Assembly (NCBI GenBank): GCA_035533075.1
Contig: DATLUO010000063.1
Span: 1 to 64,000 of the forward strand
Length of the DNA: 64,000 bases
Direction: 5' to 3'
Origin: Pirellulales bacterium
Lineage (GTDB): Bacteria; Planctomycetota; Planctomycetia; Pirellulales; JAICIG01
Shown: one piece after another, positions 1 through 64,000 of the stretch
How the letters are laid out: each line of letters opens with the position of its first letter
Position numbering within the stretch: the first letter of the stretch is position 1
The notes under the pieces: generated by a model
Databases searched by the model: none
Told to the model about the DNA's origin: nothing
The model's input: only the letters and a program-made list of their open reading frames with translations
Position numbers and translations under genes: made by a program

Positions 1-1
1 C

Positions 2-141
2 CTAACCCGGATGATTCACCGGCCCCCGAACTTGGCGCGCAGACTGCGCGAACACCAACCCGAAGCGCAAGCGAGCTAAGTCCTTTGCTGATCCTCGCTT
101 GCGCTTCGGGTTGGTGTGGGCCGGTGAATAATCCGGGCTAA
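2..141. repeat. Composite inverted-repeat element (MITE-like)
   Basis: Two nested inverted repeats are visible. The outer arms lie at 2-25 and 118-141 and match with about two mismatches (ctaacccggatgattcaccg against the reverse complement of the right arm). The inner arms at 52-75 and 94-117 are a perfect 24-bp inverted repeat containing acccgaagcgcaagcgag. A close relative of the inner hairpin recurs at 12754-12817. The arrangement suggests a small non-autonomous mobile or REP-type element; no transposase is nearby. The role is inferred; the structure is seen directly. Confidence 0.7.
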
Positions 142-196
142 GACCTAAGACCCAAGACCTACAAATTCCTGAACCCCGAACCCCGAACCCCTCCCA

Positions 197-1048
197 GTGT
201 CCGACCTCCCTACACTCCCTGCTCGCGAACCCGACAGCCACAAAGGCGACTTCGGCAGCGCCTTGCTGGTCGGTGGAGCACGGGGCATGACCGGCGCCAT
301 TTCTCTGTCGGGCATGGCCGCGCTCCGCGGCGGAGCCGGGTTGGTGAAGCTGGCCGTGCCGTTAAGCTCGCAGGAGGTGGTGGCCGGTTTCGAGCCATCG
401 TACATGACCATCGGTCTGCCTTGCGACGATGCGGGCAGAATCGGTCTTCCGGCCCGAGAAGGGATTGCCGAGTTGGCGCAGAAAGCGACGGCGCTCGGCT
501 GCGGCCCCGGTCTGGCGAGGTCGGCGGAACTGGACGAATTAGTGGCCTGGATGTACACCGAGCTAACGCAGCCGGCGGTGTTCGATGCCGACGCGCTGAA
601 CGCCCTGGCTGCGCAGCCCGACCTGCTTGGCAAGCCGGGCGGGCCGCGGATCCTCACGCCGCATCCGGGCGAGTTTCAACGGCTGATCGGAGCGACCGCC
701 CGTCTGCCGCGGCACGAATTGGAGCAGCAGGCAGTCGCCTTGGCCGCCCGCTGCGGAATCGTCGTGCTGCTCAAGGGGCATCGTACCCTGATCGCCGACG
801 GGCGACAGCAGGCCCACAATACAAGCGGCAATCCGGGCATGGCCACCGGCGGTACTGGAGACGTGTTGACCGGACTGGCGACCGCGATGCTCTGCCAGCA
901 TCTCTCGCCGTTCGATGCCGCCCGGCTTGCCGCCCACGTTCACGGACTGGCCGGCGACCTGGCTGCCCAGGAGTTGGGCCAGGTGTCCCTGATCGCCAGC
1001 GATCTTGTGCGTTGGCTGCCGGCGGCCTTTCGGCGCCTCGCTGGTTGA
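197..1048 (+). CDS. nnrD: ADP-dependent (S)-NAD(P)H-hydrate dehydratase
   Basis: This cytosolic repair enzyme dehydrates damaged NAD(P)H hydrate back to NAD(P)H using ADP. The 283-aa protein is a ribokinase-like dehydratase without the epimerase (NnrE) domain that is fused to it in many bacteria. Family motifs are clear: HPGEFQRL starting at residue 156 and GGTGDVLTG starting at 218, with Asp222 as the expected catalytic base. An LLKG segment precedes the ATP/ADP site. The start is GTG at 197; no upstream in-frame ATG fits better. It is followed by a short repeat array and then a convergently independent permease gene, so it is probably monocistronic. Confidence 0.9.
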   Translation: MSDLPTLPAREPDSHKGDFGSALLVGGARGMTGAISLSGMAALRGGAGLVKLAVPLSSQEVVAGFEPSYMTIGLPCDDAGRIGLPAREGIAELAQKATALGCGPGLARSAELDELVAWMYTELTQPAVFDADALNALAAQPDLLGKPGGPRILTPHPGEFQRLIGATARLPRHELEQQAVALAARCGIVVLLKGHRTLIADGRQQAHNTSGNPGMATGGTGDVLTGLATAMLCQHLSPFDAARLAAHVHGLAGDLAAQELGQVSLIASDLVRWLPAAFRRLAG

Positions 1049-1060
1049 GTCGCGGACTCT

Positions 1061-1293
1061 CTGTAGGGAACGGACTCCGTGCCGTTCCGCATCTCTGTAG
1101 GTAGCGAACGGACTCCGTGCCGTTCCGCATCTCTGTAGGTAGGGAACGGACTCCGTGCCGTTCCGCCGAACGCCGACAGATCGTCCGCTGCGCGCGGAAC
1201 GGCACGGAGTCCGTTCCCTACAGACGCCGGGCTGGAGTTGCTCAAAGGCCCGCTGAGGCGCGCGCGGAACGGCACGGAGTCCGTTCCCTACAG
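1061..1293. repeat. Array of five 30-35 bp repeats in both orientations
   Basis: The unit ctgtagggaacggactccgt followed by gccgttccgc occurs forward at 1061-1090, 1094-1128 and 1133-1166, and reverse-complemented at 1194-1223 and 1264-1293. Each unit has internal dyad symmetry (ggaacgg..ccgttcc). The second and third copies carry a 5-base insert (gtagc or gtagg). Orientation and spacing are irregular, so this is not a CRISPR array. It fills the gap between nnrD and the permease gene and could act in transcription termination or mRNA stability. Confidence 0.75.
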
Positions 1294-1352
1294 AGCCTGA
1301 CGCCGCAACTGACCTTGACGCCGGTTGGCGCCCTCCACACACTAGCCCAGCC

Positions 1353-2531
1353 ATGCGCCTCTTTACCCGCTACGTCACGGCCGAACTGCTGAAGACCTTC
1401 CTGGTCACGCTCACCGTGCTGACCAGCTTTCTGATTGTCTATGGCCTGGTCAAGCAGGCCCGCGACCAAGGGCTGGGGCCGCAGCAGGTGGTGCGGATCA
1501 TCCCCTATATTCTGCCCGAAATGTTGCGCTACACGATTCCCGCGACGCTGCTGTTCGCGGCCTGCACCGTCTACGGGCGCATGGCCGGTTCGAACGAAGT
1601 GGTGGCCATCAAGTCGCTGGGCATCCACCCCATGACCGTGCTTTGGCCCTGTTACATTCTGGCCTTCGTTCTCAGTCTGTTCACGGTGCTGCTGAACGAC
1701 ATGGCCATCACGTGGGGTCAGGCTGGCATCGAGCGGGTCGTGATCGAAGGGGTGGAAGAGATCGTCTATGGCATGCTTCGCACGCAGCGAAACTACACGA
1801 ACAAGAACATCACCATCCTGGTGAAGGCGGTCGAGGGGCGGCGGCTGATTCAGCCGACCTTCACTTTTTCGGCCACCGAAGGGCAGCCGCCGAAGACCGT
1901 CACGGCGCGCGAAGCCCAAATCCGCTGCGACGGCAAAATGCTGACGATTGTGTTCCAGCACGCGACGATCGAAGCGCAGGGTCTCCAGTCGTACCTCGAC
2001 CACTTCGAGTATGAGATTCCCATCCTCGACGCCAGCCGCAAGACCGACGATTCGCACATACCGACCCGCGTGCCGATGCGGCTGATCGAAACCGAAGTGG
2101 CCCAGGTCGAGTTGGAGATGTCGAACTACGAGCGGCGGCAGGCCGGCCAGCTTGGCCTGGCCCTGGCCACCGGCGATTTCGACTCGCTGGTGCAAAAAGA
2201 CTGGGCCCACGAAGCCATCATCTTGCAGGACTTTCGCAACCATCTCTATCGGTTGTTCACCGAGCCGCCCCGCCGCTGGTCGGCCGGGTTTAGCTGTCTC
2301 TGTTTCGTGATGGTCGGAGCGCCGATGGCGATCTGGCTTCGCTCCGCCGATTACCTCACCAGTTTCTTCCTTTGCTTCGGGCCGATCTTGCTGATCTACT
2401 ATCCGCTCCTGGTGTTCGGCGTAGAACAAGCGAAGAGCGGAACGCTCAGCCCGCAAATCGTCTGGCTCGGCAACGGGGTGCTGGCGGCCTGCGGCGTGTG
2501 GCTGCTGCGCAGCAAAGTGCTGCGGTACTGA
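1353..2531 (+). CDS. LptF/LptG family permease (YjgP/YjgQ)
   Basis: This 392-aa inner-membrane protein fits the LptF/LptG family, the transmembrane subunits of the LptBFGC lipopolysaccharide exporter. It shows the family layout: a membrane segment near residues 12-35, further helices near 50-115, a soluble periplasmic region at about 130-290, then three C-terminal helices (near 300-385). The opening, with MRLFTRYVTAELLKTFL, is typical of the family. Which of the two paralogues it is cannot be told here, and no lptB neighbour is present. The start is ATG at 1353 after the repeat array. Confidence 0.82.
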   Translation: MRLFTRYVTAELLKTFLVTLTVLTSFLIVYGLVKQARDQGLGPQQVVRIIPYILPEMLRYTIPATLLFAACTVYGRMAGSNEVVAIKSLGIHPMTVLWPCYILAFVLSLFTVLLNDMAITWGQAGIERVVIEGVEEIVYGMLRTQRNYTNKNITILVKAVEGRRLIQPTFTFSATEGQPPKTVTAREAQIRCDGKMLTIVFQHATIEAQGLQSYLDHFEYEIPILDASRKTDDSHIPTRVPMRLIETEVAQVELEMSNYERRQAGQLGLALATGDFDSLVQKDWAHEAIILQDFRNHLYRLFTEPPRRWSAGFSCLCFVMVGAPMAIWLRSADYLTSFFLCFGPILLIYYPLLVFGVEQAKSGTLSPQIVWLGNGVLAACGVWLLRSKVLRY

Positions 2532-2608
2532 AGTGCATTTACGTGGGCCACTCCAAGTCGAAGTAATCGCTGTCGTAGCGCGGGGCGCTGCTGCGCCCGT
2601 GAGCGGGG

Positions 2609-3259
2609 CTACTCGGTGTATGGAAGGTTGAGGCTGTTTCCGCCGTTAGCTCTGCTCAAAGCCGTGGCTGGTGAACAAAGGTCGGCGGCGAACTCGGCTT
2701 GCTGATACCGGCCACTGGAGACGTCCGGATGGGGCGTCACGACTTCGCGCCACGGGTTAAGGCCACCTTGGGGTTTGCCTTCGGTCGGCTGAAACGACGC
2801 CTTGCGCATTTCGCTGCGGCGCTGCTCGTCGAACTGCCCCCGCAGCAGGTCCATTCGCATCTGCTCGACCTCGGCCGCCTCAGGGGCCGAGATCGCGGTC
2901 AATAGTCGGCCTGTGCTGTCGAGCGCGCGATAAGCGTCGTTGCCGCTGAAGGCTTCGTTGTGCGCCCAGCGGTTCCGCACCTCGCGCAGCTCGCTGACCA
3001 GGCTCCGCTCCGCGTGGCCCAGCGTGCGGGCAAACACATTGTTCCACTGGTTCCAAACCGCGTTCAGCAACAACTGCGGATCGGCCAGATTTGGCTTCGT
3101 TGCCTTCTTACCGCGAGCCGCCCTGGGCGCGCCATCCGCCAGCACCTCTTCCCACTTCTCGCCCAGCGCCGCTTTCAATTCACGCTCGTCGAACGGCTGC
3201 AAGCCCGCCGCCAAAAGGTCGATCGCCTTGCCGACCCGTTCTCGATTCGTTACCGCCAT
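2609..3259 (-). pseudogene. Truncated DUF499-type ATPase (N-terminal Swt1-HEPN part only)
   Basis: The 216-aa reading frame begins like the Swt1-type HEPN domain found at the N-terminus of DUF499 ATP-binding proteins of methyltransferase-linked defence clusters: [16 protein letters not shown], then [17 protein letters not shown] with the HEPN RX4H pair Arg95/His100. Residues 169-194 ([20 protein letters not shown] onward to AADL) match the linker that in full-length DUF499 proteins leads into the ATPase core. After about residue 194 (near 2677) the similarity stops and an unrelated 20-residue tail runs to a stop, so the ATPase domain is missing. It lies 9 bp downstream of the PIN gene. A stand-alone HEPN protein is the alternative; I judge truncation more likely. 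Confidence 0.68.
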
Positions 3260-3268
3260 AGTTGGCCC

Positions 3269-3757
3269 TCAATCGCTCATGAGTTTGGGACAGAGAAAGT
3301 TGACTTCTATACCGTGACGAACGAGTGCCTCACGGTCGTTCCACCAATCGGTGTCGGTGGCATTGTCAATGTTGGCAATCGGGTCACAGCCAAGAGCGAC
3401 GGCCACCCATTTGCGGTCGGCCGGGTCGAAGCCCGCGAGGTCGGGATCGTCGGAGAATTCGACGAAGTTTGTAGGGTCGTCTTCCCTTGGCGTGATCTCG
3501 ACTTGAACGCAATGACCTGGATTCGCCTGATTGCTCCAGAGCCATTTGAGAAAAAAGTCGCCCGGCCCCGGTTGGCCCTTCAGTGACGCGTAGGTCCTAT
3601 ATTCGCGTAAAATGCGCATGCCAGTGTCGATGGCGACCACATCCGCATCGTGAATTCGTCGCAATTCTTTGATACAACTCTCGACGCACTCTGGATCTAC
3701 ATGGTCCGCGAACTTGTTGGCCGTTGCCAGCACGTTCGTGTCGACGACTACGGGCAT
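3269..3757 (-). CDS. PIN-like nuclease domain protein, coupled to ATPase gene
   Basis: A 162-aa protein starting MPVVVDTNVLATANKF, the typical first strand of a PIN ribonuclease fold. Candidate metal-binding acids occur in PIN order: Asp6, Glu52, Asp114 (FDPADRKWVAVAL) and Asp131 or Asp135. The start is fixed by context: the ATG overlaps the stop of the upstream ATPase gene by one base (TGATG), which implies translational coupling. A longer in-frame extension to 3913 would run inside the ATPase gene and is rejected. The pairing suggests the ATPase controls or delivers the nuclease, as in several two-gene immunity modules. The substrate is unknown. Confidence 0.8.
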   Translation of the reverse strand: MPVVVDTNVLATANKFADHVDPECVESCIKELRRIHDADVVAIDTGMRILREYRTYASLKGQPGPGDFFLKWLWSNQANPGHCVQVEITPREDDPTNFVEFSDDPDLAGFDPADRKWVAVALGCDPIANIDNATDTDWWNDREALVRHGIEVNFLCPKLMSD

Positions 3758-5121
3758 CAGGCGCCCTCCTGCCGCCGTTCGGAAATAGCTTCCGCCATCG
3801 CCGCCATCTCGCCAAACTGGTCGCCAAAAAAGTCGTCGGGCCAATTGCTGATGTTCCCGAACGCATCCACTTCGAGCAGGTCGAGCTGCGAAACGCCTTT
3901 TTCGAGCCTGCAAAAGTACAGGGCCACGTCGCTGCTGCTGAGCGATTCTTCGGCAATCCGCCGTTGCATGCGCCTGAGCAAGTGTTCGCTGTGGCTTTCC
4001 ACGATCAGCTGCAGGTTCCTTGCTTTAGCGACCTCGATCAACAGGTCAGCAAGTGCCGCTTGCACGCGAGGATGCAGGTGCGCCTCAGGCTGCTCCAGGA
4101 GAATCGTCGATCCGTCCGGCACATAATAGCAGAGGACAAGAACCGGCAAGAGTTGCGAGACGCCAAAGCCAACATCGGTGATGAGCACTTCGGGCGACTC
4201 GGCCGTGCGGCGTACCCGAACGCGGTAGAGCCCGCTTCCCCCAGCAATTTCCTGGACCGCGAAGTCATGGATTAATCCAAGCTCCTGGAGCCAATAGGCC
4301 ACGGATTCTTCGACAGAACGTTCAACGCCCGTGGCTCGATCGCGGATTTGGTGGCCGTTATGACGGCTGGCGAGCAAGGCATCGACGACTCGTTCGCCAT
4401 GCGGGCCAACGTCGTCCGGCTTTCCTCCCGCCCAGGTGTAATGGCGGGCCGGCACCGCGCGCAGCGGACCGAGGTAAAACAGGCGGCCGAAGAGTTCCTC
4501 GACTTGGAGGCTAAGGTCGGAAAGGAAGCCGGCCTTTTGGAAATAGATCTTCACCTGATAGGGAAACCCGTAACATTTCACGGGCGCCGGGAGATCCCAA
4601 CGGTGTCGTTCCGTTCGCTTTAATCCGGGCGCGGCGGGCCCTTGAGCCCAAAGCGAGTAGTCACCCCGGCCCGGGTCGCGGTTGTAACCGAACGTCGATC
4701 CGCCGAAATCGTAAGCCATGCGCTCGACGCGGACCTCGCCCGTTTCTGCGCCGCTTACGGTGCATCGGTACGCGATCTTGTCGTCCTCAATGACAACCGC
4801 GTCCGGTCCTTCTTCCAGGTCGACAATCTGCCTCGTGTGGCCAAGCAACCAGCGTAGCTCCCAGCCAATCCGCCCTGGCAGTTCGTGACCATGCACGACA
4901 TCGCCAAACGAACCAAGTTCAACGAGGCTTCGGCTGTCCCCGAGGTCCAGTGCTTGCGTTCGGTCGGAGGAATCGACGGTTTGCTTGAGCATCAGCAGCC
5001 ATTGCAGGATGCTCGTTTTGCCCGAGCTATTTGTGCCAAACAAACCCGTGATCGGGGCGAGCCGCATTCGCTCGATCTTCCGCCATGACTTGAAGCTGTC
5101 GAGAGAAATCTCAGTAATCAT
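3757..5121 (-). CDS. AAA family ATPase with DUF3696 C-terminus
   Basis: A 454-aa ABC/OLD-like AAA ATPase. The P-loop GTNSSGKT is at residues 29-36 near the N-terminus after a LDSFKSW strand. The Walker B region ILLEQPEAHLHPRVQAAL and the downstream LIVESHSEHLLRR segment are typical of the family. The C-terminus VDAFGNISNWPDDFFGDQFG matches the DUF3696 signature. It is followed, with a one-base TGATG overlap, by a PIN nuclease gene and preceded at 14 bp by a VapC-like gene. Such ATPases are often sensor/effector subunits of phage-defence modules. That role is inferred from context; the ATPase assignment is strong. Confidence 0.85.
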   Translation of the reverse strand: MITEISLDSFKSWRKIERMRLAPITGLFGTNSSGKTSILQWLLMLKQTVDSSDRTQALDLGDSRSLVELGSFGDVVHGHELPGRIGWELRWLLGHTRQIVDLEEGPDAVVIEDDKIAYRCTVSGAETGEVRVERMAYDFGGSTFGYNRDPGRGDYSLWAQGPAAPGLKRTERHRWDLPAPVKCYGFPYQVKIYFQKAGFLSDLSLQVEELFGRLFYLGPLRAVPARHYTWAGGKPDDVGPHGERVVDALLASRHNGHQIRDRATGVERSVEESVAYWLQELGLIHDFAVQEIAGGSGLYRVRVRRTAESPEVLITDVGFGVSQLLPVLVLCYYVPDGSTILLEQPEAHLHPRVQAALADLLIEVAKARNLQLIVESHSEHLLRRMQRRIAEESLSSSDVALYFCRLEKGVSQLDLLEVDAFGNISNWPDDFFGDQFGEMAAMAEAISERRQEGA

Positions 5122-5135
5122 ATCGGTCTCGCCTC

Positions 5136-5537
5136 TTACTTCAGTAATGCCGTAAATCCTGCCTGCTCGTAATGATGGTCACCCGTGAGCGCTTCTCGAA
5201 TGCCCCGGTCGTGCATAACCACGAACGAAATGCAGTCCGTCAATGACCACTTTTTATCCGGACGGGAGTCGTAAAGCTCCGTGCCACGAACCATCAGTTC
5301 TTCGCTGGGCGGTACGATCTCGGTGTCAGGATCCGCCTGAAGGCGGCCGACGAGCTGCGCGAACACATGCCGCTTGTCGGTCGTGGCGAGGCCGTCCGCG
5401 AGTTCGGTCAGGACCCATGCGGTCGTGACCACATTCTCATTATGTTGGGTCGCGTAGGCGAGCGCGCGTTGGTGGGCCGCGTCATTCGGATTGAGGACCG
5501 CGAAAAAGTAAAAAGCGTCGGCGAACACTTGGTTCAT
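5136..5537 (-). CDS. VapC-like PIN domain toxin
   Basis: A 133-aa PIN domain protein. The conserved acids are Asp7 (FADAFYFFAVL), Glu45 (VLTELADGL), Asp101 (SLTDCISFVVM) and Asp120 (ALTGDHHYEQAGF), the full VapC quartet. VapC toxins cleave tRNA or rRNA, but the target here is unknown. Its ATG overlaps the stop of the upstream antitoxin-like gene by 4 bp, the standard vapBC arrangement. It differs from the second PIN gene at 3269-3757, which is paired with an ATPase rather than an antitoxin. Confidence 0.85.
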   Translation of the reverse strand: MNQVFADAFYFFAVLNPNDAAHQRALAYATQHNENVVTTAWVLTELADGLATTDKRHVFAQLVGRLQADPDTEIVPPSEELMVRGTELYDSRPDKKWSLTDCISFVVMHDRGIREALTGDHHYEQAGFTALLK

Positions 5538-5887
5538 TCCTTTGGCGCTCCGTGCAAGTAGTGGTCATGATGCTCGGCCATGTCTGCCGGCAGATCGGGG
5601 ACCGAGCCAATAAGGTCTCCGAACTGCTCGGCCAGCGTCATTCTCCGCCCCGAAGGAGCCGACGTTTCCTTAAGACCCATTGCACGGTTCCATATTTTCT
5701 CTAGCACGTCACGAGCTTCGCCCGGATCGTTGACCGGCTGGCCCGGCATGCGGGCCTTTCCGTTCTCGTCCTCTACCAAAAAGTTGCCGTGACCGTCCGG
5801 GTAGATGTAAAGACGCAGGTCGAGCCGCGCGCCGCTCGGCGTTGGCTGAATTGGGATGCTTGTAAGCCATTTGTCGAATTTCATCAT
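5534..5887 (-). CDS. Putative antitoxin partner of the PIN toxin
   Basis: A 117-aa acidic protein immediately upstream of the VapC-like gene with a 4-bp overlap. Its C-terminus, GDLIGSVPDLPADMAEHHDH followed by YLHG, resembles the toxin-wrapping tail of a class of VapB-type antitoxins (pattern GSxxxxPxDxxxxHDxYLxG). The N-terminal part (KWLTSIPIQPTPSGARLDLR) has no DNA-binding fold that I recognise, and it is longer than usual VapB proteins. If it is an antitoxin it would bind the toxin through this tail and may autoregulate the pair. Confidence 0.66.
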   Translation of the reverse strand: MMKFDKWLTSIPIQPTPSGARLDLRLYIYPDGHGNFLVEDENGKARMPGQPVNDPGEARDVLEKIWNRAMGLKETSAPSGRRMTLAEQFGDLIGSVPDLPADMAEHHDHYLHGAPKE

Positions 5888-5903
5888 CTTTTCCTTCGCT
5901 TCG

Positions 5904-6863
5904 TTAGCGCCATAATTCGGTTTCGATGGTTTCTATTGCCTCTTCTTCTGATTTTGCGTCGAGAAGAAGGTATGTCTCGCGCGAGCCTCCGCCCACTTGG
6001 CGTATCGACTGCTTTCGTAGTCTGGCTAGACAGCGCTTGTTGGTCAGGGCATCAATGCGGTCTAAATCATCTTCGGTTAGATCGTCGGCGACGGTGCCAG
6101 TCGTTACGTTACCGTCATCGCCTAACAAGTCAAACACGAGAGACTCTCTGGTTAGTCCGCGGAAGACCCCCTTTGCCAGAAGATCCTCCTCCTCTAGTTC
6201 ACGTTCCAAGCGATCTGACGCGGACTGGATCCGTTCACTCGTGATCGACTGGGACGGAGCGGCGGAAAATGCGACACGAAGCTCAGCTCCGTGCTGAGCG
6301 AGGATGTTGAAGAATTTCTTCATGGAGCGCAGCACGCCGGGCGGGATCTCACCGACGAGTTCGTCAAGCGAGCGATCACTGCTGCTAACCTGCACCAAGG
6401 CGTTGGCCACATTTTGGAGCGACCGCGCGTGGAGATTCAGTAAGCCCTCGTCTTCCGCATGCCGCGGCACAAATTCGAGCCCAAATGAGCCACGCGGCGT
6501 GCCTGTGAACAATAAACCAGGGAATGGCGAGCCACGCGGCCGACGCTGGCGCCCCGCAATGCGAGCGGCATCTCTCTCGTCGCGCAAAGCCTGCTCAATA
6601 AACATCCGCTCATACTGAATGAGCGCTTCTCCGGCCAAGCCGGGGCGAATACCGTGACCCTCCTGGACGCCGCCGCCTTTCAAGAATAGCGCAACCCGAG
6701 GTGGGGTTGCGCGTTCCTCACGGAACAGCGTGCCGCTAGGACGCTCGACTTCACGGAGCTGGTAGACGAGCCGACGGGGTGAGGCGCCGAGCGGGACCAA
6801 AAAGTGATCGACGCCGAAAACCGATTTCAAGCGGCGCGTGTCGAGAAGCATCGGCTTGCTCAT
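5904..6863 (-). CDS. Uncharacterised protein, first cargo gene of the island
   Basis: I do not recognise this 319-aa protein. It is soluble in appearance: no signal peptide or membrane segment. It has an acidic C-terminal half with a Glu-rich helix (RLERELEEEDLLAKG) and a Lys/Arg-rich middle region. The first 60 residues (MSKPMLLDTRRLKSVFGVDH onward) look like beta strands. It lies 16 bp upstream of the antitoxin-like gene, so the two are likely co-transcribed, and directly downstream of the DUF1156 methyltransferase remnant. Its base composition appears less GC-rich than the surrounding housekeeping genes, which would fit an acquired cargo gene. A defence-related role is only suggested by position. 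Confidence 0.7.
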   Translation of the reverse strand: MSKPMLLDTRRLKSVFGVDHFLVPLGASPRRLVYQLREVERPSGTLFREERATPPRVALFLKGGGVQEGHGIRPGLAGEALIQYERMFIEQALRDERDAARIAGRQRRPRGSPFPGLLFTGTPRGSFGLEFVPRHAEDEGLLNLHARSLQNVANALVQVSSSDRSLDELVGEIPPGVLRSMKKFFNILAQHGAELRVAFSAAPSQSITSERIQSASDRLERELEEEDLLAKGVFRGLTRESLVFDLLGDDGNVTTGTVADDLTEDDLDRIDALTNKRCLARLRKQSIRQVGGGSRETYLLLDAKSEEEAIETIETELWR

Positions 6864-7029
6864 GGATACGGGGAGAGCTGGTTCGGATCTCGTGGGTCAC
6901 CTAAGTGGGGCGGCAACACGTTCAAAATGCTGTCAAATGCTGGGATCGGCATAGGGGTCGCTTTCCTGCCATTTTAACACGTCTGGGGCCGCGCCGAAGC
7001 GCCCGCTACGAGTGGCCGACTGGCTCGGA

Positions 7030-7751
7030 TTAGAACATTTCTTCTTGGTTTTGCCGCCCTTCTGTTCGCCGGGCGTGTGCCAGCTTGCTCAACTCCGGCC
7101 AGGCGATGAGCAGGCCGTTGTAGGCCAACGCTTCGTCGGCCCACTTCTTGCGCTCGCAGAGCGTGTAGAGCCGATAGGCCAGCTCTCGGGCAGTCTCGCC
7201 GATGCCGCCCAGCCGGGCCAAGAGCGCGGCCGCGCCGGATTCGCCTTGCGTTTCCAGGGCGCGAATCAGGTGCTGGGTGGTTTCCCAGACGGTCAGGCGA
7301 CCGTCGGCGGCGGGTCCCAGTCGTCGGGCAAGTCGTCGCGGCCGACGAGCTTGACTTTGCCGCCGCGGGCCTTGACGACGCCGGCTTCGACCAGCCCGGC
7401 GACGGCGGTGTTCTTGGCTTTGGAGAGCGTTTCGGCGACGCCGTAGGGGCCTTCGTGCATGCCGTATTCGGCGAACCAGGCCAGCGCCCAGCGGGTGTCG
7501 GGGTCGAAGTCGCCTTCCTGTTCGGCGAGCACTTCGTCGAGCACCTGGTTGATGATGCCCAGGGCGGTGCGCACGCTCATGGCCGAGCCGTCGGCCTCGA
7601 CCACTTTGGCATAGCGTGTGAAGACCGCCATGCCCGGCCCAATCGCCGCCTGCGCCAGATCGACCGGCGCGATATTGCAGTGCTGCAAGTTCTTCAGCGC
7701 CTCAGGCAACTCCGCCCGCAGGGCGTTCATGAAATCTTTCCGCGTGGCAAG
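7030..7751 (-). pseudogene. DUF1156 DNA methyltransferase remnant (C-terminus, frameshifted)
   Basis: Two frames read as the C-terminal region of DUF1156-type DNA methyltransferases. Frame 1 (7293-7751) gives ALPEALKN-like text, then APVDLAQAAIGPGMAVFTRY, NQVLDEVLAEQEGDFDPDTR and a LSKAKNTAVAGLVEAGVV stretch, ending at DDWDPPPTVA. A one-base loss near 7303-7307 shifts the reading; the second frame continues DGRLTVWETTQHLIR and then ARELAYRLYTLCERKKWADE to the stop at 7030. The N-terminal catalytic part is absent. It is fused upstream to a helicase fragment, so a large internal deletion probably joined the two genes. Confidence 0.75.
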
Positions 7752-7762
7752 CGGGGCGTTCG

Positions 7763-7984
7763 GTAGGCCAGCCGAATGCGGTGGGCCTCGGATACTAGCC
7801 GGAAGAGCGCGCCGTCGCCGTCGAAGCTCCACGGCTGGCCGGCGACGGCGATTCCGCCAGAGTCGCGATACGTGAGGTTGATGGCAACGCTGCCGATTCA
7901 ATCGACGGCCACCACCGTGACCAGGCCATCAGGCAAAACGCCTTTGACCGATGTTCCGACGGTGATTTCTTCCAAGCGGGCCAT
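7763..7984 (-). pseudogene. SNF2-type helicase remnant (N-terminus, in-frame stop)
   Basis: Reading from an ATG at 7984 gives MARLEEITVGTSVKGVLPDG, then LVTVVAVD followed by an in-frame TGA where a Trp (TGG) would be expected, then IGSVAINLTYRDSGG and QPWSFDGDGALFRLVSEAHR with IRLAY. This matches the N-terminus of the large helicase that accompanies DUF1156 methyltransferases and DUF499 ATPases. After IRLAY (near 7763) the frame diverges and stops; the next readable segment is the DUF1156 C-terminus. The helicase motor domain is gone. The family assignment rests on remembered sequence style and should be tested by search. Confidence 0.62.
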
Positions 7985-8243
7985 GGTTTCGGCTCAGGGC
8001 GTTGGGTGCGCTCAGAGCGCGGATTGGCAATTCGATGCCCAAATTGCGATCCGGTTGCCTGAAGCACGAGCCGGAATTCTACTGCCGCCACGGAGCGAAT
8101 GCTAGCAGCGGCTGATTCTTAGGCCAGAATCCCACGCACTACCTCCCCGGCCACTTCGGTCAGCCGGTGATAGCGGCCTCTGTTCTGGATGGCCTCCCCG
8201 CGGGTTACAATGCGCCGGATACCGCAGGGCTTCACCATGACCG

Positions 8244-11200
8244 TTGACCCAAAGCCGAAAGCGGCCTTCCGTGATCGATCGTCTGCAAAAAACCGTTGCC
8301 GAGACTGGACAGGGCGAAACGCCGCGCGATGTTGGTGTCTCGGCGCCCGTGCCGGAGCGGATCGGTCGCTACCGCGTCGAGGGGCTGCTGGGCAAGGGTG
8401 GGTTCGGTCTGGTCTACTTGGCTTACGACGACCAATTGCAGCGGCTCGTCGCCATCAAGGTGCCGCACGCCAAGCTCGTCGCACAGATCGCGGACGCCGA
8501 AGCCTATCTTGTTGAAGCTCGCACCGTCGCCAAACTCGACCACCCCAATATCGTGCCGGCGCATGATGTGGGCAGCACCGGGCAGTTCCCCTGTTTTTTT
8601 GTCTCGAAGTACGTCGACGGCACCAACCTCTTCACGAGGCTCAAACAGTCCCGACCGTCGCTGCATGAAGCCGTGGAACTGGCGGCGGCCGTGGCCGAAG
8701 CATTGCACCACGCCCACAAGCAAGGCGTCGTGCATCGGGACATCAAGCCCGGCAACATCCTGCTCGACAAGACCGGCAAGCCGTTCGTCGGAGATTTTGG
8801 CTTGGCGCTTCGCGAGCAGGATGTCGGCAGCGGGCCGCGCTACGCCGGGACCCCGGCCTACATGAGTCCCGAGCAGGCCCGCGGAGAGGGGCACCGGGTT
8901 GACGGCCGCAGCGATATTTTCAGCCTGGGTGCGGTCTTGTACGAAATGCTCACGGGCAGGCGTCCCTTTTCCGCGGATGTGGAAGAGGAACTGCTGGAAC
9001 AAGTTGTTTCGCTCGAGCCGCGACCGCCCCGCCAGATTGACGACGCCATTCCAAAAGAACTCGAACGAATATGTTTGAAAGCGTTGTCGAAGCGTGCCTC
9101 GGAGCGATACACCACGGCGAAGGACATGGCTGACGATTTGCGCCATTTCTTGACCGAGCACGGTGGCGACTCTCTGGCGGCGACGATCGACATGCCGGTC
9201 GCCGCCGCGGCGGCGGCAATGGACCGGTCTGGCACTCCCTCGACGAAGCCCCAAACTCTGACCTCCGACGCGGCGCCTCTGAGAATTGTCCCGAAAGGAT
9301 TGCGGTCTTTCGACGCGCACGATGCCGATTTCTTCCTCGACCTGCTTCCCGGCCCTCGCGACCGAAACGGTCTGCCCGATAGCATCCGTTTTTGGAAGAC
9401 CGCCATTGAAGAATTTGACGCCGACAAGACCTTCCCGGTGGGCTTGATCTATGGGCCAAGCGGCTGCGGCAAGTCGTCGCTCGTGAAAGCCGGCTTGCTG
9501 CCGCGCTTGTCCCCCGATGTGATTGCGGTGTACGTCGAGGCCACGGCCGATCGGACGATGACGCGCCTGCTGAACGGCTTGCATAAACGCTTTCCTGGCC
9601 TGCCGGGAACTCCGGGTCTGAAGGATACGCTGACGGCACTGCGCCGGGGGATGGGTCTTCCGGCTTGCAAGAAGGCGCTGATCGTCCTCGACCAATTCGA
9701 GCAGTGGTTGCACGCCAACAACGAAGACCACAACAACGAGCTGGTGCAGGCCTTGCGGCAGTGCGACGGCGAGCGGGTGCAGTGCATCGTCATGGTCCGC
9801 GATGATTTCTGGCTTGCGGTCAGCCGCTTTCTGCGGGATTTGGAAGTCCGACTCGTCGAAGGGCAGAACAGCGCCTTGGTGGATCTTTTTGACTTGGATC
9901 ATGCCAGGAAGGTGCTGGCCGCACTGGGGCGTGCTTTTGGCAAGCTTCCAGAGCGCCCCAGCGAAATGAGCAAAGAGCAGAAGGAGTTTTTGAAGCAAGC
10001 GGTTTCGGGCCTGGCCCAGGACGACAAGGTCATCTCCGTCCGCCTGGCGTTGTTCGCCGAGATGACCAAGGGCAAGTCCTGGACGGCAGCCACCTTGAGG
10101 GAAATGGGCGGCACGGCGGGCGTCGGCGTCGCCTTCCTGGAGGAGACTTTCAGCGCGAGCACGGCCCCGCCCGAACATCGTTATCACCAGCAAGCGGCCA
10201 GAGCCGTTCTAAAAACGCTCCTGCCGAATGCGGGGACCGATATCAAAGGACACATGCGGTCGCGCCGGAACTTGCTCGAAGCATCGGGCTATGCCAACCG
10301 CCCAAGGGACTTCGATAATCTCCTTCGTGTTCTGGACGACGAAGTACGCCTCATCACGCCGACCGAGCAGGAAACCAAAGAGGAAACCGCTCAAAACGCC
10401 GTCGAGCGCGGTGCAAGATACTACCAGTTGACCCACGACTACCTTGTTCCTTCCCTGCGCGACTGGTTGACGCGCAAACAGAAAGAAACCAGACGGGGCC
10501 GAGCGGAGTTGCTGCTGGCCGATCGCGCCGCGGTATGGAGTTCCCGGCCCGAAAACCGGCAATTGCCGTCGCTGCTGAACTGGCTGCAAATCCGCTGGCT
10601 GACGAGAAAGAAGAACTGGACGGCTGCCGAGCGGAAGATGATGGCAAAGGCCACGCGCTGCCATGCGTCGAAGAGCCTGGTGGTCGCGGTGATTCTGGTC
10701 CTGATCGGAGGGGGCACGCACGAAACGCTCGGCAGGCTGAAAGCCCAAGCGTTGAAGGACCGTCTTCTCGACGCCCACACCAATGAAGTCCCAACCATCG
10801 TCCACGACATGGTTTCTTATCGTCGGTGGCTCGACCCTCTTCTCTACGACGCTTATGCACAGGCCGAAGCGAACAAGGATCCACGGAAGCAACTGCATGC
10901 GGGCCTGGCCCTGTTGCCGGTCGATACCGCGTTCGTCGATTACCTTTTTGATCGCCTGCTCGACTCGAACCCGGAAGAAACTCCGGCGATTCGCGACGCG
11001 CTCGCGCCGCACAAGGCCGCCCTGCGGGACCGGCTGTGGGCCGTCATGGAATCGTCCGGAAAGGCCCTGGAAAAGCAACGCTTGCCGGCGGCTTCGGCGC
11101 TGGCGAGTTATGGCCCGCCCGACGAGGATGACGATGCGGGACGCTGGCAAAGGGCATCGGGCGTCATTGCCGACGAATTGCTGGCCGCGGTGCGGGAAAA

Positions 11201-12734
11201 TCCCAGCCATTTCGCCACGCTCGTCGACCAATTGCGACCTGTCCGGTTCGTCTTGCTGCCTCCACTGAGCGAGATTTTCCGCGAGCGCCGGCGACCGGAG
11301 TCTGAGCGGTCGTTTGCGACGATCATTCTGGCCGATTACGCCGCCGACAAGCCGCACTTGCTGGCCGATCTGCTCATGGATGCCGACGCGAAGCAGTTCT
11401 CCTTGCTCTATCCCAAGCTGACGGAACACCGTGCCTCCGCGATCGGCATTTTGCGAAATGAATTAGCCAAGCGACGTGAACCGGTCGCCGGCACAGCAGA
11501 ACGAGACGAGCTGGCGAGTCGACAGGCCAATGCGGCGGTGGCCATTTGGCGGCTCGACGGCCCCGTCTCGGTGCGACAACTGCTCGAACACAGCCGCAAT
11601 CCGACGATTCGCAGTTACCTGGTTCGTCGGCTCGGACCCTGCGGCGCCGTCGATCCGCAGGACCTGATGAGGCTGGTGACGGCCGAGCCGAACGTCACCA
11701 TACGCCGAGCGCTGATCTTGAGCATCGGCGAATTCGCGGGCACGCCGTTGCCAGACCGCGGCGAATTGGTTGACTGGTTGCTGAGCATTTTCGAGCGCGA
11801 TTCGGATGCGGGCATGCACGCGGCGACGGCATACTTGCTGACATGCCTCGGAGAAGACGACAAGATCGAAGCAGCCCTCGAACGACTGCGCCTGAGCGAA
11901 GCAGAGATTCAGGAGCGTAACTGGGATGGACCGGCTGGCGGTCCTCTTTGGTTCGTCAATGGCCAGGGCCAGACGATGAGCGTTATTCCTGGCCCGGCGC
12001 AGTTTGTCATGGGATCGCCCCCCGGCGAACTCGGCAGGGAGGCAAGTGAGTCGCAGCATACGGTCCGGATCAGCCGAACGTTCGCCATCGCCGCCCACGC
12101 GGTGACCGTCGGCGAATTTCGCCGGCTCGGTTTTGGGGCCATCGATCGCCCCCCGCACTATCCGGTGACCTACGTGTCGTGGCATGGGGCGGCGGCCTAT
12201 TGCAATCGTCTCAGCGAGCAAGAGGGCATTCCGCCGGACCAATGGTGCTACGAGATCGATGAGCAACAGCGCGTGGTGAAGCTGCGGCCGAAGTATCTGA
12301 GCCTGACGGGTTATCGCCTGCCGACGGAAGCGGAGATGGAGTTTGCCAGCAGGGCCAATGCCTCGACAAGCCGTTACTTTGGCGATACCGACGAGCTTTT
12401 GGCCGGCTATGGCTGGTACGTGCCGAACTCGAACGGCATGGTCCAGCCCGGAGGCCGCTTGCGGCCCAACGACTTTGGACTCTTTGACGCGCTTGGCAAC
12501 GTCTGGACCTGGTGCCAGGAGAAGAAACGTGATTACCCCCAGACAGGCAGTGACCAGATCGTCGAAGATGTCGAATCCGACCTGGAGATCGGTTCTTGGC
12601 CACGCATGCTGCGCGGCGGGTGCTACACAGATCATGCAGCCGGGTTACGCACCGCACATCGCTGGTCGGAACTGCCGACGGCAACGAGCAACATCGTTGG
12701 CTTCCGCGTCGCTCGGACCCTCACCGCCCAATAG
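8244..12734 (+). CDS. Ser/Thr kinase - STAND-like NTPase - FGE-like domain protein
   Basis: A 1496-aa signalling protein. Residues about 43-300 form a Hanks-type kinase: GKGGFGLVYLAYD glycine loop, Lys72 in VAIKV, HRDIKPGN with Asp166, and DFG with Asp184. A second NTPase follows: P-loop GPSGCGKS at 404-411 and Walker B-like ALIVLDQFEQWL near 478-490. A single membrane helix lies near 806-824 (LVVAVILVLIGGG). The region from 850 to 1220 looks like helical repeats. From about 1231 the C-terminus is an FGE-sulfatase/lectin-like fold (PAQFVMGSPPG, YRLPTEAEMEFASRA, LGNVWTWC, GFRVART). The start is TTG at 8244 because the nearby ATG at 8237 is out of frame; GTG 8271 is an alternative. It sits directly beside the relic defence island. 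The FGE-like domain is probably a binding module rather than a sulfatase activator. Confidence 0.87.
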   Translation: MTQSRKRPSVIDRLQKTVAETGQGETPRDVGVSAPVPERIGRYRVEGLLGKGGFGLVYLAYDDQLQRLVAIKVPHAKLVAQIADAEAYLVEARTVAKLDHPNIVPAHDVGSTGQFPCFFVSKYVDGTNLFTRLKQSRPSLHEAVELAAAVAEALHHAHKQGVVHRDIKPGNILLDKTGKPFVGDFGLALREQDVGSGPRYAGTPAYMSPEQARGEGHRVDGRSDIFSLGAVLYEMLTGRRPFSADVEEELLEQVVSLEPRPPRQIDDAIPKELERICLKALSKRASERYTTAKDMADDLRHFLTEHGGDSLAATIDMPVAAAAAAMDRSGTPSTKPQTLTSDAAPLRIVPKGLRSFDAHDADFFLDLLPGPRDRNGLPDSIRFWKTAIEEFDADKTFPVGLIYGPSGCGKSSLVKAGLLPRLSPDVIAVYVEATADRTMTRLLNGLHKRFPGLPGTPGLKDTLTALRRGMGLPACKKALIVLDQFEQWLHANNEDHNNELVQALRQCDGERVQCIVMVRDDFWLAVSRFLRDLEVRLVEGQNSALVDLFDLDHARKVLAALGRAFGKLPERPSEMSKEQKEFLKQAVSGLAQDDKVISVRLALFAEMTKGKSWTAATLREMGGTAGVGVAFLEETFSASTAPPEHRYHQQAARAVLKTLLPNAGTDIKGHMRSRRNLLEASGYANRPRDFDNLLRVLDDEVRLITPTEQETKEETAQNAVERGARYYQLTHDYLVPSLRDWLTRKQKETRRGRAELLLADRAAVWSSRPENRQLPSLLNWLQIRWLTRKKNWTAAERKMMAKATRCHASKSLVVAVILVLIGGGTHETLGRLKAQALKDRLLDAHTNEVPTIVHDMVSYRRWLDPLLYDAYAQAEANKDPRKQLHAGLALLPVDTAFVDYLFDRLLDSNPEETPAIRDALAPHKAALRDRLWAVMESSGKALEKQRLPAASALASYGPPDEDDDAGRWQRASGVIADELLAAVRENPSHFATLVDQLRPVRFVLLPPLSEIFRERRRPESERSFATIILADYAADKPHLLADLLMDADAKQFSLLYPKLTEHRASAIGILRNELAKRREPVAGTAERDELASRQANAAVAIWRLDGPVSVRQLLEHSRNPTIRSYLVRRLGPCGAVDPQDLMRLVTAEPNVTIRRALILSIGEFAGTPLPDRGELVDWLLSIFERDSDAGMHAATAYLLTCLGEDDKIEAALERLRLSEAEIQERNWDGPAGGPLWFVNGQGQTMSVIPGPAQFVMGSPPGELGREASESQHTVRISRTFAIAAHAVTVGEFRRLGFGAIDRPPHYPVTYVSWHGAAAYCNRLSEQEGIPPDQWCYEIDEQQRVVKLRPKYLSLTGYRLPTEAEMEFASRANASTSRYFGDTDELLAGYGWYVPNSNGMVQPGGRLRPNDFGLFDALGNVWTWCQEKKRDYPQTGSDQIVEDVESDLEIGSWPRMLRGGCYTDHAAGLRTAHRWSELPTATSNIVGFRVARTLTAQ

Positions 12735-12753
12735 CCAGCCGCGGGCTACGAGA

Positions 12754-12817
12754 CACAAACCCGAAGCGTAAGCGAGGCAATATCCGGTTGCTGCCTCGCT
12801 TACGCTTCGGGTTCGTG
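12754..12817. repeat. Inverted repeat (26-bp arms), relative of the element at 2-141
   Basis: Arms at 12754-12779 and 12792-12817 match with one mismatch and contain acccgaagcgtaagcgag, the same core as the inner hairpin at 52-117 except for one base (gta for gca). It lies 19 bp after the kinase stop codon and could act as a terminator or RNA-stabilising hairpin. It has no T-tract, so intrinsic termination is uncertain. Confidence 0.75.
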
Positions 12818-12980
12818 CGAGCAACCAGCCGACCTAATAGAATACGGACCGCAGAGGGCCTTTTCCCTTGTTATCAGCCGTTCTTAATCTATAATCCGCA
12901 GTTGCCGCCGATGTCTTGCGGGATCGACGTGCGATTCGTCGCTGGTTATTCGCTCGTGCTCCGATTCGAGAGAGATTGTC

Positions 12981-13469
12981 ATGGCCAAAAAGCCCACTCG
13001 CCAGGCGCGCCCGCCATCGCGCGCCAAACCGCGCCCCCTCCATTTCCAATTTTGGGGATCGGGTTCAGGAGGAGGGCCGTGGCCCCCTTGCACCTTCTTT
13101 CCCGAGGGGTGCCCTGTTCCGGTCGGACTTACTTTGCAGCTCGATGGTCCTCTTGGGGGCGACAACGGATTCGGTCGCGAGCAACTGAGTCGCCCCACTT
13201 TGTTGATTTACGCCCAAGACCCCGCCTTCGCGTGTTGCTGGTTCAGCCGGGCCATCGACCTTGGCGACGAAAGCGGGAATCCCGCCTTTTGGATGCTGCA
13301 GAAGACCGCCAAGGACAAATGGTCTTTATGTTTGCGGCGTGTCAGCGGTCAATTGGCGGCTTACGAGGTCAAAGCGAAGAGCAATGGTTTTCCCATCAAG
13401 CTGAAAAAGGGCAAGACGACGAAGGACTTCAAATGGCCCGCGACGATCACGATCGGCCCGCAGGGATGA
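12981..13469 (+). CDS. Hypothetical protein
   Basis: A 162-aa protein of unknown function. It is basic, starts MAKKPTRQARPPSRAKPRPL, and has a Gly/Pro-rich stretch at about 25-45 followed by a compact mixed region with several aromatics (FACCWFSRAIDLGDESG, KDKWSLCLRR). No signal peptide, membrane helix or recognisable motif is visible. It lies 7 bp upstream of the glycosyltransferase gene and may be co-transcribed with it. Coding character is supported by plausible amino-acid composition over the full frame, but no homology is recognised. Confidence 0.5.
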   Translation: MAKKPTRQARPPSRAKPRPLHFQFWGSGSGGGPWPPCTFFPEGCPVPVGLTLQLDGPLGGDNGFGREQLSRPTLLIYAQDPAFACCWFSRAIDLGDESGNPAFWMLQKTAKDKWSLCLRRVSGQLAAYEVKAKSNGFPIKLKKGKTTKDFKWPATITIGPQG

Positions 13470-13476
13470 AGCTCTC

Positions 13477-15471
13477 ATGATTTCGTTGCCCGTCTGCCGT
13501 TGGCGCTGCAATCTCGTCGACGGTCAATACATCTGTACGTCGGCGAAGTACTGCGGGTCGCCGAATGTTATCGCGGCCCGGTTCTGCGCCGATTGCGGTT
13601 GCGCCGACCATGAGCCGCCTGCTCCTCTTCCGCATGCCATGCCGTGCGTTCACCTGGGCGTGCTGCTGCGCGAAAATGGCCGGCGGCGCCAGGCGAATGC
13701 CGAAAGTGCGCAGCAACACTTTGCTTGCGCGCTATTTGGAAGTTGCCGGACCGAAGCTCCTGACCAGCGCCTTCCGGCGGAGGACCGCAGTTGCCAAACG
13801 TGCGCCGATTACCTGGCGCGCGACCCCTTCGGGCCCGACTCGGCCACAATGCGGAATCGGGCCGAGGAGTTTTTAGCGGCCATTCCGGAGTATCCGGCGG
13901 AGCGTTACCGCGGCCGGGGCATTGTCATCGCCGCTGGGGGCGACCGCTTTTTTCCCTCGCTTTATGTCACCGTTCGCGCGTTGCGTCATGTGGGCTGCAG
14001 GCTGCCGGTCCAGGTCTGGTATCTGGGTCGCCACGACGAGATGCCGGAGAAGCGCCAAAAGCTGCTGGCGACGTATGGAGTTGAGTGCATCGATGCCGAT
14101 CGGGTGCGCCGCCGCCACCCGGCCCGCCGCCTGGACGGTTGGGAGCTGAAGGTTTTCGCGACACTGCACTCTCCTTTCGAGGAAATCCTTTTTCTCGATG
14201 CCGACAGCTATCCGTGTCGCAACCCCGAGTTCCTGTTTGAGCAGAAGGACTACCAAGCGCGCGGAGCGATATTTTGGCCCGATGTGCTGACCATCGATGA
14301 CCGTCTCAAGTGGCCTGCCTTTGGCGTCGCCGATCCCCGTCGCCTGGGCTCGATCGAGAGCGGGCAGTTCGTGATCGATAAGCGGCTTAGTTGGCGGCCG
14401 CTCAACTTGGCATGGTTTTACAACGATCACTCCGATTACTACTACCGCTATTGCCATGGCGACAAGCACACCTTCGAAGTCGCCTGGACCCGCTGCGGCC
14501 GGCCGTTTGTCATGTGGCATCCTCAGGCGCCTTGGATCGACGTGGCCATCGTGCAGTCGGGCCCCGACCGCATTCCTTTATTCGTGCATCGCTGCCGCGA
14601 CAAGTTTCGTCTCGACGACCACGACTACACCACCCCGCAATACAGGGCCCTGCCGACTTATCACTCCTCGTTGCCGATGGAAGAGGAGTGCTGGGGCTGG
14701 TTGACCGAACTGGCCCGTCTGATGCGCCGCAAGCCTCCCAGCCGGGGCGCCGTCGAGCACGTAAAGCCGCGGAAAACCCGGGCACGCAAGGCGCAATTCG
14801 CTATCGCCACCTTGTATACTCCGGAAATCGCCGACCTAGGAGCACGCACCTCCCAAGTTATCGCTCGTTATGCCGCGCGACATGGTTATCAGGCCCTCAT
14901 CGCCGAGGAATCTCTCGACGCTGCACGGCACCCTGCCTGGAGCAAACTCCTCTTGACCGAGCAGTTCCTCGTCAATCATCCAAGCTGCACCTGGCTGATG
15001 TGGATCGACGCCGACGCGGTGATTATGAACCCGACGCAACGTTTGGAACACCTGGTCGATGAGAACGCCGACTTTGTGGTTGCTCAAGACCGCTCTGCTT
15101 GTTCAATCAACACAGGCGTTTTCTTCCTTCGCAACTGCGCGGCGGCGTTGAATATGTTGCGACTCGCCTACTCCAAGGTGCAATACCTGCACCACGCCTG
15201 CTGGGAACAGCCTGCTGTGGCGGACGCGATGAGCGAGTGTTCCGACACCTTACGCACCCGCATCGTTTCGCGGCGATTGTTCAATTCCTTTTTCGACGAA
15301 TACGAACCAGGCGACTTTGTGCTTCATTTCGCGGGTTGCAACCATGAAATGAAGTTGGCCAGCGTGAGAAGCATCGTCGACTCGGCGGGGCCGGTTACGA
15401 AACGATCGCCCGGCGGCGCTGCACGTAATCCCACACCACGTAGCGGTCGAGATCGCGCCCGGCGGTGTTAA
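13477..15471 (+). CDS. Two-domain glycosyltransferase with Cys-rich N-terminus
   Basis: A 664-aa protein with three parts. Residues 1-120 are Cys-rich (CRWRC, FCADCGCADH, HFACALFGSC, CQTCADY), like putative metal-binding leaders seen on planctomycete glycosyltransferases. Residues about 140-400 resemble the mannosyltransferase-like GT fold: GIVIAAGGDRFFPSLYVTVR, then a DXD-like EILFLDADSYPCRNPEFL. Residues about 430-640 resemble a second, GT34-like fold: FAIATLYTPEIADL, a second DXD-like WLMWIDADAVIMNP, and NTGVFFLRN. Two sugar-nucleotide sites in one chain would allow two transfer steps. The acceptor is unknown. Confidence 0.78.
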   Translation: MISLPVCRWRCNLVDGQYICTSAKYCGSPNVIAARFCADCGCADHEPPAPLPHAMPCVHLGVLLRENGRRRQANAESAQQHFACALFGSCRTEAPDQRLPAEDRSCQTCADYLARDPFGPDSATMRNRAEEFLAAIPEYPAERYRGRGIVIAAGGDRFFPSLYVTVRALRHVGCRLPVQVWYLGRHDEMPEKRQKLLATYGVECIDADRVRRRHPARRLDGWELKVFATLHSPFEEILFLDADSYPCRNPEFLFEQKDYQARGAIFWPDVLTIDDRLKWPAFGVADPRRLGSIESGQFVIDKRLSWRPLNLAWFYNDHSDYYYRYCHGDKHTFEVAWTRCGRPFVMWHPQAPWIDVAIVQSGPDRIPLFVHRCRDKFRLDDHDYTTPQYRALPTYHSSLPMEEECWGWLTELARLMRRKPPSRGAVEHVKPRKTRARKAQFAIATLYTPEIADLGARTSQVIARYAARHGYQALIAEESLDAARHPAWSKLLLTEQFLVNHPSCTWLMWIDADAVIMNPTQRLEHLVDENADFVVAQDRSACSINTGVFFLRNCAAALNMLRLAYSKVQYLHHACWEQPAVADAMSECSDTLRTRIVSRRLFNSFFDEYEPGDFVLHFAGCNHEMKLASVRSIVDSAGPVTKRSPGGAARNPTPRSGRDRARRC

Positions 15472-15576
15472 ACACCCGGCCCTTCGCCCTCGCTGGGCTT
15501 GCCGGCGGGACGGGGAACAACCGATCAATTGTCGGAATCCGACAGTTGGCCAAGGGTGGGGGTTGTCCGCGACGGC
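15472..15576. other. Start of the 337-bp gap between the glycosyltransferase and Gfo/Idh remnant
   Basis: No gene is seen. A small inverted repeat is present near 15527-15544 (ttgtcggaatccgacagttg). The rest of the gap, from 15577, is the palindromic repeat element described separately. Confidence 0.5.
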
Positions 15577-15805
15577 GCCTTAACAAAAGCGACACACGCG
15601 TGTCGCTTTTGTTAAGGCACGCGCCGACCGCGGAGTGCGCCACGCGCCGGAGGCGCTCCAGGGCCTCAACGCGCGGCTGACGGACGTGCAACCGAAGTCG
15701 CACCAGCTCTTGAACGTTGGACGCGACAAACGTGTCGCCTGCCGCGCAGGCCGGAGACCCTGCGTATACTCCGTCGGAACCTGTTCGGACCCTGCCGCCG
15801 CGCGG
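15577..15805. repeat. Palindrome-headed repeat element, copy 1
   Basis: The element begins with a strong hairpin: arms 15577-15595 and 15600-15618 are perfectly complementary over 19 bp (core aacaaaagcgacac) around a 4-base loop. A conserved body follows. Bases 15677-15752 are identical over 76 bp to 43955-44030 in copy 2, and a further block at 15783-15805 is identical to 44060-44082. The body contains a second small stem (gcgaca..tgtcgc). Both copies are in the same orientation. It has no convincing coding frame and may be a mobile non-coding element or structured RNA gene. Confidence 0.75.
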
Positions 15806-15808
15806 TTT

Positions 15809-16570
15809 CTAAACCTCCGCGCTGTCGGGCACGACAAACGGCTTGCGGTAATCGCGCGTCAGCATGCCGTCGGCGGTCGCGTCGTTCACAAACCGCTCTT
15901 GGGCCGAATCGAACTCCAACGGCGCCCCGAATTGGACCAGCGCCGTGTCGGACACATGGTTCTCGCCCAAATGCTTGGCGAAACGGTCAAAGTCTTCGGC
16001 CGCGTACACGCAGGCGGTCAACTGCTCACGCACTTCGCCCAAGGGCACCGGCTTGCCCAGCCGGTACGAGATGTTGCCCAGATGGCACAGCGCGCTTGAG
16101 AGATGCCCCTGCTCGATGTCCGCGTGCAGGTCTTCGCGGCGGCGGCTGCGCACCGCGCCCAAGAAGTTGCCAAAGTGGTCGCCGCCGGCTTTGAAGGTGC
16201 TGACGAGCTTGCCGGCGCGATCGAAGGAGGCGCCGGCGTCGTAGCTGGTGAGCACGACGTAGCCCTCGCTTCCCTCGAAGATCACGCCCACATTGGCGCC
16301 CTTGAGCGGCCCGGTCTTCAAGCCGCGGACCTCGAACATCAGCGATTTGTCGCCGTAATTGTGGATAATCATCTGCGTGTTGGCCGTCTCGCCGGCGTCT
16401 TCATAGCCGAAGCGGCCGCCGTAGCTCAGCACGCTCTTCGACAAGCCGGGCGCGCCCAGGCCCCAGCGGGCAATGTCCATCTGGTGAATGCCCTGATTGC
16501 CCAGATCGCCGTTGCCGTAGTCCCAGAACCAGTGCCAGTCGTAATGGAATTGCCTGCACCCGCTCGACAC
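15809..16570 (-). pseudogene. Gfo/Idh/MocA oxidoreductase, C-terminal half only
   Basis: The 253-aa frame begins inside a Gfo/Idh/MocA family protein: HYDWHWFWDYGNGDLGNQGI and HQMDIARWGLG belong to the substrate/oligomerisation domain, and it continues through DLHADIEQGHLSSALCHLGN to a normal C-terminus. The N-terminal Rossmann NAD(P)-binding half, usually some 150-200 residues, is absent; upstream sequence at 16571-16636 is unrelated and abuts the divergent cyclase gene. The only in-frame start is a GTG that makes a few non-homologous residues. It is therefore a 5'-truncated pseudogene, although a transcript could still be made. Confidence 0.8.
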
Positions 16571-16636
16571 CGGCCGGCCCGCTGCTTACACTTGGAACCT
16601 GTGTTTCCGTTCCCGTGGAGAACGCTTCGCGACCCT

Positions 16637-18529
16637 ATGGTCGATTACGAAAGGTTATCAGGTGCCTATCGGGCCGCTCGCCGTGAGCTGCTCGAACGGC
16701 GAAATTCGGCGGGGCATTGGGAGGGGCGGCTCTCCAGTTCCGCATTGTCTACGGCCACCGCGGTCAGCGCGCTGGCCATCGTGCGGCGGCAGCTCGAACG
16801 AGACGACTCGCCCAGTTCTTTTGAACTGCAGGAACGACTGGAGCGGCTGATCTTCGGCGGCCTCGACTGGCTGGTGCCTGCGCAAAACCGCGACGGCGGC
16901 TGGGGCGACACCGACCGCAGCGTATCGAACATTGCCACCACGATGCTGGTCCGGGCGGCGTTTCAGCTCACCTGCCTGCCCGCCGCCGACCCCGAACTGC
17001 TCCAGCGGGCCGACCAGTACGTTCGCACTCAGGGCGGCATCGCCGGACTGCGGCGGCGCTACGGCCGCGATAAAACGTTCGCCGTGCCGATCCTCACCAA
17101 CTGCGCGCTGGCCGGGCTGGTGTCGTGGAAAGAAGTGTCGCCGTTGCCCTTTGAGCTGGCGTGTTTTCCGCAGGCATGGTTTCGCTTCTTGCGGCTGCCG
17201 GTGGTGAGCTATGCCATTCCGGCGCTGGTGGCCATCGGCCAGGCGAGGTTTTTTCATCGCCCGCCGTGGAACCCGTTGGTGCGCTGGTGGCGGCGAGCGG
17301 CCGTCGAGAAGAGCCTGCGCGTGCTGGAGAAGCTGCAGCCGGCCGGCGGGGGCTTTTTGGAAGCCACGCCGTTGACCAGCTTCGTGGTGATGAGTCTGGC
17401 CAGCATCGGGCAAGCGCGGCATCCGGTCGCGCGTCGCGGCCTGGACTTCCTTTTGAACTCGGTCCGCGAAGATGGCTCGTGGCCCATCGACACGAACCTG
17501 GCCACGTGGGTCACCACGCTTTCACTCAACGCGCTCGCCACTGGCGACACGGAAACGGCCGTCGAAGCAAGCGAGCGATGCGCCGATTGGTTGCTCGACT
17601 GTCAATGCCGTGACGTCCATCCTTATACAGGCGCGACAGCGGGCGGCTGGGGCTGGAGCGACCTGAGCGGCTCCGTGCCCGACGCGGATGATACGTCGGG
17701 CGCTCTGTTGGCGTTGGCGTCGTACGATCAGGACGCGCGCGTTGCCGACGCCGCCCGGTTGGGAATTACCTGGCTTCTCGATCTGCAGAACTCCGACGGT
17801 GGCTGGCCGACCTTCTGCCGCGGTTGGGGCAAGCTTCCCTTCGACCGCAGTGGCAGCGATCTCACGGCGCACGCCCTGCGGGCCCTGCACGCCTGGCGGG
17901 AGGATGGGCTTCCTAGCCCGTCCAGTGGCGGACGGGACGGCCTAGGAAGGCCATCCTCCGCGTCCATCGACCGGGCCATCGATGCCGGTTTCCAATATCT
18001 GGCGCGCCAGCAGCAGCCCGACGGAAGTTGGATACCGCTGTGGTTCGGCAACCAGCACCATGCGCGCGAAGAAAACCCGCTCTACGGCACGGCCCGCGTG
18101 CTGCTGGCCTATGCCGATTTTGGCAAGCTCGACCATCCGGCTGCGCGCCGGGCCGCCGCCTGGCTTGCCAAGCAGCAACGCTCCGACGGCGGTTGGGGCG
18201 CCGAGCCGAGCGTCGAAGAAACCGCTCTGGCGGTCGAGGCGCTGCTGGCCCTCGACGGCGATTCCGCGTATCATCAGCACGTCGAGCGCGGGCTGAGCTG
18301 GCTGATCGAGTCAGTCGAAAGCGGCCGGTTTCGCCAATGCTCGCCGATCGGTTTCTACTTTGCCAAGTTGTGGTATTATGAGGCCCTGTACCCTATAGTG
18401 TTTAGCGTGTCGGCCTTGGGTCGGGCAGTGCGGCGATGTGAGCCGGCCCCGGCCCGCCGCCGCGTCGACCTGCTGCCCCGCCTGCCCGAGCCGACCTTAC
18501 TGCGTCCCTCGCCCGCCCCCTTAAGCTAG
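16637..18529 (+). CDS. Squalene-hopene cyclase-type terpene cyclase
   Basis: A 630-aa class II triterpene cyclase-like protein, close to the usual 630-residue length of squalene-hopene cyclases. The catalytic acid motif is present as PDADDT (Asp349-Ala-Asp-Asp352). QW-type repeats recur: QNRDGGWGDTD, QNSDGGWPTF, QQPDGSWIPLWFG and QRSDGGWGAE. A hydrophobic, Pro/Phe-rich stretch near 180-215 is a plausible membrane-binding region. The ATG at 16637 is chosen because the longer frame back to 16103 overlaps the Gfo/Idh remnant and is non-homologous. It is followed 22 bp later by a prenyl synthase gene, so it likely cyclises a polyprenoid made by that pathway. Whether the substrate is squalene is unknown. 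Confidence 0.83.
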   Translation: MVDYERLSGAYRAARRELLERRNSAGHWEGRLSSSALSTATAVSALAIVRRQLERDDSPSSFELQERLERLIFGGLDWLVPAQNRDGGWGDTDRSVSNIATTMLVRAAFQLTCLPAADPELLQRADQYVRTQGGIAGLRRRYGRDKTFAVPILTNCALAGLVSWKEVSPLPFELACFPQAWFRFLRLPVVSYAIPALVAIGQARFFHRPPWNPLVRWWRRAAVEKSLRVLEKLQPAGGGFLEATPLTSFVVMSLASIGQARHPVARRGLDFLLNSVREDGSWPIDTNLATWVTTLSLNALATGDTETAVEASERCADWLLDCQCRDVHPYTGATAGGWGWSDLSGSVPDADDTSGALLALASYDQDARVADAARLGITWLLDLQNSDGGWPTFCRGWGKLPFDRSGSDLTAHALRALHAWREDGLPSPSSGGRDGLGRPSSASIDRAIDAGFQYLARQQQPDGSWIPLWFGNQHHAREENPLYGTARVLLAYADFGKLDHPAARRAAAWLAKQQRSDGGWGAEPSVEETALAVEALLALDGDSAYHQHVERGLSWLIESVESGRFRQCSPIGFYFAKLWYYEALYPIVFSVSALGRAVRRCEPAPARRRVDLLPRLPEPTLLRPSPAPLS

Positions 18530-18551
18530 ACACGATCTTTGAGGTTTCAAC

Positions 18552-20381
18552 TTGGCGACCGCACCCGTCGAACCACTGCCTGTTTCGCTCTCCGCACCGC
18601 GGGGCAAATCGCGCCGCCGCAACACCAGCCACCTGAAGCTCGTGCCGGAAACGCGCGAGTTGCGCGAAACCATTCGGGCACGTTGCGGCGAAGTGGCCGC
18701 CCGGCTCGACAAATCACGCCCGCTCGGCAAAGACGAACTGGAGGCCCTGGCCCGCGGCCTGCTGGACGACGCCGGCTGGCCCGAAGGCTTTTTGGGTTGG
18801 ACGATGGTCGGCCTGGCCACGCAATTCTGGTCGGCCCAGGTGGCCGCGGTCCCCTTCGAGCGGCGATTGTTCTTGCTGCCGCATTGCTTGAAACACGCCG
18901 AAGGTTGTCCGGCCGACTACGACGAGTTCGGCCTCGATTGCCGCAAGTGCGGCGCCTGCCGCATCGCCGACTTCCGCACGCGGGCTGAAGAGCTGGGTTA
19001 TAAGGTGCTGGTCGCCGAAGGCTCGCCGATCGTGCTCAAGATCATCGTCAGCGGCTACGTCGACGCCATCGTGGGCGTGGCCTGCTTGAACGTGCTGGAA
19101 AAGGCGATCGACAAAATCCTGCTGGCCGGAATTCCCTGCCTGGCCGTGCCGCTGCTGTCCAGCGATTGCCGCAATACGTCGGTCGACGAAGATTGGGTCA
19201 TGGAGATGATCAATCTGCGGCAAGAGCCGCCGCCGGTGCTGACGCGCTCCTACGTGCATCTCATGCGGGCGGCCTCCGGACTGTTCGAGCCGGCCGAACT
19301 GGAGCGGCTGTCGCCGCGGCTGCGCGGCGGCCCGACGCTGGCCCAAATGAACGGTCAGGGCGTGAGCGGCCTCGACCCGGTGGCCGGCACCGAGGCCATC
19401 GCCTACGACTTTCTGGCCAAAGGCGGCAAGCATTCCCGACCGTTCATCACGCTGGCCGTCTACGACGCTCTCACCGGCGGCAAGGGCACGACGTCTCAGG
19501 GCGCAGCGCATCTGGCCACCGTGTCCGACTGGGTGAAGCGGGCCGCCGTGTCGATCGAGACGTTCCACAAAGCGTCGCTGGTGCATGACGACATCGAAGA
19601 CGACGATCCCTATCGTTACGGCGAAGCCACGCTCCATCGCCGCTTCGGCATTCCCACGGCGATCAACGTGGGCGATTATCTGATCGGCATGGGCTACCGG
19701 CTGATCAGCCGCGACGCGGCCCACACCGGCCCTGACGTTGCCGCCGACATCGTCGATCGATTGGCCGACGCGCATTTGAAACTGAGCGAGGGCCAAGGCG
19801 CCGAGCTGCTGTGGCGCGATTCGCTGCAGAAGCGCCTGACGCCTCTCGACGCGTTGAAGATCTATGCCTTGAAGACCGCGCCCGCCTTCGAGGCGGCCCT
19901 GTTTTCGGGACTGCGCCTGGCCGGACCCGGCGATGCCGCGGCCTGGGTGGGGCAGTTTGCCCGAAATTTGGGTGTCGCCTTTCAAATCCTCAACGACCTG
20001 AACGACTGGCGCGGTGACGATCACAACAAGCTGCTGGCCGCGGGCGACATTTTGGGCGGCCGGCCCACGGTGCTTTGGGCATTGGCGCTGGAGGGGCTCG
20101 ACGACGCGGGCCGGGCCGAACTCGAAGCGTTGGTCGGCACGCAGGACGCCGGGCAAGCGGCGGTCCAGCGCGTCCGCCAGCTTTACACGTCGGCGGGCGT
20201 ATTCGAAAAGGCCGAGCGATTGGTCGACAAGTATCAGCAGCGGGCCGAGGCGATCGCCGACGAGGTTGGCAACGACGAACTGCGGCGGCTGCTGTACTAC
20301 TTGGTCGATACGGTGCTGGAGCGTCCGAGCACCGCGGAACCTGATGTGATGATGCCTACTCTGTCGATCGCCGTATCGTGA
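18552..20381 (+). CDS. DUF116 domain fused to polyprenyl diphosphate synthase
   Basis: A 609-aa fusion. Residues about 90-240 are a DUF116-type domain with a Cys cluster (Cys112, Cys119, Cys130, Cys133, Cys136; CRKCGACRIADF) that probably binds metal. Residues about 280-590 are a trans-polyprenyl synthase: the first Asp-rich motif DDIEDDD is at 346-352 and the second appears as FQILNDLNDWRGDD, where the usual DDxxD is altered to NDLND. The start is TTG at 18552. It is 22 bp after the cyclase and overlaps the next gene by 4 bp (GTGA), so the three form an operon. It should make an allylic prenyl diphosphate; the chain length cannot be read from the sequence. Confidence 0.85.
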   Translation: MATAPVEPLPVSLSAPRGKSRRRNTSHLKLVPETRELRETIRARCGEVAARLDKSRPLGKDELEALARGLLDDAGWPEGFLGWTMVGLATQFWSAQVAAVPFERRLFLLPHCLKHAEGCPADYDEFGLDCRKCGACRIADFRTRAEELGYKVLVAEGSPIVLKIIVSGYVDAIVGVACLNVLEKAIDKILLAGIPCLAVPLLSSDCRNTSVDEDWVMEMINLRQEPPPVLTRSYVHLMRAASGLFEPAELERLSPRLRGGPTLAQMNGQGVSGLDPVAGTEAIAYDFLAKGGKHSRPFITLAVYDALTGGKGTTSQGAAHLATVSDWVKRAAVSIETFHKASLVHDDIEDDDPYRYGEATLHRRFGIPTAINVGDYLIGMGYRLISRDAAHTGPDVAADIVDRLADAHLKLSEGQGAELLWRDSLQKRLTPLDALKIYALKTAPAFEAALFSGLRLAGPGDAAAWVGQFARNLGVAFQILNDLNDWRGDDHNKLLAAGDILGGRPTVLWALALEGLDDAGRAELEALVGTQDAGQAAVQRVRQLYTSAGVFEKAERLVDKYQQRAEAIADEVGNDELRRLLYYLVDTVLERPSTAEPDVMMPTLSIAVS

Positions 20382-20932
20382 GCTCTTCGTACCCGCTCAT
20401 TCCCGACCTGCAAACGCTCACCGAGCTGTTCCACGCCGATCGCGAATCGCTGGGCCGGTTCAGCGAGGTAAGCGTGGAGCAGATGCCGGAAGTATATCGG
20501 CGGCTGCTGGCCCACAACGATCACATGACCGTGGCCGTGGAGGCGTTTCACGGCGGGCCGGTCGATGTGCGCGTGCTCAAGCGGCGGGTGAGCGACACGC
20601 ATTACGCTCGCGAGATTCTGCTGTCGAGGCAATCGGACGGCGAGGTGGTGCAATACGGCATCATGCGCGTGAACTTCGCCTATTTGCCGCCGGAGGTGCA
20701 GGGAAAAATTCGCGGCGAGCAAACGCCGCTGGGCCGCATCTTGATCGAGCACAATATATTGCGGCGCGTGCAGTTGTTCTCCCTGCGGCGTGTGGAGCTG
20801 GGCGAGGTGCTGGCCGCGCATTTCCAGCGCCCGCCGGGAACCATCACCTACGGCCGCACCGCGCTGATCGAGTGCAACCAGGTGCCCGCGATTGAACTGT
20901 TGGAAATCGTCGTGCCGATTGACGAACCGTAG
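20378..20932 (+). CDS. DUF98 / chorismate lyase-like protein
   Basis: A 184-aa protein resembling the DUF98 family, which shares the UbiC chorismate lyase fold and can release 4-hydroxybenzoate or a related aromatic. Typical features are a central HYAREILLSRQSDGEVVQYG segment and the later RVELGEVLAAHF and GRTALIECNQVPAIELLEIV stretches. The GTG start overlaps the stop of the prenyl synthase gene. The final codon, TAG, is the first three bases of a dispersed repeat. In context it may supply the aromatic head group for prenylation. Substrate use is inferred. Confidence 0.72.
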   Translation: MSSSYPLIPDLQTLTELFHADRESLGRFSEVSVEQMPEVYRRLLAHNDHMTVAVEAFHGGPVDVRVLKRRVSDTHYAREILLSRQSDGEVVQYGIMRVNFAYLPPEVQGKIRGEQTPLGRILIEHNILRRVQLFSLRRVELGEVLAAHFQRPPGTITYGRTALIECNQVPAIELLEIVVPIDEP

Positions 20933-20968
20933 GGTGGGACCAGCGAGCTTGCGAGCGCCGGCCCGCCA
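20930..20968 (-). repeat. REP-like repeat, copy A
   Basis: The sequence tagggtgggaccagcgagct then tgcgagcgccggcccgcca is the reverse orientation of the dispersed family at 21023, 26507, 26560, 32095, 37074 and 39264. It provides the TAG stop codon of the preceding DUF98-like gene, so insertion has set that gene's 3' end. With copy B 54 bp away it can form a large hairpin. Confidence 0.85.
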
Positions 20969-21022
20969 ATGTTAGGCGTCAGGCAAACATATTTCTGAAC
21001 CCTGAACCCCGAACCCTGTGAT

Positions 21023-21062
21023 GGTGGGCCGGCGCTCGCAAGCTCGCTGGTCCCACCCTACA
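21023..21062 (+). repeat. REP-like repeat, copy B
   Basis: This copy (ggtgggccggcgctcgcaag then ctcgctggtcccaccctaca) is the inverted partner of copy A. It ends 15 bp before the thioesterase start, so a transcript reading through the operon would carry an A/B hairpin between the DUF98-like and thioesterase genes. Confidence 0.85.
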
Positions 21063-21077
21063 CGTTCAATCCCGCCC

Positions 21078-21479
21078 ATGCCAACCTACCATAGCCAGCG
21101 CCGTGTGGAGTTCCGCGACACCGATGCGGCGGGCATCGCGCATTTCACGGCTTTTTTCAACTACATGGAAGAGGTGGAACACGAGTTTCTGCGCTCGGTG
21201 GGCTTGAGCGTCCTCGCGCGCGACGGCGACGGCGTGCTGAGTTGGCCGCGTGTTTCAGCGCAATGCGACTACCGGGGCGCGGTCCGCTTCGAAGACCTGC
21301 TCGACATCGAGTTAACGGTCGATCGCGTGGGCGAAAAGAGCGTCACCTACCGTTTCTTATTCCAGCACGACGCTCGGCAGGTGGCTGAAGGTCGTCTGAC
21401 GGCCGTCTGCTGCCGCATGAACGAGGGCGCCCCGCGATCGGTGCCCATTCCTGCCGAGATCGCCGCCAAGCTGCGATGA
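21078..21479 (+). CDS. Hot-dog fold acyl-CoA thioesterase
   Basis: A 133-aa protein of the 4-hydroxybenzoyl-CoA/YbgC thioesterase type. The N-terminal strand and helix FRDTDAAGIAHFTAFFNYME carry the DTD..G..H motif of the family, with Asp likely catalytic. It lies 145 bp after the DUF98-like gene, same strand, with a repeat hairpin in between. A role in hydrolysing an aromatic acyl-CoA would fit the neighbouring prenyl/aromatic genes, but general thioester housekeeping is equally possible. Confidence 0.82.
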   Translation: MPTYHSQRRVEFRDTDAAGIAHFTAFFNYMEEVEHEFLRSVGLSVLARDGDGVLSWPRVSAQCDYRGAVRFEDLLDIELTVDRVGEKSVTYRFLFQHDARQVAEGRLTAVCCRMNEGAPRSVPIPAEIAAKLR

Positions 21480-21500
21480 GGCCACCGGTTTACTCCGTCC

Positions 21501-21929
21501 TCAGCTCACCGCTTTCTTCACGAGCGCGGCGATCCTGGCCTCTTCGGCGGCGGTCAACTCCTTCAGGGCGAAGGCGGTCGGCCACATGGCGCCTTCGTCG
21601 AGGTTCGCCTTGTGCATGAAGCCGAAGGTCGCGTACCTCGTTTTGAACTTCTGCGCGCTTTGGAAGAAGCAGACGACCTTGCCGTCCTTGGCATACGCGG
21701 GCATCCCGTACCAGAGCCTCGGCGTGAGGGCCGGCGCGCTGGCTTTGATGATCGCATGGAGCCGCTCGCCCAGGACGCGGTCCGGTCCCGGCATCGCGGC
21801 GACCTGCGCGAGCACGGAGCTTTCCCCGTCCGCCTTGTCCGCGCGCGGCGCGGGGCGCGCGGCCGCCTTCTTCGCGGCTTTCTTGTTGCTGCTCTTGGCG
21901 GACTTCTGCATGTCCTTCTTTGCTGTCAT
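21501..21929 (-). CDS. DUF1801 domain protein
   Basis: A 142-aa protein. After a Lys/Ala-rich leader of about 30 residues ([19 protein letters not shown]), the body matches the DUF1801/YdhG-like fold: [20 protein letters not shown] followed by [18 protein letters not shown]. These small cytosolic proteins have no settled biochemical role; related ones have been called iron chaperone-like. It is monocistronic and convergent with the thioesterase gene. Confidence 0.75.
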
Positions 21930-22145
21930 GATTCACTTCCTTTCGCTGTCGCTCCAATCTGCCGCGCAAGACTTGCTCCGTCAATTCGCGAGTTCCAAAT
22001 TCGTCCCAACCACTGGAAAGATTGGGGATCTCGTCAATTTGACACGCCGTTTTCGGCGGCTTATTGGCAGCCTGACGTAGCGAGACCGCTTATGACAATG
22101 GACGAATTTCGGAGGCAGCTCGCCACAACCCACTGGCCGGTTTCT

Positions 22146-22421
22146 CTACGCAGGCTCACGACCGCTCGCAGCTTTTCGCAACTTCGCGTTGGGGGAGGGT
22201 GGCTTTTCAAGAAGCTCCAGCACAAGAAGGCTGTCGCGGCGAGTGAGCTTGACTCGTTCGTGTTCTTGGATGACCGACCGGGCTTCCCGCAGCGCGGCGC
22301 GAAGAATGAAGTCGGTCATATCCGTCTGTGCCATGGCGACGGCGCGCATGATGACGGCCTTGTCGTCCGCTCGGATGCGTAGCCCAAATCGGGTATTGTC
22401 TTTGACGATGGGTCGGGGCAT
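22146..22421 (-). CDS. DUF1778/TacA-type antitoxin, apparently without toxin
   Basis: A 91-aa protein with a ribbon-helix-helix-like N-terminus (KDNTRFGLRIRADDKAVIMR) and the ALREARSVIQEHERVKLTRR helix typical of DUF1778 antitoxins, which neutralise GNAT acetyltransferase toxins (TacAT). The start is ATG at 22421; the longer frame to 22478 adds non-homologous residues. A toxin gene normally follows immediately, but the 216 bp downstream (to the DUF1801 start) hold no GNAT-like frame. It is therefore an orphan, or the toxin has been lost. Confidence 0.72.
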   Translation of the reverse strand: MPRPIVKDNTRFGLRIRADDKAVIMRAVAMAQTDMTDFILRAALREARSVIQEHERVKLTRRDSLLVLELLEKPPSPNAKLRKAASGREPA

Positions 22422-22708
22422 GACTGATCTCCTCTTCCGTACACATTCAAAGCGTACAGCCCACCACGTCGAACTCAAGCCGTCTTCGCCCGACGGAATT
22501 CGCCGTATGTTGCTGAGAAACCGGAAGTTCCGTCATTAACGAGCCGATGCCGGCCCTGTATCCTATACGCGAGCTGCGCGAGTCGCATCGGGCGGGTCGA
22601 TGTTTTTTCCCGCTCAGGTGTCCGAACGGCTGCAGCTTGTTCGTTGTATTCACAGAAGGCGGGGGACAGGCCTCCGCCCGCGTAGGCGAAACCATAAGGA
22701 GTGCCAAA

Positions 22709-23035
22709 ATGGCGAAGTTTTTGTTCATCTATCGCGAATCCACGGAGAGCCGCGCCAAGCCGTCTCCTGAGGAAATGCAGGCTTTGCAGGCGGGCTGGTA
22801 TGCCTGGATGCAGAAGTTCAGCGCGGCGATTGTGCCCGGCGGCGACGGATTGAAGCATACCGGCCGCGTCGTGAAGACCGGACTCGTGACCGACGGTCCC
22901 TATGTCGAAGCTAAGGAAATCATCGTCAGCTTCGCGATCATCCAGGCCGACGACTATGACGCGGCCGTGGCCATCGCCCGTGCGTGTCCGCCCGGCCACA
23001 CGATCGAGATCCGCGAGTTCGCCGGCTACGCATGA
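22709..23035 (+). CDS. YCII/DGPF-domain protein
   Basis: A 108-aa YCII-related protein with the DGPY-type signature (TGLVTDGPYVEAKEIIVSF). Such proteins are commonly encoded next to ECF sigma factors with a C-terminal DUF6596 extension, as here; the stop overlaps the sigma gene start by 4 bp (ATGA). The ATG at 22709 follows an AAGGAG-like site at about 22695-22702. The molecular role of DGPF proteins in these pairs is not established. Confidence 0.82.
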   Translation: MAKFLFIYRESTESRAKPSPEEMQALQAGWYAWMQKFSAAIVPGGDGLKHTGRVVKTGLVTDGPYVEAKEIIVSFAIIQADDYDAAVAIARACPPGHTIEIREFAGYA

Positions 23036-24291
23036 GCGAACCGCGGGCGCTGGTGGAGCACTTTTTTCGCCACGAGTTCGGCCGGCTTGTCGCCGTGCTG
23101 ACCCGGTCGCTCGGCGTGCGCCGGCTCGAGCTCGCGGAGGACGTCGTGCAAGCCGCGCTCGCGCAGGCCCTGGAAACCTGGTCTCGCCGCGGCGTGCCTG
23201 AAGACCCGGCTGGCTGGCTCTACCGCACCGCCCGCAACCTGGCGATCGACGCGCTGCGGCGGGAGCGGACCCACGCCCAGGCATTGCCGCGCCTGGCCGA
23301 AGATGGCGAGAGGGAATCGGCGCCGCTCGAAGCGCATTTCGCCGACGAGATCGGCGACGAACCGCTGCGCCTGCTCTTCGTCTGCTGCCACGAAGCGGTG
23401 CCGGCCGAAAGCCGCGTCGCCCTCGCGCTCAAGACGCTGTGCGGTTTCAGCACCGCGGAGATCGCCCGTGCGTTGCTCACCAGCGAGGCCAACGTCCAGA
23501 AGCGGATCGAGCGGGCAAGGGACCGGCTGCGCGAGTTGGGCGTCGATTTCGACACGCCGCCGGCGGCCCAGCTTTGCGCTCGGCTGGAAGCGGTCCTCGC
23601 GGTCATTTATCTCCTTTTCAGTCAGGGCTGCCACGTCACGCATGGCGACATGCCGATCCGCCGCGACCTGTGCGATGAGGCCCGCCGGCTGGCGCGGATG
23701 CTCGCCGCCCACACGATCGGCGAGGTCCCGGCGGTCCATGCCTTGCTCGCGCTGATGTGCTTCCACGCGGCCCGCTTCGACGCGCGCGTCGCTCTCGACG
23801 GCGCCATCGTTCTGCTTGACGAACAGGACCGCTCGGCCTGGAACTTCAGCGACGTGCGTGAAGGCATGGCGTGGCTTGCCAGGTCGGCCGCCGGCGACGA
23901 GCTGACGCGCTATCACGTGGAAGCCGGCATCGCCTGGGAGCACTGCCGCGCGCCGACCTTCGCCGACACCGATTGGCGACGGATTGCCGAATTGTACGAC
24001 ACGCTCGATCGCATCGCGCCGTCGCCGCTGTACGCCCTCAACCGCGCGGTCGCCGAAGCCTACTTGCACGGCCCGCAAGCCGGCCTCGATCGCTTGGCCG
24101 CCGTTCCTCCGAAAAACGTTCCCGCCCGTTATCCCAGTTGGCACGCGGTGATCGGCGAGCTCCATTTCCGCCTCGGCCGACACTCCGCCGCCGAGCGCGC
24201 CTGGCGGGAAGCCCTACGCTTGACCACGGCCCGCGCCGATCGAGAATTCTTGCGTCGCCGCCTCGCCGTCTGCCGGCCCGATCCGGGGTAA
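23032..24291 (+). CDS. ECF RNA polymerase sigma factor with DUF6596 extension (ECF42-like)
   Basis: A 419-aa sigma factor. Region 2 is at about 10-75 (FGRLVAVLTRSLGVRRLELA, GWLYRTARNLAIDALRRER). Region 4 is at about 125-170 (LKTLCGFSTAEIARALLTSE with an HTH-like helix). The remaining 230 residues are the helical, TPR-like C-terminal domain with signature YPSWHAVIGELHFRLGRHS near the end. It overlaps the YCII gene by 4 bp and so is translationally coupled. ECF42-type regulators have no anti-sigma neighbour; regulation through the C-terminal domain is known for the group. Confidence 0.85.
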   Translation: MSEPRALVEHFFRHEFGRLVAVLTRSLGVRRLELAEDVVQAALAQALETWSRRGVPEDPAGWLYRTARNLAIDALRRERTHAQALPRLAEDGERESAPLEAHFADEIGDEPLRLLFVCCHEAVPAESRVALALKTLCGFSTAEIARALLTSEANVQKRIERARDRLRELGVDFDTPPAAQLCARLEAVLAVIYLLFSQGCHVTHGDMPIRRDLCDEARRLARMLAAHTIGEVPAVHALLALMCFHAARFDARVALDGAIVLLDEQDRSAWNFSDVREGMAWLARSAAGDELTRYHVEAGIAWEHCRAPTFADTDWRRIAELYDTLDRIAPSPLYALNRAVAEAYLHGPQAGLDRLAAVPPKNVPARYPSWHAVIGELHFRLGRHSAAERAWREALRLTTARADREFLRRRLAVCRPDPG

Positions 24292-24345
24292 TTGCCGCGG
24301 GTGGTTCCCTCCACCGGCGGTTGCAATCATTCGCGCTTGGCGATG

Positions 24346-25212
24346 CTACTTCGTGGTTGCTCGCGCGATGCGGAGACGGTCGCGATGGGAGTTGGCGCTG
24401 GCGTTGGAGGGATCGAGCTCGATCGCTTTGTCAAAATCCTTGAGGGCGTCGTCGAGCTGGCCGAGCTCCATCTTGCACGCCCCGCGAACGTCGTATGCGG
24501 CCGCTCGCCCCGGCTTCGCCCGCAAGGCATAGTTCAGATCGGCCAAGGCGCCGCGGTACTGCTGCAAGTGGAACCGCGTGATGCCGCGCACATAGTGGGC
24601 GTCGGTCTCGCGCGGCGAGAGACGCAAGGCGGCGTTGACGTCGGTCAGCGAACGCGGATAATCGCCCAGCTTGAGCCGCGCTCGGCCGCGGTCGAGATAG
24701 GCTCCCACCAAGCGCGGGTTCAGCCGCAGCGCGGCATCGTAATCGCGAATCGCGTCCGTAAACCGGCCCTGCTCGGCCCGTGCGGCGGCCCGGTGATAAT
24801 AGGCCGTGGAGAGACGTGGGTTGATGCGCAGCGCCGCGGCACAGTCCGTAGCGGCGCCTTCGCAATCACCTTGAGCGCAACGCGCCGCGCCGCGACTCAA
24901 ATAGGCAAAGGCGCTGGGTCGCTGCTCGATTTGAGCGGTAAACCAGGCAACCGCTTCGTCAACCGGCACGACCTCGTTTTCGCGCAACCAACCGTCGCCG
25001 ACCGACAGCCAATCACCCTTGACCCGCTCGACGGTACGGACGCAGACGATCGACCTAGGTGCGACGCGGCCGCCGACGCGCGGCCGGCAGGTAGCCGACC
25101 TAGGCATCACCGCACGGCCGACCCAATGCTGCCGGTCCTCACCGTCAACGCGGCCAGCGGACGCCGCCAGCAACACGAGCCACAATAGCCGAAACACGAC
25201 CGATCGACGCAT
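24346..25212 (-). CDS. Exported TPR-repeat protein
   Basis: A 288-aa protein with a likely signal peptide (MRRSVVFRLLWLVLLAASAG) from an ATG at 25212. Residues 100-280 contain about five 34-residue TPR units; repeated elements include AAALRINPRLSTAYYHRAAA, AALRLNPRLVGAYLDRGRAR and KAIELDPSNASANSHR. The N-terminal 70 residues have three Cys. TPRs mediate protein-protein contacts; the partner is unknown. The longer frame to 25320 is not used because it lacks homology and removes the signal peptide. Confidence 0.78.
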   Translation of the reverse strand: MRRSVVFRLLWLVLLAASAGRVDGEDRQHWVGRAVMPRSATCRPRVGGRVAPRSIVCVRTVERVKGDWLSVGDGWLRENEVVPVDEAVAWFTAQIEQRPSAFAYLSRGAARCAQGDCEGAATDCAAALRINPRLSTAYYHRAAARAEQGRFTDAIRDYDAALRLNPRLVGAYLDRGRARLKLGDYPRSLTDVNAALRLSPRETDAHYVRGITRFHLQQYRGALADLNYALRAKPGRAAAYDVRGACKMELGQLDDALKDFDKAIELDPSNASANSHRDRLRIARATTK

Positions 25213-25356
25213 GGCCTTCGTCTCCCCGCATATTCTTGCACGCTGCGCTTGACATCGGCAGGCGGGATGCCGCCACCGCAATTTCCAATAAGGCGCCGGC
25301 CGGCTCGCAGCCAGCAGCAAAGAATTGCGCAGAATCCCCAGCCTGTGAGGAGAGAG

Positions 25357-25427
25357 CTGGGGAACTAGGATTTGAACCTAGACTAAATGGTCCAGAGCCA
25401 TTCGTGCTACCGTTACACTATTCCCCA
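25357..25427 (-). tRNA. tRNA-Gln (anticodon CUG)
   Basis: On the minus strand the sequence folds as a standard cloverleaf. Acceptor arms are tggggaa (25421-25427) and ttcccca (25358-25364), with discriminator G at 25357. The D-arm is gtgt..gcac, the anticodon stem aatgg/ccatt, and the loop ctctgga gives anticodon CTG (bases 25393-25395 on the plus strand). The T-arm has ctagg/cctag around ttcaaat. The CCA end is not encoded. It lies between the TPR gene and hemQ, with no other tRNA in the window. Confidence 0.92.
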
Positions 25428-25500
25428 TCACGCGCGTGCTCTCAATCGGCTGCTTTCGCACCGGCCGAGAAGAGACTGCATTATAGTCAGCGTAGGACGG

Positions 25501-26379
25501 TCACCGGCCGCGGTCAAGGCCAGGGCCCGTGCCCACGCGGCAGTGCCGCAGCATGGCGTCCGGCGACATCACATAACTCACGTAGAACGGGCCGAACTCG
25601 GCGTACCGGGCACTCGCTTCGTCGAACCGCATCGTGTAAACGATCTCCTTCAAAAACTCCGGGTTCCGCGCCCAGAGCGTCACGCCCCACTCCCAGTCGT
25701 CGAAACCGGTCGAGGCCGTGATGAGCTGCGTCACTTTGCCGCCGAACTTCATGCCCGTGCGGCCGTGCTCGGTCATCAAACGATGGCGCTCCTCCGACGG
25801 CAGCAGAAACCAGTTCTCGCCCACCTTGCGCTTTTTGTTCATGGGATAAAAGCAGGTGGTGGGCCATTCTGGCAGTTCGGGCGTGAGCCGCTGCCGCCGC
25901 ATCATCGCCTCCCGCGCCTCGTAAGCCTTGATCTTCGCCTGATAGGCCGGACTGATCGGGTCTTCGCCTTCCGACACCAACCGCTGGCCATATTGCTCCA
26001 CCGTCGGTACATATTCCGAGACCTCCGTCAACGAAACGAAGGAATACGTCGGCACCAGCGCCGGGCCGAGCGGACCGGCCATCAACCGCTGATGTACGGC
26101 GTCGATTTTGAGCGGGTCGGGGTCGAGCATCATCAGTCCGAAATCGGCCCTGTGGCCGCTGACCACCGAAGTTTGCAACCGGGCGGTCGCGGCCTCTCCG
26201 GCCGGGTCGAGGGCGGCGACCAACTCGGCCGTGCCCGACTCCAGGTCGGCCGGCGCCGTCTTTCTCAAGCGGCTGCGGTCAAAGCGATAGTAGAGGTGGC
26301 TGCAATGCCAGCCTTGGCTGGGCCGCAACGAAACTTCGCCGGCGTGTTCGGGCTGTGCGGATCGACTGGCGTAACTCAT
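25501..26379 (-). CDS. hemQ: Chlorite dismutase-family coproheme decarboxylase HemQ
   Basis: A 292-aa chlorite dismutase-like protein of the HemQ group, which decarboxylates coproheme to heme b. Diagnostic features are YSFVSLTEVSEYVP with the conserved Tyr, FYPMNKKRKVGENWF, and the proximal His in HRLMTEHGRTGMKF followed by FDDWEWGVTLWA. The start is ATG at 26379; the longer frame runs into the MITE and is artefactual. A hemH-type ferrochelatase ends this window (63733-64000), consistent with a coproporphyrin-dependent haem route. Confidence 0.85.
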   Translation of the reverse strand: MSYASRSAQPEHAGEVSLRPSQGWHCSHLYYRFDRSRLRKTAPADLESGTAELVAALDPAGEAATARLQTSVVSGHRADFGLMMLDPDPLKIDAVHQRLMAGPLGPALVPTYSFVSLTEVSEYVPTVEQYGQRLVSEGEDPISPAYQAKIKAYEAREAMMRRQRLTPELPEWPTTCFYPMNKKRKVGENWFLLPSEERHRLMTEHGRTGMKFGGKVTQLITASTGFDDWEWGVTLWARNPEFLKEIVYTMRFDEASARYAEFGPFYVSYVMSPDAMLRHCRVGTGPGLDRGR

Positions 26380-26473
26380 AAGCGCGGGGCTTCCCCTGGG
26401 GTTGGAGCGGGTGGCATGCGAAACCGCCATCATAGCAGGCCGGGCCAAGCGAGCGGGAGGCGTAAGCCTCCCG

Positions 26474-26658
26474 GGTAGTGTCTTAACAGTGAGTTGGTCA
26501 CGAGGTGTAGGGTGGGACCAGCGAGCTTGCGAGCGCCGGCCCACCACGATTGCCGAAAATGGTGGGCCGGCGCTCGCAAGCTCGCTGGTCCCACCCTACG
26601 GCTATTGCCACACCCAACTACGGCTATTGCCACACCCAACTCACTATTAAAACACTAC
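26474..26658. mobile_element. MITE-like element containing paired REP-like repeats
   Basis: Terminal inverted repeats at 26474-26498 and 26633-26658 (gtagtgtcttaacagtgagt against gtagtgttttaatagtgagt on the other strand) bound a roughly 185-bp unit. Inside it are a reverse REP-like copy at 26507-26546 and a forward copy at 26560-26599, which together form a hairpin with a 13-base loop. Two direct copies of cggctattgccacacccaac lie near 26599-26641. There is no transposase. The organisation fits a non-autonomous miniature inverted-repeat element into which the dispersed repeat family is integrated. Confidence 0.72.
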
Positions 26659-26669
26659 CGCCTCCCGGC

Positions 26670-27974
26670 TCAATCGGGCCGGGCCAGCGGCAGCGGCACA
26701 TCGCGAAAGACGATCTCCAGGTCGCGCTGCGAACGGATGCGCGGATAGCGAAGCCGCAGCTTCTTCGGCCCGGTGTGCAGGTCGTCGCCGGAGAAGCTCA
26801 CTTTCATGACCGCGGCGTGTTCCACAATGGTGTTGGTTTGCCCCTGCTTGCGATAGGCCCGTCCCTCCCCGTCGAACAACTCCATCTCGTTCTCGCAAAA
26901 GACCAACTCCGCCGGTTCGGAAACGACCGCATCCGACGCCAGCCGCACCGTTACCTCACAGCGCGGTCCTGGAAACATTTCCACCGCTTGCACGGTCAAC
27001 TCGACGCCATCCTGATAATAAGGAGCCTCCGAGGGACGCGCGTCGGCATCGAGTTGGGCCAGATCGCCCACGGCGATCAAGCCCCATTTCAACCGCAGCG
27101 TCTTCAGCGACGACGCGCTCGTCGAGGGCGGCTGAATTCGCAGGTTCATCGAAACCTGGCGGGTTGAAGGCCCGGCCAGGTTCCAGCCGCTGGTCGTCGA
27201 GTGGCCGCTCAGCCGCACCCCGTTGTTCGTCACGGCCTCGGCCAGTTCCGGCTGCAAGCGATAGGCCACCAGCCGAAAGCGGTCTTCCCAGAGGGCCTGC
27301 AGGTCGAACTGAAACGAGTGGGCCGCCTCGGAAGAGTGCTGTTCATAATCCAACTCTTCGCTGAACAGCCGCCGGGCACGATTGATCTGTACCTTTACCG
27401 GCCCGGCGTAGGCCAGAGGATGCTTGCCGGCCACGCCCGCCACGACGACCAGGCCGGGGCTGCGGGTGTCGAAGTGCGGTCGTACGCGGTTGCCCGCCTG
27501 GCGGCAAAGCTGATCGACGACCTGCCAGAAGGGCGCCCCGCTGTGATCGAGGTCGACGGGCCGGTCTTTAAACGCGCCGTACTCGTCACCGACGAGCAGC
27601 CGGTTGCCCGATTGTGCCGAGATGGCGGCCAGACACTGCGAGGCGGCCGCTTGCTGGAAGTGGCAGTCGATGCGCGAGGCGAGCCACAACTCATCCTCGT
27701 TCAGCTTGCGGAGCAACTGCTTGGCTCGCAGCCGCACTTCCGGATCGTCGCTGTGCGTGGCGACGGCAAGCTGGTCGCGCGCCGCGGGTGCGACGACGGC
27801 TAGTTCCTCGCTGGCCGACACGCGGTCTGCGTAAGAGCTGCTGCCCAGCCGCTCGATCAGCCGGGCCACGCGGATTCTGCTCTGGTCCGGTTGCGCCCCC
27901 GACCGGTCGCCGCAGGTCAACACCTCCAGCCAAGTCAAGGCAAGAACAAACAGCCAGCGCCGTTGCGAGACCAT
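26670..27974 (-). CDS. Exported hypothetical protein with N-terminal HEAT-like segment
   Basis: A 434-aa protein. An ATG at 27974 gives a signal-like N-terminus (VSQRRWLFVLALTWLEVLTC). Residues about 35-95 resemble a HEAT-like helical pair (SSSYADRVSASEELAVVA, DDPEVRLRAKQLLRKLNEDE), a common planctomycete module. The rest is beta-rich and unrecognised, with repeated Val/Leu strands and a late KLRLRYPRIRSQRDLEIVF segment. It is separated from hemQ by the MITE, so it is probably transcribed independently. Function unknown. Confidence 0.68.
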   Translation of the reverse strand: MVSQRRWLFVLALTWLEVLTCGDRSGAQPDQSRIRVARLIERLGSSSYADRVSASEELAVVAPAARDQLAVATHSDDPEVRLRAKQLLRKLNEDELWLASRIDCHFQQAAASQCLAAISAQSGNRLLVGDEYGAFKDRPVDLDHSGAPFWQVVDQLCRQAGNRVRPHFDTRSPGLVVVAGVAGKHPLAYAGPVKVQINRARRLFSEELDYEQHSSEAAHSFQFDLQALWEDRFRLVAYRLQPELAEAVTNNGVRLSGHSTTSGWNLAGPSTRQVSMNLRIQPPSTSASSLKTLRLKWGLIAVGDLAQLDADARPSEAPYYQDGVELTVQAVEMFPGPRCEVTVRLASDAVVSEPAELVFCENEMELFDGEGRAYRKQGQTNTIVEHAAVMKVSFSGDDLHTGPKKLRLRYPRIRSQRDLEIVFRDVPLPLARPD

Positions 27975-28263
27975 CGAGGGCCCCCGACAGGATCCGTCCT
28001 TGGCCGCTTGGGGGGCGGCCGTAAATAGGGTTTGTCTCTCGTCGTCGACGAACGACATCGAGAAACGGTCCGCCGCTCAGGCTGCAAACTCAAGGACGCA
28101 TTGGCAGAGGGGCCCGTCCTGGGCCCGATATTTTCGGTGCGGAGGCTAGCGGAACGCCTTCGCGGCGTCAACTGCAGTTTGAATTTGCCCTAGGCCCATT
28201 TGACACAGTTCTTTACAATATACTAACCTTAGTCTCATCATTCGCTAATAATTGAGGTGAGCG

Positions 28264-28591
28264 ATGGCCCAATCGATCCGTGTCGCACGCCGTAAAGCGT
28301 GGTTGCTGGCTGTCTTAACGCCGTTGCTGGCGTCGGGGTCTTATTTTGGCTGGCGGGGCCAACTCTCGCGGCAAGCCGACGAGCAGGAAGCACTCACGTG
28401 GTCTGGTCCACCTCAAGCAGATGGCGAAGCTGGAATTGTTGTGCGTGGTGGGCGATCAGTTCAGCGGCCCCGCCAAGGACGATCTTCAACAATCGCTGCC
28501 CGACACCACGGTTGTGTTTGTGCCGTTACCCAAGGTCGCCGGAGGCGGCAACCGCGGCCGGATCGGCCATCCGGCCCAGCCGCCGATCTAA
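28264..28591 (+). pseudogene. Broken leucine-rich-repeat protein
   Basis: A good Shine-Dalgarno site (gaggtga, 28254-28260) precedes ATG 28264, which starts a membrane-anchor-like N-terminus (ARRKAWLLAVLTPLLASGSY). After about residue 45 the readable sequence moves to another frame: GLVHLKQMAKLELLCVVGDQ and AKDDLQQSLPDTTVVFVPLP are the last repeat and cap of planctomycete leucine-rich-repeat proteins. Most of the repeats are missing. It is therefore a short, frameshifted remnant. A promoter-like ttgaca lies at 28200-28205, but the spacing to a -10 is poor. Confidence 0.62.
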
Positions 28592-28782
28592 GTGCAACCG
28601 TCGCACCCGGATGTTCGTGATCTCGATGGGTGCGACGTACCTGGGCTGACTAACGAGCAAGCAACAGGTATGATAGCTCTTGTCACGCCTGAGCCGATCA
28701 GTGTGCGCACTTTGGTCGCCCAGACGTGACGCCTTCATTATCGCCGCTTCTGGCTTGGCGTACCCCCTAACCACTACCACAT

Positions 28783-31986
<3,204 letters not shown>

Positions 31987-32094
31987 GATCGGCGCCGCCG
32001 CGGCGAAGTAATCTCGTAAACAAGGCGATAGGCGTTAGGCATGATTTTCTAATGGTGCCCGAATGCCTATCGCCTAACGCCCATCGCCTTTGAA

Positions 32095-32134
32095 TGGTGG
32101 GCCGGCGCTCGCAAGCTCGCTGGTCCCACCTTAC
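32095..32134 (+). repeat. REP-like repeat, copy D
   Basis: Forward copy (tggtgggccggcgctcgcaa then gctcgctggtcccaccttac). It lies just upstream of the propeller gene and its 3' edge overlaps the candidate -35 of that gene. A second local inverted repeat (aggcgataggcgttaggc and its partner) lies at 32023-32085 just before it. Confidence 0.82.
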
Positions 32135-32157
32135 ACCTACCCCGTTGCGCGTATAAT
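32130..32157 (+). promoter_or_regulatory. Candidate sigma70-type promoter giving a near-leaderless mRNA
   Basis: The perfect -10 tataat lies at 32152-32157, with a weak -35 cttaca at 32130-32135 (16-bp spacing) that falls inside repeat copy D. A start about 7 bases after the -10 would be near 32164, only a few bases before the ATG at 32168, and no Shine-Dalgarno site is seen. Confidence 0.5.
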
Positions 32158-32167
32158 CGCCTTGACT

Positions 32168-33970
32168 ATGACCACCGAGCACCCGACAGCCGACCCCGCA
32201 CAGCCGCCCGCGAAGCAGCCTCGCTATTGGTTCCCGGTGCTGCTCTTAGGCAGCTATTGGCTGTACCACCTACTCTGCCGGCCGTTCGATCTGGACATGT
32301 TCAGCCTGTTCGTCTCGCGAATGGCGGTGTTGGCCGTGGTGCTCGTGACTTTTCCGATCTGGTGGCTGACCAGCCGGCAGCTTCGCCCCTTCGACCGCAC
32401 GTTCGGCGTGGGCGTGGTGATTGTCGCCGTGCTGGCGGCCAGCTTTATCGTCGTCAATGGAGCGAGCGTGCCTGGCCTGATCATGGTCGGCCTGCCGCTG
32501 AGCTACACGGCGGCGACCATCTGGCTGCTCGTCGCGCGGCAGGCCAGCAAACGAGTGTGGCGTATCGGGCTGGCCGTGGCGATTTGTCTGCCGCTCGGAT
32601 GGCTCACGCTGTTCCGCTGGGAAGGCCTGACCGGCGATCAACAGAACGAATTGCGCTGGCGGTGGGAGTCGACGGCCGAAGAAAGGTTTCTGGCCGTGCA
32701 TGAACCAGTCGAACCGGCGACCGCACCCGCCGACGTAGTGCCGCTGTCGGCCGAAGCAGGTGACTGGACCGGCTTTCGCGGGCCGCAGCGCGACGGCGTG
32801 GTGCATGGCGCGACCATCGCCACCGACTGGCGGCAGCATCCGCCGCGATTGGTCTGGCGACAGCGGGTCGGCCCGGCCTGGTCGAGCATGACCGTGGTCG
32901 CCGGACGATTGTTTACCCAGGAGCAGCGCGGCGAGCGCGAAGCCGTGGTGTGCTACGATGCGGCGACGGGCCGCGAACTCTGGTCGCACGAAGACACTGC
33001 CCGATTCAGCGAGGGCGTTTCCGGCATCGGTCCGCGGGCCACGCCTACGTTCGATCACGGGCGGCTTTATACGTCGGGCGGCACCGGCCTCGTCAACTGC
33101 CTCGACGCGGCGACGGGCCGCAAAACCTGGTCGCGCGACTTGGTGGCCGAGTCGGGCGCGGCCGCTCCCAAGTTTGGCTTCTGGGGCTTCTCCTGCTCGC
33201 CGCTGGTCGTCGATGGCGTGGTCATCGTCTATGCCGGCGGCGAAGGGCACGAAAAGCTGTGGGGACTCGACGCCGAGAGCGGCAAGACGGCGTGGTCGCT
33301 CGACGCCGGAAGAAACAACTACAGTTCGCCGCAGGTCGCGACCTGGAAGGATCAACAGCAGGTTCTCTTTTCCGGCGAGCTCGGCTTGATGGCCGTCGAG
33401 CCGGCCAGCGGCGAGCTGCTGTGGAAAGCTCCGGACACGCTCAAGTCGAGCAATGCGATGGTTCAGCCGCACGTGCTCGGTTCGAATGAGCTGGTGGTTG
33501 CGGCCGACGGCGGGCTGGTGCGAATGGCGGTTGATCGCGACGGCGGCGGCTTTCGCCTGACGCCGCGTTGGTCTGCGCAGGCCAAGGGACTGCGTCCGAC
33601 GTTCAACGACTTCGTCGTTCACAACGGCGCGATCTACGGCTTCGACGAAGGCATTTTTGGCTGCCTCGATCTTGACTCCGGCAAGCGAACTTGGAAACGC
33701 GGCCGCTACGGTCACGGGCAAGTGTTGCTCTTGGCCGACCAGGATGTGCTGCTGGTCACGGCCGAATCGGGCGAGCTTGTGTTGCTCGCCGCCGACTCCG
33801 CGAAGTTTCGCGAACTGGCGAAGTTTCAGGCCCTCGAGGGCAAAACCTGGAACCACCCCGCGCTGGCCCACGGCCGTCTCTATTTGCGCAATGGCGAAGA
33901 GATGGCATGCTACGAACTCTCCAGTATGCCGAGCGGAGAAGAGCAACGCCGGCGACACGAACAAGATTGA
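32168..33970 (+). CDS. Membrane-anchored PQQ/BamB-like beta-propeller protein
   Basis: A 600-aa protein. Residues 1-180 hold about four to five membrane helices (WFPVLLLGSYWLYHLL, MAVLAVVLVTFPIWWLTS, VGVVIVAVLAASFIVV). Residues about 210-590 form an outer-membrane-assembly-factor-like propeller; it opens GDWTGFRGPQRDGVV, a phrase widespread in planctomycete PQQ-like proteins, and has repeats such as VVCYDAATGRELWS, CLDAATGRKTWS and GLDAESGKTAWS. No dehydrogenase catalytic motif is present, so a scaffold or sensor role is more likely. The start is ATG 32168; the frame extends upstream but through the repeat. Confidence 0.82.
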   Translation: MTTEHPTADPAQPPAKQPRYWFPVLLLGSYWLYHLLCRPFDLDMFSLFVSRMAVLAVVLVTFPIWWLTSRQLRPFDRTFGVGVVIVAVLAASFIVVNGASVPGLIMVGLPLSYTAATIWLLVARQASKRVWRIGLAVAICLPLGWLTLFRWEGLTGDQQNELRWRWESTAEERFLAVHEPVEPATAPADVVPLSAEAGDWTGFRGPQRDGVVHGATIATDWRQHPPRLVWRQRVGPAWSSMTVVAGRLFTQEQRGEREAVVCYDAATGRELWSHEDTARFSEGVSGIGPRATPTFDHGRLYTSGGTGLVNCLDAATGRKTWSRDLVAESGAAAPKFGFWGFSCSPLVVDGVVIVYAGGEGHEKLWGLDAESGKTAWSLDAGRNNYSSPQVATWKDQQQVLFSGELGLMAVEPASGELLWKAPDTLKSSNAMVQPHVLGSNELVVAADGGLVRMAVDRDGGGFRLTPRWSAQAKGLRPTFNDFVVHNGAIYGFDEGIFGCLDLDSGKRTWKRGRYGHGQVLLLADQDVLLVTAESGELVLLAADSAKFRELAKFQALEGKTWNHPALAHGRLYLRNGEEMACYELSSMPSGEEQRRRHEQD

Positions 33971-34003
33971 CGGTCTGCCAGCAGCGGCAATAGTTGTTGA
34001 AAG

Positions 34004-34219
34004 CTAGGACTCATCTTCGCCGCCACGGCCGCGCGACAGACCGGCTTTCCGCATTTCGGCGACGAATTCCATGAAGGCCGCGAACTTTTCAAGTCGCTGC
34101 TGCACAGTGAGCTTCAAGTTCTCCCGCAGCAGAGTGCGGTCGACGTCCCTTTTGTAGACGTCGATCACGGGATCGACGAAATCGGCCGGCGCTAACGGTG
34201 GCCTCGGCATGTTTTTCAC
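34004..34219 (-). CDS. Small hypothetical protein of a widespread planctomycete family
   Basis: A 71-aa charged protein with the stretch VYKRDVDRTLLRENLKLTVQ followed by RLEKFAAFMEFVAEMRKAG, a pattern common in small planctomycete proteins that often precede nucleotidyltransferase-like genes (a possible toxin-antitoxin setting). No such partner follows here; the convergent propeller gene ends 33 bp away. It may be an orphan. Function unknown. Confidence 0.62.
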   Translation of the reverse strand: MKNMPRPPLAPADFVDPVIDVYKRDVDRTLLRENLKLTVQQRLEKFAAFMEFVAEMRKAGLSRGRGGEDES

Positions 34220-34278
34220 TCCCAGTCGACAGACATCGGACGTTCGATGAGCTATTTGACGCGGTGCTGGCGTAGGCG

Positions 34279-34823
34279 TCAGGCAACCTTGCCGTGACGC
34301 GCCGTAGCCTCCATCTGCGACAATTCATCTGGGCCTACAGACTTAATCCACTTTTGAATCGTTCTTAGCGTCGAAAGCCCTTCGATAATTGACCGTCGCA
34401 CCACGATGGTAAAAAGGATGTCACAAACTACTAGAAGTCCAAACGCACTGCGGTACATAACGTATTTCACAACTGCTTCGGCACTTTCCTGATAGGCAGC
34501 GTCGATGGCTGCTTGAAGCGCCGCGTCGTTGGCCTTGAGCCTAACCGATGGGCAAGACCGACCAGCCGTCGCCTTCGCGGCAGCTTTTATCGACGGCAGG
34601 CTGAACAAGGCCGCTGTTCGGATGAGCGCATTCAAATGCGCCCTGGCTTGCTTGTAGGCCGGGTCGCTAAATGCGTTGCCCTGAAGTGCAACGTCCCAAA
34701 GCCTGTTTCTGATGATGAACAAATCTTCGCGCAGGAACAACGGCTTGAGTTTGGCCCACCACGCATAAGCGACGCCCCGAAAACCATCAGGGAGCCGGCA
34801 AAAATCCATAGCAAATCAATCAT
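34279..34823 (-). CDS. Small membrane protein, probable frameshift near N-terminus
   Basis: The main frame (34279-34809, 176 aa) starts with non-hydrophobic MDFCRLPDGFRGVAYAWWAK and then reads FLREDLFIIRNRLWDVALQ, a helical body and a second hydrophobic stretch (SAFGLLVVCDILFTIVVRRS). In a different frame, an ATG at 34823 gives MIDLLWIFAGSLMVFGASLM, a clean membrane helix that ends where the main frame becomes sensible (near 34757-34765). The intact gene was therefore probably one protein with two helices, and a one-base indel or sequencing error separates them. The family is not recognised. Confidence 0.55.
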
Positions 34824-35041
34824 GCAATGAGGTTCCGTCTGGTTTTTACGCCACCGGCCAGCGGAGTCAATTAGAATACCTGCAATTTGGCTTGTCGATG
34901 GGCAGCCGCCCCCCTCCCTGATTTCCCCCGTCCTGATCTGCTGAAATCGGCATGACGTGGCCGGCAACGCAAGATGATCGCGGCGCCCTTTCAGATCGAC
35001 GCGGCCTTTTTTCATGCCTTAGGCCATTCCCTGTTTCCTTT

Positions 35042-36046
35042 CTACCGCCCTCCGCCGCCCGTATCTGCCGGAGCCTGGGGCACCGCCGTGCGTTCCAACC
35101 ATTCTTGCAACACCCAGCCGACTTTGGCCAGGCTCAGGGCCGAGCAATGTTCGGGCGAATCTTGCTGCGTATGCCAGAAGGGATAGTCGAAGTCGATGAT
35201 GTCGCACACCGAGAGCTTGGCGATTTCGTGCAGCGGCAGGTGGTCGTCGCGCACATTGGGACCCGTGCGGTCGATGAAATCATGCACGCCCAGCCGCCGG
35301 GCCAGGCCCCAAATTTCTTGCACCAGCGGCCTTGTGTCGGTCCAGGTGACGCTGTTCTCTTCCTGGTAAAGGCGCAGGTTGGAGTCGCCGACCATGTCCA
35401 AGAGCACGCCCCACTCATAAGGAACGGCCGGCGGTTCAGCCACATATTCACGGGCGAAGTGCGTCGAACCCAAAAAGTATTCGCCCCGCTCCTCGAACAT
35501 GAATTCCTCGCCGTCGAACAGCACCACGTCGACGCCCATCTCGCCTTTCAACGCCGAAAACCGCTTGGCCAGCTCCATCAGCACTGCCACGCCGCTGGCG
35601 CCGTCGTTGGCCCCCACAAACTTTCCGCGCCGGTTGTGCGGGTCGCGGTCGGGAAAAGGCCGCGTGTCGTAGTGCGCGCAGAAGAACACCCGTCGCGGGC
35701 GGTCGGGATGCCAGCGGGCAACGACGTTCGCCATCGGCACGGCCGAGCCGTCGAGCGGATGCCGTACCGTGAACGACTGCAGCGAGACCTCGGCCCCCAG
35801 CGATTTGAAGTGCTCCGCCAGCCACTGACGCTGAAGCGACATCGCCTTCGAGCCGCTGGGCCGCGGGCCAAAGCCGCACGCCTGGCGGAGGTAGCTGTAG
35901 GCCCGCGTGCCGTTGAACGGGATGTCGCGCAACGTCAGGCGGCGCGGGCCGGCATGTGCCTCCGGCCAGATTGCGTAGCTCAACACCGCCACGCTCACCA
36001 GCAGCACGACCGCCACATAAACAGCCTGACCCGAGATCTTTCGCAT
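35042..36046 (-). CDS. M28 family metallopeptidase / glutaminyl cyclase-like
   Basis: A 334-aa protein with an N-terminal anchor (VYVAVVLLVSVAVLSYAIW) and an extracytoplasmic zinc-dependent domain. Metal-site motifs are in M28/QC order: CAHYDTRPFP, GANDGASGVAV, FDGEEFMFE and FWHTQQDSPE. The FDGEE..GS segment is closer to glutaminyl cyclases than to aminopeptidases, so it may form N-terminal pyroglutamate. Substrate unknown. The gene is followed by an unrelated membrane gene and preceded by an endonuclease-like gene 28 bp upstream on the same strand. Confidence 0.82.
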   Translation of the reverse strand: MRKISGQAVYVAVVLLVSVAVLSYAIWPEAHAGPRRLTLRDIPFNGTRAYSYLRQACGFGPRPSGSKAMSLQRQWLAEHFKSLGAEVSLQSFTVRHPLDGSAVPMANVVARWHPDRPRRVFFCAHYDTRPFPDRDPHNRRGKFVGANDGASGVAVLMELAKRFSALKGEMGVDVVLFDGEEFMFEERGEYFLGSTHFAREYVAEPPAVPYEWGVLLDMVGDSNLRLYQEENSVTWTDTRPLVQEIWGLARRLGVHDFIDRTGPNVRDDHLPLHEIAKLSVCDIIDFDYPFWHTQQDSPEHCSALSLAKVGWVLQEWLERTAVPQAPADTGGGGR

Positions 36047-36074
36047 CGTTGAATCCAGAGTCGCCCACAGTATT

Positions 36075-37040
36075 CTACCACACCGTGAAAGACTTGTACT
36101 TCACGCCCAGTTCGGCCCAAATCAGCGGATGGTCGGATGCGCCGTTGTCGATGGTGCCCGCATCGATCGTCGTCAGGCCGCGCGTCAGGATCCAGTCGAT
36201 ATGCCGGCCCGCGGCGTCGCCGAGCACTTCGCCCAGCGGGTCATGGACTCCGCCGCGCGCCAGCAGCTCCCGGATCGAACCTTCGTCGGCGGTCATGTTG
36301 AGATCGCCTAGCAGGATTGCCGGTTCGGCCAAGGCCAGAAACAACCGCGTCACGGCCTGAAACTGCTGCGCTCGATCGGCGGCGGAATTGCGGTCGAAAT
36401 GGGTGCCCAGCAGGTGGAGCGTGCGGCCCGCAAACGGAATACTCAACAACACGGCGTTTCGATACCCGCGGCCGCTACCCGGCAACACGATGCGCTGCCA
36501 TTGCGTCACGTCGGCGGCAGACAAGACGGCGTTGCCGAACTGGTGATGCCACCAGCGTTGTTCGGTCGGTGCAAACAGCCAGCGCTGGTCCGTCAGGCCC
36601 GCCAGCGTCTCGACCTGGCCCTCCGTCTGCCAGAAATAGGGACCGTGTACTTCGTTCAATAAGGCCAGGTCGAACCCGTTCAGGGCCGCGGCGGTACGCG
36701 CTAGGTCGTAGCGGCGGTCCCTGCCCGTGCCGCCGTGAATGTTGAAGCTCGCCACACGAAGGGTGGCGATGCTGGTTGTGGACCGCGTGCCCTTGCCCGA
36801 CAACGAAGCACCGACGGCGGCCGGCACCGGGCGGCGCTGATCGCCGGCCAGATAAACCAGGCCGCACACGAGCAGGAGCGCGAAGGCCGTCGCCCAGCGG
36901 CGGAGGGAACGAGGCGGAGCGGAGGGGAGGGCGAGTTGGGAAGCGGGGGAGAGTGCGGGCGTGGCCGACGTTCGACGGTCGCTCAAGGGTTCCTCCGCGA
37001 GTGGCTCGGGACCGGGACATTTCATGGGGCTGACCGGCAT
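36075..37040 (-). CDS. Endonuclease/exonuclease/phosphatase-family protein
   Basis: A 321-aa protein of the EEP superfamily. After a Pro/Ser-rich leader and a membrane helix (WATAFALLLVCGLVYLAG), residues about 90-310 have the family motifs RVASFNIHGG, LNEVHG, LLGTHFDRNS, LLGDLNMTADE and the C-terminal GASDHPLI. The Asn, Glu, Asp and His residues expected for metal-dependent phosphodiesterase chemistry are present. Substrate unknown (DNA, phospholipid or nucleotide). The start could be downstream of 37040 because the first 40 residues are low complexity. Confidence 0.8.
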   Translation of the reverse strand: MPVSPMKCPGPEPLAEEPLSDRRTSATPALSPASQLALPSAPPRSLRRWATAFALLLVCGLVYLAGDQRRPVPAAVGASLSGKGTRSTTSIATLRVASFNIHGGTGRDRRYDLARTAAALNGFDLALLNEVHGPYFWQTEGQVETLAGLTDQRWLFAPTEQRWWHHQFGNAVLSAADVTQWQRIVLPGSGRGYRNAVLLSIPFAGRTLHLLGTHFDRNSAADRAQQFQAVTRLFLALAEPAILLGDLNMTADEGSIRELLARGGVHDPLGEVLGDAAGRHIDWILTRGLTTIDAGTIDNGASDHPLIWAELGVKYKSFTVW

Positions 37041-37073
37041 CGCTGGTAGTAATCTTAAAGTTGAGTCACACTC

Positions 37074-37114
37074 GGTGGGCCGGCGCTCGCAAGCTCGCTC
37101 GCTCCCACCCTACG
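37074..37114 (+). repeat. REP-like repeat, copy E
   Basis: A variant copy (ggtgggccggcgctcgcaag then ctcgctcgctcccaccctacg) with ctcgctcgc in place of ctcgctggt. It lies between the divergent genes at 37040 and 37257. Confidence 0.8.
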
Positions 37115-37220
37115 TGACTCCCCCTCGTTCCCTCGCCCCTTCCTCCCAAAACGCCGGCCCATCATACTTTTTGCCTCGGCAACTCCCAATAGATCCCGCC
37201 GCCGCACTCACGAGTTGGCT

Positions 37221-37249
37221 TTGGCCCCGCACGGTAGGATCGCTATACT
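37221..37249 (+). promoter_or_regulatory. Candidate promoter for a leaderless transcript
   Basis: A -35-like ttggcc at 37221-37226 and a -10 tatact at 37244-37249 are 17 bp apart. The expected start site, about 7 bases on, coincides with the ATG at 37257, and no Shine-Dalgarno site is present. Confidence 0.5.
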
Positions 37250-37256
37250 CGTTGCC

Positions 37257-38237
37257 ATGCTGCGATCGTGTTGTCTACGCGCCGCTTTCGTTGCCGCCGC
37301 CTGCGGTGGGGGCGTCTTGTCGCCCGCCGCTGAAAGAGAAGGCGAGGTCCGCTTCGAGCCGACGGCGGACGAAGCCCAAGTGCCAGAACTGTTCCGCCTG
37401 GAAGCAGCCCGCTTTTCCTTCCAACAACGTCGGATCAAGACTATTGCCACGGGTTACGAAGTCTGGGAGGTGACCTTTCCGTCGCCGGTCGAGACGGCCT
37501 TCGTGGAGAACAACACGGTCCACTGCGAGTATTTCCGGCCCCTGAAATCGGGCAAGCAGCCGGCAGTGATCGTGTTGCACATTCTAGGCGGCGACTTTGA
37601 CCTTTCGCGGCTTTTCGCTCGGCAGCTCGCGCAAAACGGCGTCGCCGCGCTGTTTCTGAAGCTTCCCTATTACGGCCCCCGTCGTCCGCAGGGGCCGCGA
37701 GTACGGATGGTGTCGGAGAACCCTCGCGAAACTGTGGCGGGCATGCGGCAAGGCATTCTCGACATTCGCCGCGGCGTGGCGTGGTTGGCCGCTCAAAAAG
37801 AGGTCGATGCTCAGCGGCTGGGCATCTTCGGCATCAGCCTGGGCGGAATTACCAGCGCCTTGGCGCTGGCGGCCGAACCGCGGCTCACGAGCGGCTGCCT
37901 GATGTTGGCCGGAGGCGACGTGGCACAGGTGGCGTGGGACAATCCCGAATTGGCCAAGCTCCGCGACCGCTGGCTGGCGCAGGGGGGCACGAAGGACGAG
38001 TTTCTGGCCCTCTGGAAGAGCATCGATCCGGCGACCTACGCCGAGCTTGCCCGACGAAAGAGAATTCTGATGCTCAATGCACGGCACGACGAAGTCATAC
38101 CGCCCAAGTGTACGGAATCGTTGTGGCATGCGTTGGGCGAGCCGGAGATCGTCTGGTACGAGGCCGGGCACTTCAGCTCTCTTCGCTTCTTGTTCGATGG
38201 ACTGGGTCGCGTCACGCAGTTTTTCCGTTCGCCATGA
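37257..38237 (+). CDS. Exported alpha/beta hydrolase
   Basis: A 326-aa serine hydrolase with a signal peptide (CCLRAAFVAAACGGGVLS). The nucleophile elbow is GISLGG (in RLGIFGISLGGITSALALA), and the acid and base positions are seen as LMLNARHDEVIPPK and WYEAGHFSSL. It resembles dienelactone hydrolase/acetyl-esterase-like planctomycete proteins. Its stop overlaps the next gene's ATG by 4 bp, so the hydrolase and beta-barrel protein are co-translated. Substrate unknown. Confidence 0.82.
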   Translation: MLRSCCLRAAFVAAACGGGVLSPAAEREGEVRFEPTADEAQVPELFRLEAARFSFQQRRIKTIATGYEVWEVTFPSPVETAFVENNTVHCEYFRPLKSGKQPAVIVLHILGGDFDLSRLFARQLAQNGVAALFLKLPYYGPRRPQGPRVRMVSENPRETVAGMRQGILDIRRGVAWLAAQKEVDAQRLGIFGISLGGITSALALAAEPRLTSGCLMLAGGDVAQVAWDNPELAKLRDRWLAQGGTKDEFLALWKSIDPATYAELARRKRILMLNARHDEVIPPKCTESLWHALGEPEIVWYEAGHFSSLRFLFDGLGRVTQFFRSP

Positions 38238-39223
38238 CCAAGGCAATTCAAATTGTCGCCGTCGGCATGGCGTATCTGCTGACGGCGCCATGGGTGTGCG
38301 GCCAGACCCCTCCGGCGGAGCGTCCGTCGCGCCCGGTCGGTCTTGACGCCGAGGGGCCGGCCACGAACGGGCCGCTGTTGGCCGGCCTGCCGATGGAACG
38401 GCTGGCGGCGCGGTTTGGACGCGCCACCGACGACCAGCCCTTCTATCACGTCACGGCTCCCGAGTGGACGCACGAGCAGCCCAATTGGATCGAGCCGCAG
38501 CACCTGCTTTCCGCAACCGCCTTCGAAGACGTTCCGCACGAGGTGCTGGCCGCGCCCCCGCCGCAACCGGCGTCGTTGTGGGAGCGCTGGCGGCAGCAGC
38601 GTCTGCTGCGTCGCCGCCGCCCGGCAAGCTGGTTTCGCTATCCTTTCTATTTCGAGAAATTCACCAGCCTGATTCGCACCGATGAGCCGATTCACGACCA
38701 GATTCACAACGGGCGCGGGAATCTCTTTGGCGGGCGCCTGGGATGGGATTTTTCGCCCCGCTGGGGCATCGAGAGCCGCTTCGGATACTTGCGTACGACG
38801 ATGACGGACGCGGTCCATCCCTTGCTGCCGCCGCACGAAAATTTTTACTTCTTGGACACAAGCGCGCTGCTTTACTTGAGGGGCGATGTCCGCTGGCGGC
38901 CCTTCATGCTGCTGGGCCTGGGACTGGTCAACGTCGGTTTCATCGACGATCAGGGGGCGCTCTGGAACCAGACGCTGATGACCATGCCTTTTGGCGCGGG
39001 TTTCAAGTTTCGCATCACCGAGCACAACGCTTTTCGGTTCGAGGTGCTCGACAATGTGGTGTTCGGCAACGGCCAGGGGGGCAATAGCCGGGCCATGCAC
39101 GACGTGGGCGTCTCGTTCGCCTACGAGCGTCGCTTTGGCGCCCCGCACAAATCGTATTTTCCGCGACCCGACGGCGGCCGCTGGACCCGTTGTCGCGAGT
39201 GGCTGGAGTCGATGTCGCATTAG
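38234..39223 (+). CDS. Outer-membrane beta-barrel-like protein
   Basis: A 329-aa protein with a signal peptide (IQIVAVGMAYLLTAPWVCG). The mature C-terminal 200 residues have alternating aromatic strands (GNLFGGRLGWDFSPRWGIES, PFGAGFKFRITEHNAFRFEV, HDVGVSFAYERRFG) typical of a small outer-membrane barrel. It overlaps the hydrolase gene by 4 bp. A function in surface presentation or transport linked to the hydrolase is plausible but unproven. Confidence 0.7.
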   Translation: MTKAIQIVAVGMAYLLTAPWVCGQTPPAERPSRPVGLDAEGPATNGPLLAGLPMERLAARFGRATDDQPFYHVTAPEWTHEQPNWIEPQHLLSATAFEDVPHEVLAAPPPQPASLWERWRQQRLLRRRRPASWFRYPFYFEKFTSLIRTDEPIHDQIHNGRGNLFGGRLGWDFSPRWGIESRFGYLRTTMTDAVHPLLPPHENFYFLDTSALLYLRGDVRWRPFMLLGLGLVNVGFIDDQGALWNQTLMTMPFGAGFKFRITEHNAFRFEVLDNVVFGNGQGGNSRAMHDVGVSFAYERRFGAPHKSYFPRPDGGRWTRCREWLESMSH

Positions 39224-39263
39224 CGCTTTGTCCGCGATCGCTGGATGTATGGCGCGAAAACGT

Positions 39264-39307
39264 CGTAGGGTGGGCCGGCGCTCGCAAGCTCGCTGGTCCC
39301 ACCCTAC
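39264..39307. repeat. REP-like repeat, copy F (terminal dyad)
   Basis: Copy gtagggtgggccggcgctcg then caagctcgctggtcccaccctac. Its ends (gtagggtggg and cccaccctac) are perfect inverted repeats. It lies between the convergent barrel gene and sthA and is well placed to stop transcription from both sides, though no T-tract is present. Confidence 0.8.
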
Positions 39308-39327
39308 AGTCGCGCCGGATCGTCCAA

Positions 39328-40725
39328 CTAAAACAGCCGGTTGTACCCGTTCAACGCCGCCACGCGGTATGCCTCGGCCATGGTCGGATAGTTGAACGTG
39401 GTGTTGATGAAATAGAGCAGCGTGTTCTGCTTGCCCGGCTGCGACATGATCGCCTGGCCGATGTGGATGATCTCCGAGGCGTTGGCACCGAAACAATGGA
39501 TGCCCAGCAGCTCCAGCGTTTCTCGGTGAAACAGCAGCTTCAGCATGCCCACGGTCTGGCCGGTGATCTGGGCGCGGGCCAGGCTCTTGAACATCGCCTG
39601 GCCGACTTCGTAGGGCACTCCGGCCGCCGTCAGCTCGCGCTCGGTCTTGCCCAGCGAGCTGATTTCGGGCGTGGTATAAATGCCGGTGGGAATGTCGCGC
39701 ACGAGGGCCCGGTCGCCGTGCCCGCAGATCAGGTGCTGGGCGGCGTAGCGTCCCTGCACGTAGGCCGCGCTGGCCAGCGCCGGCGGTCCGGCGACGTCGC
39801 CCACGGCGTAAATGTGCGGCAGCGCGGTCTGGAAGTGCTCGTTCACGTCGAGCTGGCCGCGCTGGTTGGGCTGAATGCCGATCGCTTCCAGGCCCATGTC
39901 GTCGGAGTTGCCGGTGCGGCCCGCGGCCCACAACAAAATGTCGGTCTTGAGCTGCTTGCCGCTCTTCAAGTGCAGCACGGTGCCGTCGTCGAGCAGCTCC
40001 ACGTGCGTGTACGTCTCGCGGTGACGAAGAATGACGCCCCGGTCGCGCAGATGATAGCTGAGGGCGTCGATGATCTCGTCGTCCAGGAACTCCAGCAGCT
40101 TGTCGCGCGTGTTGACCAGGTTCACCTTGACTTCGAGGTTGCGGAACATCGAGGCATATTCGCACCCCACGATGCCCGCGCCGTAGATGGTGATCGACCG
40201 CGGCGTATCGCCGAGGCTCAAGATCGTATCGCTGTCGAACACGCGCGGGTGCTTGAAGTCGATGTCGGGCGGGCGATAGGGCCGCGTGCCGGTGGCGATC
40301 ACCACGGCGCCGGCCTCCAGCTCGCGGCACCCACCGAATTGGTCGAGCACTTCGACCGTGTGCGGCCCGCGAAATCGGGCGTGACCGTGGAACACCGGCA
40401 CGCTGTTCCGCTCGTAGAATCCCAGCCGCATCTCGACCTGCCGCTCGATCACCGAGCCGGCTGTCCGCTGTAGTTCGGGAAACGAGAAGGAGACGGAGAT
40501 GCCGGCGTCGCGGAAGAGCTTGTTGTTGACGATGCTCGTCATCTGAAAGATGGCGTGCCGCAGGGCCTTGCTGGGAATGGTGGCCCAGTGCGTGCAGCCG
40601 CCGCCGATTTTGGCGTAGCGCTCCACGACGGCCACCTTTTTCCCCTGTTTGGCGGCCTGCATGGCGGCGCCCTCGCCGCCCGGCCCCGTGCCGATCACAA
40701 CCACGTCGAAATGTTGGCTCTCCAT
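39328..40725 (-). CDS. sthA: Soluble pyridine nucleotide transhydrogenase (Si-specific NAD(P)+)
   Basis: A 465-aa FAD flavoprotein that interconverts NADPH and NADH. It has the two dinucleotide-binding sites ([20 protein letters not shown] and [16 protein letters not shown]) and the [16 protein letters not shown] segment. This segment has only one Cys, as in SthA and unlike lipoamide dehydrogenase or glutathione reductase, which have a redox Cys pair. The C-terminal interface ([20 protein letters not shown]) is typical. Length agrees with E. coli SthA (466 aa). It is divergent from the antiporter gene. Confidence 0.9.
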
Positions 40726-40876
40726 GACTTCCTGTTTTGACCGATTGCGGCCGATTGCTCAATCCCCACCGATCGTGTTTCAAAAGGCCCGAGCGCGATA
40801 TAAAACTACATTAGCACCATTCGATTTCACCAAACGTGCGGTTGAAGCTTCGAGCATATTAAGGTCGAATTCCTCC

Positions 40877-42487
40877 ATGTCGGAACATGCAATTGAAGGC
40901 GCCGCTTCGCAACGGGGCGTGCTGGCGGCGATTGTGGCCGTCGTGCTGGTGTATCTGCTGACCGCGCGGGCCGGCTGGCCGCAGCACGGCACCGAACTGA
41001 TCCTCGAGGCCGAGCATGCCGAGGCGTCGGACGAATTCGTCGCAGGAGACCATCACAAGGGCGGCCAAGTCGCCCAGCGGGCCAGCCTGCCCACAGCCGT
41101 GCCGATGTGCCCGCCGCCCGCCTATTGGATGGTCGCGCCGTTCGCGTTGCTGCTGGGTGCGATTGCCTTGCTGCCGCTGATCCGCGCTTCCGAACACTGG
41201 TGGGAGAGCAATCGCAACAAATTCATCGTGGCGGGCGGCCTGGGGCTGGTCACGCTGCTTTATTACGGATTCGTTCACGCCGACGCAATCGAGTGTCATT
41301 TTCTGGGGCAAGGCCTGATCGAGCGGGCCGACGGGCCGTTTTCGTTCAAGCTTCCGGCGGCGGTGGTCGCCAATGCCATCTTTCAGGATTTCCTGCCGTT
41401 CATCGTGCTGCTGTTCAGTCTCTACACGATCGCCGGCGGCATCCGCATCGAGGGCAACCTGCCGGCTCATCCCATCACTAACACCGCCTTTATATGCGTG
41501 GGCGGCTTGTTGGCCAGTTTCATCGGCACGACCGGCGCGGCGATGCTGCTGGTGCGTCCCTTGCTGGAGACCAACCGCGAGCGGACTTACGTCAGCCATA
41601 CCGTGGTGTTTTTCATCTTCGTGGTTTGCAATTGCGGCGGCTGCCTGCTTCCGTTGGGCGATCCGCCGCTCTTTCTGGGCTACTTGCAAGGCGTGCCGTT
41701 CCTGTGGACGGCGTCGCTCTGGAAAGAATGGCTGTTCATCAACGGCGCCTTGCTGGCCGTCTATTTCACCTGGGACCGTTGGCGCTGCTATCCGCGCGAA
41801 ACTCCTCCCGACGTTGTGCGCGACGAGACCCGCGTCCACCGTCTGCACTTCGGCGGGCTGTGGCCGAACCTTCCGTTGTTGGGCCTGGTTGTGTTGGCGG
41901 TGGCCTTGCTCGATCCGACGAAATCGCTGCTCGGCACCGACTGGCATCCTTGGCTCTACCTGCGCGAGATCATGCTGCTGTCGCTGGTCGGCCTGTCGCT
42001 GGCGTTCGGTCCGGCGTCGGTGCGGCACGGCAACAAATTCAACTACGGCGCGATCGTGGAAGTGGCGGCCCTGTTCGTGGGCATTTTTATCTGCATGCAG
42101 CCCGCCTTGCAGATTCTGCACGTGAAGGGGCCGGAACTGGGCGTCAACACGGCCCCCAAGTTTTTCTGGACGACCGGCGCGCTGTCGTCGGTGCTCGACA
42201 ATGCGCCGACGTACCTCGTGTTTTTCGAGACGGCCCGAGCGCTGCACGCCGACGGCATCCAGACGGCCGGCGGCGTGGGCATTCCCGACGCCTTGCTGGC
42301 CGCCATCAGCCTGGGCGCCGTGTTCATGGGCGCCAACACGTATATCGGCAACGGTCCGAACTTCATGGTCAAGACGATTGCCGAGAAGTCGGGCGTGCGG
42401 ATGCCGAGTTTTTTTGGTTATATGATTTACAGCGCCTTGGTGCTGATTCCGTTGTTTGTCGTGACGACGTTGTTGTTCTTCCGATAA
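40877..42487 (+). CDS. Na+/H+ antiporter-like transporter (NhaD/citrate-permease superfamily)
   Basis: A 536-aa polytopic membrane protein with about 11 to 12 helices. Conserved-looking segments include LLASFIGTTGAAMLLVRPLL, VVCNCGGCLLPLGDPPLFLG, TGALSSVLDNAPTYLVFF and AVFMGANTYIGNGPNFMVKT, which match ion-transporter/NhaD-like proteins. The TM-rich core begins after a 75-residue N-terminal region with one helix and a His-rich segment (GDHHKGG). The ATG at 40877 follows a weak ribosome-binding site. Coupling ion and direction are inferred. Confidence 0.82.
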   Translation: MSEHAIEGAASQRGVLAAIVAVVLVYLLTARAGWPQHGTELILEAEHAEASDEFVAGDHHKGGQVAQRASLPTAVPMCPPPAYWMVAPFALLLGAIALLPLIRASEHWWESNRNKFIVAGGLGLVTLLYYGFVHADAIECHFLGQGLIERADGPFSFKLPAAVVANAIFQDFLPFIVLLFSLYTIAGGIRIEGNLPAHPITNTAFICVGGLLASFIGTTGAAMLLVRPLLETNRERTYVSHTVVFFIFVVCNCGGCLLPLGDPPLFLGYLQGVPFLWTASLWKEWLFINGALLAVYFTWDRWRCYPRETPPDVVRDETRVHRLHFGGLWPNLPLLGLVVLAVALLDPTKSLLGTDWHPWLYLREIMLLSLVGLSLAFGPASVRHGNKFNYGAIVEVAALFVGIFICMQPALQILHVKGPELGVNTAPKFFWTTGALSSVLDNAPTYLVFFETARALHADGIQTAGGVGIPDALLAAISLGAVFMGANTYIGNGPNFMVKTIAEKSGVRMPSFFGYMIYSALVLIPLFVVTTLLFFR

Positions 42488-42702
42488 AAGGAAGCCGAGC
42501 TTCATGCGGGCTCCTCGGCGAGTTCCCGCAAAACCCGGTGCATTCAGGCCGGTGTAAGCCGCAGATCCTTGAGCAGTTCCCGCCGCTCGTTGGCTGGAAG
42601 CGTCCGCTTCAAGTGATCTCGCCGCTCCCGTGTCACATGCTCGCCGCGTCCGTCGCTAAGCTGGGTCCGACTTCGTCAACGAACCGCGATCCACATCTTT
42701 CC

Positions 42703-43645
42703 ATGAAAACGCAGACGGATCCCAAGGTCGATTACGCATTCAAGCACGTCTTTGGCCGCGAAGAGAGCAAGCCGGCGCTCGTCAGCCTGCTGAATGCCGT
42801 GTTGGAGCCGGCCGCCGGCGAAGGCATTGTCGGCCTGGAGTTGCTCAACCCCTTCAATGCAAAGGCCTTCGAAAGCGCCAAAACTTGCATCGTCGATATC
42901 AAGGCCCGTGACGAAAGTGGTCGCCAGTTCTTGGTCGAGATGCAAATGCTGGCCGCCGATGCGTTCCGGCAGCGGGCGCTCTTCTATTGGGCGGCACTTT
43001 ATCAGGAACAATTGCACCAAGGCGAAAACTGGCGGGAGCTGCGGCCGACGATCGCGGTTTGCTTTGTCGATACCCCGCTTTTCCGAGCTGCCGGACTATC
43101 ACTCGACCTTCGAGCTGCGCGAGCGCCGCCGTCAGACGCTCTTTACGGATCAACTGGCCCTGCATATCCTGGAATTACCGAAGTTCAAGAAAGGAATTGA
43201 TGAGCTGGCGACGCCGCTCGACCGCTGGCTCTATTTCTTGCGGAATGGCGAATACCTCGATGCGGAGACCGTGCCCGTTACCTTGGACGTGCCGGAGCTC
43301 CGCTGGGCATTAGGAGACCTGTTTATGATTTCGCGTATCGATCCGGAACGTGAGCTCTATGAAGCCCGGCTGCAAGAGCGGCGCGACAAGGCGTGGTTTG
43401 AACAAACCGTTGAACGAGCCGCTCAACAAGTTGCCGAAACTGCCGCAGCGAAGGGGCGCGAGCAGGGACGCGCGGAGGGACGCGCGGAGGGACGCACGGA
43501 GGCACTGCGAACAGTCATTCCAGCACTGCAAAAGTCGCTGGGGCAGCATGTTCTGCCACTGGAAGAATTGCAGACCCTCTCTTGCGACGAGTTAGAAACC
43601 ATCTGGACGCGGCTGCAAAACGATCTGCTGGACAACCACGATTAA
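42703..43645 (+). pseudogene. Rpn/PD-(D/E)XK nuclease-family gene with frameshift
   Basis: Frame 1 (from ATG 42703) gives KTQTDPKVDYAFKHVFGREE and CIVDIKARDESGRQFLVEMQ, the PD-(D/E)XK-like Asp..Glu-x-Gln site of the Rpn/YhgA-like family. Around 43078-43090 the similarity moves to another frame, continuing SELPDYHSTFELRERRRQTL and FKKGIDELATPLDRWLYFLR to a stop at 43645. The second half has a Gly/Arg/Glu-rich repeat (REQGRAEGRAEGRTEA) typical of these proteins. A single-base loss is the simplest cause. The frames together encode about 313 residues, the normal length. Confidence 0.8.
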
Positions 43646-43856
43646 ATCACGCTTGCCGGTCTATCCGCGTTTGGCGCAGCCGTAGCGCATCAGGCGGTCG
43701 TGCATGGCGGCCTGGTCGGTGTCGGGCGAGGCCCTGGTCAAGGCCCGCGAGCTCTGCAATTGGGGACGATGGTCGGATGCCATCGAGGCAACCCTAAGCA
43801 GTAAAAGCACTTACGTCGATCACGCGGGGCGACGCCGCACCCGCGTCCGCTACGGC
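43646..43856. other. First part of the 755-bp gap before rnd
   Basis: No complete gene is seen. A short minus-strand reading (ends RLMRYGCAKRG and a stop near 43670) looks like the C-terminal end of some coding sequence but is too short to place. Confidence 0.4.
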
Positions 43857-44082
43857 GCCTAAACAAAAGCGACACGCGCGTGTCGCTTTTGTTAAGGCAC
43901 GCACCGCCCGGCGTGCGGCACGCGCTCAAGGTGCTGCAGGATCTCCACGCCCTACTGACGGACGTGCAACCGAAGTCGCACCAGCTCTTGAACGTTGGAC
44001 GCGACAAACGTGTCGCCTGCCGCGCAGGCCGAGGCCCTGCGGACGCTCCGTCGGACCCTGTTCGGACCCTGCCGCCGCGCGG
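43857..44082. repeat. Palindrome-headed repeat element, copy 2
   Basis: Same organisation as 15577-15805: a hairpin (arms 43857-43875 and 43880-43898, one mismatch) followed by a body sharing a 76-bp identical block with copy 1 at 43955-44030 and a 23-bp identical block at 44060-44082. The two copies are about 28 kb apart in the same orientation. Confidence 0.75.
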
Positions 44083-44400
44083 CCTGGAGCGAGGGCGAGA
44101 CGGCCGCCTCAAACCTGACGCCTTAAACCAGTGGGCCGGCGCCCGCAAGCGCGCCGCCCGCCTGGCTTAGCGGAGGCTCCTCCGCGTCGAGCGGATCGGC
44201 AGGTTTTGGTTTCGGCGAGAGATGAACAGCGGTGGCTGGGGCAGAGTCTGGCCGGTAAGATCCAGAAACGCGCGTCAGCGTTGCGGCCAGGCGATGACCC
44301 GGTGCGCTCAACCGGGGCACCGCTTGGCCGCATCGCCTTCCGCGCAGCTCGAAGCTGCCTACGGCCAAGCTTTGCCCCCAGCCACCACCCGTAAACCTGA
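44083..44400. other. Gap between repeat copy 2 and rnd
   Basis: No gene is seen. A degenerate REP-like sequence (gtgggccggcgcccgcaagc) is at 44131-44150. The remainder is GC-rich with no clear promoter. Confidence 0.4.
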
Positions 44401-45579
44401 ATGACACCCCTCATCACGACAGAAAGCCAATTGGCCTCGCTCTGCGAGCGGCTGGCCCGGTGCCCGTCGATCGCCTTCGACACGGAGTTCGTGTCGGAGC
44501 ACACGTATCGGCCGAACCTGTGCCTGATTCAGGTGGCGGCCGGCGGCGAATTGGCGGTCATCGACGCGCTGGCCATCGACGACCTCAAGCCCTTCTGGGA
44601 AGTGCTGGCCGCGGCCGGGCATGAGACGATCGTTCACGCGGGTCGGGAAGAGATTTCCTTCAGCCTGGCGGCGGTGGGGCGTCCGCCCGCCGCACCGTTC
44701 GACGTGCAGTTGGCCGCCGGCTTCATCGGCATGGAATATCCGGCGGGTTACGGCAACCTGATCTCGAAGCTGCTGGGCGGCACGCCGCGCAAGGGTGAAA
44801 CGCGCACGGATTGGCGGCGGCGACCGCTCTCGGAGCGGCAGATCGACTATGCCTTGGAAGACGTTCGCCACCTGGCCCCGTTACGCGACAAGCTTCACGC
44901 GCGGCTTACGGAGCTGGGCCGCGTACCCTGGTTCGAGACCGAGATGGCCGCGTTCCTGCAGGAAGTCGATGACTCGCGCCGCCGCGATCGCTGGCGGAAA
45001 GTTTCGGGCAGCTCGGGCCTGTCGGGCCGCAGCCAGGCGATCGTCCGCGAGCTTTGGCTGTGGCGCGATCGCGAGGCCGCCCGGCGCGATTGCCCGGTGC
45101 GGCGCGTGTTGCGCGACGATCTGATCGTCGAGTTGGCCAAGCGCCGCAGTGCCGACCCCAAGCAAGTTCGGGCGGTGCGCGGCATGGAGCGCGGCGACTT
45201 GCAGCGGTTGTTGCCCAGCCTGTGCCAGGCGATCGACAAGGCCCTGCAGGCGCCCGACGAGTCGCTGCGTGTACCCCCGCGCCGCGAGTCAAGCTCGCAG
45301 CTTACGATGCTGGGGCAGTTCTTGTCGTCGGCCTTGAGCAGCATCTGCCGGGCGGCCGAGGTGGCGCCGAGCCTGGTCGGCGGCGCCAACGACGTGCGCG
45401 ACCTGGTGGCCTATCAACTTGGCGAATACGAGGGGACGGACGGGGAGCCGCCGGTCTTGATGCGCGGTTGGCGGGCGGAAGTGGTGGGCAAGCTCTTGGA
45501 CGACCTGATTGCCGGCAAAGTATCAATTCGCATTCGCGATCCGCGCGCCGAGCAGCCGCTGGCCTTCGAGCGGGAGTAG
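44401..45579 (+). CDS. rnd: Ribonuclease D (DEDD 3'-5' exonuclease)
   Basis: A 392-aa RNase D-like enzyme that trims tRNA and other RNA 3' ends. Exonuclease motif I is FDTEF and motif III is YALEDVRHL with the expected Asp. Motif II reads HAGREEISF: where RNase D usually has HxxxD (for example HAxSED), the acid here is Glu rather than Asp. An HRDC-like region follows at about 200-380. It is convergent with the enolase-superfamily gene, 2 bp apart, with no visible terminator. Confidence 0.86.
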   Translation: MTPLITTESQLASLCERLARCPSIAFDTEFVSEHTYRPNLCLIQVAAGGELAVIDALAIDDLKPFWEVLAAAGHETIVHAGREEISFSLAAVGRPPAAPFDVQLAAGFIGMEYPAGYGNLISKLLGGTPRKGETRTDWRRRPLSERQIDYALEDVRHLAPLRDKLHARLTELGRVPWFETEMAAFLQEVDDSRRRDRWRKVSGSSGLSGRSQAIVRELWLWRDREAARRDCPVRRVLRDDLIVELAKRRSADPKQVRAVRGMERGDLQRLLPSLCQAIDKALQAPDESLRVPPRRESSSQLTMLGQFLSSALSSICRAAEVAPSLVGGANDVRDLVAYQLGEYEGTDGEPPVLMRGWRAEVVGKLLDDLIAGKVSIRIRDPRAEQPLAFERE

Positions 45580-45581
45580 CC

Positions 45582-46778
45582 TCACACCCTCACGTCAAAT
45601 CGGATTTCGGCTGCGCTGGCGAAGGCGGCCTCGTCGATAGTCAGCCCGAAGCCGGCCGAATCGGGAACGCCGACCATGCCGTCCTTGATCTGGTAGCCGT
45701 CCGCAACAATCACGTCGCTGGCGAGCGGATCGTGCTCGGCACGATAAAAGTTGCTCACGGCCCGGCCGACGTGCAACTCCATGTAGAAGCCGACCAGCGA
45801 GCCCCAATTGTGCGGAGCGATGCGACCGCCGTGCGGTTTACCCATCGCGGCTTCCGCCAAAATGCCATCCACGCCGAAATGGTTCATGTCGCCCTGGAAG
45901 ACGTCGACGGCGCCGGCTTCCATGAACGGCTCGTAGGCGGCCAACTCGTGCTGCGTTTCCCCATCGGCGACGAGCGTGTCCCAGCCTCGCTGGCGGATAA
46001 ACGATTTAAGCTCCAGGCATTGCTCTACGATTTCGGGGAACAGTTCTTCGACGAAGGCCAGCTTCTCGTCGCCCAGTTCGTCGAGCAGCCGCTTGGCGCC
46101 GGCCAGGTCATAGCCGTTATTGGCGTCAACGCCGAGCAGCACGTCGGGACCGGCGTGCTTGCGAATGAGCTTGACGACCTCCAGGTCGCGGCGGTCTCCC
46201 TCAACCCGCGGCATCCACTTGAAGCCGCGGCCGATTTTGATCTTGAAGGCCCGGTGGCCGAGCGTCAGCCCCATGTCGATCTCTTCACGAAACCGGTCGG
46301 CCCAGCGATCGCCGTACTGAGGTAGCAGATCGGCAAAATAGATCGAGCCATCGTAGGCGGGGACTTTTTGCGCACCGTCGCCGCCGAGCAATTCGTAGGC
46401 CGGCTTTTTCAAGAGCTTACCGGCAAGATCCCAAAGCGGCATGGTGCCGGCGCCGAACGGCCCCACGACGCGCCGCACAGCCGGCTGGTAGAAATCGAAC
46501 GGATTCTTGCCCAGCAATCCCGCTGCCGCCTCTTTCGAGATCGCACAGTTGCCGATGCCTTCCAGGCCGAGGTTGGTGTAAATCCGCAGCATGCGATCGT
46601 GGCCGCGGTCGCCGTGAACATCGAGCCGGGCGTTCTTGCCCGCCAGCTTATTGCGACGGCTGATCACGTTGAAGCCGACAACCCGCGTGACTCTGGTGTC
46701 GCTGGGAGGTTCAGCGCCTTGAAGCGTTCCCGCAAACAATGCCGCAGAGATCGCGGAGAGAAAGTTACGTCGATACAT
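45582..46778 (-). CDS. Enolase-superfamily protein (mandelate racemase/muconate lactonizing-like)
   Basis: A 398-aa exported protein. A Tat-like leader (MYRRNFLSAISAALFAGTLQ) precedes the mature enzyme. The C-terminal barrel has superfamily metal and acid/base features: KIK at 179-181 (AFKIKIGRG), Asp218 (GVDANNGYD), Glu244/245 (VEELFPE) and Glu274 (ADGETQHE). It probably abstracts an alpha proton of a carboxylate sugar acid or similar substrate. The specific reaction is not identifiable. The start is ATG 46778; the extension to 46868 lacks homology. Confidence 0.8.
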   Translation of the reverse strand: MYRRNFLSAISAALFAGTLQGAEPPSDTRVTRVVGFNVISRRNKLAGKNARLDVHGDRGHDRMLRIYTNLGLEGIGNCAISKEAAAGLLGKNPFDFYQPAVRRVVGPFGAGTMPLWDLAGKLLKKPAYELLGGDGAQKVPAYDGSIYFADLLPQYGDRWADRFREEIDMGLTLGHRAFKIKIGRGFKWMPRVEGDRRDLEVVKLIRKHAGPDVLLGVDANNGYDLAGAKRLLDELGDEKLAFVEELFPEIVEQCLELKSFIRQRGWDTLVADGETQHELAAYEPFMEAGAVDVFQGDMNHFGVDGILAEAAMGKPHGGRIAPHNWGSLVGFYMELHVGRAVSNFYRAEHDPLASDVIVADGYQIKDGMVGVPDSAGFGLTIDEAAFASAAEIRFDVRV

Positions 46779-46876
46779 GGCTGGTTTCCTGCAGCGCCAG
46801 TCTATCGTCTTTGCGGCAATATCGCAAAAGAGTGTCCGGGAACGTCGGCCCTGGGGCGGGCGGCTCACATAAGACG

Positions 46877-47062
46877 CTACGCGGCCTGCTCCAGCTTCAG
46901 CAACGCCGCGAGTGCTTGGCGCGCGTTATCGACACCGCCAACCTGTTCGACGAATTCTTTAATGGCGGACATCTGTTCTTTCGAGAGCTGGCCAGGATGG
47001 CAAAAGTGAAGCGGTGTGGAAGACGGGGCCTGGGCGACGGTTTGGGAGTTCTGCTGGGTCAT
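46877..47062 (-). CDS. Small hypothetical protein
   Basis: A 61-aa protein (MTQQNSQTVAQAPSSTPLHF then QLSKEQMSAIKEFVEQVGGV). It is preceded by a good AGGAG site with 6-base spacing to the chosen ATG (47062); an adjacent ATG at 47065 is also possible. It has a disordered N-terminus and an amphipathic C-terminal helix, with no known domain. The ribosome-binding site supports translation. Confidence 0.5.
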   Translation of the reverse strand: MTQQNSQTVAQAPSSTPLHFCHPGQLSKEQMSAIKEFVEQVGGVDNARQALAALLKLEQAA

Positions 47063-47251
47063 CATTTGCTCCTGCTTGGCAAGTGCTCATTCGCAAATTA
47101 CAGCATCGGCAAATTGAAGCACTCGCCTTTTGGGCAGAACTGCACGACGGTAACGCGGGCGGTCCAGGCAAGCATTACGGGCACTAACCGCGACGGCGAG
47201 AACGCCCTACAATGGACGACTGACAAAGCACTAACGATCCAGGAGAAAGCC

Positions 47252-47647
47252 ATGAACGACGATCTCACTCGACGAAACTTCATCGCGGCCAGCGCGACGG
47301 GGGCGGCCGCGACGCTGCTTGCCCGGCCCAAGTCGGCCAGCGCCAACGACGCAAATGCCCGGCTGCGCATCGGCGTGATCGGCGCCGGCAACCGAGGCTT
47401 CAACACGCTCACCAAGACGCTGGCCAAACTCCGCGAGCGGGGCCGCAACCTCGATCTCGTCTCGGTGGCCGACGTCTACTCCGTCCATCGCGACCGCTTC
47501 GTCGAGTTCATCAAGGAAAAGACCGGCGTCGTTCCGACCTCGCACGTTGACTACCGCGACTTGCTGGCGGAAAAAGACCTCGACGCCGACTGCATCGCCA
47601 CGCCCGATCACTGGATCGACGGCAAACCGCCGGAAAGCCGGTCGTAG
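47252..47647 (+). pseudogene. Gfo/Idh/MocA oxidoreductase, N-terminal part only
   Basis: An ATG with a good aggag site (47240-47244) starts a Tat-type leader (DDLTRRNFIAASATGAAATL) and a Rossmann NAD(P)-binding opening (RIGVIGAGNRGFNTLTKTLA). After CIATPDHW the expected sequence breaks off into a short tail (IDGKPPESRS) and a stop, so only about 130 of the usual 400-450 residues remain. The conserved GxGxxG motif is present. The next gene begins 3 bp later. Confidence 0.8.
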
Positions 47648-47650
47648 GCG

Positions 47651-48154
47651 ATGCTCGTGACCGCAATGAATCAGAACGCCATTCAAATCGTGCCTTCGCC
47701 GCAGGGCCAAGGATTCCGCCTGGAAGCCCGCCAACTGCTGCGCGTCAATCGCGAGGAGCTGTTTGTTTTCTTCTCCGACGCGAATCAGCTCGAGACCATC
47801 ACGCCTCCCTGGCTACGATTCTCCGTGCATGCTCCGGCGCCAATCCAAATTCGCGCCGGCACGCTCATCGATTATCGGCTGCGGGTTCACGGCTTGCCGC
47901 TTCGTTGGCAAAGCCGCATCACCGTATGGGATCCGCCGCTGCGTTTTGTCGACGAGCAAATCCGCGGCCCATATCGTCGCTGGCATCACGAGCATCTGTT
48001 CGAAGAAGCCGACGGCGCTACGCTCTGCCGCGACATTGTGGACTACGCCGTCCCGGGAGGATGGCTTATTCACTCGCTGTTGGTCCGTCGCGACGTCCTG
48101 CGGATCTTCGAGTTTCGCCAGCAGCAGCTCCAACGGCAGTTTGGCGGCGGTTGA
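47651..48154 (+). CDS. SRPBCC-family protein
   Basis: A 167-aa protein of the polyketide-cyclase/START-like SRPBCC fold: RLEARQLLRVNREELFVFFS, PPWLRFSVHAP, and the central HGLPLRWQSRITVWDPPLRF. These helix-grip proteins bind hydrophobic ligands and occur widely with no fixed activity. The ATG at 47651 may be replaced by ATG 47666. It immediately follows the truncated oxidoreductase gene, and the short spacing suggests a former operon. Confidence 0.75.
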   Translation: MLVTAMNQNAIQIVPSPQGQGFRLEARQLLRVNREELFVFFSDANQLETITPPWLRFSVHAPAPIQIRAGTLIDYRLRVHGLPLRWQSRITVWDPPLRFVDEQIRGPYRRWHHEHLFEEADGATLCRDIVDYAVPGGWLIHSLLVRRDVLRIFEFRQQQLQRQFGGG

Positions 48155-48284
48155 TGGTCGAGCGGCAGGCGCCGCGGTGGCCAATGCCTTTACCTGGCAT
48201 TCGCGGCAGCCAGGCCTTGCGGAAGGCGGAAACCTCTCTTTCAATGGATGTTCCAGATCCGCTTGCTGAATGGACCGCGAAACC

Positions 48285-50645
48285 ATGAAAAATCGAGCCA
48301 TCGCCCTGTTGCTCGTTCTGCTCGCTCAACGCGTTGTCGCCTGCGCGGCAGCCGAGCCGCTCGCCCCGGTTGCGTTTGAGCAGGTGCGGATCGACGACTC
48401 GTTTTGGTCGCCCAAAGTCGAAACGAACCGCACGGCTACGATCGAGGCCAACCTCCGGCAGTGCGAGATCACCGGCCGCATCAAGAACTTCGCCGTCGCG
48501 GGCAAGCTCGCGCCAGGCAAGCACGAAGGAGCGCTCTTCAACGATTCCGATGTCTACAAGATGATCGAGGGAATCGCCTACTCGCTTTCGACAACGCGCG
48601 ATGCCCAACTCGAAGAGCGGACCGACGCCATTATCGAACAGATTGCCGCCGCCCAGCAGCCCGACGGTTATCTGAACACGTATTACACGCTGGTCGAGCC
48701 GCAAGCGCGGTGGCAGAACATCCAGTATGGGCACGAGCTTTACTGTGCCGGGCACTTGATCGAAGCCGCCGTCGCCTACAAGCAGGCCACCGGCAAGAGC
48801 AAGCTGCTCGAAGTTGCCCTAAAGTTCGCCGATGAGATTTGCCGCACGTTCGGCGACGGGCGAAAGTGCGATACATCGGGGCACGAAGAAGTCGAGCTGG
48901 CGCTGGTCAAGCTGTGGCGCGCCGCCGGCGAGCGGAAATACCTGCGGCAGGCGCGATACTTTCTCGACGTGCGGGGCCGCGGCGACTTGCGCCGGTTGTT
49001 CGGCCAGTACGCCCAGGACGACAAGCCGCTGCGCCAACAAACCGAAGTGGCCGGCCATGCGGTGCGGGCCATGTACCTCTATGCCGCCATGGCCGACGTG
49101 GCCGCCGCTACCGGCGACCGCGAACTGCTCGCCAGCCTCGAAAGCATCTGGCAAGATGTCGTCGAACGCAAGATGTACGTCACCGGCGGCATCGGCCCCT
49201 CGGCCCACAACGAAGGGTTTACGGTCCCCTATGACCTGCCCAACGATTCCGCCTACGCCGAGACGTGCGCGGCGATCGGCATGGCCCTCTGGAACCATCG
49301 TCTGTTCTTGATGACCGGCGACGGCAAATACGCCGACGTGCTGGAGCGAGAAGTCTACAACGGGCTGCTGTCGGGCGTGTCGCTGTCCGGCGATCGCTTC
49401 TTTTACGTCAACCCGCTGGGAAGCACAGGAAACCATCACCGCGTGCCGTGGTTCGATTGCTCGTGCTGCCCGACGAACGTCGTGCGCTACATTCCGGGCA
49501 TGGGCGAACGGGCGTTTGCCACTCGCGGCGACGAGCTGTGGACCGTGCTCTATTTCGGCAACGAGGCCGTGGTGGAGTTGGCCGCTGGCACGGTAAAGGT
49601 GCGCGAGGAGACCCGGTATCCGTGGGACGGCGAGGTGAAGCTCACGCTGGCGCCTGAAAAAGCGGCGGCCTTCGACTTCAAGCTGCGCGTGCCCGGCTGG
49701 TGCCATCGGGCCACGGTCGACGTCAACGCGAGGGCGGTCGACGTCCAGGCCGAGCGCGGCTACGTGACATTGAGCCGAACCTGGCAGCCGGGCGACGTGG
49801 TGACGCTTTCGCTGGAGATGCCGGTCGAACGCGTCTACGCCGCTCCGCTCGTCAAGGCCGACGTGGGGCGCGTCGCCATCCAACGCGGGCCGGTCGTCTA
49901 CTGTCTGGAGGGCGTCGACAACGACGGCCAGGTGCGCAACTTCGTTTTGCCCCGCCAAGCGAAGCTGGACGCCACCTTCGAGCGCGACTTGCTCGGCGGA
50001 GTCGTGGTCGTCCGCGGCGAAGGTCTGCGAGCGGTTGCCGACGACGGGGAGGATTCGGCCCCAGCGGCCGCCGACGCGCGGCCGTTGCGCACGCAAGAAG
50101 TCAAGTTTCAGGCGGTGCCTTACTACGCTTGGGACAACCGGGCGCCGGGCCAAATGTTGGTTTGGCTGCCCGAGTCGCCCGGACTGGCGGAGATTCCAGG
50201 CGAGAGCGGCGAGCTGGTGCGCGGCATTCGCGTGTCGGCCTCGCACTGCTGGCCGAACGATACGCTGGCGGCGTTGGCCGACGGCACGCTGCCCGGCTCA
50301 TCGGGCGACCACGGTTTGCCGCGCATGACGTGGTGGAATCATCGAGGCACGACGGAATGGGTCGCCTACCGGTTCGATCGGCCGCGCACTCTCGACACGG
50401 TGGCCGTCTACTGGTTCGACGACACCGGCCGCGGCGAATGTCGCGTGCCCGAAAGTTGGCGGCTGCTGTGGCTCGACGGCCACGACTGGAAGCCGGTCGA
50501 GCTGCGCGCGGGGCGGGCATACTCGACGGCGCTCGACGAATTCAATCGCGTCGAGTTCCTGCCCGTCACGACGCGGACGATCAAGCTCGAAGCCAAACTG
50601 CGGCCCGGCTTTTCGGGCGGGATATTGGAGTGGCAGGTGCCGTGA
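48285..50645 (+). CDS. Glycoside hydrolase family 127-like (beta-L-arabinofuranosidase-type) protein
   Basis: A 786-aa exported enzyme. The leader NRAIALLLVLLAQRVVACAA is cleaved. Residues about 30-550 form an (alpha/alpha)6-type barrel with the GH127 features: the cysteine cluster CSCCPTNVVRYIPG, an upstream catalytic-region segment WRAAGERKYLRQARYFL, and GGIGPSAHNEGFTVPYDLP. The C-terminal 200 residues are beta-rich with a discoidin-like segment. The chosen ATG is 48285; 48270 is an in-frame alternative. It overlaps a second exported gene closely (3-bp gap), forming a probable polysaccharide-use operon. It would act on a plant or algal glycan. Confidence 0.82.
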   Translation: MKNRAIALLLVLLAQRVVACAAAEPLAPVAFEQVRIDDSFWSPKVETNRTATIEANLRQCEITGRIKNFAVAGKLAPGKHEGALFNDSDVYKMIEGIAYSLSTTRDAQLEERTDAIIEQIAAAQQPDGYLNTYYTLVEPQARWQNIQYGHELYCAGHLIEAAVAYKQATGKSKLLEVALKFADEICRTFGDGRKCDTSGHEEVELALVKLWRAAGERKYLRQARYFLDVRGRGDLRRLFGQYAQDDKPLRQQTEVAGHAVRAMYLYAAMADVAAATGDRELLASLESIWQDVVERKMYVTGGIGPSAHNEGFTVPYDLPNDSAYAETCAAIGMALWNHRLFLMTGDGKYADVLEREVYNGLLSGVSLSGDRFFYVNPLGSTGNHHRVPWFDCSCCPTNVVRYIPGMGERAFATRGDELWTVLYFGNEAVVELAAGTVKVREETRYPWDGEVKLTLAPEKAAAFDFKLRVPGWCHRATVDVNARAVDVQAERGYVTLSRTWQPGDVVTLSLEMPVERVYAAPLVKADVGRVAIQRGPVVYCLEGVDNDGQVRNFVLPRQAKLDATFERDLLGGVVVVRGEGLRAVADDGEDSAPAAADARPLRTQEVKFQAVPYYAWDNRAPGQMLVWLPESPGLAEIPGESGELVRGIRVSASHCWPNDTLAALADGTLPGSSGDHGLPRMTWWNHRGTTEWVAYRFDRPRTLDTVAVYWFDDTGRGECRVPESWRLLWLDGHDWKPVELRAGRAYSTALDEFNRVEFLPVTTRTIKLEAKLRPGFSGGILEWQVP

Positions 50646-50648
50646 CGA

Positions 50649-51902
50649 ATGCCTACTATGAGACCACGTATCGGGCTACTTACGCCGCTGGCAGTTTTCG
50701 GATGGCTGGCGCTTGGACTGACCGGTCAAAGCGTCGCGGTCGAGGCGCTCCAGCTCGAAGTAGGCGAGACGGCCGGCATTCGACGATTTGGCTATCCGAT
50801 TGCCCTGACCCTGCCGGAGCTTCCCTTGGACCCAGCCAGCGCGCGTTTTCGCTTGTGCGACGGCGATAAACGGGTGCCGGCCCAATTCCGGCGGGAACAA
50901 ACGCCCGGCGGCGCCGCCCTGTGGTGGCTCGACTTCAACGTGAGCCTGATGCCCAACGAAGTCCGCACCCTGACCCTTGAATATGGCCCGGACGTGGCGG
51001 CCGATGCGGAACCGCGCGGTCTGGAACTCAAACAAACACCGGACGGCTTCGTCATTCGCAACGGTGCGCATCTCACCTGGACCGTCGGGCGCGATCTGCT
51101 CGGCCTGCTGAAATCGGTCGATGCCGGCGAGTTGCGGCACCTGCGCCCGGAAGGAGTTCGCCTGGAGATCGAAGGCGCGAACGGCGTGCTTTGTGAAATG
51201 CGCGACGAAACGGTTTCGCAGCGGGTCATTCGCTCCGGCCCGTTGGCGGTCGCGGTTCGGTACGAATTCACACCGAACGCCGGGCCCTTTGCTGAAATGA
51301 AGTCGACGGTGGACCTCACCTTTCCCGTGTCGAAGAGCTGGGTGCAAGTCGATTGGCAAATCGACGACCCGCGGCACGCCGTGCGGTCGGCACGCGCCGA
51401 GATAGCACAAAACCTCGGTCCGCCGACGGACCAGGAGCCGACCCTGATCGATTTCGGCGCTTCTTCGCTGGTTTACCTGTCGCTGGAAAAAACAACGGCA
51501 GGCAAGCTGCACGCGCGCATGGCGGCGCCGGATTCAAAGGCGCCCCGGCGGCAGTCTTGGGAAGTCCTTCGAGGCGCACCAGACCGGCTGGAACCATTCG
51601 TTACCCGGTCCCCCATGCCCCAAAGCGGCGATGCGGAAGGTTGGGCGCACATCATGGACCGCCATCGTTGCCTCGCCTTGGCGGTCGACCAATTCGGCAG
51701 GGACGGCGATGATTCGATCGAGATCGCCGCCGAGGGCCACACGAGCCTCGTGCGTCGGTTCGCCACCGGCGGAGCCGGTCTTCCTACGAGCCAGCGATTC
51801 CGGTTCTGGCTGCACTTCGTCGGCTTTCCGCCCCATTTGACTGCGGCGACCAGTCCCCAGTCGATGTTGTCGCCTTTGGTCGTGCGGATTAGCAAGCCAT
51901 GA
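50649..51902 (+). CDS. Exported beta-rich hypothetical protein, operon partner of GH127 gene
   Basis: A 417-aa protein with a signal peptide (TPLAVFGWLALGLTGQSVAV). The mature part is beta-rich and has repeated structural segments (PEVRTLTLEYGPDV-like, PISTVDLTFPVSKSWVQVD), but no recognised catalytic motif. It begins 3 bp after the GH127 gene and is probably co-transcribed. A carbohydrate-binding or accessory role is suggested by context only. It has no known domain that I can name. Confidence 0.68.
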   Translation: MPTMRPRIGLLTPLAVFGWLALGLTGQSVAVEALQLEVGETAGIRRFGYPIALTLPELPLDPASARFRLCDGDKRVPAQFRREQTPGGAALWWLDFNVSLMPNEVRTLTLEYGPDVAADAEPRGLELKQTPDGFVIRNGAHLTWTVGRDLLGLLKSVDAGELRHLRPEGVRLEIEGANGVLCEMRDETVSQRVIRSGPLAVAVRYEFTPNAGPFAEMKSTVDLTFPVSKSWVQVDWQIDDPRHAVRSARAEIAQNLGPPTDQEPTLIDFGASSLVYLSLEKTTAGKLHARMAAPDSKAPRRQSWEVLRGAPDRLEPFVTRSPMPQSGDAEGWAHIMDRHRCLALAVDQFGRDGDDSIEIAAEGHTSLVRRFATGGAGLPTSQRFRFWLHFVGFPPHLTAATSPQSMLSPLVVRISKP

Positions 51903-52010
51903 ACGGGGCAAATTCGACGTAGTCTCGCCGCCTGGACGAGCCGAATTCGGCCTACGCGTGGCGATGGCCCCAATAAGGAATCCACGGCGCGTTTGCCATC
52001 TTCGACGTGG

Positions 52011-52160
52011 GAAACCCGGGCCGCGGATCGTGCCACCGGCCAGACTTTATATGTCTTGTCGCTCGCCGGGTATACGGCCGAACGGCCTGAAATCAAGCGC
52101 GGGATCGACTTCCTGGTCGCCACGCAAACGCCGGATGGCAGTTGGCCGATGATTTCTTGA
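52011..52160 (+). pseudogene. Fragment of a terpene-cyclase-like repeat protein
   Basis: A 49-codon frame reads TGQTLYVLSLAGYTAERPEI then KRGIDFLVATQTPDGSWPMI and stops at TGA, at the point where the related gene at 57260 reads SWPMISRSTPDGS. The stop is probably a CGA-to-TGA change. It is the middle part of a gene that is otherwise missing here. The other material in 51903-52347, a 445-bp gene-poor gap, is unremarkable. Confidence 0.68.
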
Positions 52161-52347
52161 TCGAATTCGGCGGAGCTTTTGATCGCAGCACCTCACCAAC
52201 GGCCAGCCGGCGCGCGTGGTGGAGCAGATTGTTGCTTGATCGCACGCGGTTGCCTCGACGAACTCAATTTGGCACAATTACGGCAGTTCCCGCCTGAAGC
52301 TGGCTCGCCTGCGAGATCCCACCTTGCTCGAAAGGGGCCGAACAGCA

Positions 52348-54087
52348 ATGAAGTCCTGCCTGTTTGCAAAATCTGGTGTTCGATGGTTGACGGCGCTCGT
52401 GGCGCCGTCACTCCTGTTGATCTCTGCGCCGGCTTGCTCGGCCGACGAGGTTGTCATCGCGTCGGCCACCACCCCATCAGCATCAGTGCCGACAGTGCTT
52501 TCGCCGGCAGCACCTCCATCCACCGCCCCGTTGCACGAGGTCATCGATGAGCGGATCGGCGTCGCCTTGCAGGCCAAGGGAATCGCGCCGGCTGCGCGAG
52601 CGAGCGACGCCGAGTTTTTGCGACGCATCTATTTGGACCTGACCGGCAGCATCCCCACGTTGGGACAGGCCCAAGCCTTTCTTGACGACAAGTCGCCGGT
52701 CAAGCGGCAGCAACTCGTCGACCGTTTGTTGAACAGCCCGGAATACGCGCGGCAGACGCAGCGCGTGTTTGACGTGACGCTGATGGAACGACGCCCGGCC
52801 AAGCACGTTCCGCAGGCACAGTGGGAAGAATACTTGCGCACTTCGTTTGCCGCCAACAAGCCGTGGGACGTTTTAGTGCGAGAAATCGTGGCGGCCGACG
52901 GGGCCGACGCGAATTTGCGTCCGGCGGCCCGTTTTTACCTCGATCGCGACGGCGAGCCGAATCTGCTCGCGCGCGATGTAGGCCGCCTGTTTCTGGGCCG
53001 CGATATGCAATGTGCCCAGTGCCACGATCATCCGCTGGTCGAGAACTACCTGCAGGCCGACTATTACGGACTGCTGGCGTTTTTCAATCGCAGCTTCGTC
53101 TTCACGCCCAAAACCGAACCCAAAGCGGTCGTCTTTGCCGAGAAGGCCGAGGGCGACGTGGCGTTCAAGTCGGTGTTTGTGGACGGCGCCGCCGATCAGC
53201 CGGCGCGGCCGCACTTGCCAGGCGAAAAGGAAATCGACGAGCCGCAATTCGAGAAAGGCCAGGAGTATGCCGTAGCGCCTGCCGACGGTGTGCGTCCCGT
53301 GCCCCAATACAGCCGGCGTTCGCAGTTGCCCGTGCTCTTGCCGCGCGGCGACAACGTCGCCTTTCGCCGCAACATCGCCAACCGGCTGTGGGCGCTGATG
53401 ATCGGCCGCGGCCTGGTCCATCCGCTCGATATGCACCATGCCGGCAATCCGCCCTCGCACCCGGCCCTGCTCGACTTGTTGGGCGAGCGAATTGCGGCGA
53501 TGGGCTTCGATATCAAAGCGTTCTTGCGCGAGCTGGCATTAAGCGAAACCTACCAGCGGTCGAGCGAGTTGCCGCCGGGGGTGGAAGCACTGCCGCCCGA
53601 CAGCTTCGCCGTGGCGCCACTCAAGCCGCTCACGGCCGAGCAACTCGCCCTGGCCGCTCTGCAAGCCACGGGCATCACCGATGTTCAGCGAGCGGCGCTA
53701 GGCCCGGCCCTGAACGAAGCCGCGCTCGACGAAAAGCTGGCCGGCAACATTGCCCCGTTCGTAAGCATCTTTGCCGGACCGGCGGCCCAGCCAGAACAAG
53801 ACTTTCAAGCCACTCTGGAGCAGACGCTCTTCCTTTCCAACGGAAGCGTGCTGCGATCGTGGATTGCACCGCAAGCCGGCAACCTGGCCGACCGGCTGAA
53901 TCGCATCAACGAAGCGCCCGCCGTCGCCGAGCATATCTACTTGTGCGTGCTCTCTCGGCGGCCGGCGGCCGAAGAGGTGGTTGAGTTGACCACCTTTTTG
54001 CAGGCCAGGGCGCACGACCGCCCCGCGGCCATTCAGGGATGGATCTGGGGACTGTTGGCTTCAGATGAGTTCCGGTTCAACCATTGA
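52348..54087 (+). CDS. DUF1549 / DUF1553 domain protein
   Basis: A 579-aa exported planctomycete protein. After a signal peptide (VRWLTALVAPSLLLISAPAC), the DUF1549 domain contains the c-type-haem-like motif CAQCHDHP (CxxCH) at about residues 218-224 and the DLTGSIPTLGQAQAF opening; the DUF1553 domain follows from about 340 (FRRNIANRLWALMIGRGLVH) to the C-terminus. The preferred ATG is 52348 because TTG 52324 adds residues before the signal peptide. The pair with the next DUF1501 gene is a hallmark of planctomycetes; the biochemical role is not known. Confidence 0.86.
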   Translation: MKSCLFAKSGVRWLTALVAPSLLLISAPACSADEVVIASATTPSASVPTVLSPAAPPSTAPLHEVIDERIGVALQAKGIAPAARASDAEFLRRIYLDLTGSIPTLGQAQAFLDDKSPVKRQQLVDRLLNSPEYARQTQRVFDVTLMERRPAKHVPQAQWEEYLRTSFAANKPWDVLVREIVAADGADANLRPAARFYLDRDGEPNLLARDVGRLFLGRDMQCAQCHDHPLVENYLQADYYGLLAFFNRSFVFTPKTEPKAVVFAEKAEGDVAFKSVFVDGAADQPARPHLPGEKEIDEPQFEKGQEYAVAPADGVRPVPQYSRRSQLPVLLPRGDNVAFRRNIANRLWALMIGRGLVHPLDMHHAGNPPSHPALLDLLGERIAAMGFDIKAFLRELALSETYQRSSELPPGVEALPPDSFAVAPLKPLTAEQLALAALQATGITDVQRAALGPALNEAALDEKLAGNIAPFVSIFAGPAAQPEQDFQATLEQTLFLSNGSVLRSWIAPQAGNLADRLNRINEAPAVAEHIYLCVLSRRPAAEEVVELTTFLQARAHDRPAAIQGWIWGLLASDEFRFNH

Positions 54088-54132
54088 TTCCGCGTGTTTC
54101 GAACATGGCAGCCAAGAAGGAAAGGAAGTCGT

Positions 54133-55434
54133 ATGCAACGTGGTGCAACTTGTGGAGCCCTTGAACATCGCCTATCGCGGCGGAGCTTGTTGGCCGGAAT
54201 GATGGGCGCCACGGTCGGCGGCGGCCTGGCCCACGTATCGGGACTGAGCAACTTGATTCAGCCTGCCGTCGCCGAAGAGTTAGCCGCACGGCAGAAGCGT
54301 GTGCTCATTTTCTTTCTGGCCGGCGGCGTAAGCCAATTGGAATCTTGGGATCCCAAGCCGAACACCGATACGGGAGGGCCGTTTCGCGCAATCCCGACCA
54401 GTGTGCCCGGCATTCACATCAGCGAGTTGCTGCCCTTAACCGCCCAACAGATGCACCGCCTCAACCTGGTGCGCGGTGTGAACACGGCCGAAGACGACCA
54501 CGGCAAAGGCGCCGTGTTCATGGAGACGGGCCGACGCGATAGCCCGGCACAGCGTTATCCGGCGCTCGGCTCGGTGGTTTCGCGGCTCGTCGCGCCGCCC
54601 ACCATGGCGCTACCGGGTTACGTCCACATTCAGCCGGGCGGCGGCGGCGTGAACAAGGCCGACGCCGCGTTTCTGGGGCCGAAGTTCGCGTCGATCACGA
54701 TCGGCAACGGACAGCCGCCGGCCTATCTGCTGCGGCCGGGCGATCTCACGCCCGCGGCGGACCAGCAGCGCAACGACGTGCGGCTCAAGGCCAACCAGCG
54801 TTTCACCGCTCGTCGCCGTACCGCCGAGACGGAAGCCTACAGCGCTTCCTACGAACAGGCGCGGCAGCTCGTAGAGCGGGCAGACGTCTTCGACGTTACC
54901 AAGGAGCCGCCGCAAGACCAGGAGCGTTACGGCAGCCACGATTTCGGCCGACATTGCCTTTTGGCCCGCCGACTCCTGGAGCAAGGGCTGACCTGCGTCA
55001 AGGTGACGCACACCAACTACGATTCGCACTCCGAGAACTTCGATTTTCACATCGAGCAGCTTGGTGAGTTCGATCGCCCATTTGCGACACTGATCGACGA
55101 TCTGGCACAGCGGGGCATGCTCGACAGCACGCTGGTGGTGGTGATGTCGGAGTTTGGCCGCACGCCAAACATCAACCATCTCTTCGGCCGCGACCACTGG
55201 TCGAAGGCCTGGTCGGTGGCGCTGGCCGGCTGCGGCATGCAAAAGGGGGCGGTCATCGGCAAGACGAACGACAACGGCACGGCGGTGGTCGATCGCGAAG
55301 TCGATGCCCGGAATTTGTTTCACACTTACCTGCGCGCGCTGGGCGTCGATTCAACGGCGAATTATCCGGGACTGAACCGGCCGATTCCGATCGGCGATCC
55401 GGCGGGCGACGCGATTCAGGAGCTATTGGCATGA
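54133..55434 (+). CDS. DUF1501 domain protein
   Basis: A 433-aa exported protein with a Tat-like leader (LSRRSLLAGMMGATVGGGLA). It belongs to DUF1501, a sulfatase/alkaline-phosphatase-like fold: VLIFFLAGGVSQLESWDPKP, DHGKGAVFMETGRRDSP, and the C-terminal MSEFGRTPNINHLFGRDHWS with typical metal-type residues. The ATG at 54133 has an aaaggaag site; GTG 54094 is a longer option. It lies 45 bp after the DUF1549 gene and overlaps the WD40 gene by 4 bp. Function unknown, but the three-gene set is conserved. Confidence 0.86.
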   Translation: MQRGATCGALEHRLSRRSLLAGMMGATVGGGLAHVSGLSNLIQPAVAEELAARQKRVLIFFLAGGVSQLESWDPKPNTDTGGPFRAIPTSVPGIHISELLPLTAQQMHRLNLVRGVNTAEDDHGKGAVFMETGRRDSPAQRYPALGSVVSRLVAPPTMALPGYVHIQPGGGGVNKADAAFLGPKFASITIGNGQPPAYLLRPGDLTPAADQQRNDVRLKANQRFTARRRTAETEAYSASYEQARQLVERADVFDVTKEPPQDQERYGSHDFGRHCLLARRLLEQGLTCVKVTHTNYDSHSENFDFHIEQLGEFDRPFATLIDDLAQRGMLDSTLVVVMSEFGRTPNINHLFGRDHWSKAWSVALAGCGMQKGAVIGKTNDNGTAVVDREVDARNLFHTYLRALGVDSTANYPGLNRPIPIGDPAGDAIQELLA

Positions 55435-56456
55435 CCGACGAACAACCCGCTCCGCCCGTGCCCGACCCGGCGCAGGTCAGGCAGATCAAGGAATTCAAGC
55501 ACAACCGGCCGCTCTTCGCCTGCCGTATCGATCGGACAGGACGCTTTGCTTTCACCGGCGCGCAAGACAATCTCGTGGTGCGCTGGGAACTCGACGGCGA
55601 TAAGAAGCTGGAATTTGCCGGACAGGAGAGCTGGGTGCGCGGCATGGCGTTCCAGCCCGCCGGCGATTTGTTGGCCAGCGGCGATTACGCGGGGCGGCTC
55701 TGCGCCTGGCGGTGGGCCGCAGACGCCGCAGCCCCGCCCGTTTATAGCGTGGCCGCGCATCAAGGCTGGCTGCGCGCCGTGGCGGCGAGTCCTGACGGCG
55801 CGACGTTCGCCACCTGCGGCAACGACCGCTTCGTGCGGCTGTGGAACGCGGCCGACGGCAAGTTGCTCCGCGAGCTGGCGGGCCATGAAAGCCACGTGTA
55901 CAACGTCGCGTTTCACCCCGGCGGCGGACAGCTCGCAAGCTGCGACCTGAAGGGCGTCGTCAAGCATTGGGATCTCTCGTCGGGCGCGGCGGTGCGGCAG
56001 CTCGACGGTTCTGTCCTCTGGAAATACGACGCGGGCTTTCACGCCGATATTGGAGGGGCGCGCGGCATGGCCTTCAGCGGCGACGGCGCCTGGCTGGCCT
56101 GCGCCGGCGTGACGGAAGTCACCAACGCCTTTGCCGGCGTCGGCAATGCGGCCGTGGCGCTCTTCGATTGGGTCACCGGTGAGCGCAAGCAGGTATTGCG
56201 GCCGAAAGACAACTTCCAAGGCGTGGCCTGGTCGGTGGCCTTTCACCCGGCCGGCTTCATCGCGGTGGTGGCCGGGGGCCAGCATGGCGGGGCACTGTGG
56301 TTCTTCAGGCTCGACCAGCCGAACCCCTTCTTTGCCTTCAAACTTCCCGCCGACGCGCGCGACCTGGCGTTGCACCCCGACGGCCTTCGACTGGCGATTG
56401 CTCATTCCGATGGTGCGTTGCGGCTCTACGATATTTCACCCAAGCCAGCGGCCTAA
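55431..56456 (+). CDS. WD40-repeat protein
   Basis: A 341-aa seven-bladed-propeller-like protein with repeats such as FACRIDRTGRFAFTGAQDNL, WRAVAASPDGATFATC-like and VYNVAFHPGGGQLASCDLKG. Its ATG overlaps the DUF1501 stop by 4 bp. It has no leader peptide, so it is probably cytoplasmic, unlike its two exported neighbours. It is often found behind DUF1549/DUF1501 genes, but its role is unknown. Confidence 0.82.
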   Translation: MTDEQPAPPVPDPAQVRQIKEFKHNRPLFACRIDRTGRFAFTGAQDNLVVRWELDGDKKLEFAGQESWVRGMAFQPAGDLLASGDYAGRLCAWRWAADAAAPPVYSVAAHQGWLRAVAASPDGATFATCGNDRFVRLWNAADGKLLRELAGHESHVYNVAFHPGGGQLASCDLKGVVKHWDLSSGAAVRQLDGSVLWKYDAGFHADIGGARGMAFSGDGAWLACAGVTEVTNAFAGVGNAAVALFDWVTGERKQVLRPKDNFQGVAWSVAFHPAGFIAVVAGGQHGGALWFFRLDQPNPFFAFKLPADARDLALHPDGLRLAIAHSDGALRLYDISPKPAA

Positions 56457-56606
56457 TCCCTTCCAGCGAAGTGCTCGAATTGGCCCGGAGGTCCAGATGT
56501 TGCAAGTCTTTGGAAAGGCGGTGGCGGCACGATGGCAACGAAGTCGGTCGTGGTATAGAATCGGGGCTGCCGCCGCCGATCAAGGTTTCTTGTCGTGGGT
56601 CGATGC

Positions 56607-57391
56607 ATGGTTCGCAGCTTCTCGTTCGCGTTGTTCATTTCGGCGTTTTGCCTTGTGCATCTGGCCCTGGCCAACGAACCGGCTTCGGTTGCCTCGGCAA
56701 CGCGGCAGCAGGTCCAGCAGTCGGTCGAGCACGCCATTGGATATCTGCAAACCGAAAGTGCGGCGTGGCTGAACACGCGCAAATGCGCCGCCTGTCATCA
56801 CGTGCCGCTGCCGCTTTGGGCGCTGAGCGAAGCCGAACGGCAGGGGTACGCCATCGACAAGAAATTCGTGGCGGATACGGTCGAGTCGCTGCTGGGCAGC
56901 AGAGACAAGTTGATGGCCTCAAAGATCTTTCCCGATCCGGCCGGTCCGCCCGACCCGCGCCCCCAGGGTCGAGGGCTGAATATGGGGCTGCCGTTCCTGG
57001 CCGTGGCTGCACGGTCGTTGCCCTCGCTGGAAGAGGGACAGAAACAAAGCCTGAAGCTGATCGCGGAGCAAATCGTCAAGAAGCAGCAACCAGATGGTTC
57101 GTGGGAATTCTTTGCCACTCTCAGGCGGCCGCCGATCAACGAAAGCCAGACCACCGACGCCGCCTGGATCATCATGGCGCTCGAGGGGGAAACGGGCCCA
57201 AGCGCGCCGGAAGCGCAGCGCGCGGCGCTGTCGAGAGCGATCGCCTGGCTCGAGCTTGCAGTTGGCCAATGATTTCTCGATCGACCCCTGACGGTTCGCC
57301 CGGCAGCTCGAAACTATTGACGCCGATCACCTGCGCTGCAAGCTCCTGGGCCACGCTCGGCCTGGCGAGACTTGCGCCGAAGGAGAAATAG
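56607..57391 (+). pseudogene. Terpene-cyclase-like repeat protein with internal deletion and frameshift
   Basis: The N-terminal frame (56607-57272) starts with a signal peptide (VRSFSFALFISAFCLVHLAL), has the CAACHHVPLPLWALSEAERQ haem-like/Cys motif and the KKQQPDGSWEFFATLRRPPI QW-type repeat. It ends at AWLELAVGQ. From 57260 another frame reads SWPMISRSTPDGSPGSSKLL and TPITCAASSWATLGLARLAP to a stop at 57391, the normal C-terminus. The middle of the protein (perhaps 100 or more residues) is deleted at the join. The same missing part survives as the fragment at 52011-52160. Confidence 0.74.
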
Positions 57392-57521
57392 ATCGAGGTT
57401 GCGCGCTCTGTCCGTGCCGGCGCCGGCCTCATTGTTGCGCTATGAGCAGCCTTCGTCCAACTGACCGCGGCCGGAAGCTTCTTTGCTTGGGGCCATCAGC
57501 CACCGGCCCAATAATGACGCC

Positions 57522-57773
57522 ATGAGCCGACAGTTTCAGTTCAGCGTTAAGGGATTGCTAGCCCACCTAGCGCTAGTCGCTGTTGGCTGCACCTGCCTTC
57601 AGTCGAGCGCCAACCAACGATGGGCTTGGCAGAGTGCTTGCCTCATCGTGGGCACGGCCGCCGCCTGGGGCGGTGCATGGGGCGTTCTCAGGGGCAGACC
57701 GGTCCTCTTCGCGGCGGCGGTCGCCGTAGCGATGCTTCCTCTGGTGTGGCTCATATACGCCCACAAGCTCTAA
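57522..57773 (+). CDS. Small membrane protein
   Basis: An 83-aa protein with two to three hydrophobic segments (SVKGLLAHLALVAVGCTCLQ, LIVGTAAAWGGAWGVL, PVLFAAAVAVAMLPLVWLIY). The opening MSRQFQFSVKGLL resembles a family of small planctomycete membrane proteins. No clear function. The ATG at 57522 is preferred over 57483, which adds charged non-homologous residues. Confidence 0.6.
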   Translation: MSRQFQFSVKGLLAHLALVAVGCTCLQSSANQRWAWQSACLIVGTAAAWGGAWGVLRGRPVLFAAAVAVAMLPLVWLIYAHKL

Positions 57774-58179
57774 GGAAAGCCGCCCCCGTTTCTCAGGCCC
57801 AGCGCGCAGCCAAACAGGAATTGCGCACCACCCCGTTTTTGCCTCGCTTGTAAATCGCTGACGGCCGACACGAAAATCGACAAGTTTGCGCGTTGCCGTC
57901 AGCTTAACCACACCCGCCGAACTGCGTTCGGTCGATGAAACCGAATGCAGTTTGCCGCAGCACGCCGAGCGGCGGCGAGGCGCCGGCCCGATCGGCGACT
58001 TGCTGCCGGCAGTCCTCACCCGCTTGAACGTGAAGGACACCGTCGTCTCGACGACATCGTCGGAGGTCATCCCGCTGCCACGAGGCCGACCCGAAGAAGC
58101 CCGCTGTATGATCTCGCCGTCCAAAACGCTATACTAGGAGGCGCCGTCCCTGCATCCATCCTGCCGAGGAGTCGTCGCA
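57774..58179. other. Gene-poor stretch of 406 bp
   Basis: No convincing gene. A -10-like tatact occurs at 58130-58135 and a gaggag ribosome-binding site at 58166-58171 belongs to the next gene. The reverse-strand open frame here looks like a GC-skew artefact. Confidence 0.4.
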
Positions 58180-61100
58180 ATGACCTACACCGCAAACCGA
58201 CGTCAGTGCCTTCAGACATCCGCCGCGGCCATCGTGGTATTGGCGCTAGCGGGAACGATGCAACTGGCTTCGCGCGCCGACGAAAAGGATCAGGGGCCGG
58301 TGCAGAAGAAGGTGGCAACGGAAGCGTCGACGAAGGATTCGGGGGAGCTGCGGAAGATGGCGATTAGCGTGCGGGATGAGCAGGGCCGGCCGCTGTCCGG
58401 GGTAAACGTGCATGCCAGCGTGTGGGAAATCGAACGGGGTAAGAATCGATTTCCCAACCGAGATTACACGACGAATGAAATGGGTGTGGCCGAGATCGAG
58501 ATACCGCGCCGCTTATTGATTTTGCGAATTTGGCCTTCTAGAGACGGCTATGTTCCCCAGGTTATCGGCTTCGAACAGGGAACGCACGACGAAGGTCGAC
58601 TGATTCCCGATGCGTACGATTTCACGCTCCAGGCAGGCCACCGCCTGAGCGGATTCGTGGTTGACCTGGACGGCAAGCCGATTGCCAACGCCCGAGTCCA
58701 AGTCGAAGTTGAAGTCGACGAGCGCTCTGGGGGTGCCAATCCCAAACCGATCATCAGCGGTTGGCTGGAGGACGCAGCCATCACTGGGGAGGATGGCCGC
58801 TGGGAAATCACGAACGCGCCGGCGCAAAGAGAGGGCACGGACTACGAATTTCGCCTGCAAGTGACCCATCCTGAATTCGCTGGCGATACGCGTTGGGGAG
58901 AGCTGCAAGAGGCACAGGGAATCACGACCGAGCAGCTTCGCGCCGGCACCGCGAAACTGATACTCGATCGCGGCGTGTCGTTTTCGGGAACGATCACGGG
59001 CCCCGACGGCAAGCCGGTGACGAAGGGGCTGGTAATTTGGAACGACCGCCCCTACTGGGCGCAGGGAGTGAATGAGACGCAAATCGACGAAGCGGGCCAC
59101 TACGAGACCAAGCGGCTCGCGCCTGGTAAGTATCCCCTCACCGTATTGGCTCCTGGTTTCGCTCCAGAACGACGGATGATTCAGGCGAAGCAGTCGCAGG
59201 AGCATTTTGATTTCCAGCTCGATGCGGGCCATCCCATCAAGATCCAACTTGTAGACGCATCCGGTAAGCCGGTCCCCAAAGCCTATGTGCAAATTGGCGA
59301 GTGGCGCGGAACCGAAGCGATCTACAACCACAAACATTCGAACGTGCCCGACTCGGGCATCCCGCGCAGCGCCGACGAAGACGGCGTGTACACCTGGGAC
59401 TGGGCGCCGGCCGATGCCGTGGCCTACCGCATCATCGCCCAAGGATATGACGTCAAAGAGGTGACCCTCGTCGCGAAAGACAAGCCGCACCGCGTCCAGC
59501 TCGCTTCCGCGATCACGATCTTTGGGAAGGTCGTCGATGCGGCATCTGGCGAGCCAGTCGAGCTCTTCCGGGTCATCCCCGTCAAGGCGTTCCGGCCCGA
59601 CTTTTACTCGACCGATTTTCAGGCGGGAAGTGTCGCCGAGGGAAAGGACGGCCGGTACAGGATCGAGATAGACAGCTATGGGGAGACGGGCAACCGATAT
59701 CGCGTGAGGATCGAGGCCGAGGGGTATCGGACGGTGCTGGGGCAGAAGTCGCTTGCTGTGGGCGATGCGCCGCTGGAAGAAGATTTCAAGCTGGAAAGGG
59801 CGACGGCCCTCGAAGGCACAGTGCTGGATCCGAACGGCGAACCCGGGGACGGGTTCACCGCGGCGGTTGGAACGCCGACCGTGGCAACTCAGTTTGGCCT
59901 CGAAGGTGCTGATACAAGCTTTGGCATCGGCTTCGACGTGCGGGGGAGCAACACATTCAAGCTGCCAGCCACGTTCGAACCAAGTCGCATTCGGGTCTTC
60001 AATCAATCGGGATTTGCCGAAGTCTTGCGCCAGCCCGATGAACCGATCGGAACCATCGCTTTACAACCTTGGGCATCCGTGTCGGGCCGTCTCGTGCAAG
60101 ACGACAAACCGGTTCCGAACGAATGGATCTATTTCCATCCACTGGCAGAACGCGCATTGACGGAGGCCCGCTTCCAAGATTCATTTACGGCCAAGACCGA
60201 CCTGGACGGACACTTCCATTTCGACCGCTTACCGCCCATGAGCGGCGCCGTCCACGCCTATCTCGGCCCGTGGCGGGATTCCGTGCTGACTTCGAGCAAA
60301 TCGGTTCCCCTCGATTTGAAGCCGGGCGATCGCCAGGAAGCGACGTTGGGCGGCGGCGGCGCTACGATCGCCGGACGCGTCGTGGCTGCCGGCAGAAACA
60401 ACGATACTTTGAGCAAGAACTGGTCGCTCAACTACCTCGTGAGCCGCACGAGCGGGGTCGACTATCCACGCGACGCCGAGCCGCTGAGCTTCGATGCCTC
60501 TGGTCCCTTACAGGAAAGTTGGCTGCGACAGCCCGATTTTGACGACTGGCGGGCGACGCGAGAAAACTACTTCGTGAAACTTGCCGAGGATGGCCGCCTG
60601 CGGATCGTCGGCGTTCGGCCCGGGGAATACGACCTTCTCATTCAACTCTATGAACAGCCGTCGGGCTGTCTCGTCGAGACGATCGGCGAGAAGGTCATTC
60701 CGGTAACGATCACCAAGGACCAGGCTTACGCCGGGGAAGTCGTGCTGGGAGATATCGAAGTTCCCTGCCGCACCGGTCCGCGCATCGGCTCCGATATGCG
60801 GGCCTTCAAATTCACCGATGCCGAGGGGCGCGTGCGACGGGTCGACGACATGAATGGTCGCCATGTGCTGTTTCACGTGTGGGCAAGCTGGTGCAAGCCG
60901 TGTCTGGCGGCAATGCCTGAATTGAAAGCGGCTGTGGATCAACACGCCGCGGATTCACTCACGGTCGTCGGTTTGAACATCGACAAAGACGCTTCCGCCG
61001 CCAGAGCGCTCTCGCAAAATGACGGGTGGAGCTGGGCGCAGAACTACCTCGGTGACGACTCAGACATGATGCGTCAGCTAGGGGTCAGTTCGGTGCCGGC

Positions 61101-61191
61101 ATACTACCTGATTGGTCCGGATGGCAAGCTCATCGGTTCGTCCAACACGTGGGAAGAAACCGAAAAGCTCCTCAGCGACGAGCTCCGATAG
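58180..61191 (+). CDS. Carboxypeptidase-regulatory-repeat protein with C-terminal TlpA-like thioredoxin
   Basis: A 1003-aa exported protein. It has an N-terminal leader (AAAIVVLALAGTMQLASRA) preceded by an RR pair. Residues about 55-860 hold multiple carboxypeptidase-regulatory-like beta domains, with repeated phrases such as GHRLSGFVVDLDGKPIANAR, GTITGPDGKPVTKGLVIW and ALEGTVLDPNGEPGDGF. The C-terminus (about 880-1000) is a TlpA/ResA-like thioredoxin domain with WASWCKPC and the cis-Pro segment SVPAYYLIGPDGKLIGSS. The gaggag site is well spaced. It is probably a surface or periplasmic oxidoreductase; the partner is unknown. Confidence 0.83.
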   Translation: MTYTANRRQCLQTSAAAIVVLALAGTMQLASRADEKDQGPVQKKVATEASTKDSGELRKMAISVRDEQGRPLSGVNVHASVWEIERGKNRFPNRDYTTNEMGVAEIEIPRRLLILRIWPSRDGYVPQVIGFEQGTHDEGRLIPDAYDFTLQAGHRLSGFVVDLDGKPIANARVQVEVEVDERSGGANPKPIISGWLEDAAITGEDGRWEITNAPAQREGTDYEFRLQVTHPEFAGDTRWGELQEAQGITTEQLRAGTAKLILDRGVSFSGTITGPDGKPVTKGLVIWNDRPYWAQGVNETQIDEAGHYETKRLAPGKYPLTVLAPGFAPERRMIQAKQSQEHFDFQLDAGHPIKIQLVDASGKPVPKAYVQIGEWRGTEAIYNHKHSNVPDSGIPRSADEDGVYTWDWAPADAVAYRIIAQGYDVKEVTLVAKDKPHRVQLASAITIFGKVVDAASGEPVELFRVIPVKAFRPDFYSTDFQAGSVAEGKDGRYRIEIDSYGETGNRYRVRIEAEGYRTVLGQKSLAVGDAPLEEDFKLERATALEGTVLDPNGEPGDGFTAAVGTPTVATQFGLEGADTSFGIGFDVRGSNTFKLPATFEPSRIRVFNQSGFAEVLRQPDEPIGTIALQPWASVSGRLVQDDKPVPNEWIYFHPLAERALTEARFQDSFTAKTDLDGHFHFDRLPPMSGAVHAYLGPWRDSVLTSSKSVPLDLKPGDRQEATLGGGGATIAGRVVAAGRNNDTLSKNWSLNYLVSRTSGVDYPRDAEPLSFDASGPLQESWLRQPDFDDWRATRENYFVKLAEDGRLRIVGVRPGEYDLLIQLYEQPSGCLVETIGEKVIPVTITKDQAYAGEVVLGDIEVPCRTGPRIGSDMRAFKFTDAEGRVRRVDDMNGRHVLFHVWASWCKPCLAAMPELKAAVDQHAADSLTVVGLNIDKDASAARALSQNDGWSWAQNYLGDDSDMMRQLGVSSVPAYYLIGPDGKLIGSSNTWEETEKLLSDELR

Positions 61192-62024
61192 GCCGTCGGC
61201 TTCATTCGGACGGTGTATCTTCGCGAGAAACACGCCAAGGCCGGACGGAACTTTTCAGCGAGGCACAGCGTCCAAACGAGAAGGGTACGCATTAGCACAC
61301 TCCAAGTATTGATGGATAAGATCACGAAATGTCATTTTGTCCACGTTTGGAACAGCAATCGCTACACCTAGAGGGCAGGCGGGATTCCGGCCAAAATGGC
61401 GGGCGGATTTCGGTCGTTGGTCGCCCGTGGTCCGTTGTGCGTGGCCCGCGGCGGGCAAAGCTACGCGCGGGCCGCCTCAAATCAACCTTTATAATAGCGT
61501 GACCTTGCTTGGCAGCCTTCCAATTTGCGACCGGGAGGACCACAAGATGTTGTGGTTGGCCGCGGCCGGACCACAAGATGTGCCAAGATGGCCAACTGCC
61601 AACGTTGGCAACCTTCCAACTTGCTTGGCAACCTTCCAACTGCCCGCGTGCGGAAACACTCCAATAGCAAGTTGGCCATCTTCGAAGGTGGCCACACGGC
61701 GCTTGTATAAGCGGATGTTGATGCGTTCGGTCGCCGACGCGCAAGGCTCTCCCAGGCAAAAGGTTTCGGCACGCCGACTGCCCACAGCGCCCGATTCGCC
61801 ACAAGCGCAGGCTTCCAACTGGGCGCCGCGCCCAGTAACCGTAAGGAGGGATCGTGGCTTTCGGTTCGGCGTCTTCCCTTGCTCAAGGACGCACGACGAG
61901 ATATTGGTGCGTCGGTGCCATTCGGGGTTCAGGAACGAAAGCAGGTGCGCGCGGCGCGCACCTGACGGAAAGGAGTGGGCCCCCGTGGTGGCTGGTCGAG
62001 GTTGCGGCACAGTCTGGGTAAGGA
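61192..62024. repeat. 833-bp gene-poor region with short dispersed repeats
   Basis: No gene is recognised. Short direct repeats cluster at 61507-61643: ggcaaccttccaac occurs at 61607 and 61627 with a divergent copy near 61510, and ggaccacaagatgt occurs at 61537 and 61568. These are interleaved with short inverted matches (ttggc/gccaa). They look like decayed tandem sequence. Open frames across the region show no homology and differ in all frames. Confidence 0.55.
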
Positions 62025-63713
62025 TCAATCTCGCCTTTCCGGCCAAGGGAGCACGTGGGCGCGGCGGGCCCAGGTTTCCCAGAGGGAAGCCATGCGGCTG
62101 ACGCGTTCCGGTTCGCGGGCCGACAGGTCGTTCAGCTCCGTGCGATCGGCTTCCATGTCGTAGAGCTCCCAGCGGCCCTTTCTGCCTTTGGCGACCAGCT
62201 TCCACCTGTCCATCCGCACGGCGCGGTTCCCCTCGTGCTCCCAATACAGCGCCTGGCGATTGAGCGGCTGGCCCTCGAAGGCCGGCACGAGGCTCGTGCC
62301 TTCCGGGGGACAGATCGACTCGCCGTGGGCCTGGCGCGGATAGTTCGCGCCGGCCACGGCCGCACACGTGGCCATGATGTCGATCAAGTGAGCGGGCTGG
62401 TGCTCCAGCTCGCCGCCGCGAAAAATGCCGGCGGGCCAGTGGGCGATGAGCGGCGTCGAGATGCCGCCCTCGTACACCCAATGCTTGTATTCGCGAAACG
62501 GCGTGTTCGACACGTTCGCCCAGTTGCGGCCATAGGAAATGTAGGTGTCGGCCGGTCCCGGCATCACTCCCTCGCCCTGACGCACCGGAAACCCGTCGCG
62601 CGTCCGCTTGGGAATGACCGCCGCTTCGAGCGCGTCGGCGGGCAAAGGCGGCAGCGTCGGTGAAGGGGGCCGGGCGGCCGGCGGCGCGGCGGCCGAGCGG
62701 CCAATGGCCTCGGCACAGCCGCCGTTGTCTTGCATGAACAGAACCAGCGTGTTGTTGAGCCGGCTGGTCTCTTCGAGATGATCGACGATGCGGCCGACGC
62801 CCCGGTCCATACGGTCGATCATGGCCGCGTAGACTTCCATGGCCCGTGTTTCCCAGGGCTTGTCGCGCACTTTCTCCCAATCGCCGGCCTGGGGAGAAAG
62901 CTGCCAGAGAGGACTGATCAGCCCGGCTTGCTTCAATCGCGAGAGCCGCTCGCGCCGCAACGGGGCATAGCCGCCGTCGTACTGACCGCGATATTTGGCG
63001 ATGTCGTCGGGCAGCGCGTGCAGCGGCCAATGGGCGGCCGTGAAAGCGACGTAGAGGAAGAACGGCTGGCCTTCGTGCGCGGTGCGGTGGTCGTCGAGAA
63101 AACGAACGGCGTGCTCGGCGATGGCGTCGGTGTAGTAATACTGCTGGGGTTGATAGAGCTTATCGGCGGCCGGCGAGATCATTGTGTTGTCGCGCACCAG
63201 CGTGGCCGGGTCGTAAAAGCTGCCGGCGCCGGTGATGGTGCCGTAGAAGCGGTCGAAGCCGCGTTGCAAGGGCCAATTGTGCTTCGGTCCGCTGGGCGCG
63301 GTGGCCTTGGTCACGTGCCATTTGCCGGTGGCATAGGTGGCGTAGCCGGCGGTCTTGAGCACTTGGGCAATCGTCAGGCAGTGCGAGTTGAGATCGCCGC
63401 GATAGCCGTCGAGTCCTTTATCTTCCATCATGTGGCCGATGCCCGCCTGGTGCGGATAGAGGCCGGTCAGCAGGCAGGCACGGGTGGGGCAGCACCGGCC
63501 GGTGTTATAGAACTGCGTGAACCGCAGCCCGCCGCCTCCCAGCCGATCGAGGTTCGGCGTATGGGTCTCGCCGCCGTAGCAGCCGATGTCGGAGAAGCCC
63601 ATGTCGTCGGCGAGAATCACGACGATATTCGGTTTCGGCGGCCCGGCGATGGCGGCATTGGTTGCGGTCGCCAAGGCCAAGGCGGTTAAGGATGCTCGAA
63701 TCGAAGTTAACAT
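62025..63713 (-). CDS. Arylsulfatase (type I sulfatase)
   Basis: A 562-aa exported type I sulfatase. The leader TSIRASLTALALATATNAAI is followed by metal ligands VVILADDMGFSDIG and the sulfatase motif CCPTRACLLTG, in which the first Cys (CxPxR) is expected to be converted to formylglycine. Other active-site segments are ATGKWHV, AAHWPLHA and FMQDNGGCAEA. An insertion rich in Pro and Ala lies near residue 350. The start is ATG 63713; the longer frame to 63740 is an alternative. It is probably used to desulfate polysaccharides, a frequent planctomycete trait. Confidence 0.88.
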   Translation of the reverse strand: MLTSIRASLTALALATATNAAIAGPPKPNIVVILADDMGFSDIGCYGGETHTPNLDRLGGGGLRFTQFYNTGRCCPTRACLLTGLYPHQAGIGHMMEDKGLDGYRGDLNSHCLTIAQVLKTAGYATYATGKWHVTKATAPSGPKHNWPLQRGFDRFYGTITGAGSFYDPATLVRDNTMISPAADKLYQPQQYYYTDAIAEHAVRFLDDHRTAHEGQPFFLYVAFTAAHWPLHALPDDIAKYRGQYDGGYAPLRRERLSRLKQAGLISPLWQLSPQAGDWEKVRDKPWETRAMEVYAAMIDRMDRGVGRIVDHLEETSRLNNTLVLFMQDNGGCAEAIGRSAAAPPAARPPSPTLPPLPADALEAAVIPKRTRDGFPVRQGEGVMPGPADTYISYGRNWANVSNTPFREYKHWVYEGGISTPLIAHWPAGIFRGGELEHQPAHLIDIMATCAAVAGANYPRQAHGESICPPEGTSLVPAFEGQPLNRQALYWEHEGNRAVRMDRWKLVAKGRKGRWELYDMEADRTELNDLSAREPERVSRMASLWETWARRAHVLPWPERRD

Positions 63714-63732
63714 AGCTGCGCTCACAAGGCTC

Positions 63733-64000
63733 TCAATCATAATCGACGGGCACCCTCGACGCGACGACGCTTTCCGGATTCGTCGGCAAGCAGCAATCGG
63801 CGAGGCAAACGTCGGGGCACGGCGGCATCAGACCAAGGGTGCGCCGCGCACTGCCGGGCTCAAGCCGTTCGCGCGCCAGCTCGCGGACCATCTCGATGAA
63901 GCCCGGATGAACGCCGACGGTCGCGGCGCGGACGAAACCCAGCGCCAACCCGTCTGCCACCGCCTTGGCCTGCGTGTCGAGATCGTACACGACTTCCAGA
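63733..64000 (-). CDS. hemH: Ferrochelatase, C-terminal part (continues beyond the window)
   Basis: The gene is cut by the window edge; only the last 89 residues are visible. They read EVVYDLDTQAKAVADGLAL, FVRAATVGVHPGFIEMVREL and end with a Cys-containing tail (CPDVCLADCCLPTN), typical of planctomycete ferrochelatases. The Cys residues might bind an iron-sulfur cluster, as in some ferrochelatases. Ferrochelatase inserts iron into a porphyrin; with hemQ elsewhere in the window, coproporphyrin is a plausible substrate. The 5' end lies beyond 64000. Confidence 0.8.
   Translation of the reverse strand, partial: LEVVYDLDTQAKAVADGLALGFVRAATVGVHPGFIEMVRELARERLEPGSARRTLGLMPPCPDVCLADCCLPTNPESVVASRVPVDYD

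Follow-up and report, generated by a model that had tools for sequence, protein, structure and literature searches.

A planctomycete protein family joining kinase, nSTAND1, membrane-helix, HEAT-like and FGE-fold parts, with differing trees for its inner and outer parts

The window analysed here, which covers the opening 64 kb of contig C63 from a draft genome of 8.54 Mb in 296 contigs, holds on its forward strand 1496 open codons that begin at a predicted TTG start (position 8244). Antisense open reading frames of 653, 406 and 390 aa overlap this stretch; the conserved protein is the one on the + strand. It is laid out as follows.

8244..12734, + strand: whole gene, kinase-nSTAND1-TM-HEAT-FGE (1496-aa ORF, Pfam)
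8370..9122, + strand: PknB-type Ser/Thr kinase, aa 43-293 (Pfam PF00069 Pkinase, E 2.4e-45)
9411..10547, + strand: nSTAND1 NTPase, aa 390-768 (PF20703, E 2.3e-21)
9453..9476, + strand: Walker A GPSGCGKS, aa 404-411 (from the sequence; pattern in 34/35 members)
9681..9701, + strand: Walker B IVLDQFE (D483), aa 480-486 (from the sequence; pattern in 34/35 members)
10659..10727, + strand: predicted single membrane helix, about aa 806-828 (hydropathy; continuous helix 794-843 in the model)
10761..11933, + strand: predicted all-helical HEAT-like stretch, about aa 840-1230 (AlphaFold2 model, Foldseek)
11973..12716, + strand: FGE-fold domain, aa 1244-1491 (PF03781, E 2.9e-31), without the catalytic Cys pair

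A first-pass annotation had proposed a complete kinase with Asp166 and Asp184, a GPSGCGKS P-loop, one membrane helix and a C-terminal FGE-like fold, and each of these is borne out. The kinase carries VAIK (K72), E91, HRD (D166) and DFG (D184), and both Asp residues are invariant in 20/20 aligned rows (the window protein and 19 relatives). The fold closest to its model is that of PknB (5u94; Z 34.8, rmsd 1.7, 258 aligned); the kinase fold is one shared with PknB and other bacterial receptor kinases. PknB is a single-pass protein with PASTA repeats, in place of which the window protein has STAND, HEAT-like and FGE parts. The profile search that the annotation had proposed identifies the central region as nSTAND1, with 77.3 bits against a curated cut-off of 27.1 and with both Walker A and Walker B in place. 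In the structure comparison that included the STAND part, the match list was filled by the kinase. The architecture is not a chance assembly, as relatives that are 37-77% identical over the STAND part occur in other Planctomycetota and have equal domain order wherever their contigs permit.

The part of the protein beyond the STAND module (aa 771-1496) was modelled with AlphaFold2 at a mean pLDDT of 88.1. In this predicted fold, the HEAT-like stretch matches armadillo/HEAT scaffolds in Foldseek, among them beta-catenin and the PP2A scaffold (E 2e-4 to 1e-3, with low TM-scores), and Pfam HEAT_2 matches the outer part weakly, under its cut-off. The FGE-sulfatase match was obtained by scanning the C-terminal part alone; across 14 C-terminal parts scanned with Pfam, FGE was present in 14/14 and BTRD1 repeats in 2. 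The best fold match of the predicted FGE domain is TvpA of Treponema denticola (2y3c; Z 28.0, rmsd 2.5, 241 aligned), ahead of PvdO (25.6) and the true FGEs (about 23); TvpA, which is the variable protein of a diversity-generating retroelement (DGR), is the nearest PDB sequence too. At the two aligned positions that we take to be the FGE catalytic pair (C-x4-C), Cys is found in 0/18 and 1/18 aligned proteins. An FGE-like protein encoded on contig C288 of the same genome retains C-x4-C. The domain thus lacks the Cys pair of an active formylglycine-generating enzyme; we rejected an enzyme function for it on the missing cysteines and, on the same grounds, the domain is probably a binding fold. 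Two other cysteines, Cys1320 (kept in 17/18 aligned proteins) and Cys1335 (15/17), would allow a disulphide outside the cell.

The helix of the window protein is moderately hydrophobic (mean Kyte-Doolittle 1.76 for its best 19-mer), L073 has a weak one (1.19 over 19 residues), and nearly all members inspected have a hydrophobic stretch at the equivalent place. Taking as helix the most hydrophobic 19-residue stretch after the end of the STAND module or kinase, we counted Lys and Arg within 25 residues on each side in 16 proteins (13 STAND-bearing proteins, the second frame of the C18 copy described below and two STAND-less proteins). There are more before the helix than after it in 14/16 and equal numbers in 2, which is an N-inside/C-outside pattern. 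Hydropathy and charge together suggest that the kinase and STAND parts lie inside and the HEAT-FGE part outside. With a Pkinase domain, one helix and an FGE domain beyond the helix, the protein belongs with the planctomycete transmembrane Ser/Thr kinases that have an outer FGE, the membrane side being a prediction; in PMC11032199, FGE domains of planctomycete kinases are mostly predicted to be periplasmic, in single-span proteins. If, instead, all domains were cytoplasmic, the helix would only anchor the protein or be buried, and HEAT-FGE would serve, on the cytoplasmic side too, as a STAND sensor of the ordinary kind. The moderate hydrophobicity of the window helix would suit this arrangement, as would the prediction, in PMC10907252, that some STAND-CLec proteins are cytoplasmic. 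We nevertheless consider it improbable, given the positive flank on the N-side in all but two of the proteins counted, the recurrence of the hydrophobic stretch and the conservation of the Cys pair.

The same annotation had called the architecture unusual, which holds for the complete arrangement but not for its two ingredients, both of which are already known from PMC11032199, PMC8195603 and PMC10907252. The first of these describes kinase-TM-FGE proteins as common in Planctomycetota; they resemble the window protein in the N-terminal Pkinase, the one helix and a C-terminal FGE predicted outside, and differ in that the window protein has two extra parts, a STAND module that follows the kinase ahead of the helix and a HEAT-like stretch that separates the helix from FGE. 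In that paper, no highly supported cross-species clades of like-arranged kinases are reported, whereas the STAND-bearing kinases analysed here group together. Fusions of STAND and FGS with an N-terminal S/T/Y kinase are described in PMC8195603, where STAND, FGS and an N-terminal effector or EAD define the fusion; the window protein has all three (nSTAND1, FGS/FGE and the N-terminal effector). It departs from those conflict systems in the single helix that is predicted to place the sensor outside, in that no DGR was found and in scanned neighbourhoods that are not defence-like. The DGR targets of Thiohalocapsa PB-PSB1 (PMC10907252) likewise combine nSTAND1 with a C-terminal FGE/CLec domain, and one NACHT-CLec protein is predicted to be periplasmic; diversity there is linked to a DGR, whereas here none was found and diversity apparently comes from fast change and exchange of the outer part. 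We found no description of a kinase-nSTAND1-TM-HEAT-FGE family, or of outer-part exchange, among the papers listed by our literature searches (subscription papers and supplements being outside their scope), and what appears to be new is the difference between the trees of the inner and outer parts.

Upstream of the gene, on the minus strand, lie the remains of a defence locus.

2609..3259, - strand: N-terminal fragment of HmaC with HEPN_Swt1 (PF18731, E 6.1e-36; PADLOC HmaC at 2612-3259, 3-32 of 941)
3269-3913, - strand: HEC-03A (PADLOC at 3272-3913, E 1.4e-31, profile 1-153 of 159)
3757-5121, - strand: HEC-03B (PADLOC at 3760-5121, E 1.8e-154, profile 1-452 of 458)
7296..7901, - strand: C-terminal fragment of HmaB (PADLOC HmaB profile 727-875 of 967, E 1e-54)

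A PIN-domain gene is also left between the HmaB and HmaC fragments (2609-7901, - strand). Elsewhere in the genome, contig C182 encodes a 1043-aa HmaB-like protein that bears a DUF1156 match; it aligns in the window only from residue 803 (at 7760-7344 and then, past a stop, at 7314-7099), and of the DUF499 protein beside it only residues 80-109 align, at the HmaC fragment. Since hmaB and hmaC are both truncated, we interpret the locus as a decayed Hma locus that encloses a HEC-03 pair of full length. Hma, which combines a helicase, a methylase and an ATPase, counts as a candidate defence system (PMC8565338), and some candidates embedded in Hma have antiviral activity (PMC12988326). The defence island that the first-pass annotation had placed next door is therefore real insofar as an Hma locus adjoins the gene, but that locus is broken. 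Pfam DUF499 and DUF1156 have no match among the window proteins scanned, and a genome search placed none on C63 among the candidates scored; in this genome they are found on C182 and C193, with a weak DUF1156 match on C29. The earlier idea of a connection to DUF499 and DUF1156 genes is understandable on this basis, as the window locus is a decayed Hma and this genome encodes proteins of both Pfam families.

The same annotation had asked whether the kinase gene is itself part of the island. The gene is adjacent, with about 340 bases separating it from the HmaB fragment. However, it lies on the opposite strand, past the truncated 5' end of hmaB and hence outside the hmaABC operon, and it is exactly on this side that hmaB is without roughly its first 730-800 residues. 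Moreover, the island genes have no homologue (E 1e-8) in the flanks, some of them short, of 37 related loci. On strand, hmaB truncation and neighbourhood comparison, we rejected the kinase gene as a component of the Hma/HEC locus, a reading that is very improbable.

To describe the family, we compared 35 STAND-bearing genes, all from Planctomycetota. A kinase is present in 35/35, though truncated at a contig end in some of them, and FGE in 27/35; five of the eight genes without FGE run off their contig, and L129, L130 and L137 end earlier, L129 near its contig end. The HRD and DFG motifs are found in 33/35, the exceptions being a contig-cut copy on C176 and the most distant member, L077 of genome G064, whose kinase has no recognisable motifs. 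Outside the 35 we left a 155-aa fragment (L080) and two kinase-less nSTAND-like genes (L074 1174-3072, 29% identical, and L138 2-1504, 35% identical). The proposed check of phylogenetic distribution reveals a patchy planctomycete family. A STAND-bearing member was found in 11/392 sampled genomes of the phylum, namely the window's own, nine others from its class and one (G064) that lies outside this class; the query, STAND-plus-HEAT, matched 12/392 genomes, of which G266 shows only the STAND-less relative L079. Copies per genome are lower bounds, as at most two candidates per genome were scored. In a scan of GTDB contigs, the best 80 of 117 related loci begin with 21 (L124-L144) that are 37-77% identical and all planctomycete; the remainder of these 80 are either stretches of 23-42% identity or matches of very short length, and most of them come from other phyla.

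The window's genome holds further copies. One on C176, 50% identical, is cut by the contig start, and another on C18 is 61% identical over the kinase and most of the STAND part, within which it is split into overlapping frames of 751 and 894 aa (about 5782-5810 of locus L033, contig C18); it was counted once among the 35, with its FGE in the second frame. Contig C280 encodes a kinase-HEAT-FGE protein without STAND. Separately, four contigs of this assembly, C101, C171 and C56 at their starts and C118 at its end (L059, L060, L061 and L062), stop inside one FGE-domain gene, and the four pieces share 94-96% identity across about 416-420 bases. The assembly is thus broken by a family of FGE genes with several copies.

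Co-occurrence with DUF499 and DUF1156 had also been proposed as a check, and it came out divided: both families are commoner in genomes with the kinase family but unlinked to its genes. The searches scored part of the candidates, and the 12 family genomes counted include G266. With kinship and genome size ignored, DUF499 occurs in 44/392 genomes (5/12 family genomes versus 39/380 others; Fisher p 0.006) and DUF1156 in 66/392 (5/12 versus 61/380; p 0.035). Among good-quality genomes the figures are 5/12 versus 24/205 (p 0.012) for DUF499 and 5/12 versus 35/205 (p 0.048) for DUF1156, and among the matches listed for same-class genomes DUF499 stands at 5/11 family genomes versus 2/18 (p 0.07). 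In the single-contig genomes G024, G152 and G181, the family gene found is more than 2 Mb from DUF499; in the window's genome and in G274, DUF499 is on other contigs than the family gene, although one of those in G274 has a length of only 11.8 kb. The pattern points to some habit shared by these genomes, not to linkage.

No general partner gene emerged when we compared the window with the flanks of 16 loci and, in a second round, of 37. Downstream of the kinase gene lies one gene with relatives near other family members.

13477..15471, + strand: glycosyltransferase (Mannosyl_trans3, Glyco_transf_34)

A partial homologue of it (47% over 269 aa) follows the C176 paralogue, and this C176 glycosyltransferase is related to the gene preceding a family gene in G307. 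Other recurrences are a 400-aa protein near L072, L074, L134 and L138 (the one at L138 without a Pfam match), a caspase-domain gene (L138 1504-4872, with a homologue at L074 14528-17920, both close to family genes that are related to each other), a glycosyltransferase of L138 with homologues at L074 and L134, and, near L071, L131, L137 and L143, genes for sigma factors. We took up to two flanking ORFs on each side, each below 1300 aa, from our own ORF calling, some of which are surely spurious. Among the resulting 103 ORFs the commonest Pfam families are glycosyltransferases (Glycos_transf_2 6, Glycos_transf_1 3, Mannosyl_trans3 2, counts that may overlap) and sigma factors. The control comprised 138 distant ORFs (160 minus 22 that were very long, including the L074 caspase homologue, or under 125 aa); the first 25 of its 243 families, all with at least two members, did not include Glycos_transf_2. 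Depending on whether the control contains 0, 1 or 2 members of this family, its enrichment in the flanks has a Fisher p of 0.006, 0.04 or 0.08, and the recurrence of glycosyltransferases beside family genes is a lead only. Sigma region 4_2 gave no signal (6/103 flanking versus 4/138 control ORFs; p 0.33).

These neighbourhoods bear on whether the protein is an anti-phage or anti-invader sensor of the STAND-FGS type, in which the FGE domain would detect an invader, STAND would assemble and the kinase effector would stop the cell. Its domain set fits the STAND-FGS group with its S/T/Y-kinase N-termini (PMC8195603), the family is patchily distributed and its genomes are richer in DUF499 and DUF1156 by the counts above, a caspase-domain gene stands near two of its loci, and the kinase attracts matches from many of PADLOC's PD-T4-6 models. 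However, in the 25 of 35 PADLOC matches listed, the best stretch falls within aa 23-355, the kinase part; glycosyltransferases and sigma factors are the commonest Pfam families of the flanks; and of the PADLOC families listed for them (25 of 144), none has more than two proteins, most being kinase models and the rest type IIG and PbeA. With the DUF499 and DUF1156 genes unlinked and the sensor predicted outside the cell membrane, we judge this reading unlikely, though not far-fetched.

A further possibility is that the FGE domain is the target of a diversity-generating retroelement. TvpA is its nearest fold and PDB sequence, and STAND-FGE targets of such elements appear in PMC8195603 and PMC10907252. 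We searched the family genomes for reverse transcriptases, and matches were found at four stretches in the window's genome and at 28 in 10/11 other family genomes. Of 20 of these 28 that were examined, 19 are readable and all have a QGxxxSP-type motif 4 (retron/group II-like), and L114 has no readable motif; the eight unexamined stretches share scores with examined ones. DGR reverse transcriptases differ at motif 4. The reverse transcriptases of the window's genome are likewise retron/group II-like where readable, the fragment L039 having a GAPISP motif before YADD. Nor is there a near copy of the gene's final 355 bases elsewhere in its genome; the best match, located in a paralogue, covers 59 bases at 80%. 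As neither a DGR-type reverse transcriptase nor a template repeat was found, we rejected DGR diversification of the FGE domain, to which we give scarcely any credence even though absence from a draft assembly is not final. One retron-like reverse transcriptase of this genome is split over the ends of contigs C13 and C225 (L040, L041), which overlap in sequence.

The inner and outer parts of the family give differing trees. In a kinase tree of 47 rows, 31/32 STAND-bearing kinases form one group (100/99), all but L077, which stands apart there and was omitted from the 25- and 22-row trees for its very long branch; the STAND-less L079 and L083 (kinase-TM-HEAT-FGE) adjoin the group (90/88) and C280 is farther off. 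In the 25-row kinase tree, the STAND kinases come together at 86/88 only. The FGE tree (29 rows) instead disperses the three STAND-less proteins, with L079 joining L069 and L068 (99/94), C280 joining C18, L125, L135 and L136 (100/97), and L083 joining C176, L070 and L077 (90/84). A constraint keeping the STAND-bearing rows together was rejected by FGE (25 rows; p-AU 1.2e-7) and by HEAT (24 rows; p-AU 3.4e-5). The HEAT tree, unsettled by bootstrap and with some rows unplaceable, concurs with the FGE tree on the well-supported pairs (L079/L069; C280 with C18 and L125; L135/L136). Because the outer parts of three STAND-less kinases nest among STAND-bearing ones, the HEAT-FGE cassette has apparently been exchanged at or near the membrane helix.

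The STAND-bearing proteins also conflict among themselves. The kinase-plus-STAND tree unites L072/L136 (99/95), L068/L125 (95/91) and L068, L069, L071 and L125 (98/93). The first pairing is rejected by FGE (p 0.0018) and HEAT (p 0.004), and FGE rejects the second (p 6e-4) and the third (p 3.5e-4); without L071, the set L068, L069 and L125 forms no group in the inner tree either. These p-values are too favourable, as every tested group was named after the trees were seen. The evidence for an exchange in the window gene itself appears mixed: sisterhood with L127 is unrejected by kinase-plus-STAND (p 0.23) and has p 0.016 with the kinase alone, and sisterhood of the window FGE with L124 and L126 was tested on two sets, with p 0.075 and 0.032. 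In 209/210 pairs of 21 members, identity is lower over FGE than over STAND (medians 35.9% versus 50.1%) and, judged by these identities, the outer part evolves faster than the STAND part. Long branches that result from fast evolution could exaggerate the exchange signal. Loss of STAND in some lineages would account for the STAND-less proteins only on condition that their kinases, too, had changed position in the tree. We tentatively suggest that a conserved kinase and STAND core of single origin may carry interchangeable HEAT-FGE sensors, which would be traded also with STAND-less receptor kinases.

On balance, we favour the interpretation that the protein is a single-pass transmembrane receptor kinase, a member of the PknB-like kinome of planctomycetes in which a STAND module has its place between kinase and helix. 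The outer HEAT-like stretch and the non-catalytic FGE domain, a C-type-lectin fold, would bind a ligand, perhaps a cell-surface glycan or protein, and binding would be relayed through the membrane helix to the STAND module. This module may then swap ADP for ATP and oligomerise, and its oligomers would gather the PknB-like kinases for mutual phosphorylation and, from there, phosphorylation of cytoplasmic targets.

Planctomycetes have very large bacterial kinase sets, and a STAND switch between kinase and helix predicts ATP-driven clustering as the means of receptor-kinase activation. If the outer sensors are indeed interchangeable, one polypeptide would unite a cell-surface receptor kinase with the switch logic of NLR-type STAND proteins, and sensor diversity would stem from recombination, not from a retroelement. 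With sensor cassettes exchanged between STAND-bearing and plain receptor kinases, domain swaps could test how such kinases acquire new inputs.

Two further observations concern other genes of the window. A PD-(D/E)XK transposase-like gene (41494-43645, + strand) lies in two overlapping frames and is apparently broken, and a squalene-hopene-cyclase-like protein is followed by a DUF116-polyprenyl synthetase fusion (16103-20381, + strand).
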